64,000 nucleotides of DNA from Arcticibacter tournemirensis (GTDB lineage: Bacteria; Bacteroidota; Bacteroidia; Sphingobacteriales; Sphingobacteriaceae). How positions within the stretch are numbered: the stretch's first letter is position 1; each line of letters opens with the position of its first letter. Location: the NCBI RefSeq assembly GCF_006716645.1, contig NZ_VFPL01000001.1:3968001-4032000 (forward strand). The letters are read 5' to 3'. Both the position numbers and the translations under genes were made by a program. The notes below the pieces were generated by a model, which saw nothing but the letters and a program-made list of their open reading frames with translations, made no database searches and was not told the origin of the DNA. Positions 1 through 64,000 of the stretch are shown here, piece by piece.

Positions 1-363
1 TTCAATCACACCATTTGCATCGCGGATACAACGATATTCGGGAGCCCATACGTCTCCCTGAAAAGTACCCAGGCTTGCATCCCAGGTGAAATTTATCATA
101 TGAACCAATTGTCCATTTTCGCCTCCACCCGAATTGAAACCTATGTCGGTACTTACTTCAGCGTTGTTGATAAGAAATCTGCTGTTTTGCTGAGTTTGTT
201 CTTCGGCATAGGCCGAGAACAATAATGCTTTAATGCCATTCTCTGAAGTTAGTACGTTACCTGGTGCAAACTCCGAATTAGGAGTTACGTCCAGCATTTC
301 CTCGCACGAAGCAGAACCTGTAGCTATACCCAATAAAAATATATATTTAACTATCTTTTTCAT
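1..363 (-). CDS. susD: SusD/RagB-family outer-membrane lipoprotein, partial (N-terminus only)
   Basis: This is the first 121 codons of a SusD-like glycan-binding lipoprotein; the rest lies beyond the window edge. The N-terminus is a lipoprotein signal with a lipobox ending in GSASC, followed by EEMLDVTPNSEF, a typical start of mature SusD. The segment WAPEYRCIRDANGVIE near the window edge resembles the helix that contains the early TPR-like repeats of SusD proteins. It starts 17 bases downstream of the susC stop on the same strand, the usual SusC-SusD order. By family it caps the SusC barrel at the cell surface and captures oligosaccharide. Confidence 0.9.
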   Translation of the reverse strand, partial: MKKIVKYIFLLGIATGSASCEEMLDVTPNSEFAPGNVLTSENGIKALLFSAYAEEQTQQNSRFLINNAEVSTDIGFNSGGGENGQLVHMINFTWDASLGTFQGDVWAPEYRCIRDANGVIE

Positions 364-380
364 TTTAATTAATTTAATTG

Positions 381-3300
381 TTAAAACTGGATGTTAAGCC
401 CCCCTGTAATTGTTCTTGTCAATGGATAAGAACTGTAGTCAACCCTCACTATATTGCCCCCATTTGCATTTATTGCTGGATCTGCACCTGAATAGTTAGT
501 AAAGGTGTACAGGTTTTGACCCGTTACAAAAACAGTGGCATTTTTAAAGGCCTTTAATTTTGATACTGGTAATGTGTAAGATAAACGCACTGACTGCAAC
601 CTTAAATAAGAAGCATCCTCCACCGTTTTAGTATTCACTATAAACGAGTTCTGTACGCCCCCTGGAACAAACGACGGATATTCATTAGTAGGATTGCTCG
701 GTGTCCATCGGTTCAAATAGAGGTCGGCCAGCTTATTTCGCCTGAAATCAAAAGGATAGTAAGAATCCAGCAAACTATTGTTCAGCATCAAGGCGCCATG
801 TGATCCCTCAAAGGCTACTGCCAAAGCGATTTTTTTGTAAGAGATACTTGTATTGAACCCGTAGTAAAAGTCCGGCAACGAACTTCCGAGTATCGTCCTG
901 TCGGCAGTGTTGATGATATTATTACCGTCCAGATCGCGGTATTTCAAATCTCCCGGACGTACTCCCGCCTGTACCTTACTAAAATCGTCGCCTGTTTGCC
1001 AGACGCCATCGACGATGTATCCGAAAATGGAACCAATTGATTCACCCGGTCTTAATATTGAAAGCGGACCGGTACTTGCCGGTCCGGCCTGGATAAAATC
1101 CGGTTGCCCACCGAGACTCAAGATTTCGTTCTTGAGTGTAGATAAGTTGGCACCGACATCGAATTTTAAATCTTTTTTATCTACAATAACCCCGTTTATT
1201 ACAAATTCAAACCCGGAATTACGCATGCTTCCCACGTTTTGCGTCTGAGCTCCAAATCCTGAACTTAGTGGTAACGAAACATTATATAAAAGCTTCTTTG
1301 TCTTTCTATTGTAGTACTCAACACTACCATTGAGCCTGGATTTAAACAATCCATAATCCAGGCCCAGATCGGTCTGGCCGGCAGATTCCCACTGCAGATT
1401 ATAATTAGGACTTCTGGTAGGGCTTATGGAGGTGTAGTATACACCATTAAACACAGCCTTCCTTGCGGGAGAGTATGTTGAAAAATATAAATAGTTACCG
1501 TTTGGCTGATTACCGGTAGCACCATAGCTCACCCGCAATTTTAGATTGTCTATTATTTTATTTCCTTTCAGGAATTCCTCCTGACTGATCCTCCAGGCTA
1601 CCGCCGCTGATGGGAAGTACCCAAATCTGTTGTTTGGGCCGAAGCGGGCAGATCCGTCTGCCCGGAAAGAGGCTGTCAGTAAGTATTTATTATTCCATGA
1701 ATAGTTTACTCTGCCAAAGTAAGATACCAGAATATTCTCTTGCCGCCCGCTTCCAACACCATTTCTCAAAGGGTCTCCACTACCTATGGCATCGTATGTT
1801 AAATCAGGCAAGGTAAATCCCTGGCCGTTGGCCACTAAAGAACTTGAAGTGTAACGTTCATAAGTCGCCCCGGCAACCGTAGAAAAGCTATGCACTCCAA
1901 ATGCCTTATTGAAATTTAGTGTTCCTTCAAAAAGATAGTAACCTCTCTTCCCATCTCTCACGTCAGCATAACCACCATATGACTGCCCGGTAAGTGTAGA
2001 CGGATCTATCCAAAACGAGCGCTGAGTATTATTTAAATCAGCCCCGACCTTGATCCTGGCTGATAAAGAAGGAATAAAAAAATACTCTCCATAAATGTTC
2101 CCAACCGTACGATAAGTATCGCCAATAGAGTACTGGCCATTAATCACGGCTACAGGATTGTCCAAAGGGTTCATTATTCCGGAACGGGCATAAGTACCAT
2201 CGGCATTATAAGCGGGCGCTGTTGGATCATAGTTTTGGGCCATATAAAACGCACTTCCATTATCATTTATACCCGTTCCGTTAGCGTTATAATCATCTCT
2301 GGAGTAAGTGGTGGTTAGGTTCATCCCAATAGCATACTTACCTGAAACTCCATTTTCCAGATTAATTCTTGCATTATACCTCCTGGTACCGGAATTGAGC
2401 ATAATACCATCTTGATTAAAGTATCCTGCAGAAATATAAAATTTGGTATTTTCAGATCCACCACTGAAAGACAGGTCATGGGATTGTATTTGAGCATCTT
2501 TCAGCAGAAGACTTTGCCAGTCTGTGTTATAGTTGGTCCCTGTAACCCTTGAATAGGTGGCTGGGTTTAGATTATTCTCATCAATTATCCCGTTAATCAC
2601 TGTTGTATATTCATCCCCGTTCATATATCTCAGGGTATTGCTTGGCGTTTGCTGTCCATAAGAAGCATCATAACTGACCGCTATTTTGCCTGTTTTTCCG
2701 CGCTTTGTTGTGATCAACACAACGCCATTCGCTCCTCTCGAGCCATAAATAGCTGTCGATGAAGCATCTTTTAAAATCTCAATAGATTCTATGTCGGCAG
2801 GGTTTATATTGCTTAATGGAGAACGATCATTGGGATTCACAGTCGCCCCGCCCGTACTTGCTGCCCCTATGGCCGATGAATTATTGATAGGTAAGCCGTC
2901 TATCACATATAGAGGTTCATTATTACCTGTAATTGAGGTAATACCCCTGATCTGCACACTCATTGCCGCTCCGGGCTCTCCGCTTTTTTGATAAATCTGG
3001 ACCCCCGGCACCCTTCCCTGCAGCCCCTGTTGAAGATTGATATTGGTCCCTTTAGTCAAATCTTCCGCTTTTATCGACGAAACAGAACCGGTTAAGTCAG
3101 TCTTTTTAACAACCCCATAGCCAATTACCACCACTTCATCCAGTAATTTGGTATCCTCTTCCAGAAGCACCGAGATATTGGATTTCCCCTGTAAAGACAC
3201 TTCTTTAGTTAAATGGCCTAAATAACTAAAGATCAATACGGCGTTTGACCTGGTCACACGAATAGTGAATCTCCCATTTGCATCCGAAGCTGCTGCATTT

Positions 3301-3476
3301 CGGGTTCCCTTTTCCAGGACACTTACGCCTATCAAAGTTTCGCCATCTTTAGCCGATTTCACTACTCCGTTTACCTGGGTTTGCTGTGCAAACACTGTAG
3401 AAATGGAGATGAAACACAATAAAGCGAACAGGAATTTCTGCTTCCTGCTCAAGAGTATAGTAAACAACGTGTTCAT
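381..3476 (-). CDS. susC: SusC/RagA-family TonB-dependent outer-membrane transporter
   Basis: A 1031-residue SusC-type receptor. A signal peptide ends near SISTVFAQ. A carboxypeptidase-D-like regulatory domain follows at about residues 33-110. The TonB-box/plug boundary reads LLDEVVVIGYGVVKKTDLTG, and the plug contains PLYVIDGLPI and the conserved KDASSTAIYGSRGANGVV. The remainder is the beta-barrel, ending in an aromatic residue (GGLNIQF). It should import oligosaccharides released at the cell surface, powered by TonB-ExbBD, with the SusD lipoprotein encoded just downstream. Upstream in the same transcript direction lie a GH-A-like lipoprotein (39-base gap) and a sulfatase, so the set reads as one polysaccharide utilisation operon. 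The substrate cannot be read from the sequence. Confidence 0.95.
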   Translation of the reverse strand: MNTLFTILLSRKQKFLFALLCFISISTVFAQQTQVNGVVKSAKDGETLIGVSVLEKGTRNAAASDANGRFTIRVTRSNAVLIFSYLGHLTKEVSLQGKSNISVLLEEDTKLLDEVVVIGYGVVKKTDLTGSVSSIKAEDLTKGTNINLQQGLQGRVPGVQIYQKSGEPGAAMSVQIRGITSITGNNEPLYVIDGLPINNSSAIGAASTGGATVNPNDRSPLSNINPADIESIEILKDASSTAIYGSRGANGVVLITTKRGKTGKIAVSYDASYGQQTPSNTLRYMNGDEYTTVINGIIDENNLNPATYSRVTGTNYNTDWQSLLLKDAQIQSHDLSFSGGSENTKFYISAGYFNQDGIMLNSGTRRYNARINLENGVSGKYAIGMNLTTTYSRDDYNANGTGINDNGSAFYMAQNYDPTAPAYNADGTYARSGIMNPLDNPVAVINGQYSIGDTYRTVGNIYGEYFFIPSLSARIKVGADLNNTQRSFWIDPSTLTGQSYGGYADVRDGKRGYYLFEGTLNFNKAFGVHSFSTVAGATYERYTSSSLVANGQGFTLPDLTYDAIGSGDPLRNGVGSGRQENILVSYFGRVNYSWNNKYLLTASFRADGSARFGPNNRFGYFPSAAVAWRISQEEFLKGNKIIDNLKLRVSYGATGNQPNGNYLYFSTYSPARKAVFNGVYYTSISPTRSPNYNLQWESAGQTDLGLDYGLFKSRLNGSVEYYNRKTKKLLYNVSLPLSSGFGAQTQNVGSMRNSGFEFVINGVIVDKKDLKFDVGANLSTLKNEILSLGGQPDFIQAGPASTGPLSILRPGESIGSIFGYIVDGVWQTGDDFSKVQAGVRPGDLKYRDLDGNNIINTADRTILGSSLPDFYYGFNTSISYKKIALAVAFEGSHGALMLNNSLLDSYYPFDFRRNKLADLYLNRWTPSNPTNEYPSFVPGGVQNSFIVNTKTVEDASYLRLQSVRLSYTLPVSKLKAFKNATVFVTGQNLYTFTNYSGADPAINANGGNIVRVDYSSYPLTRTITGGLNIQF

Positions 3477-3515
3477 ACTTAAAAATTTAGAATTAATAAA
3501 TGATTAGATTATTCT

Positions 3516-4760
3516 TTATTGACATGGGTTCTGACCCTGCACCGCCTTTTGAAATTGGTCCAGGAAGCTATACCCCTTTTGGTTTCTGCCGTCCACCTGC
3601 TCAACAGTTCTGTTCATAAAAAGGCCGTTCATAACCCATGGATCGGTAGTTTCGGTAAAATCGGTATTGAAAGGATATGATTGCCGAAGTGCATAAAAAC
3701 CGGCAAACACCTTTCCATTATTTTTTAGATTTTCATAAGAAGTACATATATAATCCTTAGCACCCTGCAGATAGGGCGAATATTGCCAGAAAGCGTACCA
3801 TTCTGCGGCAGGCCTTGGATTTTTAAGTGCATAGTCGATGTATTGATAGTTTTTGGTTACACCAGCCGGAGGTGGGTAAATTCTGTCAGATGTGCTTGCA
3901 TTGGCAGCGGCAATAAAGGCGGCGTCAATATCTGTGGTGGCATAACTCTCATAATATTTTACCAGCGAGAATTCGGTGATCATCATTTTCTGATCATCTC
4001 TTATCCTTTCTCCTACGTACTTCAAAGAGTTTAGCATCTCGGTGTTAGTCGTATGGTGGATATGTACATCCACGCCCTTTAAATAAATCGTGCTTTTAGC
4101 GAAGTTCAATAAGCTATTTATCGCGGCATTCCCGGTTCTGCCGCTTAAATACATATTGTCAAATGCGCCTAAAAATATGGGCTTATCTATATTATTGGTT
4201 TTAAAATAATCGTAAACCCTGGCGGATGCTGCTTTGTAAAAAGTGTTTAGAGGTTCGTTCCAATCGGATTGATTTGCTTCTATAAACGGTTCGTTGCCTA
4301 CGATTAAAACATCAGTATAAGGCATTACCCGATCTAAAACAGTGGATATATAACTTATATAGCCGTTCCAATCCGAAGAGTTTAATGCAGGGAAACCTCC
4401 CTGTAGCCTGAAATCAAACTTTAAATTCAGAACAGTATGATATCCTTTTGATTTCAGGGCAATAAATGCCGCTATCTTAGGATCTGTAGCCGCCGACTGT
4501 GCCTTGTAAACAGGTATAAAATCGATAAAAGATCTCACCCATTTTGTCTTTGTGTCTGCCAGATCATTCATATCAGCAGCATCTGCCTGCTCATTCAGAT
4601 TCACTCCTAATGTAAAGTCATAATTTAAAGAGCTGCCCGGTGTTGCACCTATCACAGGATCCGGTTCCTTAACGGTGATCCTGGCTTCATTCTTTTTACA
4701 GGCAGAGAAGCCAAGTGCTAAAACAGCACAAAATAGTACCATACTGTATTTCTTGTCCAT
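3516..4760 (-). CDS. Surface lipoprotein, probable clan GH-A (TIM-barrel) glycoside hydrolase
   Basis: A 414-residue protein with a lipoprotein signal (ALGFSAC, then KKN), so it is probably membrane-anchored. Two motifs fit a clan GH-A retaining hydrolase: VLIVGNEPF with N156-E157 as candidate acid/base, and KMMITEFSLVKY with E263 as candidate nucleophile. Their spacing of about 106 residues is normal for this clan. HIHHT at the middle and EWYAFWQYSP near the C-terminus look like further barrel-strand motifs. No GH family is assigned; it could be a divergent relative of GH5/GH39/GH53 or another family. It sits between a sulfatase and susC in one directon, so a role in attacking the same (sulfated) polysaccharide is inferred from context. 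Confidence 0.65.
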   Translation of the reverse strand: MDKKYSMVLFCAVLALGFSACKKNEARITVKEPDPVIGATPGSSLNYDFTLGVNLNEQADAADMNDLADTKTKWVRSFIDFIPVYKAQSAATDPKIAAFIALKSKGYHTVLNLKFDFRLQGGFPALNSSDWNGYISYISTVLDRVMPYTDVLIVGNEPFIEANQSDWNEPLNTFYKAASARVYDYFKTNNIDKPIFLGAFDNMYLSGRTGNAAINSLLNFAKSTIYLKGVDVHIHHTTNTEMLNSLKYVGERIRDDQKMMITEFSLVKYYESYATTDIDAAFIAAANASTSDRIYPPPAGVTKNYQYIDYALKNPRPAAEWYAFWQYSPYLQGAKDYICTSYENLKNNGKVFAGFYALRQSYPFNTDFTETTDPWVMNGLFMNRTVEQVDGRNQKGYSFLDQFQKAVQGQNPCQ

Positions 4761-4788
4761 TTCTGATTTTTTAGGTGTGGTTTAATAA

Positions 4789-6444
4789 TTAATCATTCTC
4801 CAGTCCCATTTCTTTCGCCCATTTTTGCCATTTGGCAATCATTTCAGCGGCTTTCCGGGGTTCTGATTGAATTAAATTTTCAGATTCTGTTTTGTCCTTT
4901 TTGAGGTTGTACATTGCCCATTCACCCTTTCTCAAGGCAACTATCTTATAACCTGCGGATATCAGTGCCCGGCCCCCTTCATGTTCAAAAAATAAATCCT
5001 TGTATCGCCCGCTGTTTTTTCCTTGCATAACCGGTACCAGGCTATGACCGTCTATAGAGGTGATTTTGTGACCTTTATAAACCGACGGGTAACTGGCGCT
5101 GCTAATCGCCAGACAAGTGGGCATGATATCCATTACATGAGCTAAAGAACTATTTACACCTTGTATGATCCCCGGCCCCGTCATAAACATCGGGGTCAGA
5201 GCTCCCCCATTGTACGATTCCGCCTTCCAGTATCTGAACGGAGTATTCGATGCGCTGGCCCAGCCGCTTCCGATACCTGTGTAAGAGACCGGACCACCTA
5301 TTTTATCGTAATCCGGGTAACCATATTGCAAGGCAGTTCCATCACTCAATGCAGATGGCCTGTCGTAGCCGGGGGTTGTAACAATTTCCGGCGAAGCGCC
5401 ATTATCAGACATAAAAAAGAACACCGTGTTTTGATATTGCCCGTTCTTTTTAAGCTGGCTGATTAATTTCCCAACACCCTGGTCAACTTCATCAATCATT
5501 GCGGCATGAGTAGCCATTCTTTTAGAAAAATTCATTTTCTGTGAAGGACTCAGCATCTTCCACTTCAGGGCATCATTCTCAGCTTCCACAAACGGATATT
5601 CTTTGTCATTTATGAGTTTCATAGCGACCATTCGATCATACCTCACGCGCCTTAAACTATCCCATCCGCCTAAATAGGTTTTTTCGTATTTTTTTATCGT
5701 TTCGGCGGGTGCCTGAACCGGCCAGTGTGGTGCATTATAGGCCAGGTACATAAAGAATGGCTTCCGGCCGTTTTTATATTCGTTCACATATTCGATGGCT
5801 TTATCAGTGAAAGCATGTGTGGTGTAATAATTGGCCGGAATATTTTTCACTGCCCTCGTTCCTTCAACCAGGGAGAACGGGTTGAAATAATTGACCACAC
5901 CCCAGATGATGCCATAATATTTTTCGAAGCCCCTGTTAGCAGGGTATGTGTCTGGAGCCGCGTAGGTAGTATCAGGGTTATATTCCCTGCTTAACCATCT
6001 CAGGTGAAGTTTCTTGTCGGCTATAGGCCCGGCCTTAGATAAATGCCATTTACCAACCATAGCAGTAGCATATCCATTTTGCTGTAACGCTTCAGCTATT
6101 GTTACGCCGTTTTTAGTTAAGCTTTCTCCATTTCTGGTAAGCCCAACCTTATGCTGATACTGGCCGGTTAACAAAGAGGCTCTTGTAGGACAGCAACGGG
6201 CGTCGTTGTAGAAATTGGTCATCATCATACCAGATGAAGCCAGGGCATCAATATTAGGGGTCTTTATCTCGCCTCCATAACATCCTAAATCAGAGAATCC
6301 CATATCATCTACCATTATAATGATGATATTCGGACGTGTCTGTTTAATTTTAGAGGTATTGTTTCTTGATAAGCTTTGGGCGTAAGCACTGCCCGTCACT
6401 AACATATTGCATAAAGCTATAACTTTCAAATACCCGAATTGCAT
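4789..6444 (-). CDS. Sulfatase (type I, formylglycine-dependent), exported
   Basis: A 551-residue sulfatase of the alkaline-phosphatase superfamily. It has a signal peptide ending near GSAYAQ. The metal-binding motif NIIIIMVDDMGFSDLG follows at about residues 40-54. The active-site signature C84-C85-P-T-R88 fits C-x-P-x-R, with C84 expected to be converted to formylglycine. Further family motifs are GKWHL, FFMYLAYNAPHWP and FFMSDNGASPE. The Cys-type signature means it needs an anSME or FGE maturase, and none is present in this window. It is the first gene of the leftward PUL operon (28 bases before the GH-A-like gene) and diverges from the hybrid regulator. It should remove sulfate esters from a carbohydrate substrate. 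Confidence 0.92.
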   Translation of the reverse strand: MQFGYLKVIALCNMLVTGSAYAQSLSRNNTSKIKQTRPNIIIIMVDDMGFSDLGCYGGEIKTPNIDALASSGMMMTNFYNDARCCPTRASLLTGQYQHKVGLTRNGESLTKNGVTIAEALQQNGYATAMVGKWHLSKAGPIADKKLHLRWLSREYNPDTTYAAPDTYPANRGFEKYYGIIWGVVNYFNPFSLVEGTRAVKNIPANYYTTHAFTDKAIEYVNEYKNGRKPFFMYLAYNAPHWPVQAPAETIKKYEKTYLGGWDSLRRVRYDRMVAMKLINDKEYPFVEAENDALKWKMLSPSQKMNFSKRMATHAAMIDEVDQGVGKLISQLKKNGQYQNTVFFFMSDNGASPEIVTTPGYDRPSALSDGTALQYGYPDYDKIGGPVSYTGIGSGWASASNTPFRYWKAESYNGGALTPMFMTGPGIIQGVNSSLAHVMDIMPTCLAISSASYPSVYKGHKITSIDGHSLVPVMQGKNSGRYKDLFFEHEGGRALISAGYKIVALRKGEWAMYNLKKDKTESENLIQSEPRKAAEMIAKWQKWAKEMGLEND

Positions 6445-6618
6445 AACTGTTCAGTTTGATTAATTGGCAGAACAATCTTAGGCAGAAAAGCATCCTGAGG
6501 ATTAGGACACATGTTACAATCTTAAGGACTATTGTTTAGAACCCCTTTTGCTGATAATTTGACTTAGCGTTTCTAAATATTATTTTCGACATTGTGAGGC
6601 CATTACAAACCCATAATA
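6445..6618. promoter_or_regulatory. Divergent intergenic region between the PUL operon and its hybrid regulator
   Basis: This 174-base AT-rich gap separates the leftward sulfatase-SusCD operon from the rightward hybrid two-component gene. It must hold the start sites of both. No exact TAnnTTTG box was found in either direction; TATTTTCG about 30 bases before the regulator start differs from that consensus at one position. The regulator's AraC output domain would be expected to bind here. That is inference from PUL biology. Confidence 0.45.
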
Positions 6619-9600
6619 ATGAAGCCGTCGGCAATTATCCTTTTGTTCTTTCTTATAACACCTTTTTCATTTTCGCAGGATGTAAGGTTCAGAAAAATAA
6701 CTTCGAATCAGGGCTTGTCACATAATACCGTATATAGCATTGTGCAGGACGATAAAGGCTTCATATGGCTCGGTACCAGGGAGGGTTTAAACAAGTACGA
6801 TAGCTATAAGATTAAAAATTACTATGTAAAGGGATCAAAACTAGGCGGGTCGGCAAACAAGATAAACTCGCTCTTGAACATCCGGAATGACATTTATGTG
6901 GGCACTGATAATGGATTGTATCTTTACGACTCCCGGAAGGATGATCTATATGCATATCCCGGGTTTGAAAAATTCGCCATCCTTTTTTTGAACCTTCACA
7001 AAAACAATATCTATGTTGGTACTTCAAATGGACTGTATATTATAAAGAGCGGAAAATCCAGGCTTATTACCAAAAGGGATGCCGCTAAATCTATATGTAA
7101 TCTTGCGGGAGGAAGATTGTTGTTGAACATTGGCAACCAGCTGCAAATTATTGATGAAGAAGGTAAAATACAGAGGCAGTTTTCCAGCTCCGCGTTTTCA
7201 TATCTCACAGAACCCGATTTTAGTATTTTCTCTATTTACAAAGATCGCGAAAATAGAATCTGGATATGCAGCAATAAGGGCTTGTTCAGTTACAATCAGG
7301 ACGACGATCGATTTTCCAGAATCCAGTTCTGTACATCAGAAAATAACGAGATAAATACGGTAAGGTCGGTAACAAGGAACAAGGAGAACAAGCTGTTTAT
7401 CGGCACCGAAAATGGCTTGTATGTTTATAACCTCGGCACCGGCGTGTCCGAAAATTATCAGCAGTCTTTTAATTACGACGCTAAAAAACTGAATGACAAA
7501 GCCATATACTCCACCTATACTGCGAATGACGGCTCTATCTGGCTGGGAACTTATTTTGGTGGTGCAAATTTTATACCGCCGGCTAATTTCGGATTCAAAA
7601 GCTTTCTACCCAATGACAGAGGCGATGGCTTAAGCGGAAAAGCAATAAGCCAGATGATGGAAGACAAAGAACGTCGTCTCTGGATTGGAACCGAGGACGG
7701 GGGGATATCTGTTTATGATCCCAAAACAAATTCATTTTCTTATATCAATAAAGACAGTCGCCCATATTACTTAAACATCAATAACGTGCATGCCATACAC
7801 GACGATGGCTACGGAAATGTTTGGGTGGGTACTTTTTTAGGAGGGGTGCACAGGTTCAATACGAAAACGAAGAAAACTACCATTTATATAAATCAGCCTG
7901 ATAATCCCAATTCACTTTCAAACAACCAGGTTTATGGTATTTATCGCGACTCCAGAGGAATGCTATGGGTAGCAACACAGAGCGGATTAAATACTTTTGA
8001 TTACCAGAGAAATTCGTTCAGACTATTTAAAGCAGCGATACTGGGCAAAATGTTCATTTATGATCTAACAGAAGACAAAAATGGCGACATGTGGTTTTGC
8101 ACCAGACAGAATGGTGTTTACAGATATCTGATTAAAGACGATACTCTGATCCACTATACAACGCCAAAGCTATCAAGCAACCAGGTTATAAGCGTCTATA
8201 AGGACACAGAGCATCGCTTATGGTTTGGAACTCTCGATGGAGGCGTTTCGATGTATGATACCGACACCGACAGATTTACCCGCTTCACCATCAAAGACGG
8301 CCTGCCAAACAATAATGTATATGGAGCTTTGGAAGATCAGAACAAAGATATGTGGTTTAGTACTAACCGCGGGCTTTCCAAATATGACGTCAGAAGCCAT
8401 AAATTCACTAATTATGATAACAGGCTTGGCCTGCCATCTAATCAGTTCAACTTTAAATCCTTTTTAAAGTCAAGCGACAAGACCTTATATTTTGGAAGCA
8501 TTAATGGACTCAGCTATTTCTCTCCACAGCAAATTGCTTCAAAGAACCTCTATCTACCCTTAAGATTTACCGACTTTTTACTATTTAATAATAGTGTAAA
8601 AGTTGGAGGCAACTCGGTCTTAAAACAACAGATAGATGATACCGAATCAATAAATTTATCTTATTCGCAAAATGTGTTTACGATAGATTATGCGGCTCTA
8701 AATTATGCAAATCCCGGTAGTGACAGGTTTGCTTACTATTTAGAAGGCTTCGAAAAGGGTTGGAATTATGCAGGATACAAAAACGCGGTTACATACACAA
8801 ACCTCTCACCTGGTACCTATACCTTCCATATAAAAGCTGTAGATGCAGATGGGACAAGACTTAGCGATGAGAGAACCTTAATTATTAATGTTTCTCCCCC
8901 CTTTTATCTTACCAGGCTTGCCTATCTGTTTTATTTCATTTTATTATGCCTGTTAATTTGGGTATATTCTTATTTCATCAAATTCCTGCACCAGAAAAAA
9001 CTTGAAATTCAACTTGAAAGAATTGAAAAGGAGAAGATCAAGGAACTTACCCAGCACAGGCTAAACTTCTTCACTTTTATTTCCCATGAGTTCAAAACCC
9101 CCTTAACCTTGATCCTGGCATCGATAGACCAGTTTTTAGAGAGAAAAGAAGAAAGATTAAAAAAGAACGCCGAATTGTCAATAATCAAAAATAATGCTTC
9201 GCGCTTATTTAAGTTAATTCAGCAATTGATGGAATTCACAAAGATGGAAAACGATCATTATTCGTCACGTATCTCAAGAAACGATATTCTAGAATTGATC
9301 AGGTGTACTCTCTTTTCGTTCAAAACGCTGACAGATGAAAAGGGAATCTCATTAATTTTTAACACTAATCAGGATCAGTTTAACTGCTATTTCGATTCTG
9401 ATAAAGTAGAAAAAGTGCTCATGAATATCATTTCAAACGCCGTTAAAAACACTTTCGAAGGAGAAATAAGCATAGATGTGAATATCCGGACAGATAACTC
9501 CGAAAACACAGCAAAGGTAATTATTGAAATTAAGGATACAGGTATTGGCATGTCTTCAGAAGACCTTAAGAACGCTTTTATTCCATTTTACAGAGCCCGT

Positions 9601-10620
9601 CAGTCAAAAGGAAAAGGAATTGAAGGAAGCGGTATCGGCTTATCATTAGTTAATAGCCTGATCAATTACCTTAAAGGAGAAGTTAGCATTGAGAGCAGGC
9701 TAAACAAGGGAACCTTAGTCAAAGTTTCTATTCCTGTTCTTACTTTGCTGACATCAGAAAATAGTGAAGTAAGCAGCAAGATTAGTGAAGTTGAAACACC
9801 AGCCAACGGACCGGACAAGGGTATTCATAATGCAGAGCAAGACAAAGTAGGTTTAAGTAAATACAAGATTCTTATTGTAGAGGATAATAAAGAACTATTA
9901 AATTTTCTGTCAAAACATTTTTCAAAAAGCCACGAAGTCATCACCGCATTAAATGGTGCTTCTGCTTTTAACAAAATTGTTAAAAATGCACCTGATGTGA
10001 TTATTAGTGATATAAAGATGCCCAAAATGGATGGTATAGAGCTATGCAATAAAGTTAAAAGCGACGCCCGTTTCAATTTCATCCCATTTATTTTACTATC
10101 AAGCGATGCAACCGAAACTTCCAGAGTAGCCGGACTCCATAGGGGGGCAGACGCCTATCTTAACAAACCATTTAATCTGAAAGAATTTGATTTATTGGTA
10201 ACCAATATGATTAAATCGAGGGTTCAGCTTAGGGAACATGTAATCGGCATCGGCAAATTCACACTAAACCACCTCCCCCGTAACAACAAAGATCAGGAAT
10301 TTCTTTCGAAATTAAGCGACGTCCTTGAAAAGCGATTTTCAGATCCGAAGCTTACTGTCGATGATATTGCAAACGACCTAAGCGTAAGCAGGACTTCGTT
10401 ACATTTAAGCCTGAAAAAGCTCATGGATAAAAGCGCCACCGAATTGCTCAACGAATACAGACTAAAAAAAGCGGTGCTGATGCTGGAGAACGACTTACCT
10501 ATTGGCGAAATAGCATACTACTGCGGGTATAGTGATCCGAATTATTTTAGCCGTATTTTCAGAAAACATTATCAGTGCTCACCTTTGCAGTATAAGGAAA
10601 AGGTAACAGGTAACTTATAA
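6619..10620 (+). CDS. Hybrid two-component system regulator of the PUL (propeller sensor, kinase, receiver, AraC)
   Basis: A 1333-residue one-protein signalling chain. A signal peptide (about 1-20) precedes two-component propeller repeats (for example GFIWLGTREGLNKY and NVWVGTFLGGVHRF), then a Y_Y_Y domain. One transmembrane helix lies at about 766-787. The HisKA domain has the H-box FISHEFKTPL with H823. The HATPase shows an N-box (LMNIISNAVKN), DTGIGM and GSGIGLSL. The receiver domain has acidic residues at 1088-1089 and phosphoacceptor D1131 (ISDIKMPKMDG). A C-terminal AraC-type HTH ends in GYSDPNYFSRIFRKHYQCSP. Such proteins sense a periplasmic oligosaccharide and activate the adjacent PUL. 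It diverges from the sulfatase-SusCD operon, which fits that role. Confidence 0.96.
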   Translation: MKPSAIILLFFLITPFSFSQDVRFRKITSNQGLSHNTVYSIVQDDKGFIWLGTREGLNKYDSYKIKNYYVKGSKLGGSANKINSLLNIRNDIYVGTDNGLYLYDSRKDDLYAYPGFEKFAILFLNLHKNNIYVGTSNGLYIIKSGKSRLITKRDAAKSICNLAGGRLLLNIGNQLQIIDEEGKIQRQFSSSAFSYLTEPDFSIFSIYKDRENRIWICSNKGLFSYNQDDDRFSRIQFCTSENNEINTVRSVTRNKENKLFIGTENGLYVYNLGTGVSENYQQSFNYDAKKLNDKAIYSTYTANDGSIWLGTYFGGANFIPPANFGFKSFLPNDRGDGLSGKAISQMMEDKERRLWIGTEDGGISVYDPKTNSFSYINKDSRPYYLNINNVHAIHDDGYGNVWVGTFLGGVHRFNTKTKKTTIYINQPDNPNSLSNNQVYGIYRDSRGMLWVATQSGLNTFDYQRNSFRLFKAAILGKMFIYDLTEDKNGDMWFCTRQNGVYRYLIKDDTLIHYTTPKLSSNQVISVYKDTEHRLWFGTLDGGVSMYDTDTDRFTRFTIKDGLPNNNVYGALEDQNKDMWFSTNRGLSKYDVRSHKFTNYDNRLGLPSNQFNFKSFLKSSDKTLYFGSINGLSYFSPQQIASKNLYLPLRFTDFLLFNNSVKVGGNSVLKQQIDDTESINLSYSQNVFTIDYAALNYANPGSDRFAYYLEGFEKGWNYAGYKNAVTYTNLSPGTYTFHIKAVDADGTRLSDERTLIINVSPPFYLTRLAYLFYFILLCLLIWVYSYFIKFLHQKKLEIQLERIEKEKIKELTQHRLNFFTFISHEFKTPLTLILASIDQFLERKEERLKKNAELSIIKNNASRLFKLIQQLMEFTKMENDHYSSRISRNDILELIRCTLFSFKTLTDEKGISLIFNTNQDQFNCYFDSDKVEKVLMNIISNAVKNTFEGEISIDVNIRTDNSENTAKVIIEIKDTGIGMSSEDLKNAFIPFYRARQSKGKGIEGSGIGLSLVNSLINYLKGEVSIESRLNKGTLVKVSIPVLTLLTSENSEVSSKISEVETPANGPDKGIHNAEQDKVGLSKYKILIVEDNKELLNFLSKHFSKSHEVITALNGASAFNKIVKNAPDVIISDIKMPKMDGIELCNKVKSDARFNFIPFILLSSDATETSRVAGLHRGADAYLNKPFNLKEFDLLVTNMIKSRVQLREHVIGIGKFTLNHLPRNNKDQEFLSKLSDVLEKRFSDPKLTVDDIANDLSVSRTSLHLSLKKLMDKSATELLNEYRLKKAVLMLENDLPIGEIAYYCGYSDPNYFSRIFRKHYQCSPLQYKEKVTGNL

Positions 10621-10653
10621 AAAGCTACTCATTCCCGCTACTTTTCACATGAC

Positions 10654-11640
10654 CTAAGGTTCCGAAATAAGGTATGGACCTTCTTTATTCCACCCAATTT
10701 TCACGTTAGATAAAAACCACGTTTTCCCTTTATCATTATTACCCTGGTAAAAAAGATAGGTTTCACCGTTCTCATCTTCAAAAATCCCGGGATGCCCTGA
10801 CTCGCTCGAATTCCACGTCCCCGGCAAGCCATTACGTAAAAACGGTTTGTCAGAAAGCCGGCGCCAATGAATACCGTCGTCACTCTCTGCTACACCGATC
10901 TGTTGCGGCATGTTGTTATAGCTGCCTGCATAAAACATATAGAGCTTGTTATTCCTTTTTATAATACTTGCACCCTCAATGCACCGGCCTTCCCAATCTA
11001 ACGCAGGAGACAAAATAGATTCATCACTCGCTTGCTTCCAATCCGACCGTTTAAAATCGGTATTTGCCGACGCCGTTGCCACTCCTTGTTTCTGGATCTC
11101 TCCAGCCTTATCGCGGGTGGCAAAGTACAAGAAATAACGCCTCCTGTAAAAGTATACTTCGGCATCGATCGCCCGACCATTGGTCCAGTTACCATTCGGA
11201 GAAAAAATAGGATTCGTTGTATCACGCGTGAAATTAACACCGTCTGCCGACCATGCATGGCAAAGTGCATCTTTAGGTCCATTGCCATATGTTTGATAAA
11301 AAAGATGCACCTTCCCTTCCTTTACAATAGCCCCGGGGGCACAAAGACCGCGCTGTTCATAGCTAGCATGGGGCTTTATTTCGCCGATCTTACTCCAATG
11401 ATACAGATCCTTGCTTTGTGCTATACCGATGTTCCATCCCAGCATACCATCGTTATTGTTTTGAAACATCTGCTTCGAATAATACATCAGATACTTGCCC
11501 CTGAACCTTACAACAACCGGGTCCTTAGCGATCATTATACCAGCCGACGATGTATCTGTATAGTACATCTTTGGCGTATCTTGCGCGTATATGCCTGATA
11601 GTAAAAAACTAAAAAGCAAAGTATATATTAATTTTCTCAT
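10654..11640 (-). CDS. Secreted GH43-like five-bladed propeller glycoside hydrolase
   Basis: A 328-residue protein starting at MRKLIYTLLFSF, which gives a clean signal peptide ending near GIYAQ. An upstream in-frame ATG at 11685 only adds 15 residues before the signal. The three carboxylates of GH43-like enzymes can be picked out: D40 in MIAKDPVVVRF (candidate base), D159 in RAIDAEVYFY (pKa modulator) and E222 in CIEGASIIKRNNKLYMFYA (candidate acid). Blade repeats such as IGIAQSKDLYHWSKIG and IGVAESDDGIHWRRL support a propeller. It could equally belong to a neighbouring propeller family such as GH32 or GH117. It converges on the hybrid regulator (33-base gap) and probably belongs to the same PUL. 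Confidence 0.75.
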   Translation of the reverse strand: MRKLIYTLLFSFLLSGIYAQDTPKMYYTDTSSAGIMIAKDPVVVRFRGKYLMYYSKQMFQNNNDGMLGWNIGIAQSKDLYHWSKIGEIKPHASYEQRGLCAPGAIVKEGKVHLFYQTYGNGPKDALCHAWSADGVNFTRDTTNPIFSPNGNWTNGRAIDAEVYFYRRRYFLYFATRDKAGEIQKQGVATASANTDFKRSDWKQASDESILSPALDWEGRCIEGASIIKRNNKLYMFYAGSYNNMPQQIGVAESDDGIHWRRLSDKPFLRNGLPGTWNSSESGHPGIFEDENGETYLFYQGNNDKGKTWFLSNVKIGWNKEGPYLISEP

Positions 11641-11831
11641 TATTGTTTTCGATAAATATATTACATCACAATCAATTTTCTGCAATTAAACAACACTAAA
11701 GGCAACAATGCCGCCACACCGGCCTCCAGGCACGCGGCAATTCAATTAATTCTTAATATTTCCTTAACGCTTTGATTACGTTCCCGTATAGTTGAGCCGT
11801 TAACTTTACCGCCGGTATTTAGCAACAAAAG

Positions 11832-12413
11832 ATGCTCCACTATAGTAAAATAGCAGATACGGAACTGGCGGCACAGCTTTGCAACCATAACCATGCTGCG
11901 TTTACTGAAATATATAAAAGGCACTGGAAGTCGATGTACATCTATGCCCGCTCCATCCTGAAGGATTCGGACGACGCCTCAGACGTCGTACATGACATCT
12001 TTACCACCTTGTGGAACCGCGGTCCATATCTTCAGATCGATACCGGGTTAAAAGCTTATTTACTCACAGCAACACGCCACCGGGCCCTGAGGATTATCCA
12101 TAACTCATCACGTGCTGATGCATACGCGGCCGAACTTGCACAAAGTTTCAGCGAAGAAGCCGGCAGCACCGACGATAACTGCAACTTCCGCGAACTTTGC
12201 ACCATCCTCGACGATGCCGTAGAAAACCTGCCCTCAACCATGCAGGCCGTCTACCGCAAAAGTAAACACGAGGAATTATCTCACCGCTCCATAGCCGAAG
12301 AACTCGGCATTACCGAACACAGTTCCCGAACTCTGCTAAACCGGGCATTAAACTCGCTCCGGACTAAACTCACCACTCTACTCTCTCTCGCAGCGGTTTT
12401 CTGGTATTTTTAA
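11832..12413 (+). CDS. ECF RNA polymerase sigma factor, FecI-like
   Basis: A 193-residue ECF sigma factor. Region 2 shows AFTEIYKRHWKSMYIYARSI and DASDVVHDIFTTLWNR. Region 4 is the HTH segment LSHRSIAEELGITEHSSRTLLNRALNSL's family equivalent near residues 150-178. The C-terminus is a short hydrophobic tail, common in Bacteroidota FecI-type factors. It is followed 79 bases later by a FecR anti-sigma factor and then an STN-type TonB receptor, the standard cell-surface signalling order. It should direct transcription of that receptor operon when the receptor binds its ligand. Confidence 0.93.
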   Translation: MLHYSKIADTELAAQLCNHNHAAFTEIYKRHWKSMYIYARSILKDSDDASDVVHDIFTTLWNRGPYLQIDTGLKAYLLTATRHRALRIIHNSSRADAYAAELAQSFSEEAGSTDDNCNFRELCTILDDAVENLPSTMQAVYRKSKHEELSHRSIAEELGITEHSSRTLLNRALNSLRTKLTTLLSLAAVFWYF

Positions 12414-12492
12414 AAAATTTCGTTTTTCCTGTTGACATCCGGCTACCACGCGTCTCTTACTATTAACGGCCTGTAAAGCCGGTTTATGGATC

Positions 12493-13614
12493 ATGACGAA
12501 AAAAGAAGCCCGCGAACTACTTGATAAGTATCTGGACGGCACGGCTACGCCCGGCGAACGAGCCCTGTTTGAACAGCTATCCAACCGGGTAACCCGAAAA
12601 CGCCTGGAGCACAGTAACGCAGAGTCGTATAAAGATATTGGGGAAGATATTTTCATGGGGCTACCCGAGCCCCGTCCTTTTTTCAAAAGAAACCGTTTTC
12701 TCGCCGTCGCTGCATCTTTCATCCTGTTTATTTCGGCTGCGGCTATCATTTATTATAGCGGGTACCATAATGTCAACGATCAACCGGAAACTACACAAAC
12801 TGCCGATATAGAACCCGGCCGCAATCAGGCAACACTCACACTGGCGAACGGAAAAAAAATTATGCTCACAGACGCTGGCAACGGCGAACTCGCACGCCAG
12901 AGCGGGATCAGTATCCGGAAGAACCGTAATGGAGAACTGGTTTACACTGTAGTTATGCAAAAAACCCACAACCCGGTAGAATATAATACAACCGAAACAC
13001 CCAAAGGAGGACAATTCCGTGTAGATCTCGCCGACGGGACTAAAGTATGGCTCAATTCATCCTCTTCTCTAAGATATCCAACCCGTTTTACAGGAAAAGA
13101 CCGGCAGGTGGTCCTTACCGGGGAGGCTTATTTCGAAGTCGCTCATCAGGCGTCGAAGCCCTTTAAAGTACTGGCGGGCAAGCAACTCGTTACCGTTCTT
13201 GGTACGCATTTTAACATCTGTGCTTACCATGACGAGCCCTCCATGAGAACCACCCTGCTTGAAGGAAAGGTAAAGGTGAATAATGTCAACGGACTCGATT
13301 CAAAAATATTAAAGCCCGGGGAGCAAGCCGCACTGGTTCGCAATCAAATAGAAGTGACCGAAGGCGATCCCGAACAGGCAGTAGCATGGAAAAACGGCTA
13401 CTTCCGCTTTAAGGGAGAGAATATCGAAAGCATCATGCGCAAGCTGAGCCGCTGGTACAATATTGATGTAAAATATGGCACAGCGGTTTCAAATGAGGGA
13501 TACTATGGAACCGTGTCGCGCTCAAAAAATATCAGACAGGTACTGGCTGTGTTATCAGAAACAGGATTAGTTCATTTTAAAATTGAAGGAAGGAGCGTAA
13601 CCGTGATGGAATAG
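12493..13614 (+). CDS. FecR-family anti-sigma factor / sigma regulator
   Basis: A 373-residue inner-membrane protein. The N-terminal cytoplasmic part (MTKKEARELLDKYLDGTATP) is the short sigma-binding segment. One membrane helix lies at about residues 66-88 (FLAVAASFILFISAAAIIYY). The periplasmic FecR domain includes GGQFRVDLADGTKVWLNSSS and the conserved GEAYFEVAH. The C-terminal part (FRFKGENIESIMRKLSRWYN) matches the DUF4974-type domain that interacts with the receptor STN domain. It lies between the sigma factor and the TonB receptor and should hold or activate the sigma factor in response to the receptor. Confidence 0.95.
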   Translation: MTKKEARELLDKYLDGTATPGERALFEQLSNRVTRKRLEHSNAESYKDIGEDIFMGLPEPRPFFKRNRFLAVAASFILFISAAAIIYYSGYHNVNDQPETTQTADIEPGRNQATLTLANGKKIMLTDAGNGELARQSGISIRKNRNGELVYTVVMQKTHNPVEYNTTETPKGGQFRVDLADGTKVWLNSSSSLRYPTRFTGKDRQVVLTGEAYFEVAHQASKPFKVLAGKQLVTVLGTHFNICAYHDEPSMRTTLLEGKVKVNNVNGLDSKILKPGEQAALVRNQIEVTEGDPEQAVAWKNGYFRFKGENIESIMRKLSRWYNIDVKYGTAVSNEGYYGTVSRSKNIRQVLAVLSETGLVHFKIEGRSVTVME

Positions 13615-13778
13615 ACACCATGATCACCATTTTTGGTATCCATATAAAAGGCCATACCGGCGCCAACCGGGATGACCTTCAGCCTGGATTACCTGATAAT
13701 TAAAAAATTACCGGAGCGCGAACTGCCTGCAGCAAGTCGAAATGTAGAAGGCAGCCGCATTATACCAAGCAATCACAA

Positions 13779-16700
13779 ATGTACACTATTTACCCTAATA
13801 AGTTCGTGCGGCAGAAGCGCGCGTTATACAAAACACTTTTGATTATGAAGCTGACTATCCTTCTCATGATCTCCGCCATCATCCAGGTCAGCGCGGGCGC
13901 AAAAGCTCAGAAAGTCACGTTATCAGAGAATTACACACGTCTTGATAAAGTATTCGATAAGATACGTGAACAGACCGGATACGACTTCCTGTTCAGCAAT
14001 GCAATTCTGAAAGCAGCCAAACCCGTCACCATCCAGGTGAAGGATGCAGAACTGGAGAAAGTGCTCAGCAGCATCCTCGAAACTCAGTCTCTGAAATATA
14101 CCATTAAGGAAAAAACCGTCATTGTATCCAGGGAAGAAACTTTGCCCGGCTACGGGGAATACCCTGCTTTCAGGCAGGCCCTCCTCCCCGGCCGCATCGC
14201 GGGAAAAGTGACCGATGAACGCGGCGAGCCCCTGCCCGGGGCAAATATCCGAATCCTGGAAACCAGCCAGACCACGCGCTCGGCTGTCGATGGTAGCTAT
14301 AATTTCAGCATAGAGCCCGGCACGTATACCATCGAGGTCACCTACGTATCCTTTCAAACAAAACGCATTACCCAGGTTGTGGTAAGATCTGCCGAGCCAA
14401 CCAGTCTCAATATTGTGTTAAACGCCATTACCAGCAAGCTTAGCCAGGTAACAGTAACAGCCAGTTACCGGCAGGAAAACACGGTAGCACTATACGCTAA
14501 ACAAAAAAACGCAGCGGGCCTTACCAACGGCATCAGCCGCGAGCAAATGGCCGCTCTGCCCGACAAAAATATAGGAGAAACACTGAAACGCATCTCTGGG
14601 ATCAGCACCAACGACAACCGCCGGGTGGTGGTGCGCGGTATTGCCGAACGCTACAATCTTGCCATGATGGACGGGGCCACGCTGCCAAGCACCGATGTAC
14701 AGGTGCGCGACTTCGAATTCGACATTGTTCCCAGCAATCTCATCGATAACGTGGTGGTCAACAAAACCTCTACGCCCGATATGAGTTTCGGGTTTGGCGG
14801 CGGACTGGTACAGATCAATACCATGGCGGTACCCGAAAACAATTTCACCACTTTCAGTTTCGGCAGCAAATACGTCAAAGGCAGTACCGGTAAAGATTTC
14901 CTGGGCTATGGCCGCGGGAAATATGATTACCTCGGTTTTGACGACGGCAGCCGCGACCATTTTCCCAAAAACCTCAATACCTTCGCCAACGGCCAGTATG
15001 ATCCCTCCAAACCTTATGCTACGCCACCGGCGGGTGTTACTGCCATCACTCCCGCTATGATCGCAGAGCAAAACAAACGGATCGGCGGACTGGAACGTAT
15101 CGGGGAACGGCTATACACCGCAGCGCCCGGACAAAATTACCAGTTTAGCCTGGGCCGCAGCTACCAGGCTGGCAGCCACCGCCTGGGTTTTGCAGGCTCG
15201 TTAAGCTACCGCAATGAACAGGCGACGGATGATATAGCTCAATTCGGACGTGGGGAATGGGAAAAACTAGGTAATGTTACCTATAACACCGGGACAGGTG
15301 AAGAATTGATGCCGACCGCCGCCAGGCAATATAACTTCAATACCACCTGGGGGGCACTGCTAAACATGGGCTGGAACTCGAAAAACCATAAGCTCACCTC
15401 GCGCAACTTCTATTCAAGGGTATTCAGCAACCAGTTTTCACGCATACATGGATATACTGCCGATCCTCGCGAATATGCCGAGATCCGGGAATATGACCGG
15501 CCCAAGTTCATTGACCTGCTGCAGAACCGTATAAACGGCGAACACAGTTTCGGCGCTTTCCGGTTTGACTGGAATGTAGCCCGCAATAAGTTAACAAATA
15601 CAGAGCAGGATGCCGTGGAAGCCTGGCTAAAGCCCGCAGCAGAAGGTAGTACGCAGTATGTGATTACCCCCAGCTCACCTACCAACCCGGGGGGCGGAAC
15701 ATTCAACCGCTCGCAATACAAATATATTGAAACCAACAAAATTGCAGAAGGAGCACTTAGTTACCAGTTCGAGCTGTTACAGCAAAAACAAACCGTCAAA
15801 TCAGGCTACCAGTACCTGCAGCGCGAAGGAATTTATGACTGGACTATATTGCCCATCAGCACATTAGGCGGCGTTTATGCCGGTGTACCCGTACAGGAAT
15901 GGAGTCAGTTCCTGGATTTTAAATACCCGCTGACCGACCTCTTCTATTATCCGGCCGGTTTTTCAGAAAACGGCTACAAGGGGAAGAATATCAACCAGGC
16001 CGTTTACGGCATGCTCGACAACCGCTTCAGCAGCTGGCTGCGCCTGGTGTGGGGCCTGCGTGCAGAATACTATAAATACGAAAGGATCAGGAATGGTGCC
16101 AACGACCGGATCACCAACGATCTGATCGAGAGAAGCGAAAAAGAAGTATTTGTAGACCCCGAAACCGGCAAAATCGTAAGTGCATTTGCCGACGCAGAAA
16201 ATGAAGAGAAAACATGGCGCTACCTCCCCTCTGCCAGCTTAACAGCTACCCCCTTGAAAGACCTGAATATCCGGGCCGCCTACGCGCAATCAGTGGTAAG
16301 GCCCGCGCTGATCGAAAATTCGCGAATGATGCGTTTTGACCCGGTTGTGGGGGGATATCGCCGCAATGAAGGGGTGTTGTCAACGCGAATAGACCATTAC
16401 GACCTTCGCCTGGAATGGTATCCCAGCGCCGGAGAAGTAATCTCGGCCGGTTACTTCCACAAATACTTCGATAAACCCGCTGAAATTTACCGTACACAGA
16501 CAGACCCTACCGGACGTGTATACCTGCTCACCCAAAACTCCGAATGGGCAAAGGTTGACGGCTGGGAGTTCGATGTGCGTAAAAGCCTTGGCTTCATCAA
16601 CCCGGACTGGGGCTTTATGGATGATATTTTTGTAAGCGGGAATCTTACCCTGCAGACTTCCGAAGTGCAGGCCAGCACCTTCACCAGTAAAGGCATGAAT

Positions 16701-17261
16701 TCCGATAAATATGGCAAGACCTATTCTTACCGTACTAAAGTACAGCAGAAAGAAAAAAGACCTTTATACGGGCAGGTACCTAAAGTATACAACATAGGGC
16801 TTCAATACAATGGCAGCCGCCTTGGAGGGAATGTGGCGTTTAATCACATGGGCTATAAAACCTTCGTTACCGGGCTATCTCCTGAGATCGTTGAGTACGA
16901 ACGCCCGCGCAACCAGCTTGACGCGCAGCTGAGCTACCGCTTCCTGAAAAACAAAAAACTGCAGACGAGGCTCAATATAAGCAACATTTTGAACGACCCT
17001 TACCGCTTCTACGTCAACAGCATCGACACCTACGAGCTCCAGGATCAGTGGAAAGGTATGGGCATCAACCAGATCAACGAGGCCGGCGCATTCGACTGGG
17101 GAGATATTTACAAATGGAAAGAAGGCTTTTCACGCGACTACGAAGAAGGTCATTATGAAACGTCGGCAGATGGAAAGACCCGCACCCGTGTGGGAGACAA
17201 GGACACCTTCATCCGCCGCACCGGCACATCGTTCAGCTTATCCCTGAGCTATAATTTTTAA
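13779..17261 (+). CDS. STN-domain TonB-dependent outer-membrane receptor (FecA-like transducer)
   Basis: A 1160-residue receptor. The upstream start is kept because Bacteroidota STN receptors commonly carry about 20 extra residues before the MKLTILLM signal core; the alternative ATG is at 13845. After the signal comes an STN domain at about 45-120 (RLDKVFDKIREQTGYDFLFS). Then come a carboxypeptidase-D regulatory domain (GKVTDERGEPLPGANIRI), a plug (LPDKNIGETLKRISGIS) and a barrel ending SFSLSLSYNF. It is not of the SusC type because the SusC plug signature is absent and no SusD follows. The STN domain and the FecI/FecR genes upstream indicate ligand-dependent autoregulation. The ligand is unknown. 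Confidence 0.93.
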   Translation: MYTIYPNKFVRQKRALYKTLLIMKLTILLMISAIIQVSAGAKAQKVTLSENYTRLDKVFDKIREQTGYDFLFSNAILKAAKPVTIQVKDAELEKVLSSILETQSLKYTIKEKTVIVSREETLPGYGEYPAFRQALLPGRIAGKVTDERGEPLPGANIRILETSQTTRSAVDGSYNFSIEPGTYTIEVTYVSFQTKRITQVVVRSAEPTSLNIVLNAITSKLSQVTVTASYRQENTVALYAKQKNAAGLTNGISREQMAALPDKNIGETLKRISGISTNDNRRVVVRGIAERYNLAMMDGATLPSTDVQVRDFEFDIVPSNLIDNVVVNKTSTPDMSFGFGGGLVQINTMAVPENNFTTFSFGSKYVKGSTGKDFLGYGRGKYDYLGFDDGSRDHFPKNLNTFANGQYDPSKPYATPPAGVTAITPAMIAEQNKRIGGLERIGERLYTAAPGQNYQFSLGRSYQAGSHRLGFAGSLSYRNEQATDDIAQFGRGEWEKLGNVTYNTGTGEELMPTAARQYNFNTTWGALLNMGWNSKNHKLTSRNFYSRVFSNQFSRIHGYTADPREYAEIREYDRPKFIDLLQNRINGEHSFGAFRFDWNVARNKLTNTEQDAVEAWLKPAAEGSTQYVITPSSPTNPGGGTFNRSQYKYIETNKIAEGALSYQFELLQQKQTVKSGYQYLQREGIYDWTILPISTLGGVYAGVPVQEWSQFLDFKYPLTDLFYYPAGFSENGYKGKNINQAVYGMLDNRFSSWLRLVWGLRAEYYKYERIRNGANDRITNDLIERSEKEVFVDPETGKIVSAFADAENEEKTWRYLPSASLTATPLKDLNIRAAYAQSVVRPALIENSRMMRFDPVVGGYRRNEGVLSTRIDHYDLRLEWYPSAGEVISAGYFHKYFDKPAEIYRTQTDPTGRVYLLTQNSEWAKVDGWEFDVRKSLGFINPDWGFMDDIFVSGNLTLQTSEVQASTFTSKGMNSDKYGKTYSYRTKVQQKEKRPLYGQVPKVYNIGLQYNGSRLGGNVAFNHMGYKTFVTGLSPEIVEYERPRNQLDAQLSYRFLKNKKLQTRLNISNILNDPYRFYVNSIDTYELQDQWKGMGINQINEAGAFDWGDIYKWKEGFSRDYEEGHYETSADGKTRTRVGDKDTFIRRTGTSFSLSLSYNF

Positions 17262-17279
17262 ACTCTTTTGCATACAAAC

Positions 17280-18053
17280 ATGAAAACAGTAACACAATAT
17301 CTTACATTGATAATCAGCATGCTCGCACTGTCTTCCTGCAAAAAGGACGGCGAAATCCAGGATACCCGCAACGTGCTGGCCGTTTCCTTCAGCATCCTCA
17401 ACGTCGGCTCCACTCCCCTCGAAGCAATGGTCGATACCTTCCGCATAGAAATCCCCACCGGACGTTTCGATCTTACCAGGGCTTTCCCGCTTCCGGCCGC
17501 ACAACGGAATATGAAACTCAGCATCACAGAAAAAGCAACAGGAAAACCGGTGATGGAAAAAGAACTAAAAAAGGAAGACGGCCGTGCCGATATCAGTTTC
17601 TTTTATATGAACGGAGAGATTGGAAACGTACCCCAGGTGCCACCCGTTGAAGATGGCAAGATCAAGATCATTTATATGTTCAGGCCAGTGAAAACCAACT
17701 ATGCCGAACCGGTAGACATCGTATTGGGTAAATACTACCTCACACCGAAAGTATTTGAAGAGATCACCCGCATTAAAAACGTGAAAGCGAATGAGTTCAC
17801 CGATCCTGTAACGATCTCTACTTTTACAACTTCCGGGCAGCAGTATAACGGTCAGCCCTCGGCTGTATCATTCCAGGTCTATATTTACAAAGCAGGCACG
17901 AATGAGTTTTATACCCAGGGAACAGGCTACAGCTGGAACCCCACAGGCTCCACTGCACCGAAGCCTTCATCTGCCACAGCTTCGTCTAAATTATACATAT
18001 TCAGCGAGTCTCCGGGCAACTATATGGCGTTCACTAAAAACTTTGAGATATAA
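17280..18053 (+). CDS. Lipoprotein of a TonB-receptor operon, function unknown (paralogue of next gene)
   Basis: Starting at ATG 17280 gives a 257-residue protein with a lipoprotein signal (MLALSSC, then KKDGE); a TTG start 12 bases upstream is less likely. It follows the STN receptor stop by 18 bases. Its N-terminal half resembles that of the next gene: both have a hydrophobic strand, then TPLEAMVDTFRI / NPLMIAIDTTRY, then a later FFYMNGE / FIYLDGRE segment. No enzyme motif was recognised. By position it may be a surface-exposed partner of the receptor, comparable to SusD in role but not in sequence. That role is inferred. Confidence 0.75.
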   Translation: MKTVTQYLTLIISMLALSSCKKDGEIQDTRNVLAVSFSILNVGSTPLEAMVDTFRIEIPTGRFDLTRAFPLPAAQRNMKLSITEKATGKPVMEKELKKEDGRADISFFYMNGEIGNVPQVPPVEDGKIKIIYMFRPVKTNYAEPVDIVLGKYYLTPKVFEEITRIKNVKANEFTDPVTISTFTTSGQQYNGQPSAVSFQVYIYKAGTNEFYTQGTGYSWNPTGSTAPKPSSATASSKLYIFSESPGNYMAFTKNFEI

Positions 18054-18058
18054 AGATC

Positions 18059-18844
18059 ATGAAGGTACTTAATAAATATATCCGGACCGCAGTGCTGGCT
18101 GTGGCGCTGATCAGCGTCCTCTCCGCTTGTAATAAAGAAGATCAGAATGTGGAAAGAGCTATGCAAATAATCGTGAGCGGGTACAACGGCGGAGATAACC
18201 CTCTGATGATAGCAATTGATACCACCCGGTATAACAGGCCGAACGACATTCTGAAGCCCGCATCGCTGGCAGGTTTGAATACCGTTTACTCCTATAGCAC
18301 ACAAAAGGAAAGGCTGTTAACCATAACCGACACCGTTACAAAAAAGATACTCTACAGCAAAGCGCTGCCGGCAGGCGGCTCAAAGGCGAACTTCAACTTT
18401 ATTTACCTGGACGGACGCGAGCTGGAGGTTGACGAGCCGGTGGCCGATCCTGCCACCAACAAGCTGTCTTTCTATATCCAGTATACCGCAGACGATTCGC
18501 CCTTTGATATCTTTCTGTATAACAAGGATAACGAAAGCGGCAAAGAGCACCGTCAATACCTGGCCAGAAATGTCAGACCGCGTACCTGGATCAGTTTGGA
18601 TTACCTGCCCGACGAATACTTCAGCGATATGAACGCTGTCAGGGCCGGCAGTATCTGCTTTACAAAAGCCGGAACCACAGATGAGTGGGCATTTAACCAG
18701 GATGAAAACATGAGCAAGATGAGTGCTTTCGGCTTAAATCTGCCCAAAGCCGGCGAAAAAGGCCTGGTACTGCCCTACTTTGTCGTTCAGGACGCTACGA
18801 AGCTGGTATATACACGCCTGTTCTTCTACCCCGACAGGTCTTAA
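18059..18844 (+). CDS. Lipoprotein of a TonB-receptor operon, function unknown
   Basis: A 261-residue protein with a lipoprotein signal (ISVLSAC, then NKEDQ). It starts 5 bases after the preceding lipoprotein gene, so the two are probably co-transcribed with the receptor. It is a diverged paralogue of that neighbour (shared NPLMIAIDTTRY-type and FIYLDGRE-type segments). Two short degraded copies of this gene exist elsewhere: its last 36 bases match 25768-25803 at 32 of 36 positions, and a 5' stretch around 18094-18203 matches 31097-31205. It is followed by a strong hairpin at 18857. No catalytic motif was recognised. Confidence 0.75.
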   Translation: MKVLNKYIRTAVLAVALISVLSACNKEDQNVERAMQIIVSGYNGGDNPLMIAIDTTRYNRPNDILKPASLAGLNTVYSYSTQKERLLTITDTVTKKILYSKALPAGGSKANFNFIYLDGRELEVDEPVADPATNKLSFYIQYTADDSPFDIFLYNKDNESGKEHRQYLARNVRPRTWISLDYLPDEYFSDMNAVRAGSICFTKAGTTDEWAFNQDENMSKMSAFGLNLPKAGEKGLVLPYFVVQDATKLVYTRLFFYPDRS

Positions 18845-18856
18845 TCAAAAAAGCAT

Positions 18857-18886
18857 AAGAAAGGCGCCTTTTCGGGTGCCTTTCTT
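18857..18886. terminator. Bidirectional intrinsic terminator between convergent genes
   Basis: A 12-base stem AAGAAAGGCGCC pairs with GGTGCCTTTCTT (one G-U pair) around a TTTTCG loop. It lies between the stop of the rightward lipoprotein gene and the stop of the leftward sensor kinase. The A-rich and T-rich flanks suit termination in both directions. Confidence 0.8.
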
Positions 18887-18893
18887 CATCTCT

Positions 18894-20819
18894 TCAGGCA
18901 TCTGCCACCGGGATTTTCAACGTCACCACAGTACCCGAACCGCCTGCATCCTTTGCTGCCTGCACGCTGGCTTTCCGTCCCAGCAGCTGTATCCGCTCGC
19001 GGCTGATAATGCCCGACAGCGATCGGTGCGAACGCCTGCTATCCTCCATTTGTATTTTACCGCTGTCAGTTATGCTGACAATCAGGATCTCTTCTTCTAT
19101 TTGTAAACGGATATCAATATTTCCTTCGCCTGTATGGAGATCAATACCATGCAAAATAGCGTTCTCCACATAAGGTTGGATCAGCATCGGCGGCAGCATG
19201 ATGGCACTCAGATCCTGTTCCTGAGGAGGCATAATACGATAGGTAAAGGCGTCTTCGCTACGCATCTGTTGCAGGCTCAGGTAATTTTCCAGGGTATCGA
19301 TCTCTTCACTCAGCGGAACCAGATCTTCCCGGCTCAATTCCAGGCTGCTCCGCAGCAGGCGACTAAAACGGCTCAGATATTTGATGGCGTCTTCCTTCTT
19401 ATCCAACCGTACAAAACTCTGTACAGCGGAGAGTGTATTGAAGATAAAATGAGGCTCCATCTGAGTTCGCAATAATTTCTGCTGCAGCAGCAATTTCTCC
19501 TTCTCTTCCCGGAGGCGCCGCTGGCGAAAACTATAGAACAGGAAGAGCAATGTCATCCCCAGCGATACAACACCTAATACCGAAACAACAAGCCATAAAC
19601 GGTTCTGCTGCAACTGCAGCTTATTGATCTGAATATTTTCGTTCAACGCATGAATAGACCTGTCTTTTGCCTGTAACTGATACAGGGCATTCATCTCCGC
19701 AATTGTCTGCGCATTTTGCGTTTGATAAATATCCTCCTGCAGATGGGCGACCTGTTTCAACGCGCTGATCGCCGCATTATGCTTGCCCTGTAATTGATAC
19801 AACGCTGCCAGGGTCTTCTGGTAGATCACATCATTATCAGCAAAAATGACACCGGGGTGCTTCTTTCTAAGCCTGTCCGCTTCGCCGATATATTTTATTG
19901 CGGATGCAGGCCTGCGAAGCTCAGTATAATCCCAGGCAACATTACAATAATCTACAAACAGGTTATTGACAAATATGGAGGTTTTCTTAGAATGGTAAAG
20001 TTCGACATCTGCCTGCATCTTTAACAACTGATAGTGCAGCAATGAATCTTTCCTCCCTGCCGATTCAAAATACAATATTTTAGATTCATAGAGGTAGCTT
20101 GCGTTGTAATCACCGGGATTCCTAACGTGAAGCGCTTCTAACCTCCGTAGATAAGGCAGAAGGCTGCCAGGAGACTTATGCCGTTTATTCAGCGTTTGTA
20201 TCAGCTGCACTAATACCCGTTGTTTCACAACATGTCCTTCGACAACGGAATCAGAAAGAGGCAAAGCGGCGCGGTTCATTTTCTCGGCAAGGTCATATTG
20301 AAAGGCATCCAGGTTACTCTGTGCTGCAGACAGTAAGATAGCTGACCTTGCTTCGGCAGACAGTCCTACAGTAGAATCAGACAATACAATAGCTGCAGCC
20401 TTATTATAATAATAAGCCGCCTCCTTTTCTTTTGCCTCCATACTGCGAATATTGCCCATGCCATTGTACACAAGCGCCTTCATTTTCAGATTGCCTGCAG
20501 TGGGTTCTATCAGCTCAAGTGCCTGTCCTACAAAAAAGCCGGCAGAATCCAGCCCTTGCATGCCATATATACGTGCTAAATGATATTTTACCTTTGTGGC
20601 AAGTACCGTATCTTTTTTTACGTATGGGTTTTTGTCGAGCCGTATTCCCTCTCTCAGCAGCGAATCGTAATTTGACGGGCGGGCCTTTACATTTTCCAGC
20701 GCCTCTATCCGCCTGGAAAGAGTATCCGATGTTCCGCCGGAGGCGCTGCGTTCCTGGTTGCACGCAAAAAACGCCACAAGGGCGGCTAAAAAAAGAATGG
20801 TTCGGAACAACGGCTTCAT
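18894..20819 (-). CDS. LytS-type sensor histidine kinase with TPR-like sensor region
   Basis: A 641-residue membrane kinase. The N-terminus is a lipoprotein-like signal (LVAFFAC, then NQERS). Residues about 30-400 are helical and TPR-like (for example VYNGMGNIRSMEAKEKEAAYY). A transmembrane helix spans about 408-430, followed by a short coiled coil. The His_kinase domain has the box QMEPHFIFNTLSAVQSFV with H457 as phosphoacceptor. The ATPase N-box PYVENAILHGID and a C-terminal GTVVTLKIP complete it. It overlaps the response-regulator stop by 4 bases (ATGA), so the two are translationally coupled. Which genes it controls is unknown; the adjacent secreted-protein/GLPGLI/receptor cluster is the nearest candidate. 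Confidence 0.92.
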   Translation of the reverse strand: MKPLFRTILFLAALVAFFACNQERSASGGTSDTLSRRIEALENVKARPSNYDSLLREGIRLDKNPYVKKDTVLATKVKYHLARIYGMQGLDSAGFFVGQALELIEPTAGNLKMKALVYNGMGNIRSMEAKEKEAAYYYNKAAAIVLSDSTVGLSAEARSAILLSAAQSNLDAFQYDLAEKMNRAALPLSDSVVEGHVVKQRVLVQLIQTLNKRHKSPGSLLPYLRRLEALHVRNPGDYNASYLYESKILYFESAGRKDSLLHYQLLKMQADVELYHSKKTSIFVNNLFVDYCNVAWDYTELRRPASAIKYIGEADRLRKKHPGVIFADNDVIYQKTLAALYQLQGKHNAAISALKQVAHLQEDIYQTQNAQTIAEMNALYQLQAKDRSIHALNENIQINKLQLQQNRLWLVVSVLGVVSLGMTLLFLFYSFRQRRLREEKEKLLLQQKLLRTQMEPHFIFNTLSAVQSFVRLDKKEDAIKYLSRFSRLLRSSLELSREDLVPLSEEIDTLENYLSLQQMRSEDAFTYRIMPPQEQDLSAIMLPPMLIQPYVENAILHGIDLHTGEGNIDIRLQIEEEILIVSITDSGKIQMEDSRRSHRSLSGIISRERIQLLGRKASVQAAKDAGGSGTVVTLKIPVADA

Positions 20820-21559
20820 TTTTCTGATAAAAGTAGGGCTAATATGCTGCTTTTCCGCCGGATAGAAATAGGGATCTCTTCACTATTTTTCAATACAATG
20901 TATTCGGAACGGCTCACGCCTGTAACATACTGCCTGTTCACTAAATAAGACTGGTGAGTGCGCAGGAAATAGGGCGCAGGCAATAAATCTTCATAATATT
21001 TCAGGGGTTTGGAAATAAGCTCTTTTGTACCGTTATTGAGGAAGAAAAATGTATACGGGCCATCGCCTTTACAATATATGATATCCTGTACCCGAACGAT
21101 CCGCATATTATTGAGAGAGTTCAGCACAATATTTTCCGGCAGTTCTTCCGCCTCTATCGATTCCTGTGTCAGCGATAACTGCTGCATCCATTGCGGATTG
21201 TTCTCACGCCGGCGACGGAAACGTTCCAGAGCTTCTTTCAGTTCTGTCTGGTCGATCGGTTTCAGCAGATAGTCGAGCGCGCCATACTTGATTGCTTTGA
21301 TAGCAAAATGGTTGTATGCCGTTATAAATATGATGTTTTGCGGAATGGGATTGAGCTCTTTAAGCAAATCAAAGGCCGTCCCGTCACGAAGCTGTATATC
21401 CAGCAGGATAACGTCAGGGCGCTTTTCCTCTATTAACTTTTGCGCTGAACGGACATTGTCTGCCCATCCCGAAAGAACTGTATCCGTCTCCTGTTGTATG
21501 AGATAACTGATTTCTTTCCGCACTGCGGGTTCGTCTTCAATAATGGCGATGGTGATCAT
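20816..21559 (-). CDS. LytTR-family response regulator
   Basis: A 247-residue regulator. The receiver domain has acidic residues E8-D9, phosphoacceptor D54 in VILLDIQLRDG and the conserved lysine in LLKPID. The C-terminal half is a LytTR DNA-binding domain (KGDGPYTFFFLNNG, ISKPLKYYEDLLPAPYFLRT, SYLVNRQYV). It is upstream of and 4 bases overlapping the partner kinase gene. LytTR proteins bind paired direct repeats; the 320-base gap just upstream contains two ACGAATTG copies 14 bases apart, which could be tested as a site. Confidence 0.95.
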   Translation of the reverse strand: MITIAIIEDEPAVRKEISYLIQQETDTVLSGWADNVRSAQKLIEEKRPDVILLDIQLRDGTAFDLLKELNPIPQNIIFITAYNHFAIKAIKYGALDYLLKPIDQTELKEALERFRRRRENNPQWMQQLSLTQESIEAEELPENIVLNSLNNMRIVRVQDIIYCKGDGPYTFFFLNNGTKELISKPLKYYEDLLPAPYFLRTHQSYLVNRQYVTGVSRSEYIVLKNSEEIPISIRRKSSILALLLSEK

Positions 21560-21879
21560 TCATTCAATGCTTTAGCTACGCAAAAAAAGTACATTCTCTG
21601 ATTCCTGCACATATCCATTACAATTCGTTTATGCTTTTTACAAAGCGACTCAGGCGGTGTATCATCTGATAGTCGCACCTGTCTGTTTTTATAGTCACAA
21701 TTTATCTTATTATGCAATAAACGTATCTCTTCCTCTGTAAACGCCGGTACGAATTGTAAATGACGAATTGGCGAATCATAAATGCTTTACCTGCTTACCC
21801 ACCGCAGGGTCTTTTTTTGTATTTCAATTAACGCATGCGGCAAGCGTATGTAATGGTTTAACAAAAAAATTAAAAGTAA
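21560..21879. promoter_or_regulatory. 320-base intergenic region with repeated ACGAATTG motif
   Basis: No convincing gene is present. The octamer ACGAATTG occurs at 21749-21756 and 21763-21770 (14-base period), and its reverse complement CAATTCGT at 21621-21628. The region separates the leftward LytTR regulator from the rightward secreted-protein gene and should contain both promoters. A regulatory role for the octamers is inference. Confidence 0.35.
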
Positions 21880-22239
21880 ATGAAAAAGTTATTCATGAGT
21901 GTAGTAGCAGTGGCGGTTATGTCATCTGCTGCCTTTGCAAATCCAGCAGTAAAAGTGAGCGAAAACAAAGCTGCTGAAACAACAACAGTAAGAAATGTTG
22001 CTGCCGGTCAGTACAATCTGAGAGTTGCCGAAGAGGTTGAGAAAGACGCACAAAGTAAAAAGGTGACACGCTGCAAATTGACAATCAACCTCGTAAACAC
22101 CTCAGGCCAGGTTGTTGATACACACGTTTTATACTGGAACTGTTACGGAGCAAACGACATGTTCTACGAAACCTGCAGTGATTTCTTCAGAGCGACTATC
22201 AAAAGATATCAGGATTATTACGGAAACCCGAACCACTAA
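21880..22239 (+). CDS. Small secreted protein, function unknown
   Basis: A 119-residue protein with a clear signal peptide (MKKLFMSVVAVAVMSSAAFA) and cleavage after AFA. The mature part contains NLRVAEEVEKDAQ, a beta-rich stretch (KLTINLVNTSGQVVDTHVLY) and three cysteines (in TRCKL, WNCYG and ETCSD). The C-terminus is aromatic and charged (RYQDYYGNPNH). No known family was recognised. It is probably periplasmic or extracellular. It is followed by a perfect 12-base-stem hairpin, so it may be a separate transcript from the GLPGLI gene downstream. Confidence 0.7.
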   Translation: MKKLFMSVVAVAVMSSAAFANPAVKVSENKAAETTTVRNVAAGQYNLRVAEEVEKDAQSKKVTRCKLTINLVNTSGQVVDTHVLYWNCYGANDMFYETCSDFFRATIKRYQDYYGNPNH

Positions 22240-22257
22240 TTCAAAAAATGAAGCTCA

Positions 22258-22285
22258 TCAAAGTGAACCATCCGGTTCACTTTGA
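22258..22285 (+). terminator. Perfect hairpin between small secreted protein and GLPGLI gene
   Basis: TCAAAGTGAACC and GGTTCACTTTGA form a perfect 12-base stem around ATCC. It lies 19 bases after the stop of the small secreted protein and 15 bases before the GLPGLI start. There is no long T-run after it, so it may terminate, attenuate or protect the upstream message. Confidence 0.6.
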
Positions 22286-22299
22286 AACCTGTGAATATC

Positions 22300-23088
22300 A
22301 TGACAAAACACCTTTTATCTTGTTTACTACTCTGCTGTGCCTGGAGTGTGCAGGCACAGAAATTACATGCAGTGTATGAATACATTCCTTCATCTGCCGC
22401 AACATTCCGGGAACATGTCTATTTCGAAAAAGGAACCAGGATTGCTGTTCGCGATTCTGTTCCTGTGGCGTCCAATGCTGGAAAAGGAAACGAAGCGAAT
22501 GACGAAATATCTTCGAGCTTCTCAATGGTATTGAATAATGGCACGAACTACCGGAATATTGTCATACAGAAAAACGATAAAAAAAGCCTGATTGAAACCC
22601 GCTCTCTGGAGGGGAAGAATTATTTGGTGACCGACAAATTTCCCGGCCTCGTGTGGAACACTGATTACAGTGAGACCGACAGCATCGGTAAATTCGTCTG
22701 CCGGAAGGCGACGGCCGAATATCGTGGAACTACATTAATTGCTTATTATACAGATGAAATCCCCGTACCTGCCGGTCCTTATAAATTCGGGGGCCTTCCC
22801 GGCCTGATCGTCATGTTGCATAACGAAAGTGCGAACCCCAACTATTGGCTGCTGCAGGAGCTAAACTATCCTTATTCGGGCAATATCCCCGTAAATGAAA
22901 AATACATAAACTCCCTGCCTAAATTATCCTTAGAGGAATATGTAAGGAAAGAGGAAGCGCAGACAGAGCAGCAAATGCGCATCATGCAAAGTAAAATGCC
23001 GGTGATAGATGGCGTAACTGTAGAAAGACACAAAGTGCGGGGCGCTGTGGAGCAGGTATATGAATGGGAACAAGGAAAGGAAAAATGA
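22300..23088 (+). CDS. GLPGLI-family exported protein
   Basis: The ATG at 22300 gives a 262-residue protein with a good signal peptide (MTKHLLSCLLLCCAWSVQAQ); a TTG 18 bases upstream falls inside the hairpin. The family-defining motif GGLPGLIVMLHNE is present, preceded by YYTDEIPVPAGPYKF as usual. GLPGLI proteins are Bacteroidota periplasmic or outer-membrane-associated proteins of unknown function, often paired with a TonB-receptor-like barrel. Here the barrel gene overlaps the stop codon (ATGA at 23085), so the two are probably translationally coupled. Confidence 0.93.
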   Translation: MTKHLLSCLLLCCAWSVQAQKLHAVYEYIPSSAATFREHVYFEKGTRIAVRDSVPVASNAGKGNEANDEISSSFSMVLNNGTNYRNIVIQKNDKKSLIETRSLEGKNYLVTDKFPGLVWNTDYSETDSIGKFVCRKATAEYRGTTLIAYYTDEIPVPAGPYKFGGLPGLIVMLHNESANPNYWLLQELNYPYSGNIPVNEKYINSLPKLSLEEYVRKEEAQTEQQMRIMQSKMPVIDGVTVERHKVRGAVEQVYEWEQGKEK

Positions 23089-25763
23089 ACAGTGGTCCGT
23101 CGCCGTTCTGGCTGTTACTTGTCGGCATGTGGCTGATTACTTTTCGGGCCCAGGCCCAGGTGCTGATCAGTGGTGAAGTGACTTCCGGTGGCAAGCCTGT
23201 CGGAGGGGTACGGGTAGACCTGCGCCTGCCCGGCGCCACGGGATTTCTGGGGTACACATTCACGAGCCAGGAAGGAAAATACCAGTTACGTACACAACAG
23301 AGCGGAAAACTGTCCCTGCATTTCAGGGCACTCAGCTACAAACCCGTTATTAAGGAAATAGGGATCACACAACAAGACACTGTAGTGAACATAGAACTGG
23401 TAGCGGGCGGTGTTGAACAGCTCCAGGAGGTGGTTATCAATGCACGGCGTCCTTACCGGATTGGCAAAGACACCATTGAGCTGGATGTTAAATCGTTCCT
23501 GCGGGGCGACGAGCGCACAGTTGAAGATCTGCTGAAAAAGATCCCCGGATTGAATGTCGGCACCGATGGCAGCATCAAAATCGGAGAGAAAGAGGTAGAG
23601 AAAGTGATGGTAGAAGGAGATGACTTTTTCGAAAAAGGATACCGCCTGCTCACACAAAACATGTCTGTACAACCCCTGGATAAAGTACAGGTATTACAAC
23701 GTTATTCGAATAATAAACATCTCAAAGGAATTGAAAATTCCGATAAGGTAGCCCTGAACCTGCAGCTCAAAGAAAACAGCAGGAGCCGGTGGCTGGGGTC
23801 GCTTTCAGCGTCGGGCTCGGTAACAGAACCCCTGTTTTACCAGGGCAGTATCAACCTGATGAACTTCGGAAAAAGAAGTAAGTATTACGTGCTGGGCTCG
23901 GCCAACAACAATGGCGTAGATGCGGTAAGCAGCATAAACAACCTGCTGTATCCGGGGCAAAGCGATGAACCCGGACAGATCGGCATTGGGGTAATGACGC
24001 CGACACTTATCGACTATACTCCCGATTTACCGGACTTTGATTATAAAAGGACAAATTTCAACCACGACCGGCTACTATCCTTCAATACTATCCTGAATCC
24101 GTCAAAAAACTTCAAAATAAAATGGCTGGGATTTGCTAATCCGACAAAAAAATCGTTCTACCGCAATACGGTGCAGGAATATCATATCGAGGATATACAA
24201 TTTACGAACACAGAACTTTATAAATTCCACAAAAAAACAGATAATTACTTTTCGAGGCTGGAATTGCAGTATGATATCAATACCAGGGCGACCCTCACCT
24301 ACACCGGAAATTTGGGCTCGCTTGGCAGGAATGATAGCGGCGACCTTTTGTTTAACGGATCGGGCACCGCAGAACTGACCAAAACCCAGGGTATTCTTAC
24401 CAACCACAACCTGACGCATACTTTTAAACTTTCGCCGAGGGAAGCGATAGTTAGTTCTGCCCGCTGGATCTTACAGAAATCGCCGCTGGATTACAGTATA
24501 GACGAATACTATTATGAGGATCTTTTTCAGGTTGGCGGTATTGCAAATATAAACCAGCATGCTGAAAATAACCTTCAATACATGGGCGTTACGTCACACT
24601 ATGTACGCAGGCAAAAAGGGGGAGATTATATCGAATTCGCCATCGCCAATGAATATAAGGACCAGGAGCTGGTCTCAGACTTTGTTCTGCTGACAGAGGA
24701 TGGCAGCGCGATCAGAACCGGGGGATTTTCCAACCAGCTTAGTCTTGTCACTAATAATACCAGTGTGATGGCCAAGTACACGGTGAAGCGCAGGAAATGG
24801 GAATGGACACCTCTCCTGAATACAGGATTCGTTCACAGCAGCTTACACACTTACGGCACTACGAAGCGGCGGGAAAACTGGCTGATTTCTCCAGGCTTGT
24901 TAACGAAATGGACACTAAATCCGAAGGGGAAGCTGGAAGCACAACTTTCGTTCAGCCAAACCAATACCCAGCTGATGGAAGTGGTTCCTAACTATTTTAA
25001 TACCGGCATCCGGAACTTTGTAAAGGGGCTGGATAATATGGCCACACTGAGCAGTTCTGAAGGCACACTAATGTATTCTTATGGGAATATGCTCGATAAG
25101 TTTTTTGCCAATTTCTCGATTGGTTACCGGACAATGTTCGACTATATCAGCAACCAGAGCATGATAAGCCCCAGCTATAACCTGACAAAGCAGGTATTAC
25201 TGAAAGATAAGAAAAACTGGTCCTACAATGCTCAGTTCAACTATTATGTAACGCCGTTGGGCGGAAATTTCAAGCTGGATGCAGGTGCTGAATTCTCTGA
25301 TTATGAAACAGGCATCGCCGGGGTAGGAAACCGGCAAATCCATTCGGGATCGCATAATTACGGTCTGTCTTTCAAAAGTGTATGGAGGTCCAAAGTGAAT
25401 ATATATACAGGCTCCAGCCTGCAGTTTACATCTTTCCGAAGTGAAAGCACTTCCCGGTTGAAAAACACCTATAGTTTCCTTAATATTTTCTTCAAAGCCA
25501 CTGCCGATATACAGGCCCACCTGAAAAATGAGGTTTACCGGTTCGGTGATTTTCTTTCTCAAACTCCCAAAACATATTATTTTTCTGATCTCTCATTTTC
25601 CTATGATGTTAAAAAGATCAAAACGAGATTCGATATCAGCGCCAGAAACCTGTTCAATAACCGCTATTTTAAGAATGCAGTGATAACAGATACCTATCGT
25701 GCTGTAACAGAATACAGGCTGCTCCCAAGATATATATCCATCGGACTGGATCATAGTTTTTAG
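23085..25763 (+). CDS. TonB-dependent receptor-like outer-membrane barrel paired with GLPGLI protein
   Basis: Starting at 23085 (overlapping the GLPGLI stop as ATGA) the protein has 892 residues and a signal peptide ending near FRAQAQ. An in-frame ATG at 23064 would add seven residues. A carboxypeptidase-D-like domain comes first (VLISGEVTSGGKPVGGVRVD), then a plug (EVVINARRPYRIGKDTIELD and TVEDLLKKIPGLNV), then a long barrel ending in GLDHSF. It lacks the SusC signature. Such GLPGLI-linked barrels are common in Bacteroidota; the cargo is unknown. Four bases after its stop lies a 36-base remnant of the lipoprotein gene of the 13.8-18.8 kb locus. Confidence 0.88.
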   Translation: MNSGPSPFWLLLVGMWLITFRAQAQVLISGEVTSGGKPVGGVRVDLRLPGATGFLGYTFTSQEGKYQLRTQQSGKLSLHFRALSYKPVIKEIGITQQDTVVNIELVAGGVEQLQEVVINARRPYRIGKDTIELDVKSFLRGDERTVEDLLKKIPGLNVGTDGSIKIGEKEVEKVMVEGDDFFEKGYRLLTQNMSVQPLDKVQVLQRYSNNKHLKGIENSDKVALNLQLKENSRSRWLGSLSASGSVTEPLFYQGSINLMNFGKRSKYYVLGSANNNGVDAVSSINNLLYPGQSDEPGQIGIGVMTPTLIDYTPDLPDFDYKRTNFNHDRLLSFNTILNPSKNFKIKWLGFANPTKKSFYRNTVQEYHIEDIQFTNTELYKFHKKTDNYFSRLELQYDINTRATLTYTGNLGSLGRNDSGDLLFNGSGTAELTKTQGILTNHNLTHTFKLSPREAIVSSARWILQKSPLDYSIDEYYYEDLFQVGGIANINQHAENNLQYMGVTSHYVRRQKGGDYIEFAIANEYKDQELVSDFVLLTEDGSAIRTGGFSNQLSLVTNNTSVMAKYTVKRRKWEWTPLLNTGFVHSSLHTYGTTKRRENWLISPGLLTKWTLNPKGKLEAQLSFSQTNTQLMEVVPNYFNTGIRNFVKGLDNMATLSSSEGTLMYSYGNMLDKFFANFSIGYRTMFDYISNQSMISPSYNLTKQVLLKDKKNWSYNAQFNYYVTPLGGNFKLDAGAEFSDYETGIAGVGNRQIHSGSHNYGLSFKSVWRSKVNIYTGSSLQFTSFRSESTSRLKNTYSFLNIFFKATADIQAHLKNEVYRFGDFLSQTPKTYYFSDLSFSYDVKKIKTRFDISARNLFNNRYFKNAVITDTYRAVTEYRLLPRYISIGLDHSF

Positions 25764-25767
25764 AATC

Positions 25768-25803
25768 TATACACGCCCGTTTCTCTACCCTGACAGGTCT
25801 TAA
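25768..25803 (+). pseudogene. 3'-end remnant of a lipoprotein gene (copy of the end of 18059-18844)
   Basis: These 36 bases match the last 36 bases of the lipoprotein gene ending at 18844 at 32 positions, with no gaps. The frame is kept: it would encode YTRPFLYPDRS and a stop, against YTRLFFYPDRS in the intact gene. It begins 4 bases after the receptor stop. It implies that a second copy of the lipoprotein once stood here, or that a recombination joined its end to this site. Confidence 0.75.
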
Positions 25804-25837
25804 CGCCTGCAACGGCGTAAGAGAGTTTGAGAGTCCC

Positions 25838-27175
25838 TTATTTTGAAGCCTCAAAACCATTAAGCTTTTTGAAATTATAGTAAGCCAGAAGATAATTGTA
25901 AACCGCTTTTACATAGTTCTGCTCGGCCGTATTGATAGTAGCTTCTGCATCGAGAACAGCGCTGTAGGTAACGGTTCCCAGCTTGTAGTTGTTAAACTGA
26001 TTCTGGCGCAGGGTGCGCGACAGGGTTAAACTGTTTTCGGCCGACTGGATGTTGCCGGTGGTGTTCCATAGCTCGGTTTTGTTCTTTGTTACTTCATAAT
26101 TCAAATCCTGTTGCTTTTGCTGATACTGCATTTCAAGCTGCGCGGCTTTCATCCGGTATTCTTTTTTATTAGCACTGCGTGTCCATAGTTCAGTAATTGG
26201 CAGGCTGGCTTTGATCCCGATATAATTGTAAGGGGTCCACATGGAGCCGATATATTTAAAATCTGCCGCCTGGTAAAGAGTTGTATAGTTGCCGGTTAAC
26301 GATAAGGTTGGTGCCCATTTAGAATTTTCTTTTCTAATTTTCAGGTCGTTCGCTTCTTCTAAGAATTTAAGCTGCTTTAGCTCCGGCCGTTCCAGCATAT
26401 CCACATGCGAATCTGTGAGGTGATTGACGATAATTAAAGCCTGTAATGAGTCAGTCAATACCAACGGCATATCATCCTGGATGTTCATCTGGTACTTCAG
26501 TGCTTTCATCGCCAGGTCGTAATTCTGGGTGCTTTCTTTTTCCGTCAGACTGGCATTTTCAAGGTCTGTCTGCGCTTTCAATAAATCGGTTTCCAGGATG
26601 GTCCCCAAACGCTTTCTTTCTGAAGAAACATCCAGGTACTCCCTGTAACGCCGGGTATTGTCCTTAGCCAGTTGTAATTGCTTCTGTTTTAGGATCACAT
26701 TCAGATACGCTTCCGCAACCTGCATCCTGATGGTATTTTCTTTCTCCGCCGTCTTTTGCTGTTCTGCTTTATTCTCTGCTTTAGCAATATTGATATCCGC
26801 ATTTAAACCCGGTTTGTAGATATTTTGCGAGAGCTCCATACTAAGCGTAGTGAAATTGGTGGTACCCACTTCTATCTTTTCTTTACCGCCGTTGCCGCCG
26901 AAACCGTCCAGGATCATCGTTTGTAATTGTGCATTATAGCGCACTTCTCCATCCGCCTTAAGGGTTGGCAGCCATTCGTTCTTTGCTTTGGATATTTTAT
27001 TCGCTGCAATGTCGGCATCCAGTTTGTTTGCCCTTATATCGTAGCGTCTTTCAATGGCCGTTTGCATTGCCTGTGCCAGCGACAATTGCTTTGGTGGCAA
27101 GGTTTGAGAACGCGAAGCTACTGCTATCAGCATCCCCATTAGTATAAAAATTCTTTCTTTCATCTGATTCATCAT
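25838..27175 (-). CDS. TolC-family outer-membrane efflux protein
   Basis: A 445-residue outer-membrane factor. It has a signal peptide ending near AVASRSQ and two OEP repeats of long helices (for example NKISKAKNEWLPTLKADGEV in the first half and AAQLEMQYQQKQQDLNYEVTKN in the second). The conserved TVTYSAVLDAEATINTAEQNYVKA's shorter core SAVLDAEATINTAEQ occurs late, as in TolC proteins. It directly abuts the permease gene (no gap) and is the last gene of a four-gene efflux operon (ATPase, adaptor, permease, TolC). It should form the outer-membrane channel of that exporter. Confidence 0.92.
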   Translation of the reverse strand: MMNQMKERIFILMGMLIAVASRSQTLPPKQLSLAQAMQTAIERRYDIRANKLDADIAANKISKAKNEWLPTLKADGEVRYNAQLQTMILDGFGGNGGKEKIEVGTTNFTTLSMELSQNIYKPGLNADINIAKAENKAEQQKTAEKENTIRMQVAEAYLNVILKQKQLQLAKDNTRRYREYLDVSSERKRLGTILETDLLKAQTDLENASLTEKESTQNYDLAMKALKYQMNIQDDMPLVLTDSLQALIIVNHLTDSHVDMLERPELKQLKFLEEANDLKIRKENSKWAPTLSLTGNYTTLYQAADFKYIGSMWTPYNYIGIKASLPITELWTRSANKKEYRMKAAQLEMQYQQKQQDLNYEVTKNKTELWNTTGNIQSAENSLTLSRTLRQNQFNNYKLGTVTYSAVLDAEATINTAEQNYVKAVYNYLLAYYNFKKLNGFEASK

Positions 27176-28306
27176 TTACATTCTGAAAATTTGTACCGGT
27201 TCGAGTTTAAAGATCTTCCGCATCGAGAAAATGTTGCCGATGAGGCTTATGGCAAACGTGACGAGGAACAGTCCCGTCAATAAAGCCGGTGAATAGATAA
27301 TAACCTGATTAACGGCTGCCATTGCCGCCTGCAGACCGTAAAGCAAAGCCAGAGAGGCAACGAAGCCCATCAGGGCATAGATCAGGCACTGCCTGAGGAT
27401 AAGCTTTGCAATAAGAAAGTTGCTTCCACCAATCGCTTTGATGGTTCCGTAGTCGCGGATATGGTCGTTCACCGAAGAGAACATCGTTAATCCAACGATG
27501 ATAATTCCCGTAAGCAGCGAGAAGCCTATCAGCAGGTAGAAATTAGCCACAATACCGCTTGCAGTTTTTACATATTCGATGGAAACTTCCGAAAACGCTT
27601 CGCCCGTATAGGCTTTTACCGAAGGGATGGTCTTGTTAATCTCCTTCACCACTTCGTTAATCGCTGCTGTATCTGCCGACGTACTTTTAATCAAAAAAGC
27701 GCTGACGCTATTCGGGCTGAACCCGGTAAGCTGACGTGCCCGCTCAACGGTGGTGATAATGTTATACTGCCCCAATCCCGCATTGTTTACAGACATCCCG
27801 CTCACGAAAACCCGCTTGTCATTAAGCGTAAAATGCTCGCCCATTTTGATGTTCTCCATGTTTTCCACGTCTCCAGCATCAATAATGACGGCTCCCTCAT
27901 TTTGAAGATTATTTAGAACCGTTTCATGTGTGTAAAATGCCGGAGCGCCTGCCATTTCAGGGTACTGAACACCAATGATTTGAGCCATAGCCGTACCGCC
28001 GGACCTGAATTTGGTAGTTCCCCCGGCAACAATCACCGGATAAACTTTATCTACACCAGGAACAGACTGCAGTTCGTTGCCCACGCGCTTGTCTACATTG
28101 ACCAGCGAGGTAGAAGAAGTGCTCTTTTTATCGACGGCATAGATGTATTCCTTGTTACCCTTAACAATGCCAAGGCTCATGTCGAGGATGTTATTCAGAA
28201 TGCCAAGCTGTGCCCCGATAAGGAAAATAGAAATAACGATACCACACAAAATACCAATTAGTTTGGCTTTATCGTACGTCATAAAACGCAATGCTGTATT
28301 CCACAT
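27176..28306 (-). CDS. ABC transporter permease, FtsX/MacB or DevC type
   Basis: A 376-residue membrane protein. One N-terminal helix (KLIGILCGIVISIFLIGAQLGI) is followed by a large periplasmic domain (about residues 45-250). Three helices follow in the C-terminal third, including IVANFYLLIGFSLLTGIIIVGLTMF and the last one near LLTGLFLVTFAISLIG. This is the FtsX-like/MacB layout; the N-terminal TYDKAKLIGIL is most like DevC permeases. It lies 6 bases after the adaptor gene. Together with the ATPase, adaptor and TolC it should form a tripartite ATP-driven exporter. Its cargo is unknown. Confidence 0.9.
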   Translation of the reverse strand: MWNTALRFMTYDKAKLIGILCGIVISIFLIGAQLGILNNILDMSLGIVKGNKEYIYAVDKKSTSSTSLVNVDKRVGNELQSVPGVDKVYPVIVAGGTTKFRSGGTAMAQIIGVQYPEMAGAPAFYTHETVLNNLQNEGAVIIDAGDVENMENIKMGEHFTLNDKRVFVSGMSVNNAGLGQYNIITTVERARQLTGFSPNSVSAFLIKSTSADTAAINEVVKEINKTIPSVKAYTGEAFSEVSIEYVKTASGIVANFYLLIGFSLLTGIIIVGLTMFSSVNDHIRDYGTIKAIGGSNFLIAKLILRQCLIYALMGFVASLALLYGLQAAMAAVNQVIIYSPALLTGLFLVTFAISLIGNIFSMRKIFKLEPVQIFRM

Positions 28307-28312
28307 AGTCCT

Positions 28313-29266
28313 TTACTTGAGATAGATTTTACAATCCACTTTGTTATTGATATTAACTTTTGCACCCGAATTGAGCAGCACTTTCACTTCTCTCACGCGG
28401 CGATCTTCTACAGTGTTCTCATCAGAGAAGAGTGATTTTTTCTTCAGAAACTCAGCTATGAAAACCACGGTGCCGCTGCCTGTTTTTTGCCCGTTCATCT
28501 GGGAATAGATTTCTGCTCTCATCCCCTTCGCCACTTTATCTGAAAAAAGCTCATCTACTTCGGTTACCGCGATGAGCGGACCATCCGGTGCATACTGACC
28601 AAGCTTTTGTCCGGGCGTTACATAATCACCGTCGTGTACATCCCATTGGAGTACCCTTCCGGGATAAGCAGATTTAATTTGCCTGTCGGATAAAATGGCT
28701 TTCCTGTATTTTATATTGGCATCAATTTCCTGCACTTTGCTTTTCTGCTGTGCGATGTCTGCTATCAGTTTCTGATAGTCATATTGCAAACGGGTTACTT
28801 TGGATTTGCTGTCGTTAAGAGCCTGCTCCGTAATTGCCCTGGCCTTGAATAACTGCTCGTTCAGTGCCTCATCTTTTTGCGCTTTTTGCAGGTCGCTAAG
28901 GACGGCCTTTGCATTTTGCGTTGCCGACAGAATGGCTGCGTTTTGAGCCGGAGCTTTGCTTTGTTCAATGGCGAGCAAAGCGTTGTCGGTCTGGTTATCC
29001 AGCAAAGCAAGGTCGCTTCCTTTGCTCACGGACTGGTTTTCGGCAGCAACAATCTTCGAAATGCGCCCATTGGCATTAGCGTAGATATTCAGCAAGCCTT
29101 TTTCCGGCTCTATCCGGGCAATTCCGACGACCATATTCATCTCTGCTTTTTTAGAAGCTGAGGCCGGTTTACCTACCGTATCGTTTTTTTTATCTTCGCT
29201 GGAACAGGAAATCAGCGCCAGCATCATCATTATTCCCAAAAAGGGTGTAGTCATTTTAGTTTTCAT
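28313..29266 (-). CDS. HlyD-family periplasmic adaptor (membrane fusion protein), lipoprotein type
   Basis: A 317-residue adaptor with a lipoprotein signal (MLALISC, then SSEDKK). It shows the barrel-sandwich half-motifs (GRISKIVAAENQSVSKGSDLAL and later YPGRVLQWDVHDGDYVTPGQ) separated by a coiled coil (about 90-190), then a beta-barrel domain containing AVTEVDELFSDKVAKGM. This is the DevB/MacA arrangement. It is encoded between the ATPase (19-base gap) and the permease (6-base gap), so it links the inner-membrane ABC part to TolC. Confidence 0.92.
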   Translation of the reverse strand: MKTKMTTPFLGIMMMLALISCSSEDKKNDTVGKPASASKKAEMNMVVGIARIEPEKGLLNIYANANGRISKIVAAENQSVSKGSDLALLDNQTDNALLAIEQSKAPAQNAAILSATQNAKAVLSDLQKAQKDEALNEQLFKARAITEQALNDSKSKVTRLQYDYQKLIADIAQQKSKVQEIDANIKYRKAILSDRQIKSAYPGRVLQWDVHDGDYVTPGQKLGQYAPDGPLIAVTEVDELFSDKVAKGMRAEIYSQMNGQKTGSGTVVFIAEFLKKKSLFSDENTVEDRRVREVKVLLNSGAKVNINNKVDCKIYLK

Positions 29267-29285
29267 TGCTAAAAATTTAAGTGTA

Positions 29286-29978
29286 CTAGTGTTTCATTGC
29301 GTCGGCAGCCTGCACCACCGATATTTTGCCGTTGTTTATTTCAATTGCCCGGTCGGCATAAGAAGCCAGACGGGGGTCGTGCGTTACCACTGCCACCGCT
29401 TTACCGCTTTTAGCAAGCTGCTGCAACTCCTCCATTACAATATAAATGCTGTCTTTGTCCAACGAAGCGGTCGGCTCGTCGCAAAGAATAATTTTAGGGT
29501 CGGTTACCAAAGCCCGGGCGATGGCAATACGCTGCTGCTGCCCGCCCGATAGTTGTCGCGGAAGCTTTTTTCGGTGATCAAGCATATTTACTTTTTGAAG
29601 AGCTTCGGTTGTCCGCTTTTTAATTTCTGAAGGCTTTAAACCGAGCATTTTTAAGGGAAATGCGATGTTGCCTTCTGCAGTAAGGGGCGCCAGCAAATTG
29701 AATTGCTGAAAAACAAATCCAATGGTTTCTAATCGGATAGCTGCCATTTCCACCGCAGATAAGGTGTTGGTTTTCCTTCCGTCTATTTCTAAAATACCTT
29801 CTGTAGGGTTGATGAGGCAGCCCAGTAAAGAAAGCAATGTTGTTTTCCCCGAACCGGACGGACCGATAATCAATAGCAGTTCTCCCTGGTTAATTTTGAG
29901 AGTGCAGTCGTCCAGAACGGTCATCTTCCCGGTGGGGGAATCGTAAACTTTACTTGCATTTAGTAATTGCGCTATCAT
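29286..29978 (-). CDS. ABC transporter ATP-binding protein (MacB/DevA-like)
   Basis: The start at 29978 ([14 protein letters not shown]) is preferred. It has a purine-rich AAAAGAG just upstream, and it lies downstream of a perfect TAnnTTTG box at 29997-30004, whereas the longer start at 30023 would lie upstream of that box. The 230-residue protein has Walker [11 protein letters not shown]-loop [11 protein letters not shown], signature LSGGQQQR, Walker [13 protein letters not shown] and H-loop VVTHD. It is the first gene of the efflux operon and powers the exporter formed with the adjacent adaptor, permease and TolC genes. Confidence 0.94.
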
Positions 29979-29991
29979 CTCTTTTCTATTG

Positions 29992-30026
29992 TGAGACAAA
30001 ATTACCATGACATAATGAGGCAAAAT
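29992..30026. promoter_or_regulatory. Direct-repeat operator candidate for the divergent AraC regulator
   Basis: TGAGACAAAAT at 29992-30002 and TGAGGCAAAAT at 30016-30026 are direct repeats differing at one base, 24 bases apart. They sit in the 86-base gap between the efflux operon and the divergent AraC-family gene. The first copy overlaps the -7 box of the efflux operon. AraC-type proteins bind direct repeats of about this spacing, so these are candidate half-sites; binding is inferred. Confidence 0.5.
29997..30004 (-). promoter_or_regulatory. -7 promoter box of the efflux operon
   Basis: On the minus strand the sequence reads TAATTTTG, an exact match to the Bacteroidota -7 consensus TAnnTTTG, about 19 bases before the preferred ATPase start. 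A TTTTG about 16 bases further upstream could serve as the -33 element, though the spacing is slightly short. Confidence 0.5.
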
Positions 30027-30064
30027 AGCGTACTTTGGCCTAATAATATTCGTAAACGGTCATT

Positions 30065-31027
30065 ATGAAAATTGAAATTAAATCAAAAGACGGACTGGGG
30101 ATGCTGGCTGCTTTTGCCCGGGAAGTAGGCAGTGTGGTTGAAAACGGCAGAGTAGAAGTACCGGAAAAGTTTGGAACGGGTTATATTCAAGGCTTTAATT
30201 TCGACGAACGTTTACGGATGATGATACGGAACTATGAATTGCATCAGGACTTTGCCATCAGCCGCAGGAACCAGCCGTCCAATATGCTCATATTTAATTT
30301 TCAGCATATCATTAATACAACGAAAACGCCTTCCGGTTCCAAATTACAGCCGTCGGTACAAATTACCACCCAGGGGTTGAATGCCGAACTTTTTGTACCC
30401 AAAAACACGGTTCAGAATTCTATTGCCATGGTAATTGATGCCAGCTACCTGCGCAAATTGATTGGGACGCGCGTTGACCATCCCGTGGTGAACACCATCC
30501 TGGATAATGAGCAACCGCTGTTGTTTGAAGAATTTGTAGTTGCTCCGCTGCTGAAAGTGGTTGACGATATCGTGACCGCTAAGGTGCCCTTGCTGCTTCA
30601 TGATTTTTACTACAAACTAAAAACGCAGGAACTCATTTGCCAGTTACTGATTGAACTTGTCAGCAGGGATGAAAAGAAGGTGTACGGCTTGCATATTGCC
30701 GATATCAGGATGTTGTACCAGGTAAAAGAACGGCTGCTGCAAAATATGGAAGAGGCACCTTCCGTAGCGGAGCTTACTGAATTTTCCGGCATGAGTGAAA
30801 CCAAATTGAAAAGGTTATTTAACCAGGTTTTCGGCAGGAGCATATTTCAGTATTTCCAAAATTTCAGAATGCAGGAAGCCGCGCGCCTGTTGAAAGAAGA
30901 ACGGTTGTCAGTTTCGGAAGTGGGTTATCAGCTTGGGTTTTCCAACCTTGGCCATTTCGCCAAAGTTTTTGAAGAGGTGATTGGTGTTAAGCCAAAACAG
31001 TATAGTAAGTTAACAAATAACCGATAA
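30065..31027 (+). CDS. AraC-family transcriptional regulator of the efflux operon
   Basis: A 320-residue regulator. The N-terminal about 215 residues are an effector-type domain of unknown ligand. The C-terminal AraC HTH includes SVAELTEFSGMSETKLKRLF and LSVSEVGYQLGFSNLGHFAK, ending in a GVKPKQY motif. It diverges from the four-gene exporter operon across 86 bases containing a direct repeat, which suggests that it senses an exporter substrate and controls the operon. That link is inferred from position. Confidence 0.92.
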   Translation: MKIEIKSKDGLGMLAAFAREVGSVVENGRVEVPEKFGTGYIQGFNFDERLRMMIRNYELHQDFAISRRNQPSNMLIFNFQHIINTTKTPSGSKLQPSVQITTQGLNAELFVPKNTVQNSIAMVIDASYLRKLIGTRVDHPVVNTILDNEQPLLFEEFVVAPLLKVVDDIVTAKVPLLLHDFYYKLKTQELICQLLIELVSRDEKKVYGLHIADIRMLYQVKERLLQNMEEAPSVAELTEFSGMSETKLKRLFNQVFGRSIFQYFQNFRMQEAARLLKEERLSVSEVGYQLGFSNLGHFAKVFEEVIGVKPKQYSKLTNNR

Positions 31028-31096
31028 ATGATGGAAATCAAACAGCCTATCAATACGATGAGCAAAGTTTTACCATATTGGTTATAAAACATTCAA

Positions 31097-31205
31097 CACT
31101 GGCTGTGACACTGATCAGCGGCTCTCCGCCCGTAATAAAGAAGTTCAGGATGTGGAAAGAGCCATGCAAATAATCGTGAGCGGGTACAACGGCGGGGACA
31201 ATCCC
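31097..31205 (+). pseudogene. 5'-region remnant of the lipoprotein gene 18059-18844
   Basis: About 109 bases here align with 18094-18203 of the intact lipoprotein gene. The identical run is longest around AATAATCGTGAGCGGGTACA. One base is lost early (frameshift), and the lipobox cysteine codon TGT reads CGT. The remnant would read RNKEVQDVERAMQIIVSGYN and stop shortly after. After it, 31216-31285 could encode a 22-codon tail of another unknown protein that runs into the PIN gene end. Nothing else is recognisable in the 250-base gap between the AraC gene and the PIN gene. Confidence 0.75.
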
Positions 31206-31277
31206 TGAAATAGACCTTATCACGTCGAGTTTTCGGATCGTTTAAACAAGCTGTGTACAATTTTGCAGGAAAGAGAA

Positions 31278-31646
31278 TCAGATTAATTCTATACCGGGTA
31301 TAAAATTAAAGTCTTTAACATTATAAGTATAAAGAGGAATATTGTGAATGACTGAAGTAGCTCCAATAAGAGCATCAGGAATTTGCAGTCCATGACTTAA
31401 TTTAAATTTCTCAATTAATTCAGTGGCTAATCTTGAGATCGCTATGTCAATTTCTACAATATCAAAATACTTGATTTTTCTCTTCATACGGGCCAATTCA
31501 GTTTTATTGCCCATACCCTGATAAAGCTCCATTACAGTAATAACCGAAAGAGCTATTTGGTCTAATCCAATTTGACGTAGTCGACTTACAGTGTCGTCTC
31601 TTCCATTAAAGGAATGAATAAGGATATTAGTATCACATAGTACCAT
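31278..31646 (-). CDS. vapC: PIN-domain toxin, VapC-like
   Basis: A 122-residue PIN-domain protein. The acidic active-site residues appear as D5 in MVLCDTNILIHSF, a central glutamate (VMELYQG), and aspartates in IPDALIGA and YNVKDFNFI. These are the usual PIN metal-binding positions. VapC toxins are RNA-cleaving nucleases, neutralised by a partner antitoxin. The 76-residue gene immediately upstream (13-base gap, same strand) is the likely antitoxin. Its end overlaps a possible gene remnant. Confidence 0.88.
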   Translation of the reverse strand: MVLCDTNILIHSFNGRDDTVSRLRQIGLDQIALSVITVMELYQGMGNKTELARMKRKIKYFDIVEIDIAISRLATELIEKFKLSHGLQIPDALIGATSVIHNIPLYTYNVKDFNFIPGIELI

Positions 31647-31659
31647 CGAATTTCAGACA

Positions 31660-31890
31660 TTAACTTCTATGCCAGGCATCCTTGCGAATAGCATCAAGCG
31701 ATCTTGGATTATCAGCCCAAATACCGAATAAGTCATTAGGATCAATTTTTTTATTACCTCTTTTTACCGGAGCGGGGCCAGCAATATCATCATTAGAAAC
31801 AACTTCTATTGAATCTATATCAAGTGATTTAAATAAAGCAGTCAATTTTTTAAAATCGTTTTTGCTATCTATTTCAATAGTTACTTTCAT
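31660..31890 (-). CDS. Antitoxin of the VapBC-like pair
   Basis: A 76-residue protein: MKVTIEIDSKNDFKKLTALF starts a ribbon-like segment, followed by an acidic linker. The C-terminus (NDLFGIWADNPRSLDAIRKD) looks like the toxin-neutralising tail common in Bacteroidota VapB-type proteins. It precedes the PIN toxin by 13 bases, the usual antitoxin-first order. It would be expected to autorepress this operon; a TACATTTG promoter box lies 33 bases upstream. Confidence 0.75.
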   Translation of the reverse strand: MKVTIEIDSKNDFKKLTALFKSLDIDSIEVVSNDDIAGPAPVKRGNKKIDPNDLFGIWADNPRSLDAIRKDAWHRS

Positions 31891-31922
31891 ATCATATCTG
31901 CTTGTAAAATCAGATCCATTAA

Positions 31923-31930
31923 CAAATGTA
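31923..31930 (-). promoter_or_regulatory. -7 promoter box of the VapBC-like operon
   Basis: On the minus strand this reads TACATTTG, an exact TAnnTTTG match, 32 bases before the antitoxin start. No well-spaced -33 TTG was identified. Confidence 0.4.
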
Positions 31931-32078
31931 CTGAATATTTCAAGAGGAACGGAAGAAATTAACGCGCGGAAATCGATATTTCATACTCGTGAAATCAATT
32001 TTCATGGCTATCCATTTTTTCTGGTTTTATAAGATCACAAGCACAGATTATAAATGTAATAACGAAGTTTTAGAAGGT

Positions 32079-32603
32079 TTAAAGACACGACCTTCTGAAA
32101 TAAACAATTCCAGCACCTGCCAAAATCACAAAAGCTATCCAGTACCACAACAAGCTCAACCGGTTACTTTTAAACTCTTTGGCCTTCAGCGTTGAGCTGC
32201 CACGCGCCGTGCTTTTTTCTTTGCTTTCTGTTTCTTTGTTCAGGAAGGATTTGCTGCTGATGGAACCCGAATCCTTTAAGGCCGAATAGCTTTTGCTGCT
32301 GCCTCTGATGCGGACGAGCGAAGCTTTGCCGGTAAAGCCCCCTTCCCGACTGAGATGAAATTCGCCTTCGGGAATGATTTCGGTAAGAAAACCGGTCGCA
32401 GAAGAATCGGTAAGAAGCAGGACATGCTGCTGATAGGAGGAAGATACAGCAGAGGTATGTTCTATTGCGATGGCTTCCCTCCTGCTTAGGCTATCGGTTT
32501 TCATGAGATTCTTGTTTTTAAGTACCGAGCAGGAAGAGAGAAGCACCAGCAGGAGTGCTATGTTGCGGGTTGTATGTTGCATGTTGTAGGATGTGGGTTG
32601 CAT
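32079..32603 (-). CDS. Unimolecular spanin-like lipoprotein with C-terminal membrane helix
   Basis: A 174-residue protein with an unusual layout: an N-terminal lipoprotein signal (LLLVLLSSC, C25) and a C-terminal transmembrane helix (LLWYWIAFVILAGAGIVYF, about 150-168). The part between is Ser/Lys-rich and non-globular. An outer-membrane lipid anchor plus an inner-membrane helix in one chain is the defining design of phage u-spanins, which fuse the two membranes in the last step of lysis. It lies directly downstream of an endolysin and a holin-like gene, the classical order. Start choice is uncertain: ATGs for residues 1 and 8 both lie in a heptamer repeat. The spanin role is inferred from layout and position, not from sequence similarity. 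Confidence 0.5.
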   Translation of the reverse strand: MQPTSYNMQHTTRNIALLLVLLSSCSVLKNKNLMKTDSLSRREAIAIEHTSAVSSSYQQHVLLLTDSSATGFLTEIIPEGEFHLSREGGFTGKASLVRIRGSSKSYSALKDSGSISSKSFLNKETESKEKSTARGSSTLKAKEFKSNRLSLLWYWIAFVILAGAGIVYFRRSCL

Positions 32604-32630
32604 GTTAATGAATTATGGGTTATAAGTTGA
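32561..32630. repeat. Degenerate heptanucleotide repeat at the start of the spanin-like gene
   Basis: Ten consecutive 7-base units of the type (T/G)GTTG(C/T)(A/G) run from 32561: TGTTGCG, GGTTGTA, TGTTGCA, TGTTGTA, GGATGTG, GGTTGCA, then weaker units. The array covers the first 15 codons of the spanin-like gene and extends upstream of it. The same unit recurs inside the endolysin gene. Confidence 0.8.
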
Positions 32631-32704
32631 CAGGGGACAATTAACAAGGGACAGTTGACAATTGACAGTTGACAAGGGACAGTTGACAAGTGACAAGTGA
32701 CAAT
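32626..32704. repeat. Degenerate GTTGACAA/GGGACA tandem repeat
   Basis: About 79 bases consist of repeating TTGACA, GGGACA and GTGACA units, for example GACAAGGGACAGTTGACAA occurring with small changes. It fills the gap between the endolysin gene and the spanin-like gene and follows directly on from the heptamer repeat. Confidence 0.8.
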
Positions 32705-32712
32705 GGATAGCC

Positions 32713-33279
32713 TTAGGGGTAACGGGCTACTTTATAAATGGAGCTGATCAGCCTTCGCTTCCGGTACACGCCGTCGCCCTCCCTGCTGCCTGCCTCGTTG
32801 GTATTGCCCTCCACTGTAATAGCGTACTTATCGCCCCATTCGTCAACAAAGCCAACATGGGCAATCCGGCCTTTTTCAGGGAAATAGATCCCGAACACAT
32901 CGCCGGATTGCGGGTTGTGAGTTGCAGGTTGTGGGTTGGAGGATGGGTTGTGAGTTGCAAGTTGTGTGTTGCGGGCAACTCCCTCAACTTTCAGCCCCCT
33001 GGTCCAGATCACTTTTTCCCTGGCAAACAAAACGGGGCAATAGCCGGTTCGGGGGTTGGCGATACCAGCCTTGCCGAGGCAATAACACACGAACGCCGCG
33101 CACCAGGGATCGCCTTTTTTGAGTCCCACATAGCGAAGGTAGCCCTCTACCCTACTTCCATCGTTTCGGCCGGTTGCTTCGCGAACACCAAGCTCTGCGA
33201 TATAGATTTGTTGCAAGGAGTGGGTTGCAGGCCTGAAAGCAACAATGCTCAGCAAAATGAATGATATGATTGTTTTCAT
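32713..33279 (-). CDS. Secreted CHAP/NlpC-like peptidoglycan hydrolase (endolysin-like)
   Basis: A 188-residue protein with an N-terminal hydrophobic signal (MKTIISFILLSIVAF). The cysteine-peptidase core is visible: C60 in KKGDPWCAAFVCYCLGKAGI and H141 in GRIAHVGFVDEW, followed by ITVEGNTNEAG. This is the CHAP/TIGR02594-type fold found in Bacteroidota phage endolysins and wall hydrolases. Residues about 103-124 (TQLATHNPSSNPQPATHNPQ) are encoded by a heptanucleotide repeat and look like an inserted low-complexity loop between the catalytic Cys and His. It follows a holin-like gene by 13 bases and precedes the spanin-like gene. It should cleave peptidoglycan cross-links after export. Confidence 0.82.
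   Translation of the reverse strand: MKTIISFILLSIVAFRPATHSLQQIYIAELGVREATGRNDGSRVEGYLRYVGLKKGDPWCAAFVCYCLGKAGIANPRTGYCPVLFAREKVIWTRGLKVEGVARNTQLATHNPSSNPQPATHNPQSGDVFGIYFPEKGRIAHVGFVDEWGDKYAITVEGNTNEAGSREGDGVYRKRRLISSIYKVARYP
32905..32972. repeat. Heptanucleotide repeat inside the endolysin gene
   Basis: Nine 7-base units (GGATTGC, GGGTTGT, GAGTTGC, AGGTTGT, GGGTTGG, then after a phase slip GGGTTGT, GAGTTGC, AAGTTGT, GTGTTGC) lie within the coding region. Three units equal seven codons, so the protein shows a seven-residue repeat around ATHNPQ. A shorter run of the same unit occurs at 33213-33236, in the signal-peptide end (PATHSLQQ). Confidence 0.85.
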
Positions 33280-33292
33280 GTTATCCCAATTT

Positions 33293-33694
33293 CTACCCTA
33301 CCGCCGCAAGCGCTCCCACGAAACCAAATAACAGCAAGAGATAAAAGCTGAGGTATATCAGCACTTTGTACAGTGCAGGAAGCGATATAAAATCGTCCTC
33401 GAAGTTCCATTCTGAGTATTCGGCAAATACCGGCCAGATAACCTGAAGAAGCAGCCAGGTAAAGGACTTAAATACAAGGAATGCAAGTACCGCCATGATC
33501 ACGATGCTCAATGCACCCGGATCAACCGGGGCCGAAGTAATATCAATATGCCGCGACAGCCACGGGAAAGCAAGAAAAGCTATCACCACACACAGCAGGA
33601 GAAAGCCCTCATGCTTAGGCATATTCAGCTTGAAGCTGAAATTATCCCCCTCATTAGCGGGGAAAAAGAAATGCATTAACTTTTTCATATTCAT
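33293..33694 (-). CDS. Small membrane protein with three helices, holin-like
   Basis: A 133-residue protein with three predicted helices: about 29-45 (GFLLLCVVIAFLAFPWL), 62-85 (LSIVIMAVLAFLVFKSFTWL) and 108-131 (VLIYLSFYLLLLFGFVGALA). The N-terminus is polar and basic. No family was recognised. Its size, three helices and position one gene upstream of an endolysin are those of a class I holin, which would release or trigger the lytic enzyme. Because the endolysin has its own signal peptide, this protein might instead collapse the membrane potential. It starts one base after the preceding DUF6266-like gene. A second ATG lies two codons in. Confidence 0.55.
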   Translation of the reverse strand: MNMKKLMHFFFPANEGDNFSFKLNMPKHEGFLLLCVVIAFLAFPWLSRHIDITSAPVDPGALSIVIMAVLAFLVFKSFTWLLLQVIWPVFAEYSEWNFEDDFISLPALYKVLIYLSFYLLLLFGFVGALAAVG

Positions 33695-33695
33695 T

Positions 33696-34340
33696 TTATT
33701 GATTAGTCAAACAATCAGTTAACTCACGTTGAATGCCAACGCCAACAGCGTCTGGCGCAGGCACTGCGGCGCCATCCTGCAAAACAGGTTTCAGGTAGAC
33801 GCTCAGGGAAGAATCTTTGCCTGTGCGCGATAGAAAAAACAGGTATGCATGAACCGTACATCCCACAAATTCTGTAGGCAGGCTCACACGAAGCCCGGCA
33901 TTCTGCCGTTCGGCCTTTCTCCGTAGTACGAGGAAGATATCCTTCTCCTCATTATAGAGCACCACTACCGCTTCGTCGTCCGACCACGCATACGGAGCCT
34001 CGGCATAGAACCAGTTCACTGTAAGCAAGTCTCCATCGATAGAAGCCTGCGCAGCATAGGCTCTCATAAGCCTCCCTTTGCTCAGCACTACCCTGCTGAA
34101 ATCGATAGCCAGGTTGGGATAATCACCCCGCAGCGCATACGAAATCAGATGACTCACTGCCCCATGATAACCCTGAGGCCGTTTCGACTGCGACGATATG
34201 TTATATGCTGTGTCGAGCAGCACCCTCAGCGGGTTTAAAAAATGTACAGCCATAGCCATCTTTTCCCGGCATTCGAGCTGACGTAACGTAGGCTGACTTT
34301 TGGATTTACTTCTGCGGTTATATTTTCTGTTAATGTTCAT
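33696..34340 (-). CDS. DUF6266-like protein, function unknown (second copy)
   Basis: A 214-residue paralogue of the next gene. Shared positions include the LRQLECREKMAMAVHFLNPL segment (against DKQLEQKMRFSLMVSFLAPL), YPNLAIDFSRVVLSKGRLM (against YPDFAIDYSKIEISRGSLM), and a VVVLYNEEKDIFLVL strand. It lacks the glycine-rich N-terminus of its partner and has a basic one instead (MNINRKYNRRSKSKSQ). No signal peptide or membrane helix is seen. It ends one base before the holin-like gene, so the lysis genes are probably co-expressed with it. The function of this family is unknown. Confidence 0.75.
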   Translation of the reverse strand: MNINRKYNRRSKSKSQPTLRQLECREKMAMAVHFLNPLRVLLDTAYNISSQSKRPQGYHGAVSHLISYALRGDYPNLAIDFSRVVLSKGRLMRAYAAQASIDGDLLTVNWFYAEAPYAWSDDEAVVVLYNEEKDIFLVLRRKAERQNAGLRVSLPTEFVGCTVHAYLFFLSRTGKDSSLSVYLKPVLQDGAAVPAPDAVGVGIQRELTDCLTNQ

Positions 34341-34360
34341 TTCCTTACTATTTGATTATG

Positions 34361-34393
34361 AAAAAAAGAAGGCCGGGATGACCTGTCCCGGCC
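34361..34393 (-). terminator. Intrinsic terminator or attenuator between the two DUF6266-like genes
   Basis: On the minus strand an 8-base GC-rich stem GGCCGGGA / TCCCGGCC is followed by TTCTTTTTTT, a classic intrinsic terminator. It lies 7 bases after the first DUF6266-like gene. Read-through or a separate start would be needed for the downstream lysis genes, so it could set the ratio of the first protein to the rest. Confidence 0.8.
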
Positions 34394-34400
34394 CCCGGCG

Positions 34401-35051
34401 TTAAAGGATCACCACGTTTTTGCCATACGAAGTGGCTGATTTCGTTTTTCCGTTCTCTGAGGTAAAGAACATGAAAACCTCCACGGTATCGTTGCTAAGC
34501 TCTTCAGGAAGCTGAATACTCAACTGCTTATCCGCGCGGGTAGCTTCGCCAAGACTAAGCACATGGAATTTCTGCGTAGTGTCGTAGAGAACAACCATCG
34601 CTTTATCGGCAGCGAAAGCATTCGCGTCATTCACCAGTCCCGACCAGCTCAGCGTAACTTCACCCGGAGCCATCGATTTAGCCGTAAGGCCAACGGGTTT
34701 CATTAAACTGCCCCTGCTGATCTCTATTTTGCTGTAGTCAATAGCGAAGTCGGGATAAACACCTGTAATGGCTTTCGATTTGAAGAGATTGAAATGAAAG
34801 CCCAGGTTATACCCGGTGAGGCGTGTAATGTCCTGGCTGCTGTAGCTGTCCTCCATCAGGTTCTTCAGGGGGGCAAGGAACGATACCATCAGCGAGAACC
34901 TCATTTTCTGCTCAAGCTGCTTGTCGGTTGCCGGCTTGTTGCTGCGGCGGGCCAGGCCCCTGATGTAATCAATACTGCGCCAGTTTGCGCCTATCACACT
35001 TCCGGCTTTGCCAGAAAATCCACCGTTTGCACCTTTTATAATTTGTCCCAT
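34401..35051 (-). CDS. DUF6266-like protein, function unknown (first copy)
   Basis: A 216-residue protein that begins MGQIIKGANGGFSGKAGSVI, the glycine-rich opening typical of DUF6266 proteins in Pedobacter and relatives. It continues with KQLEQKMRFSLMVSFLAPLKN and YPDFAIDYSKIEISRG and two later beta-rich segments with Ig-like spacing (SLGEATRADKQLSIQLPEEL, TVEVFMFFTSENGKTKS). No signal peptide, membrane helix or catalytic motif is visible. It is the first gene of the putative DUF6266-holin-endolysin-spanin set and is followed by a strong terminator. It could be a structural or secreted component; the family has no assigned function. Confidence 0.8.
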   Translation of the reverse strand: MGQIIKGANGGFSGKAGSVIGANWRSIDYIRGLARRSNKPATDKQLEQKMRFSLMVSFLAPLKNLMEDSYSSQDITRLTGYNLGFHFNLFKSKAITGVYPDFAIDYSKIEISRGSLMKPVGLTAKSMAPGEVTLSWSGLVNDANAFAADKAMVVLYDTTQKFHVLSLGEATRADKQLSIQLPEELSNDTVEVFMFFTSENGKTKSATSYGKNVVIL

Positions 35052-35208
35052 AATTTTTAAAATTTAGATTCAACCATCTCTTCCCGCCATCCGCCTCCCC
35101 GGGAAGCTGGGAGGTTCAGAACATCGCTCTGTGTACCGGTACGTGCCTGTCTGATGAAGCAAACGTAGCGACAAAACCCACAACAATCTAATTCACAACG
35201 CCTTATTT

Positions 35209-35248
35209 CCGGAATCTTCCGGTATTTTCCGGAATTTTCCGGTATTTT
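35209..35248. repeat. Four 10-base CCGG repeats (helical-phase direct repeat)
   Basis: CCGGAATCTT, CCGGTATTTT, CCGGAATTTT, CCGGTATTTT follow each other without gaps, so CCGG recurs exactly every 10 bases and the pair every 20. It lies in the 503-base gene-free stretch (35052-35554) before the DUF6266-lysis genes. A repeat in phase with the DNA helix suggests cooperative protein binding on one face; this is inference. Confidence 0.8.
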
Positions 35249-35363
35249 CAGGGTACGAAAAACTGATTTCCGGACTATGCTCTGCGGAATGAGAAACACA
35301 GCGCAAAGCCTGGCGGCAGAGCGGTGGCACCCTGTAGGCAGACTAACAGCGCATTTGTTCGGT

Positions 35364-35411
35364 AATTCATCGACTCGGCATGCTGGTTTTATCGACAATT
35401 CATCGACTCGG
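35364..35411. repeat. Direct repeat AATTCATCGACTCGG, two copies
   Basis: The 15-mer occurs at 35364-35378 and 35397-35411, 33 bases apart, in the same gene-free stretch upstream of the DUF6266 genes. ATCGAC also occurs once more between the copies. Further on, CAGTCTGCC is repeated at about 35466-35490. No gene is credible in 35052-35554. Confidence 0.75.
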
Positions 35412-35516
35412 AGTCGTATAACCAGGCTCGGGCCGTAGTATGGCTAAGGAATAAACCTGAGGGCAGTCTGCCGTCAGTCTGCCAGCAGTCCGGGAGCAGG
35501 TAGGGTAGAATTTATA

Positions 35517-35545
35517 GCAGGGCACCAGATGAGCCGGTGCCCTGC
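35517..35545 (-). terminator. Hairpin downstream of the HTH gene
   Basis: GCAGGGCACC and GGTGCCCTGC form a perfect 10-base stem around a 9-base loop, about 10 bases after the stop of the leftward HTH gene. There is no strong T-run. It probably ends that transcript before the repeat-rich region. Confidence 0.6.
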
Positions 35546-35554
35546 ATTCGGTTT

Positions 35555-35806
35555 TCAGCGGAGAGGAAAAACTTCAGATTCGATATAATAGTCGCGTTTC
35601 CCTATACGGTGAGGCTTCAAAAGGCCCTGATTTTTGTAGGTATACAAAGTGCGTTCGGTTACGTTCAGGCGTTTGGCAACTTCGGTGCTGTCGAGCCATA
35701 CTACCTTAGAAGATAGTACGTTCCGCTCCCGCAGTAAGGAAAGGATTTCGGCAAGGACGCCAGCAGATCTGATGGCAGTCCTCACCAGGCGCAAAATTAG
35801 TTTCAT
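35555..35806 (-). CDS. Helix-turn-helix (MerR/excisionase-like) DNA-binding protein
   Basis: An 83-residue protein. Residues about 35-80 read VVWLDSTEVAKRLNVTERTLYTYKNQ followed by GLLKPHRIGKRDYYIESEV, the winged HTH_17 fold used by excisionases and mobile-element regulators in Bacteroidota. The N-terminus is a basic helix. It lies between a MocR-type regulator and the repeat-rich region that precedes the DUF6266-lysis genes, so it may regulate either. Target sites are unknown; the 10-base repeats at 35209 are a candidate. Confidence 0.8.
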   Translation of the reverse strand: MKLILRLVRTAIRSAGVLAEILSLLRERNVLSSKVVWLDSTEVAKRLNVTERTLYTYKNQGLLKPHRIGKRDYYIESEVFPLR

Positions 35807-35844
35807 GTTTCTTATGAGGATTTAATAAAAAAATAATGGTTTCG

Positions 35845-37281
35845 TTATAAATCAGAGTAAGGAGCGCTCTTTCTAAAAGCGGTGATGAACCGGGGCGCAA
35901 CTGTTTCGGCCTGCGCAGCATCAATATTTGAGTAGTCCAGTTTCAATACCATCCTCTCCACGCCGTCAATCACTCTTAAGGCAGGGCTTTTTATGTAAAT
36001 AGTATCTTTGTACAGAAGCTGTTTCAGCATCTGCCCATCTGTAGCGGGCGGCATGTAAAGGAACATCCCGGTTCCGGCGTCGGGAAGAAATACGTCGATG
36101 CGGTTCTTAAGGCTGTTACAGAGTTGTTTCTTTAACAAAACGGCCGCTTCCCTGCATCTTTCAGCCCTCAACCTGGCTGCCTCCTCCATGCCCGGCTGTT
36201 CTATAACACGCTTGATTGCCATCAGCCGGCATTCGGCTGCCCGGCTGCAGCTTTCAGAAAGGTGCCTGAGCGAGCGGATCACCTCTACCGGTCCGGCGGC
36301 ATATTTAACGTCGTACATCGAGTGGGTCAGTTTGCTGATGCAGCTCACATAGATCACGATATCCGGCGCGTCGGCAAACAGCAGCCTGAAGGGACGGTAG
36401 CTAAACTCGTAGTCGTAATCAATTTCAACGATCGGGAATCTGCAGGTCCGGGCAAGCCCGAGCAGCGCTTCCCTGCCCGCCTCGGGAAACATGATGCCTG
36501 TGCCTCCGTCGCAGCGGGTTTCGAGGAATACACCTTTGACGCGATGCGCATAGGCCGCCGTGCTGAGCGATTGAAAGAATTGGTCGTACGAATTCAAATC
36601 AATCTGCATTACGTTCAACCCCGCAGATCGGATCATCCTGACCACCATCGGATTAACAAAAGCAGGTACAACTATAAATTCCCCTTCATTTTCGCGCAGC
36701 AGTGAAGCGATATGATGCAGGATGGTAAATTCGCCCTCCGTGAGGCAGATCTGCCTGGCGTCAAGAGCTATATCCCTGTGTATCAGCGAGGGCCTCACGC
36801 ATTCTACGATGGCTTCTTTAACAGCTGTGATGTCACTCGTGCATGATGTCGCCTTCCGGCTGATATAGCATTTCCGGAGCTTGTCTAACAGCCTGGCGTC
36901 GGGCTCGGGCGAACTCAGGTCGAGCCTGATGGCCGTTCTTTTCGCAGGCCTCCACAACTTCCGATCCGGCTCCGAGAAATCTTCATAATCATAATTCGGT
37001 TCGCTGGTCAGATTCCGTTTTATTTCGTCCTCCAGCAACAGGCCGGTTACATAGGTACCCTTTCTGTTCCTGGTCACCAGCAGGTGTTCACGAAAAAGCA
37101 TGTGACAGGCATTCAATACCACATCCTCGCTCTCGGCATACATTTTAGCCAGTATTCTTTTCGAGGGAATTTTGGTGCCTGCCGGCCATACGTTGTTCAT
37201 AATGTTTTCTCTGAATCTGGCAGCGAGTTTTTCATAGCGGGGAGTTTTGCTGTCAGGATAATCATTTAGTTCTGTCTTCAT
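35845..37281 (-). CDS. MocR-type regulator: GntR HTH fused to aminotransferase-like domain
   Basis: A 478-residue protein. The N-terminal GntR winged helix spans about 15-80 (YEKLAARFRENIMNNVWPAG and PSKRILAKMYAESEDVVLNA). The rest is a fold-type I aminotransferase-like domain. The PLP-binding lysine position is kept (K317 in VIYVSCISKLTHSMYD), preceded by an EIDYDYEF segment that matches the conserved aspartate/tyrosine region. MocR proteins use PLP to sense metabolites (for example PdxR, GabR, TauR). No vitamin B6 or amino-acid gene is adjacent, so the target is unclear. It is on the same strand as the HTH gene, 38 bases upstream of it. Confidence 0.9.
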   Translation of the reverse strand: MKTELNDYPDSKTPRYEKLAARFRENIMNNVWPAGTKIPSKRILAKMYAESEDVVLNACHMLFREHLLVTRNRKGTYVTGLLLEDEIKRNLTSEPNYDYEDFSEPDRKLWRPAKRTAIRLDLSSPEPDARLLDKLRKCYISRKATSCTSDITAVKEAIVECVRPSLIHRDIALDARQICLTEGEFTILHHIASLLRENEGEFIVVPAFVNPMVVRMIRSAGLNVMQIDLNSYDQFFQSLSTAAYAHRVKGVFLETRCDGGTGIMFPEAGREALLGLARTCRFPIVEIDYDYEFSYRPFRLLFADAPDIVIYVSCISKLTHSMYDVKYAAGPVEVIRSLRHLSESCSRAAECRLMAIKRVIEQPGMEEAARLRAERCREAAVLLKKQLCNSLKNRIDVFLPDAGTGMFLYMPPATDGQMLKQLLYKDTIYIKSPALRVIDGVERMVLKLDYSNIDAAQAETVAPRFITAFRKSAPYSDL

Positions 37282-37533
37282 TTCGATAAAGTCTGGCCTG
37301 AATGGATAGCTTGCGCGGGAAATAGTGTAGAATATGCAGCTATTATGGCAAACAGAGAAACAGGCAAATACTTGTTTTTACATTAGCGAAATAAAAATAT
37401 ACACGTATCGCTAATTGTGAAACATTTTTTTTGCTGGTTGTCCGGTTCGGCAGAGTCTGGGGGCCAATTTCCTGGTTTTTTTCTAAGAAATTTGTTTCCG
37501 GAATACATTTAATGGTTCTACCGCCACAAAAAA

Positions 37534-38088
37534 ATGGAACAAATGATCAGCCTTTACCAGCAGCAAATGTCCCGGCTTGCCCTGGCGGTCAGAAATCACG
37601 TCCCGCTGATAAAACGGACTTACAGCAAACACCTGTTGCTGCTCGGACCCGAAACAAAGAGCACCACAGCCTGCATCATCAGCAAGGGACTTGCCAAGCA
37701 ATACTACCGCGATATAGAAGGCAACGAAGTGATTACAGGGTTCTGGAGGATGAACGAAGTGATGCTTCAGCCCGAAAATTTCTTTCTCGAAGTAGAAGCT
37801 CCAGAGTATACCGAACTCCTCGAAGAAACAGAACTCGATATGTTCAGCCTTCCCGCCCTGCTCGCCGCAGAAACCAGTAACCCGCAGCTCCGGCTAAAAG
37901 AAACCATTATCCACATCAGCCGCATGCGTCAGCGGATACATCACGAGCTCAAAAACCGCGACACCGTTACCGCCCTTAATTACCTCGATCAATTATATCC
38001 TCTCAACCGCATCTCCCGCAAGGACATTGCCTCCTACCTTGGCAAAGCACCCGGCAGCATCAGCCGGGGCAGGCGGCGCGATTTGTAG
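37534..38088 (+). CDS. Crp/Fnr-like regulator (cyclic-nucleotide-binding fold)
   Basis: A 184-residue protein of the type common in Bacteroidota: a cNMP-binding-like beta-roll (LLLGPETKSTTACIISKGLA, then KQYYRDIEGNEVITGFWRMN and EYTELLEETELDMFSLP) and a C-terminal winged HTH (LNRISRKDIASYLGKAPGSI, then SRGRRR). An ATG three codons in is an alternative start. It precedes the LanKC-like gene by 120 bases on the same strand and may control it. The 252-base gap upstream separates it from the divergent MocR gene and shows no clear promoter consensus. Confidence 0.85.
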   Translation: MEQMISLYQQQMSRLALAVRNHVPLIKRTYSKHLLLLGPETKSTTACIISKGLAKQYYRDIEGNEVITGFWRMNEVMLQPENFFLEVEAPEYTELLEETELDMFSLPALLAAETSNPQLRLKETIIHISRMRQRIHHELKNRDTVTALNYLDQLYPLNRISRKDIASYLGKAPGSISRGRRRDL

Positions 38089-38208
38089 CAGGTAACGGTG
38101 GTACACTAACGAGTAACACATATTACAGCAACATGTACCATATGCACTACCTCTGGTCCTTCCTTCCAGCCTAACTTTATTTCACTGATTAACAGCACGC
38201 TATCTGTC

Positions 38209-39513
38209 ATGGAAAAAGCATTCGAAATATCACTACTCAGTTACGGCCCTATGCTGCAAAAGCATGATATCGCTTACCACGAACGGAATAACATGCTCGT
38301 GCACGGAACGCCAGGCAGCAGTAACGCGTGGATACTATACCTTTCGGTGAGGACCCTCGATACCGTTTTGCTGCTGGAGAACCTGCTGCCTTTATTAAAA
38401 GAAAATAACACTCCGTTCTCTCTCATCAAAAACCAGTTGCTGCAATACCAGCTGAATGCAGGGGCATTCGGCGAAGAGCTTGTTGGGAAGGTAATCACCC
38501 TTTATCCCAAAACAACGCAGGATGCAGTGATCCTTGCCGGCCAGATCAATGCCCTAAGCAGCAATTATAGCGGTCCGGTTGTTCCCGGAGCACAGAGGAT
38601 CGGCAAGATCCTGTATGCCCCTAACCCAGAAAAGCTTCCTTTCCACATTGACGCAGAATACCGGCATAAGACGAAGCGGCCAGCCATATTGGGCAGGTAC
38701 TATGTGCCAGTTCAGATGATCAGGAGTTCGGCCAAGGGCGATATTTACAAAGGCGTTAACCTAAAAGGCTGTGCCTTCAACTGGTGCCTCATCAAGCAGG
38801 GAAAGCCCTCGGCCCTTGACGATCATTTCGGGCGCGACATGAAAGACCGGCTGCTCTGGCAGAGGGAAGTGCTCGAAGATATCGCCGGAAATGTTCCAAC
38901 TCCCCGCTTCCTCGACTTTTTTGAACGCCGCGATCACTCTTACCTCGTAATGGAATATGCCGAAGGCGAACCGCTGGGACAGAAAGTAACCGAATTGCTG
39001 AAAGGAAGGACCTGGTTAGCCCTCAACACCGAAGAAAAGAAACAATTACTCCGCTGGTACCTCGGGGCGCTCGAAATAGCCGGTAAGGTCCATCAAAAAG
39101 GCTACGTACACCGCGATATCTCGGATATGAATTTCATTATCTTAAACGACAATCGCCTGTGCGTAATCGACTTCGAGCTCTCCTACAGTCTGTCCAGGCA
39201 GAAGCCAGCCGTTCCGTTCGTGCTGGGCACCAGGGGATATATGGCCCCGGAGCAGGTACAGTATGCGGTGCCTTCCGTCAAGGAGGACGTTTACTCGCTG
39301 GGGGCCTTGTTATGTTTCATCCTCACCGGAAAACAACCTGCCGAGTTTATAGAAGCACAACCCCAAAAGACGCGCCCGAAATTACAGGGCCTTGCAGGGC
39401 CGGGCACGTTAAGCAACATCGTTCTGAAATGCCTCGACCCGCAGCGGGAGAAAAGACCTGAGGTTAAAGAGCTGAGGGAGCAGGTGCTAAATTATTACTG
39501 TCTTTTAAACTGA
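38209..39513 (+). CDS. LanKC-like protein: class III lanthionine synthetase N-terminal domain plus kinase, no cyclase
   Basis: A 434-residue protein in two parts. Residues about 1-190 resemble the N-terminal (lyase) region of class III lanthipeptide synthetases, including AWILYLSVRTLDTVLLLENL and GKVITLYPKTTQDAV. Residues about 190-430 are a kinase: lysine in NWCLIKQGKPS, the segment YLVMEYAEGEPLG, catalytic loop HRDISDMNF with D303, metal motif VIDFELS with D321 (the DFE form typical of LanKC) and GTRGYMAPEQ. Full LanKC proteins have about 350 more residues forming a LanC cyclase, which is absent here, and the stop is followed by another gene after 6 bases. It may phosphorylate and eliminate Ser/Thr on a peptide, or be a repurposed kinase. 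A MauE-like gene and a small secreted protein follow. Confidence 0.8.
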   Translation: MEKAFEISLLSYGPMLQKHDIAYHERNNMLVHGTPGSSNAWILYLSVRTLDTVLLLENLLPLLKENNTPFSLIKNQLLQYQLNAGAFGEELVGKVITLYPKTTQDAVILAGQINALSSNYSGPVVPGAQRIGKILYAPNPEKLPFHIDAEYRHKTKRPAILGRYYVPVQMIRSSAKGDIYKGVNLKGCAFNWCLIKQGKPSALDDHFGRDMKDRLLWQREVLEDIAGNVPTPRFLDFFERRDHSYLVMEYAEGEPLGQKVTELLKGRTWLALNTEEKKQLLRWYLGALEIAGKVHQKGYVHRDISDMNFIILNDNRLCVIDFELSYSLSRQKPAVPFVLGTRGYMAPEQVQYAVPSVKEDVYSLGALLCFILTGKQPAEFIEAQPQKTRPKLQGLAGPGTLSNIVLKCLDPQREKRPEVKELREQVLNYYCLLN

Positions 39514-39519
39514 TAAACC

Positions 39520-40026
39520 ATGAAAATAAAACAATGGATCCTTGAAATCTCAGCATACCTGGCGGCCCTGCTGTTTTTGTATACAGCCGCCAGCAAGCTC
39601 GCTGATCTGGCGAAATTCCAGCATCAGCTCAACAACCAGGTGTTCGGCAACCAGTATACGCCGTTTCTTACCTACGCGATACCGCTGTCTGAACTGGCCG
39701 TTACCATTCTCCTGGTATGGCCGAAAATCCGGGTGTACGGTTTTGCAGTGTTCACATGCATGATGGCGGCATTCACCCTCTATGTTGCACTGGTGACCGC
39801 AAATTACTTTGACCGCATTCCCTGCGGCTGCGCCACGGCCTTCGAACACCTTTCCTGGAGCTGGCACCTGGCAATCAATATCTTTTTCACGCTGCTTGGC
39901 GGCGGCGGTCTTATACTTCAATTAATAGAAAACAAAACCCGGGTACAGGCCGGGGCCTCAAAATATTCTTTGCGCGAAGATCAGGAGAAAGCTGAAAACC
40001 TGCAGAAAAGAGTAAGCACAAGTTAA
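39520..40026 (+). CDS. MauE/DoxX-like redox-associated membrane protein
   Basis: A 168-residue protein with four membrane helices (about 10-27, 47-67, 73-93 and 112-133). The MauE-type cysteine pair C102-G-C104 sits in DRIPCGCATAFEHLSW, at the start of the last loop. In methylamine-dehydrogenase loci MauE helps form disulfides in the enzyme's small subunit; Bacteroidota relatives are often next to small DUF6520-type proteins. It starts 6 bases after the LanKC-like gene and ends 18 bases before the small secreted protein, which has two cysteines. A role in thiol or disulfide handling of that protein is inferred. Confidence 0.85.
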   Translation: MKIKQWILEISAYLAALLFLYTAASKLADLAKFQHQLNNQVFGNQYTPFLTYAIPLSELAVTILLVWPKIRVYGFAVFTCMMAAFTLYVALVTANYFDRIPCGCATAFEHLSWSWHLAINIFFTLLGGGGLILQLIENKTRVQAGASKYSLREDQEKAENLQKRVSTS

Positions 40027-40044
40027 ACTACTTAAAAAAAAGTC

Positions 40045-40365
40045 ATGATTGCTAAAAAAACGACTCTCATGGAGAGGGTACGGATTGTTTTTACGGTTTT
40101 AATTACAATCCTGGGATTCGGGGGAGCAATGGCAGTGCAGGGCGGTGCAAAACAGGCCGACCAGAGCTACCGGTACATTTCCCAAACGTCCGGTCATTAC
40201 ATCGTTCAACAGGCACCGCTGACTGACGGAACTTACCGCTGCAACGACGCCCAGACTATTTGTACGGTCCAGTCGTCTTCCAGTCCTCAAATGGATGGAA
40301 CCCAGTACAAGCTGGACAAAAATGATGCTTCGGTGAGCCTCGGGACTTTCCAAAGCACCAACTAA
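40045..40365 (+). CDS. Small exported two-cysteine protein, DUF6520-like
   Basis: A 106-residue protein. The N-terminus (about 9-32) is a signal-like helix (RIVFTVLITILGFGGAMA). The mature part is rich in Ser, Thr, Gln and Tyr and has exactly two cysteines, C66 and C73 (TYRCNDAQTICTVQSSSS). Size, layout and position next to MauE match small Bacteroidota proteins of the DUF6520 type. In this operon it could be the substrate of the LanKC-like kinase/lyase (many Ser/Thr plus Cys) or a disulfide-bonded partner of MauE; neither is shown by the sequence. A strong hairpin follows. Confidence 0.7.
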   Translation: MIAKKTTLMERVRIVFTVLITILGFGGAMAVQGGAKQADQSYRYISQTSGHYIVQQAPLTDGTYRCNDAQTICTVQSSSSPQMDGTQYKLDKNDASVSLGTFQSTN

Positions 40366-40381
40366 GGCCGTACCCTAAAAG

Positions 40382-40415
40382 ATGAAGCGTTGCCGGCAGA
40401 CGGGCAACGCTTCAT
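40382..40415. terminator. Bidirectional terminator between the LanKC-like operon and the TlpA-SusCD operon
   Basis: ATGAAGCGTTGCC and GGCAACGCTTCAT form a perfect 13-base stem around an 8-base loop. It lies between the convergent stops at 40365 and 40423. Confidence 0.8.
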
Positions 40416-40422
40416 TAAGTAA

Positions 40423-41913
40423 CTACTTTTTCAGCGCCCGGATAATGGTCGCCGCCAGTATTTCAGGTCCGCCGCTATACAATTCCTCCATTTTACCACT
40501 GTAGATCTTCCCCTTCTTATCGATCAGAAATGGCCGCGGATAGGCCGTAATTCCGTAATGTTTTATTACCCGGTGCAGGCTTCCCTGCCCGCCGGTATAT
40601 ACGTTCAGCACTTTTGAAGAGGTATAGGATCCGCTTCTTAATCCATTCAGCCACTTTTCCCGGGTGCGGTCCACTGAAACAGAAATGAAGACGACGTCCG
40701 GGTTCTTCTCAAACTGCTGTTCCACTTTCGAAACCACATTTTTATAATAAGCGGCACATCCCCCGCATCCCGTAAACCAGAAATCAACAAACACCACTTT
40801 CCCCCTGAAGTCACTCAACCGGATCGCCCTCCCCGATGTATCGGGAAGCAGAAAGTCAAAAGCCGGGGTTCCGGGGTTCAAATGCGACCTCAGTTTGCGG
40901 AGCTCTCCGGCATAAAACGCGTCGGCGACCAGGCTTACCGCATGCTCTACCGTTTTTTCCGGCAGAAATTCATTATTGTTCAGCAAAAAAATGGTCAGCA
41001 GCTTATCCCGCAGCAGGCCCGGAGGGTAGGTACCTGTCAGCCTTTTCAGCATATCCGTGCTATTGTGCTTTTCCCCACTGATTCCGGCATCCCTTTGAAT
41101 AATGAACTGAGGGAATGATGCTGACAGTGCGATAACCGTATCAGGAAAAAGCGAGTCGGGATACCGCTTGCCGGATACCGAAAGCGAGTCGCGGTACTCC
41201 CCGGTTTTCACTTTTAGCAGCTCCAGCCTGCCCACAAAATCGGCGCGCAACAAATCGTATGCCATCCGGCTCAGGCTGTCGCGGCTTTGGTCTATCAGTG
41301 TTAAGCCTGCATGTATAAGCCCGTCATAATTGGAACCTCCCCTTTCAGCCAGTTTGTCGAGCGCATACCGGATGCGATATTTAGCCGCACCGCGTCCTGA
41401 AAATTCCAAACGATACTCCTTTTGGTATTTGGTACCGAAGGCCTCCACTTCGGGGACCATTCCAAGTCCCGAGGCCCTGACCAGATGTTCCTCAGGCCTG
41501 TAAGAGGTATCCTTTTCAGCCCGCAGCACCACATCATCACCCGGCTCCATAAGGTACATGCTGATGATCTGGATAAACTCACGCAGCTTACCGGCCCTGC
41601 TGTTCTCCAGAAGGGAAAAGTATCCGGGACGGTCAAGAGATGGAATCCGGAACACGAAATACCCGGCGCCCTCCCGTACCGGGTAAGCCTCTGTATGCTC
41701 CTGGTTTAAGTCCGTTACATCTGTAAAGGTATGCCTGAAACCCACGTACCTGATGGTATCCTCCGCGCCTGCCTCAGGGAGATACACGCGAATCGAAGCC
41801 CCCTTTGAAGCCGCGCTGCCTGGCTGCCCGCTTAAGGCGAACGGAAGGCAGCACAGGCTGTAAGCAACCAGAGCTTTGCTTATTAAATGGATCTTTATCA
41901 TGCTCCTTTTCAT
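40423..41913 (-). CDS. TlpA/AhpC-TSA family thioredoxin-like protein of a SusCD operon
   Basis: A 496-residue exported protein with a signal peptide ending near ALSGQ. The N-terminal 340 residues are an accessory domain of unknown function. The C-terminal thioredoxin fold includes GTPAFDFLLPDTSGRAIRLS, GKVVFVDFWFTG and the active site C383-G-G-C386, then the cis-proline region ITAYPRPFLIDKKGKI. Such TlpA proteins are often encoded with SusC/SusD in Sphingobacteriaceae and act as periplasmic disulfide reductases. It overlaps the susD stop by one base (TAATG), so it is the last gene of the susC-susD-tlpA operon. Confidence 0.92.
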   Translation of the reverse strand: MKRSMIKIHLISKALVAYSLCCLPFALSGQPGSAASKGASIRVYLPEAGAEDTIRYVGFRHTFTDVTDLNQEHTEAYPVREGAGYFVFRIPSLDRPGYFSLLENSRAGKLREFIQIISMYLMEPGDDVVLRAEKDTSYRPEEHLVRASGLGMVPEVEAFGTKYQKEYRLEFSGRGAAKYRIRYALDKLAERGGSNYDGLIHAGLTLIDQSRDSLSRMAYDLLRADFVGRLELLKVKTGEYRDSLSVSGKRYPDSLFPDTVIALSASFPQFIIQRDAGISGEKHNSTDMLKRLTGTYPPGLLRDKLLTIFLLNNNEFLPEKTVEHAVSLVADAFYAGELRKLRSHLNPGTPAFDFLLPDTSGRAIRLSDFRGKVVFVDFWFTGCGGCAAYYKNVVSKVEQQFEKNPDVVFISVSVDRTREKWLNGLRSGSYTSSKVLNVYTGGQGSLHRVIKHYGITAYPRPFLIDKKGKIYSGKMEELYSGGPEILAATIIRALKK

Positions 41914-43286
41914 TACCGTTCGTTTTGTTCCATGGGGTTATACTTCAGCTCATTTTCAGGGATAGGGTATACATACCTCGGGTCTCCCGGATCAAGCGAA
42001 TACTCCTGCCCGTTGACCCTGCGGGTAAGGCGTTTAGCGAAACGCGGATCAGGGTTGAGCCGCCTCAGGTCTTCCCACCGCAGCTGCCCGGTAAAGGGAA
42101 GCTCCTTCCGCCGCTCATTGATAATGAGCTGAAGCGCTGAAGTGGCATCTGCGGCAGAATAGGGCTCAAAGGCACCAGCGGCAAAACGATGTCCGAGCAG
42201 GTCGTTGAGTACCGACAATCCGCCCTGGATATCGTTCATCCTCACTTTAGCCTCGGCGTTGATCAGGTACACTTCATTGGTGGCAATGCCGGCAAACGGG
42301 CTGAAGTTACCGGTATAGGAACCCTTAAAGGTGATCTTCCCAGCCCCGTAGTCGCGGAAGAATATCGTCTTCCGGAGATCTCCGCCGGCATACTGGTTGT
42401 AAAGGGCAGGATCGGCAATGGCGTACCAGTCAACCGTGATAATGCCATAGTTCACGCTCTCAGCGTACAGGAGGATTTCGGACGGACGGCCGGAGACCAC
42501 CGGGAACTGCCTGGAATTGGACACCGTCAGGCCCTGAAAATCATACAGGTACTTGCGCTGCTGCAATACCTTCGAGGAGTATTCCAGCGCTTTGTCATAA
42601 TTGCCCATCGTGAGGTACACCTTGGCCAGCAGCGCCTGCGCAGCGATCCCCGAGGGGCGCGTCAGTTCAGCAGGCAGCAGCGGCAGCAAGCTTTCGGCTT
42701 CCAGCAAGTCCTTCAGTACCTGGCCGTAGCTCTCGCTGACCTTCGGGCGGGATACCTTCACATTGATATCCGAAGTGAGCAGCAGCGGGATGCCCGGGTC
42801 GGACGCCGCTGTTTGCGGATCATATGGCCGGGCAAAAGTCTGGAGAAGTCCGTAAAACGAAAAAGCCCTGAAAAAGAGGGCCTGCCCCTTCACCCGGTCC
42901 CACTCCGCCTGGTTATCGGGCGCCACCGCCACTTTCTGAATTCCGTCGAGCACGATATTGGCATAGCTGATCCGCTGATATGCATAGTTCCAGTCGGAGG
43001 ATGGAGCCCCTTCATAGATGTCCTTCTTCCAGATATAAGCATTCTGCTCGGTGAGCGTTACGCTTTTCCAGTTCGCATCCGTAACATAGTAGTTATCTGC
43101 GCCCACCAGGCCGATTGAGGGATAATAGCGGAACATCAGTTCGTAGTCGAGCAGGGCCTGAAAGTCGCTCAGCTTTACCGGCACCAGGTCGTTCTTATTC
43201 TGTTTAACATCCAGCCAGTCGTCTATCTTGCTGCAGCCGCTAAGCAGGACCAGCACCATCAGTAAAAGTATCTTGTCTGTTTTCAT
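41913..43286 (-). CDS. susD: SusD/RagB-family surface lipoprotein
   Basis: A 457-residue protein with a lipoprotein signal (VLVLLSGC, then SKIDDWLDVKQ). SusD features include QALFFRAFSFYGLLQTFARP and ALLAKVYLTMGNYDKALEYS in the TPR-like region, and the C-terminal family motif INERRKELPFTGQLRWEDLR followed by RRLN. It is 9 bases downstream of susC and overlaps the TlpA gene by one base. It should bind a ligand at the surface and deliver it to the SusC barrel. Confidence 0.95.
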   Translation of the reverse strand: MKTDKILLLMVLVLLSGCSKIDDWLDVKQNKNDLVPVKLSDFQALLDYELMFRYYPSIGLVGADNYYVTDANWKSVTLTEQNAYIWKKDIYEGAPSSDWNYAYQRISYANIVLDGIQKVAVAPDNQAEWDRVKGQALFFRAFSFYGLLQTFARPYDPQTAASDPGIPLLLTSDINVKVSRPKVSESYGQVLKDLLEAESLLPLLPAELTRPSGIAAQALLAKVYLTMGNYDKALEYSSKVLQQRKYLYDFQGLTVSNSRQFPVVSGRPSEILLYAESVNYGIITVDWYAIADPALYNQYAGGDLRKTIFFRDYGAGKITFKGSYTGNFSPFAGIATNEVYLINAEAKVRMNDIQGGLSVLNDLLGHRFAAGAFEPYSAADATSALQLIINERRKELPFTGQLRWEDLRRLNPDPRFAKRLTRRVNGQEYSLDPGDPRYVYPIPENELKYNPMEQNER

Positions 43287-43295
43287 CGTTAAAAA

Positions 43296-46200
43296 TTAAA
43301 AGGAGGCTTTAACACCGAATGAGAAGGTACGGGGCGACACGAAATCGTAAGAGGGAAAATCGGGGTCAATGTCCGTTTTGGTGGCTTTCCAAAGGATTCC
43401 CAGGTTGGCGGCATACATATAGAAGGACAGCTTCCTGCTGAGCATGTAAGTCAGGCTGACGTCCTGCAGCCGGATATGATCGCCCTTTTCGATGTTTACC
43501 TCCGCGAACCTGTAAAAGTCGCTCCTGTTGTTATTCGAAGGATAAACGGCAGAAGGGACACTGGTGAAGAGCTCATCGCCCGGCTGCTGCCAGCGGTCGC
43601 CGAATCCGGCACGCGGCATGCTGATCACGTCGGCATAGTTGAGCGACGTGGTTTCTTTGCGGAAGAAATAGCCCAGCCTGAACAGGATATTGACCGATAC
43701 AGACCACTTTCGCCAGGAAAGCGAGTTCATCACCGAGCCGTAGATCTTTGGTTTGGAGGATCCGCTGTAGACCAGGCTGTCGGCAGGGGTCGTGGTAATG
43801 ATCTTCTCCCAGTCCCTGCTCTCCTCCCCGTTCAAAACACCAACCGGATCGCCGGTTTCCGGGTCGAGCCCTCTCCAGGTGTAGCTGTAAACGCCGAACA
43901 GCGATTTACCGGTTACCGGGATCAGAAAGGAGGCCTGCGTGAGCTGCGTATTGTTGTACGACTGGTCAAAGGCGGTGACCTTGTCGGATGCGTAGCTGAA
44001 CAGGACGACCGACTTCCAGTTCCATTTCCCTTTCAGGTTCACCGTGTTAAGAGTAAGGTCCAGTCCTTTGGTACTTGTACTGGCGCCATTGCCCCTGAAG
44101 GACGAAAAACCCCGGGAGGGCGCAAGCGGAATGTCCTCGATCAAGTCCTTCCCCTCTTTCCGGAAGAACTCTACCGTCCCCGAAACGCGGTTGCCGGCAC
44201 TTTCAAAATCCAGTCCGATATTTACATTCTTCACCCGCTCCCAGCTTAAGCCGGGGTTTGGCGGCCGGTTCACTACCGAGTATGGCAGGCCCAGGACGTT
44301 ATTGCCGATATACCGCGCCGTAAGCAGGGCGCTGGCATTATACACGTTGCCGTTATACCCGTAGCTGGCCCTCAGCTTCAGCAAGGGCAGCAGGCCCGAA
44401 TGATAGAAAGCCTCGCGGCTGATCGTCCAGCCCATTCCGGCAGACCACAAAGGGGTGACCTTGTCATTGGTTTTCACCCCAAAAATATTGGCCCCGTCCT
44501 GCCGGGCGCTTGCCGTCAGCGTATACCGGCCCTTGTAGGTATAGCCCATATTGGCGTAATAAGAGACATAGCGGTTGACCGTGCCGGGTACAAGGCTGTT
44601 CAGGGCAGGCAGCACGCTTGATCCGGAGGGGTTGGTGGGATAGGGATTCTTGAAATCGAGGTTGGTAACCGAGGTGCCGTATTCATTGTCGTAGCCGTAA
44701 TAGCTGCGGTCATAGCCATCCGTTTTGCTTTCCTTCAGTTCAAATCCCATCAGGCCGTTCAGGGCGTGCTGCCCGGCAAAAAGATGATCGTAGTTCAGCT
44801 GGCCCCTGAGGTTGTAAGAGGAGAGCTCGGATTGCCTCAGGTTCAGGATGTCGCCTTTGGGGAAGTTATAGGTAATCAGCCCGGTACTGGTATTGATGGA
44901 AGCAAACCGGTTGATATAGTTCCTCACCTCGTAGGACTGCTGAAGCTGGAGGTTCCTGGACGACCCCGACTGCCGCTCCTGCTGGTAGAGCAACTCCGAG
45001 GTAAAGCCGGCGCCGATCGTGTACTTCAGGCCGGCCCTCAGCAGCAGGTCCTGCAGGCGGCTGGTATTACCGGCAAGGTTCAGCTCTTCAAGCGGGCGGT
45101 AGCTCCAGTCGGGCAGCCCCCTGGCCTCCATGCTCTCCTTATACCGCTGCCGGTATCCCTTGATTACCGGCAGGGGGCTGCCGTCCTCAGCGGCAAGCCG
45201 GGCATAAGGAAAAATGGTATTGTACTTTCCGCCTGCGGCAAACGTCCCCATAAAGACATTGTTATTATTGTCGCTGGCGAAGCGGGAATACAGGATCCCG
45301 GCGGTAATTTCTAATTTATCGAGCGGCTTATAGGTGCTCAGGGAGTTCAGCGTTACCCGCTCGTTGCCGTTCCTTACCAGGTAACTCCGGTTGCGGTCGT
45401 AGCCGGTGGACAGGGTGTAAGAGAAGTTTTTACTGCCGCCTCTCAGGGCCAGGGAATATTGCTGGTTTATGCTTTTCTGATACATGTATTTCATGTAGTC
45501 CCTGCGCACATCCTGTTCCCTCAGGACTGCGGTTGGCTGCTCCTTTTCGGTGTCGGAAAGCTGCTGGTTTCCCAGGATCTCGATAAGCGGCGAAACCACC
45601 GGGTAGCCGGAGCTGTTTGTCAGGTCGGAATTGAAATAGCCTTTTCCGTAAAGTGCTGTTTCGGCATCGATATAGTCGGAAGCGCTGATGAAGTTGCGGC
45701 TGTAGTACAAATCCGGTTTCTCCGCCACCGTCAGGTTGCTGTTGAAGCTGATGTGCAGGGGCTGGTTCGCCCTTCCTTTTTTGGTGGTTATTACCACCAC
45801 CCCGTTTCCGGAGCGCGAACCCCAGATGGAAGCTGCTGCCGCATCTTTCAGTAAGGTGATGCTTTCTATATCGTTCGGGTTGATGTTCTTGATATCCCCT
45901 TCATAGGTAAAGTTGTCCAGTACGATCAACGGGTCTGCCGCCCCTTTTGAAGTGCCGTTCGTGAGCAGGGTGCTTCGCCCCCGGATGTTGAAGGGTTCGG
46001 AGCTTGATGACTGGTTGGTGTTGAATAATACCCCGCTGGCTACTCCGTCCAGCCTTTCCAGGACATTGGTGGAAACCCGGCGGTTAAACAGTTCGTTATT
46101 GATTTGCACAAAACTGCCTGTTGCCCGTTCTTTGGGGATCTGCTGGTAGCCGGTGCTGACGATCTGCACTTCATTGAGCTGTGTACTGTCAGGGCTTAGC

Positions 46201-46625
46201 GAAACAGAAAGGAACGTGTGCCCTGGTTTCAGGGGGATTTCCTGGGGCTGGTAGCCGATGAAGGTAATAATCAATGTGGGGTTAGCGAAGGGGGCTTTGA
46301 TTTGGAAGGTCCCCTCCTTACCTGAACTGGTGGCAAGCGTGGTGCCTTTTAGTTTGATGATGGCGCCGGCGAGCCCCTCTCCTTTTTCGTCGGTGACTTT
46401 GCCGGAGATGGTTTGAGCGGACTGGGCGTAGGTATCGACGACGGCCATCAGCGAGAAGAGGATGATGAGGAAGAAATAAAAGAGAAGGATGAACTTTCCC
46501 TGTGCGGAGCTGTCATCAGGACTGGTTTTCTTTTTACCAGGCTTTAGCAGCCACGATCGGATATTGAGAATGTAGTAGGTAAGCCAGGGGCAAAAGAATC
46601 CCCTTAAGCTGTTTTTTGCTTTCAT
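43296..46625 (-). CDS. susC: SusC/RagA-family TonB-dependent transporter
   Basis: The ATG at 46625 gives 1109 residues; an in-frame ATG at 46679 would add 18. A long basic cytoplasmic lead (about 45 residues) precedes the hydrophobic signal core (FILLFYFFLIILFSLMAVVD, then TYAQ). A carboxypeptidase-D domain (ISGKVTDEKGEGLAGAIIKL) comes next, then the plug (NEVQIVSTGYQQIPKERATG, PLIVLDNFTYEG, KDAAAASIWGSRSGNGVVVI) and a barrel ending in SFGVKASF. The plug opening STGYQQIPKERATGSF is the variant common in SusC proteins paired with TlpA. It forms an operon with susD and tlpA and should import an unknown nutrient. Confidence 0.94.
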   Translation of the reverse strand: MKAKNSLRGFFCPWLTYYILNIRSWLLKPGKKKTSPDDSSAQGKFILLFYFFLIILFSLMAVVDTYAQSAQTISGKVTDEKGEGLAGAIIKLKGTTLATSSGKEGTFQIKAPFANPTLIITFIGYQPQEIPLKPGHTFLSVSLSPDSTQLNEVQIVSTGYQQIPKERATGSFVQINNELFNRRVSTNVLERLDGVASGVLFNTNQSSSSEPFNIRGRSTLLTNGTSKGAADPLIVLDNFTYEGDIKNINPNDIESITLLKDAAAASIWGSRSGNGVVVITTKKGRANQPLHISFNSNLTVAEKPDLYYSRNFISASDYIDAETALYGKGYFNSDLTNSSGYPVVSPLIEILGNQQLSDTEKEQPTAVLREQDVRRDYMKYMYQKSINQQYSLALRGGSKNFSYTLSTGYDRNRSYLVRNGNERVTLNSLSTYKPLDKLEITAGILYSRFASDNNNNVFMGTFAAGGKYNTIFPYARLAAEDGSPLPVIKGYRQRYKESMEARGLPDWSYRPLEELNLAGNTSRLQDLLLRAGLKYTIGAGFTSELLYQQERQSGSSRNLQLQQSYEVRNYINRFASINTSTGLITYNFPKGDILNLRQSELSSYNLRGQLNYDHLFAGQHALNGLMGFELKESKTDGYDRSYYGYDNEYGTSVTNLDFKNPYPTNPSGSSVLPALNSLVPGTVNRYVSYYANMGYTYKGRYTLTASARQDGANIFGVKTNDKVTPLWSAGMGWTISREAFYHSGLLPLLKLRASYGYNGNVYNASALLTARYIGNNVLGLPYSVVNRPPNPGLSWERVKNVNIGLDFESAGNRVSGTVEFFRKEGKDLIEDIPLAPSRGFSSFRGNGASTSTKGLDLTLNTVNLKGKWNWKSVVLFSYASDKVTAFDQSYNNTQLTQASFLIPVTGKSLFGVYSYTWRGLDPETGDPVGVLNGEESRDWEKIITTTPADSLVYSGSSKPKIYGSVMNSLSWRKWSVSVNILFRLGYFFRKETTSLNYADVISMPRAGFGDRWQQPGDELFTSVPSAVYPSNNNRSDFYRFAEVNIEKGDHIRLQDVSLTYMLSRKLSFYMYAANLGILWKATKTDIDPDFPSYDFVSPRTFSFGVKASF

Positions 46626-46924
46626 TTTATTGCGTAAAGGTTGTTGAGTGATGGAATAAGAAATAACGGCCGAACTCACCGTGGAAAGCGAAAAAGGGTT
46701 AGATGGGATTTCTCGGTTTGCGGATAAAGAGAATGTCGAACTGGGTACAGGTATTGTGATAGTAATGCCCCGGGCTTTTCCATCGCATACGTGGCCTGAT
46801 TATATTCCTAAAGAGATTTTTATGCGTTTTAATGATGACGGGTGGAGAAGTAAGGATTCTGCTTTGTAATTGTGAGGGGCTGAATCTGGTGACAAGAAAA
46901 ATCCGGTTGGAAAGAGACCGAATA

Positions 46925-47290
46925 TTATACATGGTCTTTTTCCCCTTTCTTCGAAATGATACCCGGCTGAATATTACCGCTATTTTCTGAGTTTAAGGCA
47001 GGAAAATCATTGATGCTTTCGTTTCCGTGGTTATATTCTAAATATACTTCACTGAGTAGCCCATCGAGATGCTCATAGAATGTCAGCAGGTTCTGGCGTT
47101 CAGTGGAATTTAGCGTAAGAAGATTACCTGAGATGGAGCACTTTAATAGTAGCCAAAGCAGTGCTTTACTTTCCTCTTGGCTGTAGGCAGAAACAAAATC
47201 TGCAATACCTTCAAAAGTAGCTCCATTTTGTGAAAGCTCCTTCCCTAAAGAAATACTCGATTTTAAGCCGCTTGTTCCGTTTCCTGACAT
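46925..47290 (-). CDS. Hypothetical protein
   Basis: A 121-residue ORF: MSGNGTSGLKSSISLGKELS, then EGIADFVSAYSQEESKALLW and a helical segment (NLLTFYEHLDGLLSEVYLEY). The composition is protein-like and mostly helical, with no signal or membrane helix. It was not recognised. It lies in the AT-rich accessory stretch upstream of the susC operon, on the same strand as a 48-residue ORF at 47374-47520. It may be a mobile-element cargo gene or remnant. Confidence 0.45.
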   Translation of the reverse strand: MSGNGTSGLKSSISLGKELSQNGATFEGIADFVSAYSQEESKALLWLLLKCSISGNLLTLNSTERQNLLTFYEHLDGLLSEVYLEYNHGNESINDFPALNSENSGNIQPGIISKKGEKDHV

Positions 47291-47373
47291 CCTTTGTTGT
47301 TCGAAGAATCAATGATTGAAATCCTGAACGGAACATGGCGCCTGGTATCTTTGGAATATGATTAAGGGACAGC

Positions 47374-47520
47374 TTAATGTTCCGTCTTGCTGCAAATGAG
47401 GCACGGCAAAGAGCCCTGAACGTAGCAAGCTGATAGGAACGCTGCCCCTTGACCATTTAATATGGTGGAGCAGAGTTCTTTCACTATCATCTCACGTTCG
47501 TTGAAATTTGCCGTTTTCAT
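47374..47520 (-). CDS. Short hypothetical ORF, possibly truncated
   Basis: A 48-codon ORF starting MKTANFNEREMIVKELCSTI and containing GAAFLSACYVQGSLPCLIC. The first 40 residues read like a real protein start. A stop soon after, with a protein-like segment continuing in another frame (47211-47456), suggests either a very small protein or a frameshifted gene. The function is unknown. The 468-base stretch 47291-47758 otherwise holds only this ORF and the operators at 47706-47741. Confidence 0.3.
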   Translation of the reverse strand: MKTANFNEREMIVKELCSTILNGQGAAFLSACYVQGSLPCLICSKTEH

Positions 47521-47705
47521 TTAGCGAGAGTCTTGTGAAAACCCTGATATAATATCTATATCTATGTAGTTTTCAAATGTATCATATTTTTTTTAACCGG
47601 AAAAACCGGCTGCTTCACATTAATTCCTCCTTTTAATGTCTTTAAATTATGTATATCTTTGTTTATTCTGCAAAACAAAGATGCATAGCGTTGATTATTA
47701 ATCAA

Positions 47706-47741
47706 ATAACTAAAAGTTATAATCGCATAACATTTGGTTAT
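47706..47741. promoter_or_regulatory. Two tandem palindromic operators ATAAC-N5-GTTAT upstream of the XRE gene
   Basis: ATAACTAAAAGTTAT (47706-47720) and ATAACATTTGGTTAT (47727-47741) are two dyads with identical half-sites and 5-base spacers. Their centres are 21 bases apart, two helical turns. They end 17 bases before the XRE start codon, in the expected place for an autoregulatory operator. Binding is inferred. Confidence 0.7.
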
Positions 47742-47758
47742 TAAAATCATATAAGTGG

Positions 47759-48208
47759 ATGACTACAGGAACTAAAATACGTTTACTAAGAGAGCAAAAA
47801 GGTTGGGGACAGGATTATATAGCTAATGCATTAGGTGTTACACAACCCGCTATTTCCAAACTGGAATCCGATCAAACCAAACTATCTTGGGATACTGCAG
47901 TAGTCTTGGCTGGACTATTCGAAGTAGATCCGGAATATTTCTTTGATTCAAGAGTAAATAATTATAATTACAATCATGGAAGCGGCAACCAAGTAGTTAG
48001 CCCCATTACCTATAATGAAAGTGATATTGAGACTCTGAAAGCATTACATGCCGAACAGCTAAAGTTAAAAGATGATCTTTTACAGGAACGATTTGAACGG
48101 AATACGGACCTTAAAGCCCAACTCGCTGATCTTAAAAAGGAGTTAGCCGAAGTAAAAAAGCAGCTTGAGATACTGAAAGGCGAGCGTGGAGATTTGGTAA
48201 ATGGCTAA
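47759..48208 (+). CDS. XRE-family regulator with C-terminal coiled coil
   Basis: A 149-residue protein. The N-terminal HTH_3 domain reads GTKIRLLREQKGWGQDYIAN and ALGVTQPAISKLESDQTKLS, about residues 4-60. A short polar linker (NNYNYNHGSGNQVV) is followed by a coiled coil (about 100-145: DLKAQLADLKKELAEVKKQL). Tandem operators upstream suggest autoregulation. Two genes downstream on the same strand are an antitoxin and a truncated toxin. Confidence 0.92.
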   Translation: MTTGTKIRLLREQKGWGQDYIANALGVTQPAISKLESDQTKLSWDTAVVLAGLFEVDPEYFFDSRVNNYNYNHGSGNQVVSPITYNESDIETLKALHAEQLKLKDDLLQERFERNTDLKAQLADLKKELAEVKKQLEILKGERGDLVNG

Positions 48209-48247
48209 GAAATAATTTTTAGTATTTTTACATTAAAGAGAGAGCAT

Positions 48248-48478
48248 ATGTATTCAGAAGCCAGAAAATTGCAGTTAATAGAGGAATTGATAAAGATAAA
48301 AAGCGAAGAGGTGCTTGCTGAAATTGAAGCAGTAGTAAAAAAATCCTCTCGCTCTTCCAGGGTCAGGAAACTTTCAGCACATGATTTCAGTGGTGTCATA
48401 TCCAAGGAGGATGCCATTTTAATGGAGAATGCCATTAATGAAGGATGTGAGAAAATTAATCCTGATGACTGGAAATAA
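48248..48478 (+). CDS. Orphan antitoxin of a broken VapBC-type pair
   Basis: A 76-residue protein: MYSEARKLQLIEELIKIKSE, then helical and basic stretches, and a C-terminus (MENAINEGCEKINPDDWK) of the kind found in Bacteroidota antitoxins that precede PIN toxins. It overlaps by 14 bases with a PIN-like ORF in the +1 frame, the usual antitoxin-toxin coupling. That toxin ORF is cut short, so this antitoxin has no intact local partner. Confidence 0.75.
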   Translation: MYSEARKLQLIEELIKIKSEEVLAEIEAVVKKSSRSSRVRKLSAHDFSGVISKEDAILMENAINEGCEKINPDDWK

Positions 48479-48590
48479 CATTTTATTGGATACCAATATT
48501 GTTTCAGCTTGGTTGAAGGATAAACATCCTTTTCTTTTTGCAAGCAAAACCGTAATTAGATTAACTCACAAGAACGTACCATTTAAATGA
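48465..48590 (+). pseudogene. Truncated PIN-domain toxin
   Basis: The ORF begins MTGNNILLDTNIVSAWLKDK, the first strand and first catalytic aspartate (LLDTNIVS) of a VapC-type PIN toxin. The PIN-like sequence ends near residue 29, and the frame runs into unrelated sequence and a stop at codon 42. A full PIN domain has about 125 residues with three more acidic active-site positions, all missing. The 3' part was therefore lost, probably when the downstream GGCT-like gene or a mobile element was joined here. Confidence 0.75.
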
Positions 48591-48627
48591 TAACTCACCA
48601 ATGTAAAATCGTATGTTCGTTATAGTT

Positions 48628-49272
48628 ATGGATAAAAGTACAGATTTGGTTTGGTATGCTTCCTATGGCTCCAATATCAGTGAGGAAAGATTTCTCTGTT
48701 ATATTAAAGGCGGCAAACCAAAGGGGGCATCTAAAACTTATATTGGCTGTACAGATCCTACCTTGCCGAGTAATATTGAGGAATTCTATATAACCAGCGA
48801 ACTCTATTTTGCCAAATCATCATCTACCTGGAACAATGGTGGTGTGGGCTTCCTTCGCAATGACTTTAATAAAAATGCACAAACCTGGGGCAGAATGTAT
48901 CTAATTACTAAGGAGCAGTTTGTTCAGGTGCTGCAACAGGAAATTGGAGGCAAAGCCGTTCAGATAGACTTTGACCGTGCGCGAACATTAGATTACGTTT
49001 TTGCGCCAGGCTCATGGTATAGTAAAATTATTTATCTGGGTGATCATCATGGGTATCCCATATTTACTTTTACCCATGAAAAAGACCTACCAGAAACGTC
49101 CCCAAGTCCAGCGTATTTAAGTACCATCGCGGCAGGCATTAAAGAATGTTTTCCTTACAGTAACCGGGAGATTGCCGAATACTTTATAGCAAAAGCTGGA
49201 GTTAAAAATAGCTATAACATCACAAACCTAATGGAAATACTTGTTGCATTGGACGAAACCGCTGATCGCTAA
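48628..49272 (+). CDS. Gamma-glutamylcyclotransferase-like (AIG2-fold) protein
   Basis: Starting at ATG 48628 (MDKSTDLVWYASYGSN) gives 214 residues; an ATG 15 bases upstream adds five. The opening WYASYGSNISEERF is the GGCT/AIG2 strand-loop motif that binds the gamma-glutamyl group. Later elements are GGVGFLRNDF, a MYLITKEQFVQVLQ segment and VFAPGSWYSKIIYLG. Members cyclise gamma-glutamyl amines or amino acids. The catalytic glutamate could not be placed with confidence, so activity is uncertain. It stands alone between the broken toxin and a gene fragment. Confidence 0.65.
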   Translation: MDKSTDLVWYASYGSNISEERFLCYIKGGKPKGASKTYIGCTDPTLPSNIEEFYITSELYFAKSSSTWNNGGVGFLRNDFNKNAQTWGRMYLITKEQFVQVLQQEIGGKAVQIDFDRARTLDYVFAPGSWYSKIIYLGDHHGYPIFTFTHEKDLPETSPSPAYLSTIAAGIKECFPYSNREIAEYFIAKAGVKNSYNITNLMEILVALDETADR

Positions 49273-49278
49273 AACCCA

Positions 49279-49580
49279 TTAAAAGTCAGAGTCTTCAATA
49301 ATTTCCACTAATGCAGGAAAAGTGATTCGGTTAATTTCTCGATTTAGATTAAGTTTTACTATCTCCTTTGGTGCTGAAAGATAATTGGCAATCACCACTT
49401 GAAGACCAAGAGCATTTTTTCCTGTCACATCTTATTTGCGAATTTGGGTTGTCACATCCTGTCCCAAAATATGAATACTGTTTATAACATCATAATTTAC
49501 TTGGCCTTCCCAATCGGTCTCAACTGTTAAGGGTGTTGACAATACATCGACGTCGATAAAAGCATCTTTCGTTTCAGGTG
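49279..49580 (-). pseudogene. C-terminal fragment of an unknown protein, interrupted by a stop and cut by IS66
   Basis: One minus-strand frame reads protein-like across about 100 codons: PPETKDAFIDVDVLSTPLTV and VNYDVINSIHILGQDV, then an in-frame TAA at 49432, then GKNALGLQVVIANYLSAPKE and ITFPALVEIIEDSDF to a stop at 49279. The upstream end meets the truncated end of an IS66 tnpC at about 49580. It looks like the C-terminal third of a gene that lost its 5' part with the IS and later gained a stop. The family was not recognised. Confidence 0.45.
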
Positions 49581-50278
49581 GAATATCCTTTGGCTTTGAT
49601 GTCGAACCTGAGCTGCTGGTAAAGTGGTTCCAGTCTTTCCAGCGCCTGTTTGACCCAGCCTTCAATGGTAGAGGAGGCTATGGGGATGTTCTCCCGGGCG
49701 AAGCGTTGCTTCTGCCGGTACAAAGGGAGATGGTCAACATACTTATCAGTAAGGATCATGGCCAGCAGCCCTGCTCCGGGAATGCCTTTATCGATCACCC
49801 TCTCAGGAAGCTCTCCTGTTTTCACTCCCTCTCCGCTTTTAGCAGCATATTTATAACGAATGTAGCGGCGAATGAAGAAGCGGGCAGGCTCACACTCCAG
49901 CTCTTCGGTCACTTCTTTGCCAATGCAGACCATATCAGAGAGGTCTCCTTCAGGATGGATCTCAATTTCTTCTACCGGTAAGTGTGCAGGAAGGGCAGCG
50001 CGGCCTTTATGAGAAGATTGCTTCTTACGGGTATAGGTAATCTGTTCCTTGATTTCTTCCTGTTGAATGGCGTCTTCTTCCGGCTGAGCTTCAAATGGCA
50101 GTACGCCTTGGGCGGGATCGCCCTCAAAGCGCTCGCGCTTCTGGCCGAACTGCAGGCGTTCTAAAAGATCGACACGGGCTTTGAGGTAGGTGATCTTTTC
50201 GTCTTGTTTTTCTATGGTGGCATCTTTGTGTTGTAAAAGAGCAATTAATTGCTCTTTTGAGAGTGCTTCCATATCCAT
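49574..50278 (-). pseudogene. tnpC: IS66 transposase TnpC, 3'-truncated
   Basis: It encodes the N-terminal 234 residues of an IS66 TnpC: the opening LSKEQLIALLQHKDATIEKQ coiled coil, the zinc-finger/HTH region (EPARFFIRRYIRYKYA), and the start of the DDE domain up to FDIKAKGY. The intact copy at 57194-58693 has 499 residues. Here the catalytic part and C-terminus are gone, so it is non-functional. Confidence 0.9.
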
Positions 50279-50329
50279 GACGTGAAATTACGTAAAAAAG
50301 CGCGTTACTGCAAGGAAAAAGGCGCTTTT

Positions 50330-50659
50330 TCAGAGGTGGAAGCGTCGCAATTGCCGGCTCTTGTGAACCTGTATTCCTTCGATCATCAGCACCAGATCGG
50401 CCCAGCTCAGCTGCTCCTTTTTAGGAGTGTGGAAAGTACCCTGTTCGAGCCGTTTATAGTAAAGAACGAAGCCTCCGTTTTCCCAGTGCAGAAGTTTAAT
50501 ATGGGTACGCCCCCGGTTGAGAAAGACGAAGACTTCTCCTGAAGATACTTCCCTGCGGAGTTCCGAGGTGACCAGGCCGCAAAGGCCGTCAAAACTTTTA
50601 CGCATGTCACAATTCCCCTGGTAGAGGAGGAACCGGTGAGAAGAGTTCAGGCTGAACAT
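50330..50659 (-). CDS. tnpB: IS66 accessory protein TnpB
   Basis: A 109-residue TnpB (IS66 Orf2) with the family segments CDMRKSFDGLCGLV, GEVFVFLNRGRTHIKLLHWE and GGFVLYYKRLEQGTF. It is complete here, unlike the copy at 61.5 kb, which is split by IS21. It overlaps the tnpA stop by one base (TAATG). It is required for IS66 transposition together with TnpA and TnpC, but tnpC of this copy is truncated. Confidence 0.93.
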   Translation of the reverse strand: MFSLNSSHRFLLYQGNCDMRKSFDGLCGLVTSELRREVSSGEVFVFLNRGRTHIKLLHWENGGFVLYYKRLEQGTFHTPKKEQLSWADLVLMIEGIQVHKSRQLRRFHL

Positions 50660-50934
50660 TAATACAGATGGATGAGCTGAGAAATGGCCTTCAGATCTAA
50701 AGCCGGTACTTTGATCCGCACTCCGTTAGGGTAACTAACCTCTATGGCATCTACCGATCCCGCCGGAGGGGCTAAGGGGATAAACCCTTTCTTCTTTTCT
50801 GATTCTTTGCTGCGGGACACCCAGTAGCCAAACGTTCCTGCTTTCATTCCTAAACCTTTACAGAACTCTTTTTGCGATAGTCCACTTTGGCGCCAGCGCT
50901 CAACCTCTGTCTTCATTCTTTCTCTTTGATCCAT
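50659..50934 (-). CDS. tnpA: IS66 accessory protein TnpA
   Basis: A 91-residue protein: MDQRERMKTEVERWRQSGLS, then QKEFCKGLGMKAGTFGYWVS, an HTH-like IS66 TnpA. It is the first gene of the element and lies about 75 bases inside the inverted repeat. Confidence 0.9.
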   Translation of the reverse strand: MDQRERMKTEVERWRQSGLSQKEFCKGLGMKAGTFGYWVSRSKESEKKKGFIPLAPPAGSVDAIEVSYPNGVRIKVPALDLKAISQLIHLY

Positions 50935-51238
50935 TACTTTTATCCTTATCGTGCAGGCAAAGTAAGATCATTAAGATCTGCAGGTCAAGATGGGGTTAGT
51001 CGGGCGGATACGGTAATAGTAGGTATCGTAGAGAGGATTAAGGGGAATGCGATGGTGGCTTAGGGATGTCATATTTAGATAGTGCTTGATGAAGTCTATC
51101 TGTGGCGATGCTTTCTAGATATTTCTGTTCAGGTACTTTGCCCCTTTGAGATTGCCTTTTTTGAGGCAAGAAAGGTTCGGTAGAACGAGGTTATGTTGAT
51201 GATGATCCCGATCTAATATAAAACATGCCAGCCTCTTT

Positions 51239-51346
51239 CACACCATGCCAGCAAACTGGACGAATTGCTGCCACATAAATGGACTTCTTCTTACGTGCAA
51301 TAATCTTTTTACGAAGCCAAAATAGATGGGTTAACCGGACGCTTAC
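51239..51346 (+). mobile_element. 3' remnant of a second, different IS66-family element
   Basis: The plus strand can encode SKLDELLPHKWTSSYVQ and a stop, which resembles the last residues of IS66 TnpC proteins. About 46 bases later the sequence CCGGACGCTTAC ends at 51346; its reverse complement GTAAGCGTCCGG is the common IS66-family terminus, distinct from the GTATCCGCC end of the copies here. The rest of the element is gone. The remainder of 51012-51238 holds nothing recognisable. Confidence 0.5.
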
Positions 51347-51382
51347 CCTGCAGCGACAAAGGCCCCTTTAAATTACTACTTC

Positions 51383-52072
51383 TTAAGCCAATGATGTCTT
51401 TTGATTGTATTCAAGTATACTATGCGCTATAGCTAAGTCCAAGGGATGAGTTATTTTTATATTTCTCCTATCACCTTCAATTAAATTAATATTAATCCCA
51501 TATTTTTCGGCAACTGTAGCATCATCAGTAAATAAGGGATCGTATAGTTGTTTATAAGCTTTTCTTATTTCTTCTACCCTAAAAACTTGAGGATTTTGTA
51601 CTACATGTATCGTATTGCGATCTAATGCAATCGAAGATTTGCTATCCAGACTTTGTCTTATTGTATTTATAGCAGTAACAGCAGGTACAGCATTGCCTTT
51701 ATTTTTAGCCGTTAAAAATGCATCAATAATAAGTTTGTCAGTAACGAAAGGTCTAACCCCATCATGGATGCCAACAATTCCGTCGTCAATAATTTCATTT
51801 AACCCTTGCTTTACCGAGTAAAAACGTTCTTTCCCACCTTCAACTATGATATAAGGTGTTCTAAAATTATATTGACGGCATAACTCATCCCAATAGCCGA
51901 AATAATTTTTGTTCATCACCAATATAATATCCGGTGAGATAGTTGAATTTTGATAGGCGCTAATCGTATGCATAAGCACAGGACGGCTGTCTAGAAGACT
52001 GAATTGCTTAGGTAAATCACCTTGAAAGCGATTACCCGAACCTCCGGCTAATATTATCACATAGTTCTTCAC
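51383..52072 (-). CDS. ispD: IspD/TarI-family cytidylyltransferase
   Basis: A 229-residue nucleotidyltransferase. It has the nucleotide loop ILAGGSGNRF with LPKQF after it, GIHDGVRPFVTDK, the TAINTIRQSLDSK region, LFTDDATVAEKYG and the C-terminal NIKITHPLDLAIA. IspD makes CDP-methylerythritol for isoprenoids; TarI and the human ISPD relative make CDP-ribitol. Two LicD-domain genes nearby (53433, 54649) could use a CDP-activated alcohol, so a TarI-like role is plausible here. The sequence alone does not separate the two functions. It is transcribed away from the LicD genes and has a TATATTTG promoter box. Confidence 0.85.
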   Translation of the reverse strand: MKNYVIILAGGSGNRFQGDLPKQFSLLDSRPVLMHTISAYQNSTISPDIILVMNKNYFGYWDELCRQYNFRTPYIIVEGGKERFYSVKQGLNEIIDDGIVGIHDGVRPFVTDKLIIDAFLTAKNKGNAVPAVTAINTIRQSLDSKSSIALDRNTIHVVQNPQVFRVEEIRKAYKQLYDPLFTDDATVAEKYGININLIEGDRRNIKITHPLDLAIAHSILEYNQKTSLA

Positions 52073-52091
52073 TAATAATTGTTAGGTATTT

Positions 52092-52099
52092 CAAATATA
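52092..52099 (-). promoter_or_regulatory. -7 promoter box of the IspD-like gene
   Basis: The minus strand reads TATATTTG, an exact TAnnTTTG match, 19 bases before the start codon. Confidence 0.4.
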
Positions 52100-52196
52100 G
52101 GTTAGTAGGCAAAATCAAATTGTAAATAAATTGTTATGTTTTTGTATCGGTTAATTGCTGTTTATGTGATTTTGCAAGGTTAATTTTATATTATCA

Positions 52197-52469
52197 GTGA
52201 GTGGAATGAGATTTCAACTCCTGCGTTTTTGGATTGTGATGAGCGCTACTACAGTGGTTTGTCTAATTTTCCATTCCCAAACAGGTGGCGACAATCAGTC
52301 TTTTGACTTGAAACCTCATCATTTGATAGAAGAAGATGATGAAAGTGAATATTACGACACGGACCTCTTAATTAACGAAAGCTTAACATTGGCTTTCGTG
52401 ACAACTGCCATGCGAGCCTCGGGTATTTTGAGATGGGTATTATATTCTCTATTTTCGAATGATGGGTAA
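52197..52469 (+). CDS. Doubtful small ORF joined to the IS982 end
   Basis: A 90-codon ORF with a hydrophobic N-terminus (LLRFWIVMSATTVVCLIF), then a double glycine and an acidic stretch (HHLIEEDDESEYYDTD). Its last codons overlap the IS982 transposase start, so its 3' end probably derives from the insertion. It could be a truncated small exported protein, or chance. No family was recognised. Confidence 0.25.
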   Translation: MSGMRFQLLRFWIVMSATTVVCLIFHSQTGGDNQSFDLKPHHLIEEDDESEYYDTDLLINESLTLAFVTTAMRASGILRWVLYSLFSNDG

Positions 52470-53364
52470 CAATTTCGACAAGATTCTTGAGATTAGCAAA
52501 CTTGCTTTGTCAGAATATCTATTACCCAATGGCAACTTCTTTACCTACAGGTATTTGCCAAAACGCTCAGATATAGAAGTGATTGCCTTGTCTATTACTT
52601 CCGAAGCCCTTGGTATTGATTCTGAAAACCTGTTATTTTCTATGCTTAGAGCAGAATATAGCAGGGAGTTTCCAAATCTGACTGACCGCTGTAACTATAA
52701 CAGAAGACGAAAGAAGCTGCAGGATTATATAGCCCTGGTAGCCCGGCCCGTCTCACAAATCATTAGCCCGGATAACAATCAGTTCATCATCGATCCGGTG
52801 CCCATTCCCATCTGTCAGAATGTGAGGATATCTAGGAACAGCATCTGTAAAGAAGACACTCTTGAATGGCCCGCCCGGGGCTACCATGCCTCTCATAAGA
52901 TGCACTATTACGGCTTTAAAATGCAACTGATCATTTCTAAAGCAGGCGTGCCGGTACCGATGGGAATGACGGCTGCCAACGTGCATGACGTTCAGTTTCT
53001 TAATGAGCTTAATAATATAGAACTTTCTGACTGTGAATTAATTGCTGATAAAGGATATTTGTCTCTACCATTTCAGACAACCCTTTTTGAGCAGGACAGA
53101 ATCAGATTGATCACCCCATTAAGGAGTAATATGAAGAAACAAACATCACTTTGGAACCCTTCCATCCGCTATATCCGAAAGCGAGTGGAAAATCTGTTTT
53201 CTCAGCTGTGTGACCATCTGTATATTAAGATGAACTATGCTAAATCTCTTAATTGGCTGTTCACGAGAATGTGCTCTATTATCAGCAGCGTAGTTGAGCT
53301 TCAACTTATTAGTTTAAGAAATAACAGACCCATTAATCACTTAAACCATGCCCTTGCCGGTTGA
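52459..53364 (+). CDS. IS982-family transposase
   Basis: A 301-residue DDE transposase. Family features are the N-terminal SDIEVIALSITSEALGIDSE, DPVPIPICQNVRISRN (first catalytic Asp), ELIADKGYLSLPFQ (second) and RKRVENLFSQLCDHLYIKM (Glu). A normal IS982 transposase has about 280-300 residues, so it appears complete. Clear terminal inverted repeats could not be matched on both sides, so element ends are not given. It lies between the IspD-like gene and the LicD genes. Confidence 0.88.
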   Translation: MMGNNFDKILEISKLALSEYLLPNGNFFTYRYLPKRSDIEVIALSITSEALGIDSENLLFSMLRAEYSREFPNLTDRCNYNRRRKKLQDYIALVARPVSQIISPDNNQFIIDPVPIPICQNVRISRNSICKEDTLEWPARGYHASHKMHYYGFKMQLIISKAGVPVPMGMTAANVHDVQFLNELNNIELSDCELIADKGYLSLPFQTTLFEQDRIRLITPLRSNMKKQTSLWNPSIRYIRKRVENLFSQLCDHLYIKMNYAKSLNWLFTRMCSIISSVVELQLISLRNNRPINHLNHALAG

Positions 53365-53432
53365 ACCGCACAACGGGTTAAAGTTAAAATTTTTTAGAAA
53401 CAAATAAACCCGGAGCTTACGCTTCTGCTGAT

Positions 53433-54581
53433 ATGAAGAAATACAAAATCGTACCAATATTTGATGGGAATTTTGGCCATTTACACGAGAAATACCAACT
53501 AGACTCAGAGGGTTATTGTGAAAAATATGGATTTGGATTAAGTGAAGTGGAGCTTAATGAAGTTTACCAACATATACAGGCATTAGAAGATTTTATATCT
53601 ACTGAGGAGGATGTCGCTTTTGTATATGACACTATTCAGAAATCGGATTTCATAGATAATTTCGAGATACCGGATCAAAATAATTGGAACTTTATTATTT
53701 TACAATCAAAAACACCTTTTAAATATTTACCCCAACAGGGATATAAGATGGGCTATAAGTGGACGGATATGAATTATTTAGTTTCCAGGGAAGGAGCTAT
53801 TATAGTACTCAATCGAATCAAACAGATAAACCAGAATTATTGTGATATTATCCTTGACTTAATGCGAGATAAAAAATTAACAGCTGCTGTATTGAAAGAT
53901 GATGGATTTGATTTTATTAATAAACCTAAGGATTATGATCAACATAGAAATCAAGAAATTTTATCATCAATTGGTAAGATAGAACGTTGGAATTCACGTA
54001 ACAAGGAAAAAGTAAGAGAGCTATTAAACATAGTCTTTTTGGAAGCAAAAAAAATAAATATTGACCTATTTATAAGTGAAGGTACTTTATTAGGTTGTAT
54101 TAGGCACGGGGAAATAATGCGATGGGATGACGATGTAGATCTGGCGATGAACAACAAAGATGTAGAAAAGTTTTTAGAAAGTCTCAAAAAAAAAGAAGGC
54201 ATTGAAATAGGAACTGCTAACTTGTATGGTAAATACCCTTTCTACAAAATTTGGTCAACAGACTGCGAAGAAATCCAAGGCTATAGACACAGGTTCCCTT
54301 TTATTGACATCTTTCCTTTTGCAATAGTTGATTCGAAGCTATATTTTGATTATGGATATGCATACGATATAGTAGATATTTTCCCGCTATCCGACTGTAA
54401 TTTTGAAGGCACCATTGCTAAAATCCCCAAAAACCCTATGTCGTACCTAAACAATAGGTATCCAGGTTGGAAGGAAAAGATTGTTTTCTATCCATATAGC
54501 CATCGTATTGAGAGATCGATAGGGAAGTTATTAGAAGCATATATCTCTGTAGACAAAACCGGAAGGATAGAATGCTGTTGA
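53433..54581 (+). CDS. GT25-like/LicD fusion protein (first copy)
   Basis: A 382-residue protein with two parts. Residues about 1-160 resemble GT25-type LPS glycosyltransferases in layout (LSEVELNEVYQHIQALEDFI, then YKWTDMNYLVSREGAIIVLN), but the usual acidic EDD motif is degenerate. Residues about 185-330 are a LicD domain: NIDLFISEGTLLGCIRHGEI, then the metal-binding W231-D-D-D-V-D236, and HRFPFIDIFPF. LicD-family enzymes transfer a phospho-alcohol (phosphocholine, or ribitol phosphate in the FKTN/FKRP relatives) from a CDP donor. It is 69 bases after an IS982 transposase and AT-rich compared with the rest of the window. Confidence 0.8.
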   Translation: MKKYKIVPIFDGNFGHLHEKYQLDSEGYCEKYGFGLSEVELNEVYQHIQALEDFISTEEDVAFVYDTIQKSDFIDNFEIPDQNNWNFIILQSKTPFKYLPQQGYKMGYKWTDMNYLVSREGAIIVLNRIKQINQNYCDIILDLMRDKKLTAAVLKDDGFDFINKPKDYDQHRNQEILSSIGKIERWNSRNKEKVRELLNIVFLEAKKINIDLFISEGTLLGCIRHGEIMRWDDDVDLAMNNKDVEKFLESLKKKEGIEIGTANLYGKYPFYKIWSTDCEEIQGYRHRFPFIDIFPFAIVDSKLYFDYGYAYDIVDIFPLSDCNFEGTIAKIPKNPMSYLNNRYPGWKEKIVFYPYSHRIERSIGKLLEAYISVDKTGRIECC

Positions 54582-54648
54582 AAAATTCTCTGTATCAAAA
54601 ATCGAGTACTATAATCAATAATGTTCATCAATAAATATTGAAATCGAT

Positions 54649-55878
54649 ATGACGATTTATAACATCAAGAATGACGAATCAGGTCGCCCCTCGGGATTCA
54701 TAATGACGTCTTGTGGGCATGAGACTATCCTTGGTAGCCCTATCAAACAAACTGACGATCATGTTTTTTATGAAACGTACGGAGTAAGATTAACAGCATA
54801 CGAAATTGACAATTACAAAGCACACTCAAGTATATGGCATCACTTTCTTGAATCTTCACTAAATGATATATGCATGATTGTTGAAGAAGGAGTAAAAGTA
54901 ACTGTTACAGCAGAAGAGCTCCTATCGGAATTTTCTGACGAAGAAGATTGGGAGGTATTTTTTCCATATGATAAAATATCTAAAGAGGGTAGAAAGAAAC
55001 GTAATGAATTGGGAGCAAGTCGATTTAATTACTTTTGGGGTAGTTACTTTTATTTTATGAAAAAAAGTGGTGCGCAAAAAATGTTAGTATGTGACACTAT
55101 TACACAACCAGTGGATGAAGAATTACTGATAAAGTCGCTTTCGCGCCAAATTAATACACTTTATCTTGAAACCGATTGGTTTGAATATGATGAAACTAAA
55201 TCTCTCAGTTATCTAGAGCGAAGTCAATCTATAAGAAATGCGATATTTAATCATCAAGCCTGGACAGTCGATACAAAGAAACAAGCTATAACAATAATGC
55301 ATCACCTATCCTTGGTAGCTGAAGAGATGGGTATTGACTTATTTTTACACGCAGGCACGTTGCTAGGAGAAGTAAGACATGGAAAAATTATGCCGTGGGA
55401 CGATGATATAGATTTAGAGATAGATTCACGGGATGTTGACAAGTTCATTCAAGAGATAAAAAAACGAGGTGTGGTTGAGCATTGTACATGGATATGGGGC
55501 TACACAAATCAGCAATACCATAAATTATGGCTAAAGAATGGTCAAAAAACAAATGGTTTTCCTTATCTCTTTCCTTTCATTGATATATGGGTCTTCTTTG
55601 AGGAGGAGAATGGTGAAATAAGAACATGTAGTGGACACAGCTTTCAGCGCAAGACATATTTTCCTTCGCGCGAAATTAAATTTGAAGGTTGCAAATTGAA
55701 GTTGCCTAATGATTGCAAAGGTATACTTGATATCAAATATCGAGATTGGAGAACCCATATCAAAGTGTATACTTGGTCACACCGGGTTAAAGCCAGGATC
55801 TTCAAACCGCTTAGTTTACCCATTCAGGTAGATGAAACAGGCCGATATAAGATAACATCGCTGGCAATTATAAATTAA
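54649..55878 (+). CDS. GT25-like/LicD fusion protein (second copy)
   Basis: A 409-residue paralogue of the previous gene. The N-terminal GT25-like part is clearer here: VRLTAYEIDNYKAHSSIWHH, then CMIVEEGVKV (in place of the EDDV motif) and SYFYFMKKSGAQKMLV. The LicD domain has GIDLFLHAGTLLGEVRHGKI and W250-D-D-D-I-D255, then FPFIDIWVFF. Both copies carry acidic clusters compatible with metal-dependent phospho-transfer. The pair is in tandem (67-base gap) and probably acts on the same acceptor glycan or peptide. The substrate is unknown. Confidence 0.8.
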   Translation: MTIYNIKNDESGRPSGFIMTSCGHETILGSPIKQTDDHVFYETYGVRLTAYEIDNYKAHSSIWHHFLESSLNDICMIVEEGVKVTVTAEELLSEFSDEEDWEVFFPYDKISKEGRKKRNELGASRFNYFWGSYFYFMKKSGAQKMLVCDTITQPVDEELLIKSLSRQINTLYLETDWFEYDETKSLSYLERSQSIRNAIFNHQAWTVDTKKQAITIMHHLSLVAEEMGIDLFLHAGTLLGEVRHGKIMPWDDDIDLEIDSRDVDKFIQEIKKRGVVEHCTWIWGYTNQQYHKLWLKNGQKTNGFPYLFPFIDIWVFFEEENGEIRTCSGHSFQRKTYFPSREIKFEGCKLKLPNDCKGILDIKYRDWRTHIKVYTWSHRVKARIFKPLSLPIQVDETGRYKITSLAIIN

Positions 55879-55933
55879 AAGTAATTAACAAGGGTTACTG
55901 TATACAGGTTTAGATGAGATAGTCAAAACTTAA

Positions 55934-57154
55934 TCTGACAGTTGCAATAAATTAACAACTGAAAAACAGATTTGAGTTATGACAACACAAGAGAAAATCA
56001 TCAAGAACAAGTTAGGGGTATTGGAGTTAGCCCAACATTTGGGGAATGTATCAAGAGCCTGTAAAGTGATGGGCTATTCCCGGGATAGTTTCTATCGATT
56101 TAAAGAGTTATACGAGCAGGGAGGAGAGTTGGCCCTGCAGGAAATATCCAGAAGGAAGCCGGTATTGAAGAACCGCGTAGAAGAACATATAGAAAAAGCC
56201 ATTGTGGATATGGCCATAGAACAACCAGCCCTTGGACAATTAAGAGTATCCAACGAATTAAAGAAAAAGGGCCTCATTGTATCTCCAGGAGGCGTTCGCA
56301 GTGTTTGGTTAAGACATGATCTTCACACGTTTAAGTTGCGTTTAAAAGCGCTGGAAGCGAAGTCTGCACAGGAAGGTATCGTTTTAACAGAAGCGCAGTT
56401 AGCTGCCCTGGAACGGGCCAAAGAAGAAAAAAAAGCGCAGGGAGAAATCGAGACACACCATCCTGGATATCTGGGAGCACAGGATACCTACTATGTTGGC
56501 AATATTAAAGGGGTTGGCCACATTTATCAGCAAACCTTTATTGATACCTACTCCAAGGTCGCTTTTACCAAGCTGTATGACAGAAAGAATGCGCTGATTG
56601 CCGCCGATATGCTTAATGACCAGGTGGTTCCCTTCTTTGAACAACATGACTTACGTTTACTCAGGGTGCTGACAGACCGGGGAACAGAATATTGCGGGGC
56701 CAGAGAACAACATGAATATCAGCTATATTTAGCCATAGAGGACATCGATCATAGTAAAACCAAGGCCAAGAGCCCGCAGACCAACGGCATTTGTGAGCGC
56801 TTTCACAGAACGATACAGGACGAATTCTATGCTATCGCGTTCAGAAAAAAAGTTTACCGAAGCATTCAGGAGCTGCAGCATGATCTGGACCGCTGGATGC
56901 ACTATTATAACCAGGAGCGAACTCATTCAGGTAAATACTGCTTTGGGAAAACACCTATGCAAACATTCAAAGACAGCATTCCCCTTGCCAGACAAAAGAT
57001 GCTAGAAACACTGAAGGAAGACCATTTTGTGGCTTATCCCTCCTTAAGCCACATCTGGGAGGGTAAGCCACAAAATGCGTCTGAGGGATTTGCAGAAAAT
57101 AAGTTATATTCGAAGAGGACGTCTGACAATTTTTAAAAACACCCAACTGTCAGA
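55934..57154 (+). mobile_element. IS481-type element with TCTGACAGTTG ends
   Basis: The left end TCTGACAGTTG (55934-55944) and the right end CAACTGTCAGA (57144-57154) are perfect 11-base inverted repeats bracketing one transposase gene, giving 1221 bases. No target duplication is evident (left flank ..AACTTAA, right flank TCAAGTA..). An IS66 has inserted 15 bases beyond its right end. Confidence 0.75.
55979..57136 (+). CDS. IS481-family transposase
   Basis: A 385-residue transposase. An N-terminal HTH (LELAQHLGNVSRACKVMGYS) is followed by an rve integrase core: D in QDTYYVGNIKGVGHIYQQTF, D in LRVLTDRGTEYCG and E in SPQTNGICERFHRTIQDEFY. The C-terminal part contains WMHYYNQERTHSGKYCFGKT. It is complete within the element's inverted repeats. 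Confidence 0.9.
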   Translation: MTTQEKIIKNKLGVLELAQHLGNVSRACKVMGYSRDSFYRFKELYEQGGELALQEISRRKPVLKNRVEEHIEKAIVDMAIEQPALGQLRVSNELKKKGLIVSPGGVRSVWLRHDLHTFKLRLKALEAKSAQEGIVLTEAQLAALERAKEEKKAQGEIETHHPGYLGAQDTYYVGNIKGVGHIYQQTFIDTYSKVAFTKLYDRKNALIAADMLNDQVVPFFEQHDLRLLRVLTDRGTEYCGAREQHEYQLYLAIEDIDHSKTKAKSPQTNGICERFHRTIQDEFYAIAFRKKVYRSIQELQHDLDRWMHYYNQERTHSGKYCFGKTPMQTFKDSIPLARQKMLETLKEDHFVAYPSLSHIWEGKPQNASEGFAENKLYSKRTSDNF

Positions 57155-57161
57155 TCAAGTA

Positions 57162-57169
57162 GTGGCTAT
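57162..57169. repeat. 8-base target-site duplication, left side of IS66
   Basis: GTGGCTAT immediately precedes the IS66 terminus (GTATCC..) and recurs at 62043-62050 directly after the other terminus. Eight bases is the IS66-family length. Confidence 0.9.
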
Positions 57170-57193
57170 GTATCCGCCCGACGAACCCATCTT

Positions 57194-58693
57194 TTAGGAC
57201 TCGATTAGTTTCTTATAATTCTGCGGATAGAGGTCACGAATGTTCTTATGGTTAATGGTCATGACGTTTTGCAGGGCGTGTTTCAACCACTGCAGGGGAT
57301 TCACCTCATGCTTTTTGCAGATAGCGAAAAAGGAATAGATCATGCCTGCTCTGGCAGCTGCATCATGGCTTCCTGCAAAGAGGTAGTTCTTGCGACCCAG
57401 AGAGATGGGCCTCAGTGCATTCTCGATTTGGTTATTGTCAATCAACAAGCTTCCGTCCTGCAGATAGGCGCTTAGCTTATCCCAACGCTCCATGGCATAG
57501 CGCATAGCCTTCCCGATCTGGCTTTTGGGTAAGGTATTCTTTACCTCATGAAAGATCCATTTTCCCAGTTCATTGATCACCGGAAGAGATTCTTCCAGGC
57601 GAAGCGCTTTGATTTGCTGGGCACTCAGTCCTTCCTCTTTTGCCTTTCGCTCTACTGCATATAAAGCCTGGATAAGCGACAAGGCTTTGGTTGCCCTGGT
57701 TTTATCATTATCCAGTGCCCGTTCAAACTCTCTTCTGGCATGAGCCCAGCAGGCTACCGGTGTTACTTCTGTCCGCTGTCCTATCTTTTGGTAGACGGCG
57801 TACCCGTCACTCTGGAGGTATCCTCTAAAGTGTTTCAGCATCTCCGTAGTGGCTGCCGCACCCCGGGTAGGCTGATAGTCCATCAGCACCAATCCATCCA
57901 AAGGACTATGGTAGACCCAATACCAGCCCATATGGGCAGCACCTTTCTTATCGCTTTCCAATACTTTGATCGAGGTCTCATCGACCTGTAAATACCCTCT
58001 GGCTTTGATATCAAACCTGAGTTGCTGGTAGAGTGGTTCCAGTCTTTCCAGTGCCTGTTTGACCCAGCCTTCAATGGTAGAGGAGGCTATGGGGATGTTC
58101 TCCCTGGCAAAGCGTTGTTTCTGCCGGTAGAGCGGCAAATGATCCATGTATTTATCAGTGAGGATCATGGCCAGCAGCCCTGCTCCCGGAATGCCTTTAT
58201 CAATGACCCGTTCAGGAAGCTCTCCCGTTTTTACTCCTTCTGCGTTTTTAGCGGCATATTTATAACGGATGTAGCGACGGATGAAGAAGCGGGCAGGCTC
58301 ACATTCCAGTTCTTCGGTTACATCCTTTCCAATGCAGACCATATCCGTTAGATCACCCTCAGGGTGGATCTCGATTTCTTCTACAGGAAGATGGGCAGGC
58401 AAGGCAGCGCGGCCTTTATGTGCAGACTGCTTCTTACGGGTATAGGTGATCTGTTCTTTGATTTCTTCCTGCTGAATGGCTTCTGCTTCCGGCTGAGCTT
58501 CAAATGGCAATACGCCTTGTGCAGGGTCACCTTCAAAGCGTTCTCGCTTCTGGCCGAACTGCAGACGTTCTAAAAGGTCGACCCGGGCTTTGAGGTAGGT
58601 GATCTTTTCGTCCTGTCTTTCTATGGTGGCATCTTTGCGTTGCAAAAGAGCAATTAATTGTTCTTTTGAGAGTGATTCCAGTGCCATATCCAT
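57194..58693 (-). CDS. tnpC: IS66 transposase TnpC
   Basis: A complete 499-residue TnpC. The N-terminal coiled coil starts LSKEQLIALLQRKDATIERQ. A zinc-finger-like region follows, then the DDE domain with YLQVDETSIKVL (first Asp), SDGYAVYQKIG (second) and DNNQIENALRPISLGRKNYL (Glu). The C-terminal HEVNPLQWLKHALQNV is typical. It is near-identical over its first half to the truncated copy at 49574-50278. The element around it is broken in tnpB. Confidence 0.95.
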   Translation of the reverse strand: MDMALESLSKEQLIALLQRKDATIERQDEKITYLKARVDLLERLQFGQKRERFEGDPAQGVLPFEAQPEAEAIQQEEIKEQITYTRKKQSAHKGRAALPAHLPVEEIEIHPEGDLTDMVCIGKDVTEELECEPARFFIRRYIRYKYAAKNAEGVKTGELPERVIDKGIPGAGLLAMILTDKYMDHLPLYRQKQRFARENIPIASSTIEGWVKQALERLEPLYQQLRFDIKARGYLQVDETSIKVLESDKKGAAHMGWYWVYHSPLDGLVLMDYQPTRGAAATTEMLKHFRGYLQSDGYAVYQKIGQRTEVTPVACWAHARREFERALDNDKTRATKALSLIQALYAVERKAKEEGLSAQQIKALRLEESLPVINELGKWIFHEVKNTLPKSQIGKAMRYAMERWDKLSAYLQDGSLLIDNNQIENALRPISLGRKNYLFAGSHDAAARAGMIYSFFAICKKHEVNPLQWLKHALQNVMTINHKNIRDLYPQNYKKLIES

Positions 58694-58882
58694 GGCATGA
58701 AATTACACAAAAAAGGCCGTCTATGCAAGAAAAAAGCCTCTTTTTATGCCTGATAACGTCGTAATTGCCGGCTCTTGTGAACCTGTATCCCTTCGTGGAG
58801 ATTCCGGAGATGCTGACCCCGTACCGGGCATACTGACCCCCTAATTTGGTTTTGGCCCATAGATTCTGAAGGCCTGACAATT

Positions 58883-59599
58883 TTACCTTTTTTTTCTTAG
58901 ACTTTCACCTTTAAGTTCAATTCTGTAAGCGGTATGTACCAGCCGGTCGAGTATGGCATCAGCAATCGTTTCTTCACCGATCACATCATACCAGCTTGCC
59001 ACCGGCAGCTGGCTGGCGATGATAGTAGATTTGCGGCCATGACGGTCTTCTATGATTTCCATCAGATCCATGCGTTGCTGCTGTTCCAGGTGAGTGAGTC
59101 CGAAGTCGTCCAGAATGAGCAGTTCCGTGCGCGAAAGCTTTTCCATAAACTTATAGATGCTCCCATCAATCCGGCTCATCTTCGTGCGCAGCAGTAACTT
59201 CTGCAGGTTATAATAAGCCACTTTATATCCCTGTGCACAAGCCTGGTGCCCCAGGGCAGAAGCCAGAAAGCTTTTACCGGCACCTGAGGCCCCGCTGATC
59301 AGAACGGCATCTCCACTGGAGAGATAAGTTCCCATGGCAAGGTCCGTAATGAGTGAACGGTCAATCCCCCTGGAGGCATCCATGTTCAGTTCTTCCACAG
59401 AAGCCCGGTAGCGGAAGCCGGCATTTTTAAGCAGACGGTCAAAGCGTTTTCCGCTGCGCTGTTCCTGTTCGGCCTGCAGCAGCAATTGTAGGCCCTCTGA
59501 GAGGTTCAGTTCGTGATGGCGGCGGGTCTCCAGCAGTACCTGCCAACTGCGGCACATTCCATGCAGGCGCAGCTCTTTGAGTTGTGTTTCGATTTGCAT
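58883..59599 (-). CDS. istB: IS21 helper ATPase IstB
   Basis: The start MQIETQLKELRLHGMCRSW at 59599 begins 2 bases after the istA stop region and gives 238 residues; a longer reading from 59674 overlaps istA and is less likely. It has Walker A GASGAGKSFLASALG, YYNLQKLLLR and Walker B ELLILDDFGLTHLE, followed by RHGRKSTIIASQLPVASWYD. It is a DnaA-like AAA+ protein that assists IstA-catalysed transposition. Confidence 0.95.
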   Translation of the reverse strand: MQIETQLKELRLHGMCRSWQVLLETRRHHELNLSEGLQLLLQAEQEQRSGKRFDRLLKNAGFRYRASVEELNMDASRGIDRSLITDLAMGTYLSSGDAVLISGASGAGKSFLASALGHQACAQGYKVAYYNLQKLLLRTKMSRIDGSIYKFMEKLSRTELLILDDFGLTHLEQQQRMDLMEIIEDRHGRKSTIIASQLPVASWYDVIGEETIADAILDRLVHTAYRIELKGESLRKKR

Positions 59600-59600
59600 A

Positions 59601-61157
59601 TTAAAAGTGAATAGTGGATTGTATATAGTATTCTTTTCCTCTGATATTGTTATGGGCAGGAAGCGGATGTTCAATGCTCTCCTCCTGCAGATAGAGCGTC
59701 ATGTTGTTCTCCAGTATTTTCTGGATGGCCTTATAGGAGCAGATCCGGTGCTGCACAGCGATCCGGCAAACACGGGTGAACTTTTCTGCCTCGGTATTCC
59801 GGTGTAAACGGAACAGGCCGTCGCAGGTGCGGTACAACTGCTCTGGATAACGGTCCTGCTGAAAGATGATCTCAAGGAGGCGGTAGAGATCTTCCGACTT
59901 ATAACGGGCCCGCTCCAGGTAATATTCCGGACTGCGGTTCAGCCAGGCCTGATTAGCAGAACTCAGATGTTCCTTTACCGAAGTATATCCCCCGCTGTAG
60001 CTTCTGATATGGACAGCCACCTGTTTCCCTTCAGCATAGATAGAGACCATACTGCGGGTATAGATCACCTTTACTTTGGAACCAATCAGCGTGTAGGGAA
60101 CACTGTAAAAGTGTTTCTGAACACTGACATGCCCGTTACTGGCTACCTTGGGTTCACAATAGTGTTTTAGTTCAAAGTCCTGCTGGGGCAGCTCAGAGAG
60201 TAACGGCTTTTCAGCGGCCAGGAAGCGTTCTTCCCTGCAGTAGTCCTTACGCTGCATGCGGGTCTGGTTATGCTCGCGTACTTTTTCGCTGATGGCCTGA
60301 TTTAGAGAAGCCAGATCGAAGAACTGCCGGTTGCGCAGCCGGGCATACACTCTGGTATAGAGCAGCTTTACCTGGTTCTCAACCAGACTTTTATCGCGGG
60401 GACGGCCCGGTCTTGCAGGCACGACCGACATCTGATAATGATTGGCAAAGTCTTCCAGGCTCCGGTTGACCTCCGGCTCATACCGGTCTGCCTTGACGAT
60501 AGCAGACTTAAGGTTATCGGGTACCAGTACCCGGGGTACCCCGCCCAATTCTTTCAGGCAGCAGGAAAGGGCATACAGAAAGTCACCGATTCGCTGAGAG
60601 GGTACAGCCATAGCAAAAGCATAATCAGAAAAAGGAAGACAGGCTACAAACAACTGGCAACTGATAATTTCCCCGGTCTGGCGGTCTGTATAACTGATCT
60701 GTTTGCCGGCGAAGTCGACGAACAGCTTATCGGCAGGCTCATGGCTTAATACAGAGGTCGGCTTACGGGCAACAAGCTGCTGATGCAGATGAAAGCAGAA
60801 CTGGGAGTAGGCATACCCCTGGGGAAAACCCAGAATGTATTCATCCCACAGCAGTTTTTTAGTCATCCCTATTTTTTTAAGCTCTTTGGAGAGATATTCC
60901 AGTTTTCCTTTGAAATGAATATAACGTGGATCCTTATAAGCAGGATTACCGGAATGGAACCGGGTTTCCAGGACAGGATCCTCCAACTGAAGCAGTTCCT
61001 GTGGGTCCAGGGCAGCAGACTGAAGCTTGGCAAGATAAGACTTCACCGTGTTCTTGCTGATGTTCAGCGTTCGTGCGATGGCCTTAATAGAATAGCCCTG
61101 GGTGTGTAAGCGTAATAGTTGTTTTATCTGACTCATGGGTCTTGGTTTTCCGGCCAT
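59601..61157 (-). CDS. istA: IS21 transposase IstA
   Basis: A 518-residue transposase. The N-terminal HTH reads QLLRLHTQGYSIKAIARTLN followed by ISKNTVKSYL. The integrase core has KLFVDFAGKQI (first Asp), RVLVPDNLKSAIV (second Asp) and RPRDKSLVENQVKLLY (Glu). A C-terminal beta-barrel region follows (KHFYSVPYTLIGSKVKVIYT). It is intact and is paired with istB in the normal order. Confidence 0.96.
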   Translation of the reverse strand: MAGKPRPMSQIKQLLRLHTQGYSIKAIARTLNISKNTVKSYLAKLQSAALDPQELLQLEDPVLETRFHSGNPAYKDPRYIHFKGKLEYLSKELKKIGMTKKLLWDEYILGFPQGYAYSQFCFHLHQQLVARKPTSVLSHEPADKLFVDFAGKQISYTDRQTGEIISCQLFVACLPFSDYAFAMAVPSQRIGDFLYALSCCLKELGGVPRVLVPDNLKSAIVKADRYEPEVNRSLEDFANHYQMSVVPARPGRPRDKSLVENQVKLLYTRVYARLRNRQFFDLASLNQAISEKVREHNQTRMQRKDYCREERFLAAEKPLLSELPQQDFELKHYCEPKVASNGHVSVQKHFYSVPYTLIGSKVKVIYTRSMVSIYAEGKQVAVHIRSYSGGYTSVKEHLSSANQAWLNRSPEYYLERARYKSEDLYRLLEIIFQQDRYPEQLYRTCDGLFRLHRNTEAEKFTRVCRIAVQHRICSYKAIQKILENNMTLYLQEESIEHPLPAHNNIRGKEYYIQSTIHF

Positions 61158-61408
61158 CAGTGATCTTCTTTTGTAATAAATTGATCACTAAGTATAACCA
61201 AAACCAGAATTAGAGGGGTCAGTATGCTCCGGTACGGTATCCCCTTTAAGTCAATATCAGGGGGGCAACATGCTCCGGTACGCATTGCGCCTATCTCTCA
61301 GAGGGGGTCAGTATCCGCCGGAATGGCAGGCGTTTCTGTTGATTTAAGCAGCATCGCTATCCGCTATCCTAACCGCTTTGGAGGGGTCAACATGCTCCGG
61401 AATATCCA

Positions 61409-61692
61409 CCTTCGATCATCAGCACCAGATCTGCCCAGCTCAGCTGCTCCTTTTTGGGAGTAGGGAAAGTACCCTGTTCGAGCCGCTTATAGTATAATAC
61501 AAAGCCGCCGTGTTCCCAGTGCAGAAGTTTAATATGGGTGCGCCCCCGGTTGAGAAAGACGAAGACTTCTCCTGAAGATACTTCCCTTTTGAGCTCTGAA
61601 CTAACTAAACCACACAGACCGTCGAAACTTTTTCGCATATCACAATGGCCCTGATAGAGAAAATACCGGTGAGAGGAGTTCAGGCTGAACAT
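61409..61692 (-). pseudogene. tnpB: IS66 TnpB split by IS21 (5' part here, 3' part at 58744-58795)
   Basis: The N-terminal about 95 residues (CDMRKSFDGLCGLVSSELKR to ADLVLMIEG) are here. The rest (GIQVHKSRQLRRYQA and stop) is encoded at 58744-58795 on the other side of IS21. Joining the two through one CCTTCG copy restores a gene like the intact one at 50330-50659. TnpB is therefore inactive in this copy. Confidence 0.92.
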
Positions 61693-61967
61693 TAATACAG
61701 ATGAATGAGCTGAGAAATGATCTTCATATCAGAAGCCGGTACTTTGATGCGCACGCCGTTAGGGTAACTAACTTCTATGGCCTCTACAGACTCCGCCCGA
61801 GGGACCAGGGGGATAAACCCTTTCTTCTTTTCCGGTTCTTTGCTGCGTGATACCCAGTAGGCAAAGGTTGCCACCTTCATTCCTAATTGCTGACTAAACT
61901 CTTTTTGGGTAAGCCCGCTCTGACGCCAGCGCTCAACCTCTGCCTTCATTCTTTCTCTTTGATCCAT
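61692..61967 (-). CDS. tnpA: IS66 accessory protein TnpA
   Basis: A 91-residue TnpA starting MDQRERMKAEVERWRQSGLT at 61967. The reading frame extends upstream to 62072, but the shorter start matches the copy at 50659-50934 and the added part would cross the IS end at 62042. Its HTH-like segment is QKEFSQQLGMKVATFAYWVS. Confidence 0.9.
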   Translation of the reverse strand: MDQRERMKAEVERWRQSGLTQKEFSQQLGMKVATFAYWVSRSKEPEKKKGFIPLVPRAESVEAIEVSYPNGVRIKVPASDMKIISQLIHLY

Positions 61968-62042
61968 TACTTTATCTTTATCGTGCAGGCAAAGTAAGGC
62001 CATTAAGAATTGAAGGTCAAGATGGGTTCGTCGGGCCGATAC

Positions 62043-62050
62043 GTGGCTAT
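62043..62050. repeat. 8-base target-site duplication, right side of IS66
   Basis: GTGGCTAT directly follows the IS66 terminus and equals the copy at 57162-57169. Confidence 0.9.
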
Positions 62051-62117
62051 TACAGTTTAGACAAATAAACACAAGCGGTTTACGCTCTTCCTGGTACCAG
62101 AAAATCAGATTAACTAA

Positions 62118-63440
62118 TTACTTATTCATAACGTATTTTAAATTGTCAAACAATCTCTGAACAAGTCTGCGATCGTCGGTTACAATTTCTGCAGTTCCTT
62201 TTGCTTCAGCTTTAAAAGCCAAGTGCGTGCCGTAGTTTGTTTTTAGCTGATCGGGAAAATTTACCGCCACCTGATATGTTTCTATTTCACTGTTTTCGGT
62301 TTTTGTACTGCTGGTTGTAAGTGAAATGGAATTTACCGTTCCGGTGACTGATCCATATTCATTATATGGAAAGTTATCTAATTTGACAATTACCTGTTGT
62401 CCCTTTGCAATCTTTCCAACACCATGCGAAGGTACAATTACTTGACCGTGGAGCAGATTTTGTTTAGAGACTATTGTGAAAATCTCTTCACCAGTTTGTA
62501 CAGTTTGGTTTTCTTGATAAGGTTTTAGAAACTGAATTTTTCCATCAAACGGAGCTCTAAAAATATACTTTTGCTCCCAACTCTTGATATTGTCTACTAA
62601 ATCGTTGTAAGATGAAATTAAAGTCATTCGAAGTTCCTTCTTTTTCTCGGATTTATTCACAGCTAATTCTTGCAATTTACTTTCAGACTGTTGAAACTGT
62701 TGTTTAAAATTAGTTAAGCTATTAATCGAGCTTTGATAAGCATCTTTAGCGGATATGTAATTCATCTGGGTCTTGTCAAGCTCAGACTCACTAATTACTT
62801 TTTTACTGAATAAGATGGAATCTCGCGAATAAAATTTATGTATATAATTTAGCGTTTTAATTGCCATTATAATTCTTTGTTCGGCAGAGAAAATCGCTTT
62901 TTTTTGTTCATCAATGATTTCGATCAAACTTATAGTCTGTTTGTCATATAAGTCGTCTTGTTCGAAATTTATAAATTGTTCTAGTGCTGATGAAAACTCG
63001 TAGTATTTCACATTCAGCTCACCGAGAGAGAAGTTTTTAGGCAATTTATGGTATAGGTTGAGCATGTCATCGCTGTTCGGGTTGTAAGGTCTTATTAGGC
63101 TATCGATAAAAAATACATTATACGGTTGGGCCGGATTTTCCAAATATGCGATGAGCTGTCCCTCTTTTACATCACTTAGCGACTTTATTGCTGTTAATTT
63201 GAGTTTACCGTGACTATTGGCAAGTAATTTCAATGGTGCGTTATCTGCATGAACAATAATCTGTCCTTTAACAATATCAGGATAGCGTATAATCCAACCA
63301 AAGATGACCATAATAGTAAATAATACTACTACAATCATACTTATCCCAAAGCCAAATCGCAATGGCATCCGTTCAATTATATGATGAACTTCTTCACTAC
63401 GACTATTTTCTATTGCTTTATCTATCTTTGTTGGTTCCAT
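62118..63440 (-). CDS. HlyD-family adaptor of a peptide/bacteriocin exporter
   Basis: A 440-residue adaptor. A short cytoplasmic N-terminus with RMPLRFGFGI leads into one membrane helix at about 35-55 (MIVVVLFTIMVIFGWIIRY). A biotinyl-lipoyl-like half (VKGQIIVHADNAPLKLLANS), a long coiled coil (about 160-290) and IFRAPFDGKIQFLKPY with the beta-barrel domain (LLHGQVIVPSHGVGKIAKGQ) follow. It lies 4 bases after the ABC transporter gene. This adaptor type works with a peptidase-containing ABC transporter to export leader peptides. IS66 has inserted about 75 bases beyond its stop. Confidence 0.9.
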   Translation of the reverse strand: MEPTKIDKAIENSRSEEVHHIIERMPLRFGFGISMIVVVLFTIMVIFGWIIRYPDIVKGQIIVHADNAPLKLLANSHGKLKLTAIKSLSDVKEGQLIAYLENPAQPYNVFFIDSLIRPYNPNSDDMLNLYHKLPKNFSLGELNVKYYEFSSALEQFINFEQDDLYDKQTISLIEIIDEQKKAIFSAEQRIIMAIKTLNYIHKFYSRDSILFSKKVISESELDKTQMNYISAKDAYQSSINSLTNFKQQFQQSESKLQELAVNKSEKKKELRMTLISSYNDLVDNIKSWEQKYIFRAPFDGKIQFLKPYQENQTVQTGEEIFTIVSKQNLLHGQVIVPSHGVGKIAKGQQVIVKLDNFPYNEYGSVTGTVNSISLTTSSTKTENSEIETYQVAVNFPDQLKTNYGTHLAFKAEAKGTAEIVTDDRRLVQRLFDNLKYVMNK

Positions 63441-63444
63441 TGTA

Positions 63445-64000
63445 TTAATTACTATTTAAAGTTGCTGGAACTTCAGTTGGTGAAGTCAATTGGAAATCAA
63501 GTTGAGATTGTACCAATTGAAAATATCTCCCTTTTATTCCCATTAGTGAATTGTGATCTCCAATCTCGACAATCCTGCCCTGTTGCATAACCACAATCTG
63601 ATCTGACTTTCTTATCGTACTCAATCGATGAGCAACGACTATTACGGTTTTTCCCTTAAATACCTCATTCAAAGAACCTGTAATTTTCGTCTCGTTAATT
63701 GTATCTAATGAGTTGGTCGCTTCATCAAAAAATAGGTAATCTGGATTTTTATACAAAGCGCGAGCTATTAGGATCCGTTGTTTTTGCCCCCCACTTAATC
63801 CCCGACCTTGCTCTCCCATAATTGTTTGATATCCTAGGGGTAAGGCTTCGATTTCCTGGGAGATATTTGCTGTATTTAAAGCCTTTTTTAATCGCTCGTA
63901 ATCAATACGTTCATCGTCTAGAACGATATTGTTTAAAATGGTGTCGTTAAATATTTTCCCGTCTTGCATTACTGCTCCACATTTATCTCGCCATTGTCTA
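63445..64000 (-). CDS. Peptide/bacteriocin ABC transporter, C-terminal part (cut by window edge)
   Basis: The frame is open through the window end; the ATG at 63969 is internal (KCGAVMQDGKIFNDTILNNI reads continuously). Present are the GAVMQDG Q-loop region, signature LSGGQKQRILIARAL, Walker B YLFFDEATNSLD and H-loop VIVVAHRLSTI. The GAVMQDG...NDTI form is typical of bacteriocin exporters with an N-terminal C39 peptidase, but that domain, if present, lies outside the window. It pairs with the HlyD-type adaptor gene 4 bases downstream. Confidence 0.88.
   Translation of the reverse strand, partial: RQWRDKCGAVMQDGKIFNDTILNNIVLDDERIDYERLKKALNTANISQEIEALPLGYQTIMGEQGRGLSGGQKQRILIARALYKNPDYLFFDEATNSLDTINETKITGSLNEVFKGKTVIVVAHRLSTIRKSDQIVVMQQGRIVEIGDHNSLMGIKGRYFQLVQSQLDFQLTSPTEVPATLNSN

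Follow-up and report, generated by a model that had tools for sequence, protein, structure and literature searches.

A LanKC-type kinase protein with a probable pseudo-lyase domain, linked to MauE and a two-cysteine mini-protein in Bacteroidota

Class III (LanKC) and class IV (LanL) lanthipeptide synthetases, represented by ThurKC and RamC and by CuvL, respectively, carry a RamC_N-type lyase domain followed by a DFE-type kinase. Enzymes of the LanKC lineage act on a peptide substrate that is encoded nearby, and LanM enzymes provide a precedent for elimination carried out at the kinase site. In class V systems, a LanK/LanY pair comprises an Aph-type kinase and a HopA1-type lyase. According to the available parts of one source (PMC7268733), LanKC and LanL enzymes derive mostly from Actinobacteria and Firmicutes. 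Plasmid-borne proteins of E. faecium (pKO1, 435 aa) and Salipiger (523 aa) consist of a lyase-type domain and a kinase, and leave no room for a cyclase. The maturation of methylamine dehydrogenase involves MauE, the thioredoxin-like protein MauD, and a small exported disulfide protein. A second source (PMC7794033) notes speculation that MauE helps to form the disulfides of the beta-subunit, and describes the role of MauD as unclear. Finally, the DUF6520 family (PF20130) comprises small proteins of unknown function.

The window analyzed here, a stretch of 64,000 nucleotides from Arcticibacter tournemirensis, carries three tightly spaced genes on its forward strand. These encode a 434-residue kinase protein (38209-39513), a 168-residue MauE-family membrane protein with four hydrophobic segments by a hydropathy rule (39520-40026), and a 106-residue exported, DUF6520-like mini-protein (40045-40365), separated by gaps of 6 and 18 nt. 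A preliminary description had placed the same three reading frames in an operon, and this arrangement stands. Just upstream on the same strand is a 184-residue reading frame (37534-38088) with no Pfam match of its own, which by position and similarity grouping probably encodes a Crp/Fnr-like regulator. Specifically, Crp-type genes occupy the same slot in relatives, and two of these (L116:7674-8243 and L061:8184-8765) carry the cNMP_binding domain PF00027. Convergent to the operon, on the reverse strand, are genes for a TlpA-like thioredoxin-fold protein with a CGGC motif (40423-41913; Thioredoxin_8, 50.8 bits; AhpC-TSA, 48.9 bits), a SusD-like lipoprotein (41913-43286; SusD-like_3, 115.8 bits), and a SusC/RagA TonB-linked outer-membrane protein (43296-46679; TIGR04056, 503.6 bits against a cut-off of 368). 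Rfam gives no match at gathering score.

The kinase protein follows the domain order of LanKC and LanL enzymes. Residues 36-133 match RamC_N (PF25816) at 32.1 bits (cut-off 27; E 9.9e-8), Pkinase matches at 83.1 bits, and LANC_like gives no match. The N-terminal and kinase domains are therefore the only two of the three synthetase domain types recognized, exactly as the preliminary description had anticipated. The N-terminal domain occupies approximately residues 1-155 (38209-38673) and the LanKC/LanL-type Ser/Thr kinase domain extends from this approximate boundary (38674-39513) to the end of the protein, which lacks a LanC domain. Among PDB sequences, the protein most closely matches 8car (E 2.4e-23), which we take to be CuvL. 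Nevertheless, its NCBIfam scores fall far below the cut-offs for LanL (196 bits versus 650) and LanKC (108 bits versus 575), and the three LanC-bearing relatives scanned reach 254-265 and 155-198 bits, respectively. The locus also differs from LanKC and LanL systems in its partner genes, which are those for an exported two-Cys mini-protein and MauE. Relative to class V, the kinase is of the Pkinase type: its APH match (residues 287-325) is just at the cut-off (23.5 versus 23.2 bits), and HopA1 finds no match among the nine proteins scanned. The best 25 of 34 PADLOC matches are to kinase systems, PD-T4-6 and MAD6 among them, and convey nothing specific.

The window protein also departs from the known enzymes in its lyase domain. 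In ThurKC, the K65A and R163A mutants show no turnover, K94A leaves the peptide unmodified, and D152A and H67A are impaired, as given in the available part of the study (PMC10604976). We located these positions, in ThurKC numbering, through the conserved WKxHxS, FK, GK, SD, and YR motifs in an alignment of 37 clade members, including the window protein, and eight plasmid-borne references found by similarity. By annotation the references are one class IV LanL, three LanC-family proteins, two protein kinases, and two unannotated proteins; those from S. clavuligerus, Embleya, and Rhodococcus were taken as whole open frames rather than from a start codon. The comparison omits L070, which is broken, and L064, L071, L097, and L003, whose kinase reading frames are shorter than 400 aa. 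In the window protein, K65, H67, K94, D152, and R163 correspond to I42, Y44, S71, A128, and a gap, and only K117 is retained, as K94. The same pattern holds for the clade, which keeps K65 in 0 of 37 members, K94, D152, and R163 in one each, H67 in 14, and K117 in all 37. All eight references retain K65, H67, K94, K117, and R163, and seven retain D152, with Glu in the remaining one. The E. faecium and Salipiger proteins, which resemble the window protein in outline, differ from it in having intact lyase residues, and no MauE or SusCD is annotated in the stretches examined around them. The single clade member with K94, D152, and R163 (L073) also comes from the only kinase locus that lacks MauE. 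RamC_N is matched at E 0.001 in 34 of 38 clade members scanned, and one kinase (L064) has no N-terminal domain at all. A single-sequence AlphaFold2 model of the window protein has a mean pLDDT of 35.7, too low to lend structural support to a dead site. The best reading of the alignment is that the N-terminal domain of the window protein would serve as a catalytically dead scaffold, or pseudo-lyase; the retention of K117 throughout the clade and of H67 in 14 members counts against it. On this point the preliminary description finds no support, since it had proposed combined kinase and lyase chemistry for a protein that lacks K65, K94, D152, and R163, as do nearly all of its relatives.

The kinase domain has been treated differently. 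The window protein has K196, D303, N308, D321, and E323, the last two forming the DFE motif that had been recognized earlier, and the beta-3 Lys, the HRD Asp, the Asn, and the DFG Asp are present in all 37 clade members. Kinase activity of the clade is likely on this basis, although some caution is warranted because the alpha-C Glu is replaced by Gln in 36 of the 37 members (Q218 in the window protein), as it also is in one reference.

Clade members end in one of three ways: with no further domain, with a LanC-like domain, or with a hydrophobic membrane helix and an extracytoplasmic domain. Among 38 proteins scanned with Pfam, 38 match Pkinase, 34 RamC_N, and 22 LANC_like. At the CH zinc position, all 22 LanC-like domains lack both Cys and His; zinc ligands are absent from class III cyclases too. 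The helix and extracytoplasmic domain are fused to the kinase in L072, L077, L078, L098, and the broken L074, the last from the genus of the window, and the domain is encoded by a separate gene at two short-kinase loci (L066 and L069) and at one kinase-less locus (L131). Its profile finds one PDB chain only, at E 1.1; there is no Pfam family for the L131 protein, and for two of three proteins the NCBIfam matches are weak, none being better than E 0.04. In a phylogenetic tree, the whole Bacteroidota clade stands apart from the references (support 100/98). The short form of the window, L068, and the membrane forms make up one group (98/93); three further short forms fall in the LanC-type group (99/94). 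Short forms thus occupy two places in the tree, so that an ancestor with a LanC domain, as the references suggest, would imply two or more losses. The lyase-kinase piece of ThurKC is inactive alone, whereas other synthetases reportedly have domains that act in isolation, so the absence of LanC by itself is uninformative. We rejected a cyclase acting in trans, as the sole other LanC match in the genome covers only positions 4-138 of the 350-position profile. It lies about 254 kb away in a reading frame of 210 aa, beside transposase-like and glycosyltransferase-like reading frames.

Of 120 near genomes searched with the kinase protein, 4 contain a match at E 1e-20, and of 400 genomes from the order, 33 contain one at E 1e-25; both counts include the genome of the window. 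The 42 kinase loci considered here consist of 39 places in other genomes from the order search, one from the near genomes (G002), the window itself, and L003. MauE is encoded in 41 of them, and within 100 bp of the kinase gene in 38. By rule, a small exported two-Cys reading frame lies downstream in 39 of 42 loci, and the same rule is satisfied by 63 of 1499 background reading frames of like size. Inspection recovered two more that the rule had missed (L074 and L097), leaving only L073 without one. The linkage of kinase, MauE, and mini-protein is therefore more than chance. Neither of the outcomes that the preliminary description had named as refuting it arose, as the RamC_N match is significant and the three genes stay linked in relatives. 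A convergent TlpA gene accompanies 33 of the 42 kinases, in one case 7 kb distant (34 of 41 when the next eight reading frames are counted), and convergent SusD and SusC genes occur among the next eight reading frames in 35 of 41 (L003 not counted). Beyond these loci, a related-locus search of genome contigs yielded 25 loci, of which L003 is close and the others have low identity over kinase-type residues only. Across the phylum, RamC_N is present in 3 of 395 genomes, that of the window included; one of these (G696) has a solitary kinase of the window type with no MauE nearby.

The proteins encoded beside the kinase carry cysteine motifs. The window MauE protein matches PF07291 at 95.9 bits (cut-off 27), and the PCxC motif is present in all 41 MauE proteins of kinase loci, appearing in the window as PCGC with Cys codons at 39823-39825 and 39829-39831 (forward strand). 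Similarly, all 33 TlpA proteins carry CxxC. The mini-protein has an N-terminal hydrophobic stretch that resembles a signal peptide and two cysteines, Cys 66 and Cys 73 (codons 40240-40242 and 40261-40263, forward strand). These two cysteines form the only invariant columns among 34 aligned mini-proteins, with no invariant Ser or Thr. This alignment omits the mini-proteins of L061, L071, L081, L084, L088, L096, and L097, and L073, for which none was found. The window mini-protein scores below the family cut-off for DUF6520 (17.1 versus 25.4 bits), and 29 of the 34 homologs match this family at E 0.1 or better. We considered an LLQRVRI motif that precedes the signal stretch as a leader motif, and dropped it because the mini-protein of a kinase-less locus, L125, carries the motif and that of another, L121, nearly does.

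The link to redox handling suggested earlier is strengthened by these motifs. Most likely, MauE and TlpA would constitute a thiol relay from the membrane to the periplasm, governing the redox state of the mini-protein Cys pair, an arrangement that can be likened to the role speculated for MauE with the methylamine dehydrogenase small subunit. Unlike that system, the thioredoxin-like partner here is TlpA beside SusC and SusD, and there is a single Cys pair in the small protein. By analogy with their families, SusC and SusD may be a dedicated outer-membrane partner of the mini-protein.

This set of genes is not restricted to kinase loci. A mini-protein profile gave 26 matches in 16 of 100 relatives' genomes, of which three are kinase-linked, three are unrelated (L134, L135, and L143), and 20 are kinase-less. 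Put differently, 20 of 23 DUF6520-like sites have no kinase within flanks of about 1.5 kb, and MauE adjoins 17 of these 20. The A. tournemirensis genome itself carries such a set (C1:232836), in which a Crp-type regulator, MauE, and a mini-protein face TlpA and SusD. Two other members of the genus have sets that are kinase-less in view: the mini-protein and MauE of L121 are 43% (over 99 residues) and 54% (over 140 residues) identical to those of the window, and those of L125 are 39% (over 82 residues) and 67% (over 140 residues) identical. Neither genome (G005 and G004, respectively) has a kinase match at E 1e-20. Kinase-bearing genomes contain 23 further loci without a kinase within 3 kb on either side, 19 of them with MauE, and some genomes hold more than one copy of the locus type. 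Because MauE-mini-protein sets recur without a kinase, even in the genome of the window, the kinase is an add-on. The base unit is a MauE-mini-protein pair facing SusC-SusD and mostly TlpA, and the kinase is an extra gene just upstream of mauE.

We favor, with reasonable confidence, the explanation that the protein is a LanKC-derived kinase with a dead lyase and a lost cyclase, and that it serves as an accessory of a SusCD/TlpA/MauE disulfide mini-protein module in which it phosphorylates without dehydrating. Because the lyase residues and the cyclase are gone and the gene is an optional add-on, its probable role is to phosphorylate a partner and not to make a lanthipeptide. Acting from the cytoplasm, it would transfer phosphate with no subsequent elimination, and the groove between pseudo-lyase and kinase may be used for docking only. 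The first candidate for a substrate would be the mini-protein precursor, and the second the regulator or some other module component. The module often has a Crp- or AraC-type regulator upstream, although one was recognized at only 18 of 41 loci.

Mini-protein composition bears on this choice. We compared 39 kinase-linked with 29 kinase-less mini-proteins from the same genomes, a test that replaced an earlier comparison of 34 with 15 that was not genome-matched. The set omits L003 and L198 (not of the family) and includes the six kinase-linked mini-proteins that were left out of the alignment other than that of L097, which enters no statistic; the mini-proteins of L137, L139, L142, and L144 belong both to the 29 and to the 20 kinase-less sites above. 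Thr amounts to 13.3% in kinase-linked and 9.4% in kinase-less proteins and is higher in 19 of 21 genomes, whereas Asp plus Glu amounts to 6.0% versus 9.4% and is lower in 18 of 21. For Ser alone there is no significant difference, and the paired test for Ser plus Thr gives p 0.3; all such p values overstate significance because mini-proteins within a group share descent. The gain of Thr and loss of acidic residues fits a phosphate that replaces acidic charge. However, most of this contrast comes from the LanC-type group (T 15.2%, D+E 3.3%), and values for the short type of the window (T 11.1%, D+E 8.4%), like those for the membrane type (T 11.0%, D+E 11.0%), are near those of kinase-less proteins. 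The mini-protein is perhaps the substrate, and is kept as first candidate; an obligatory role is disfavored because homologous mini-proteins (L121 and L125) exist with no kinase in view.

Since the contrast is driven by one group, shared by descent, and small in the type of the window, we give considerable weight to an alternative in which the kinase regulates the module. Its target would be the Crp-like protein, the MauE tail, or another cytoplasmic protein rather than the mini-protein, and in one branch it would be a receptor kinase. The fused or neighboring extracytoplasmic domains described above are consistent with this proposal, as are the Crp- or AraC-type genes recognized immediately before the kinase gene at those 18 loci and the existence of mini-proteins without kinases. 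Against it, the mini-protein gene nearly always adjoins the kinase operon, kinase-linked mini-proteins show the Thr rise and acid loss, and the LanKC lineage is centered on a neighboring peptide substrate. On balance we regard this alternative as plausible and somewhat improbable. An extension of the favored reading seems unlikely to us, namely that a secreted, disulfide-closed mini-protein with its own MauE/TlpA relay and SusC/SusD pair bears stable phospho-Thr or phospho-Ser, and that the receptor-kinase forms are fused to an extracytoplasmic domain. If true, it would amount to a phospho-mini-protein system derived from RiPP machinery, a lanthipeptide synthetase lineage halted at phosphorylation.

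The preliminary description had instead proposed a lyase/kinase that dehydrates Ser and Thr of the small protein in a cyclase-less, lanthipeptide-like RiPP system. The RamC_N and kinase homology and the adjoining Ser/Thr-rich, two-Cys protein agree with this proposal, and elimination might conceivably have passed to the kinase site, as in LanM. Nevertheless, the essential lyase residues are gone in nearly all clade members, homologous sets exist without the kinase, and no peptide exporter is conserved, a C39-type cluster being present in 6 of 41 loci. Dehydration is thus very improbable; the domain make-up, the operon, and the redox link of that description survive, and its RiPP-like label is weakened by the signal-peptide-like N-terminus, the kinase-less sets of the same genus, and the lack of an invariant Ser or Thr. 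That the kinase gene is a functionless, decaying remnant of a synthetase gene is hardly credible: it is broken beside an intact MauE in L070, L071, and L097 (where assembly errors are possible) and missing from most mini-protein sites in relatives, but its motifs are invariant over 37 sequences, MauE stays close by, and dN/dS between L093 and L094 is 0.35 for the pseudo-lyase (with few changes behind this value), 0.21 for the kinase, and 0.20 for the LanC-like domain.

Under the favored reading, this lanthipeptide synthetase lineage conserves its kinase, having lost or exchanged first its lyase site and later its cyclase, and an annotation of 'lanthipeptide' would for this reason mislead genome mining. 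The locus also poses a clear question: when a LanKC-type kinase has no lyase, does its phosphate stay on the neighboring peptide? Open-licence literature searches combining Pedobacter with LanKC, SusC with MauE, and Bacteroidota with SusCD, or directed at the lyase domain, gave no description of this system or of the MauE/two-Cys mini-protein/TlpA/SusD/SusC locus type among the matches listed, and searches for DUF6520 and NVEALA found nothing. Among the matches listed, the pertinent paper in which MauE and lanthi- terms co-occur is, judging from the portion of its text available, the one on decRiPPter.

Among the plasmid-borne reference loci are two that encode LanC-less lyase-kinase proteins with intact lyase sites, one on E. 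faecium pKO1 (L110, positions 2740-4047) and the other on a Salipiger plasmid (L104, positions 3839-5410). The pKO1 gene is adjoined by genes for a prolyl oligopeptidase and an ABC transporter. Together, the lack of LanC, the preserved lyase site and these pKO1 neighbours suggest that such a locus may encode a true dehydratase that functions without a cyclase.

A genome locus lacking MauE (L073 in G065, positions 8284-10983) encodes a LanC-bearing relative. Residue alignment reveals that this protein retains K94, D152, R163 and H67 (ThurKC numbering), and carries Ile in place of K65. Judged from these residues, it is possibly an intermediate stage in the loss of lyase activity. A solitary 467-residue kinase of this type is present in another family of the same class (L146 in G696, positions 6981-8384), and neither MauE nor the two-cysteine mini-protein was recognised near it.

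Mobilisation genes are located directly upstream of the kinase gene in L072, L087 and L092 through L096, and Pfam matches confirm a relaxase, a type IV coupling protein and a ParA-like ATPase in L092. Of the 41 loci comprising the window and its kinase-carrying relatives, 15 are near members of a cluster that includes one confirmed RteC protein. A cluster of C39-peptidase ABC exporter-like genes, two members of which were scanned, is represented near the kinase locus in six of the 41, including L068 (5651-7840) and L060 (5145-6593).

In L003 (5538-6829), a contig from a metagenome-assembled genome excluded from these counts, a MocR-type regulator gene continues without a break into the kinase gene, meeting it partway along its length; this junction reflects either a deletion or an assembly join. 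Three ORFs in the kinase-less locus L183 (4748-5800) are tandem copies of a two-cysteine mini-protein, with one MauE gene nearby. In the window itself, two consecutive ORFs (33696-35051) look alike, and the second (34401-35051), which was the one scanned, matches DUF6266.
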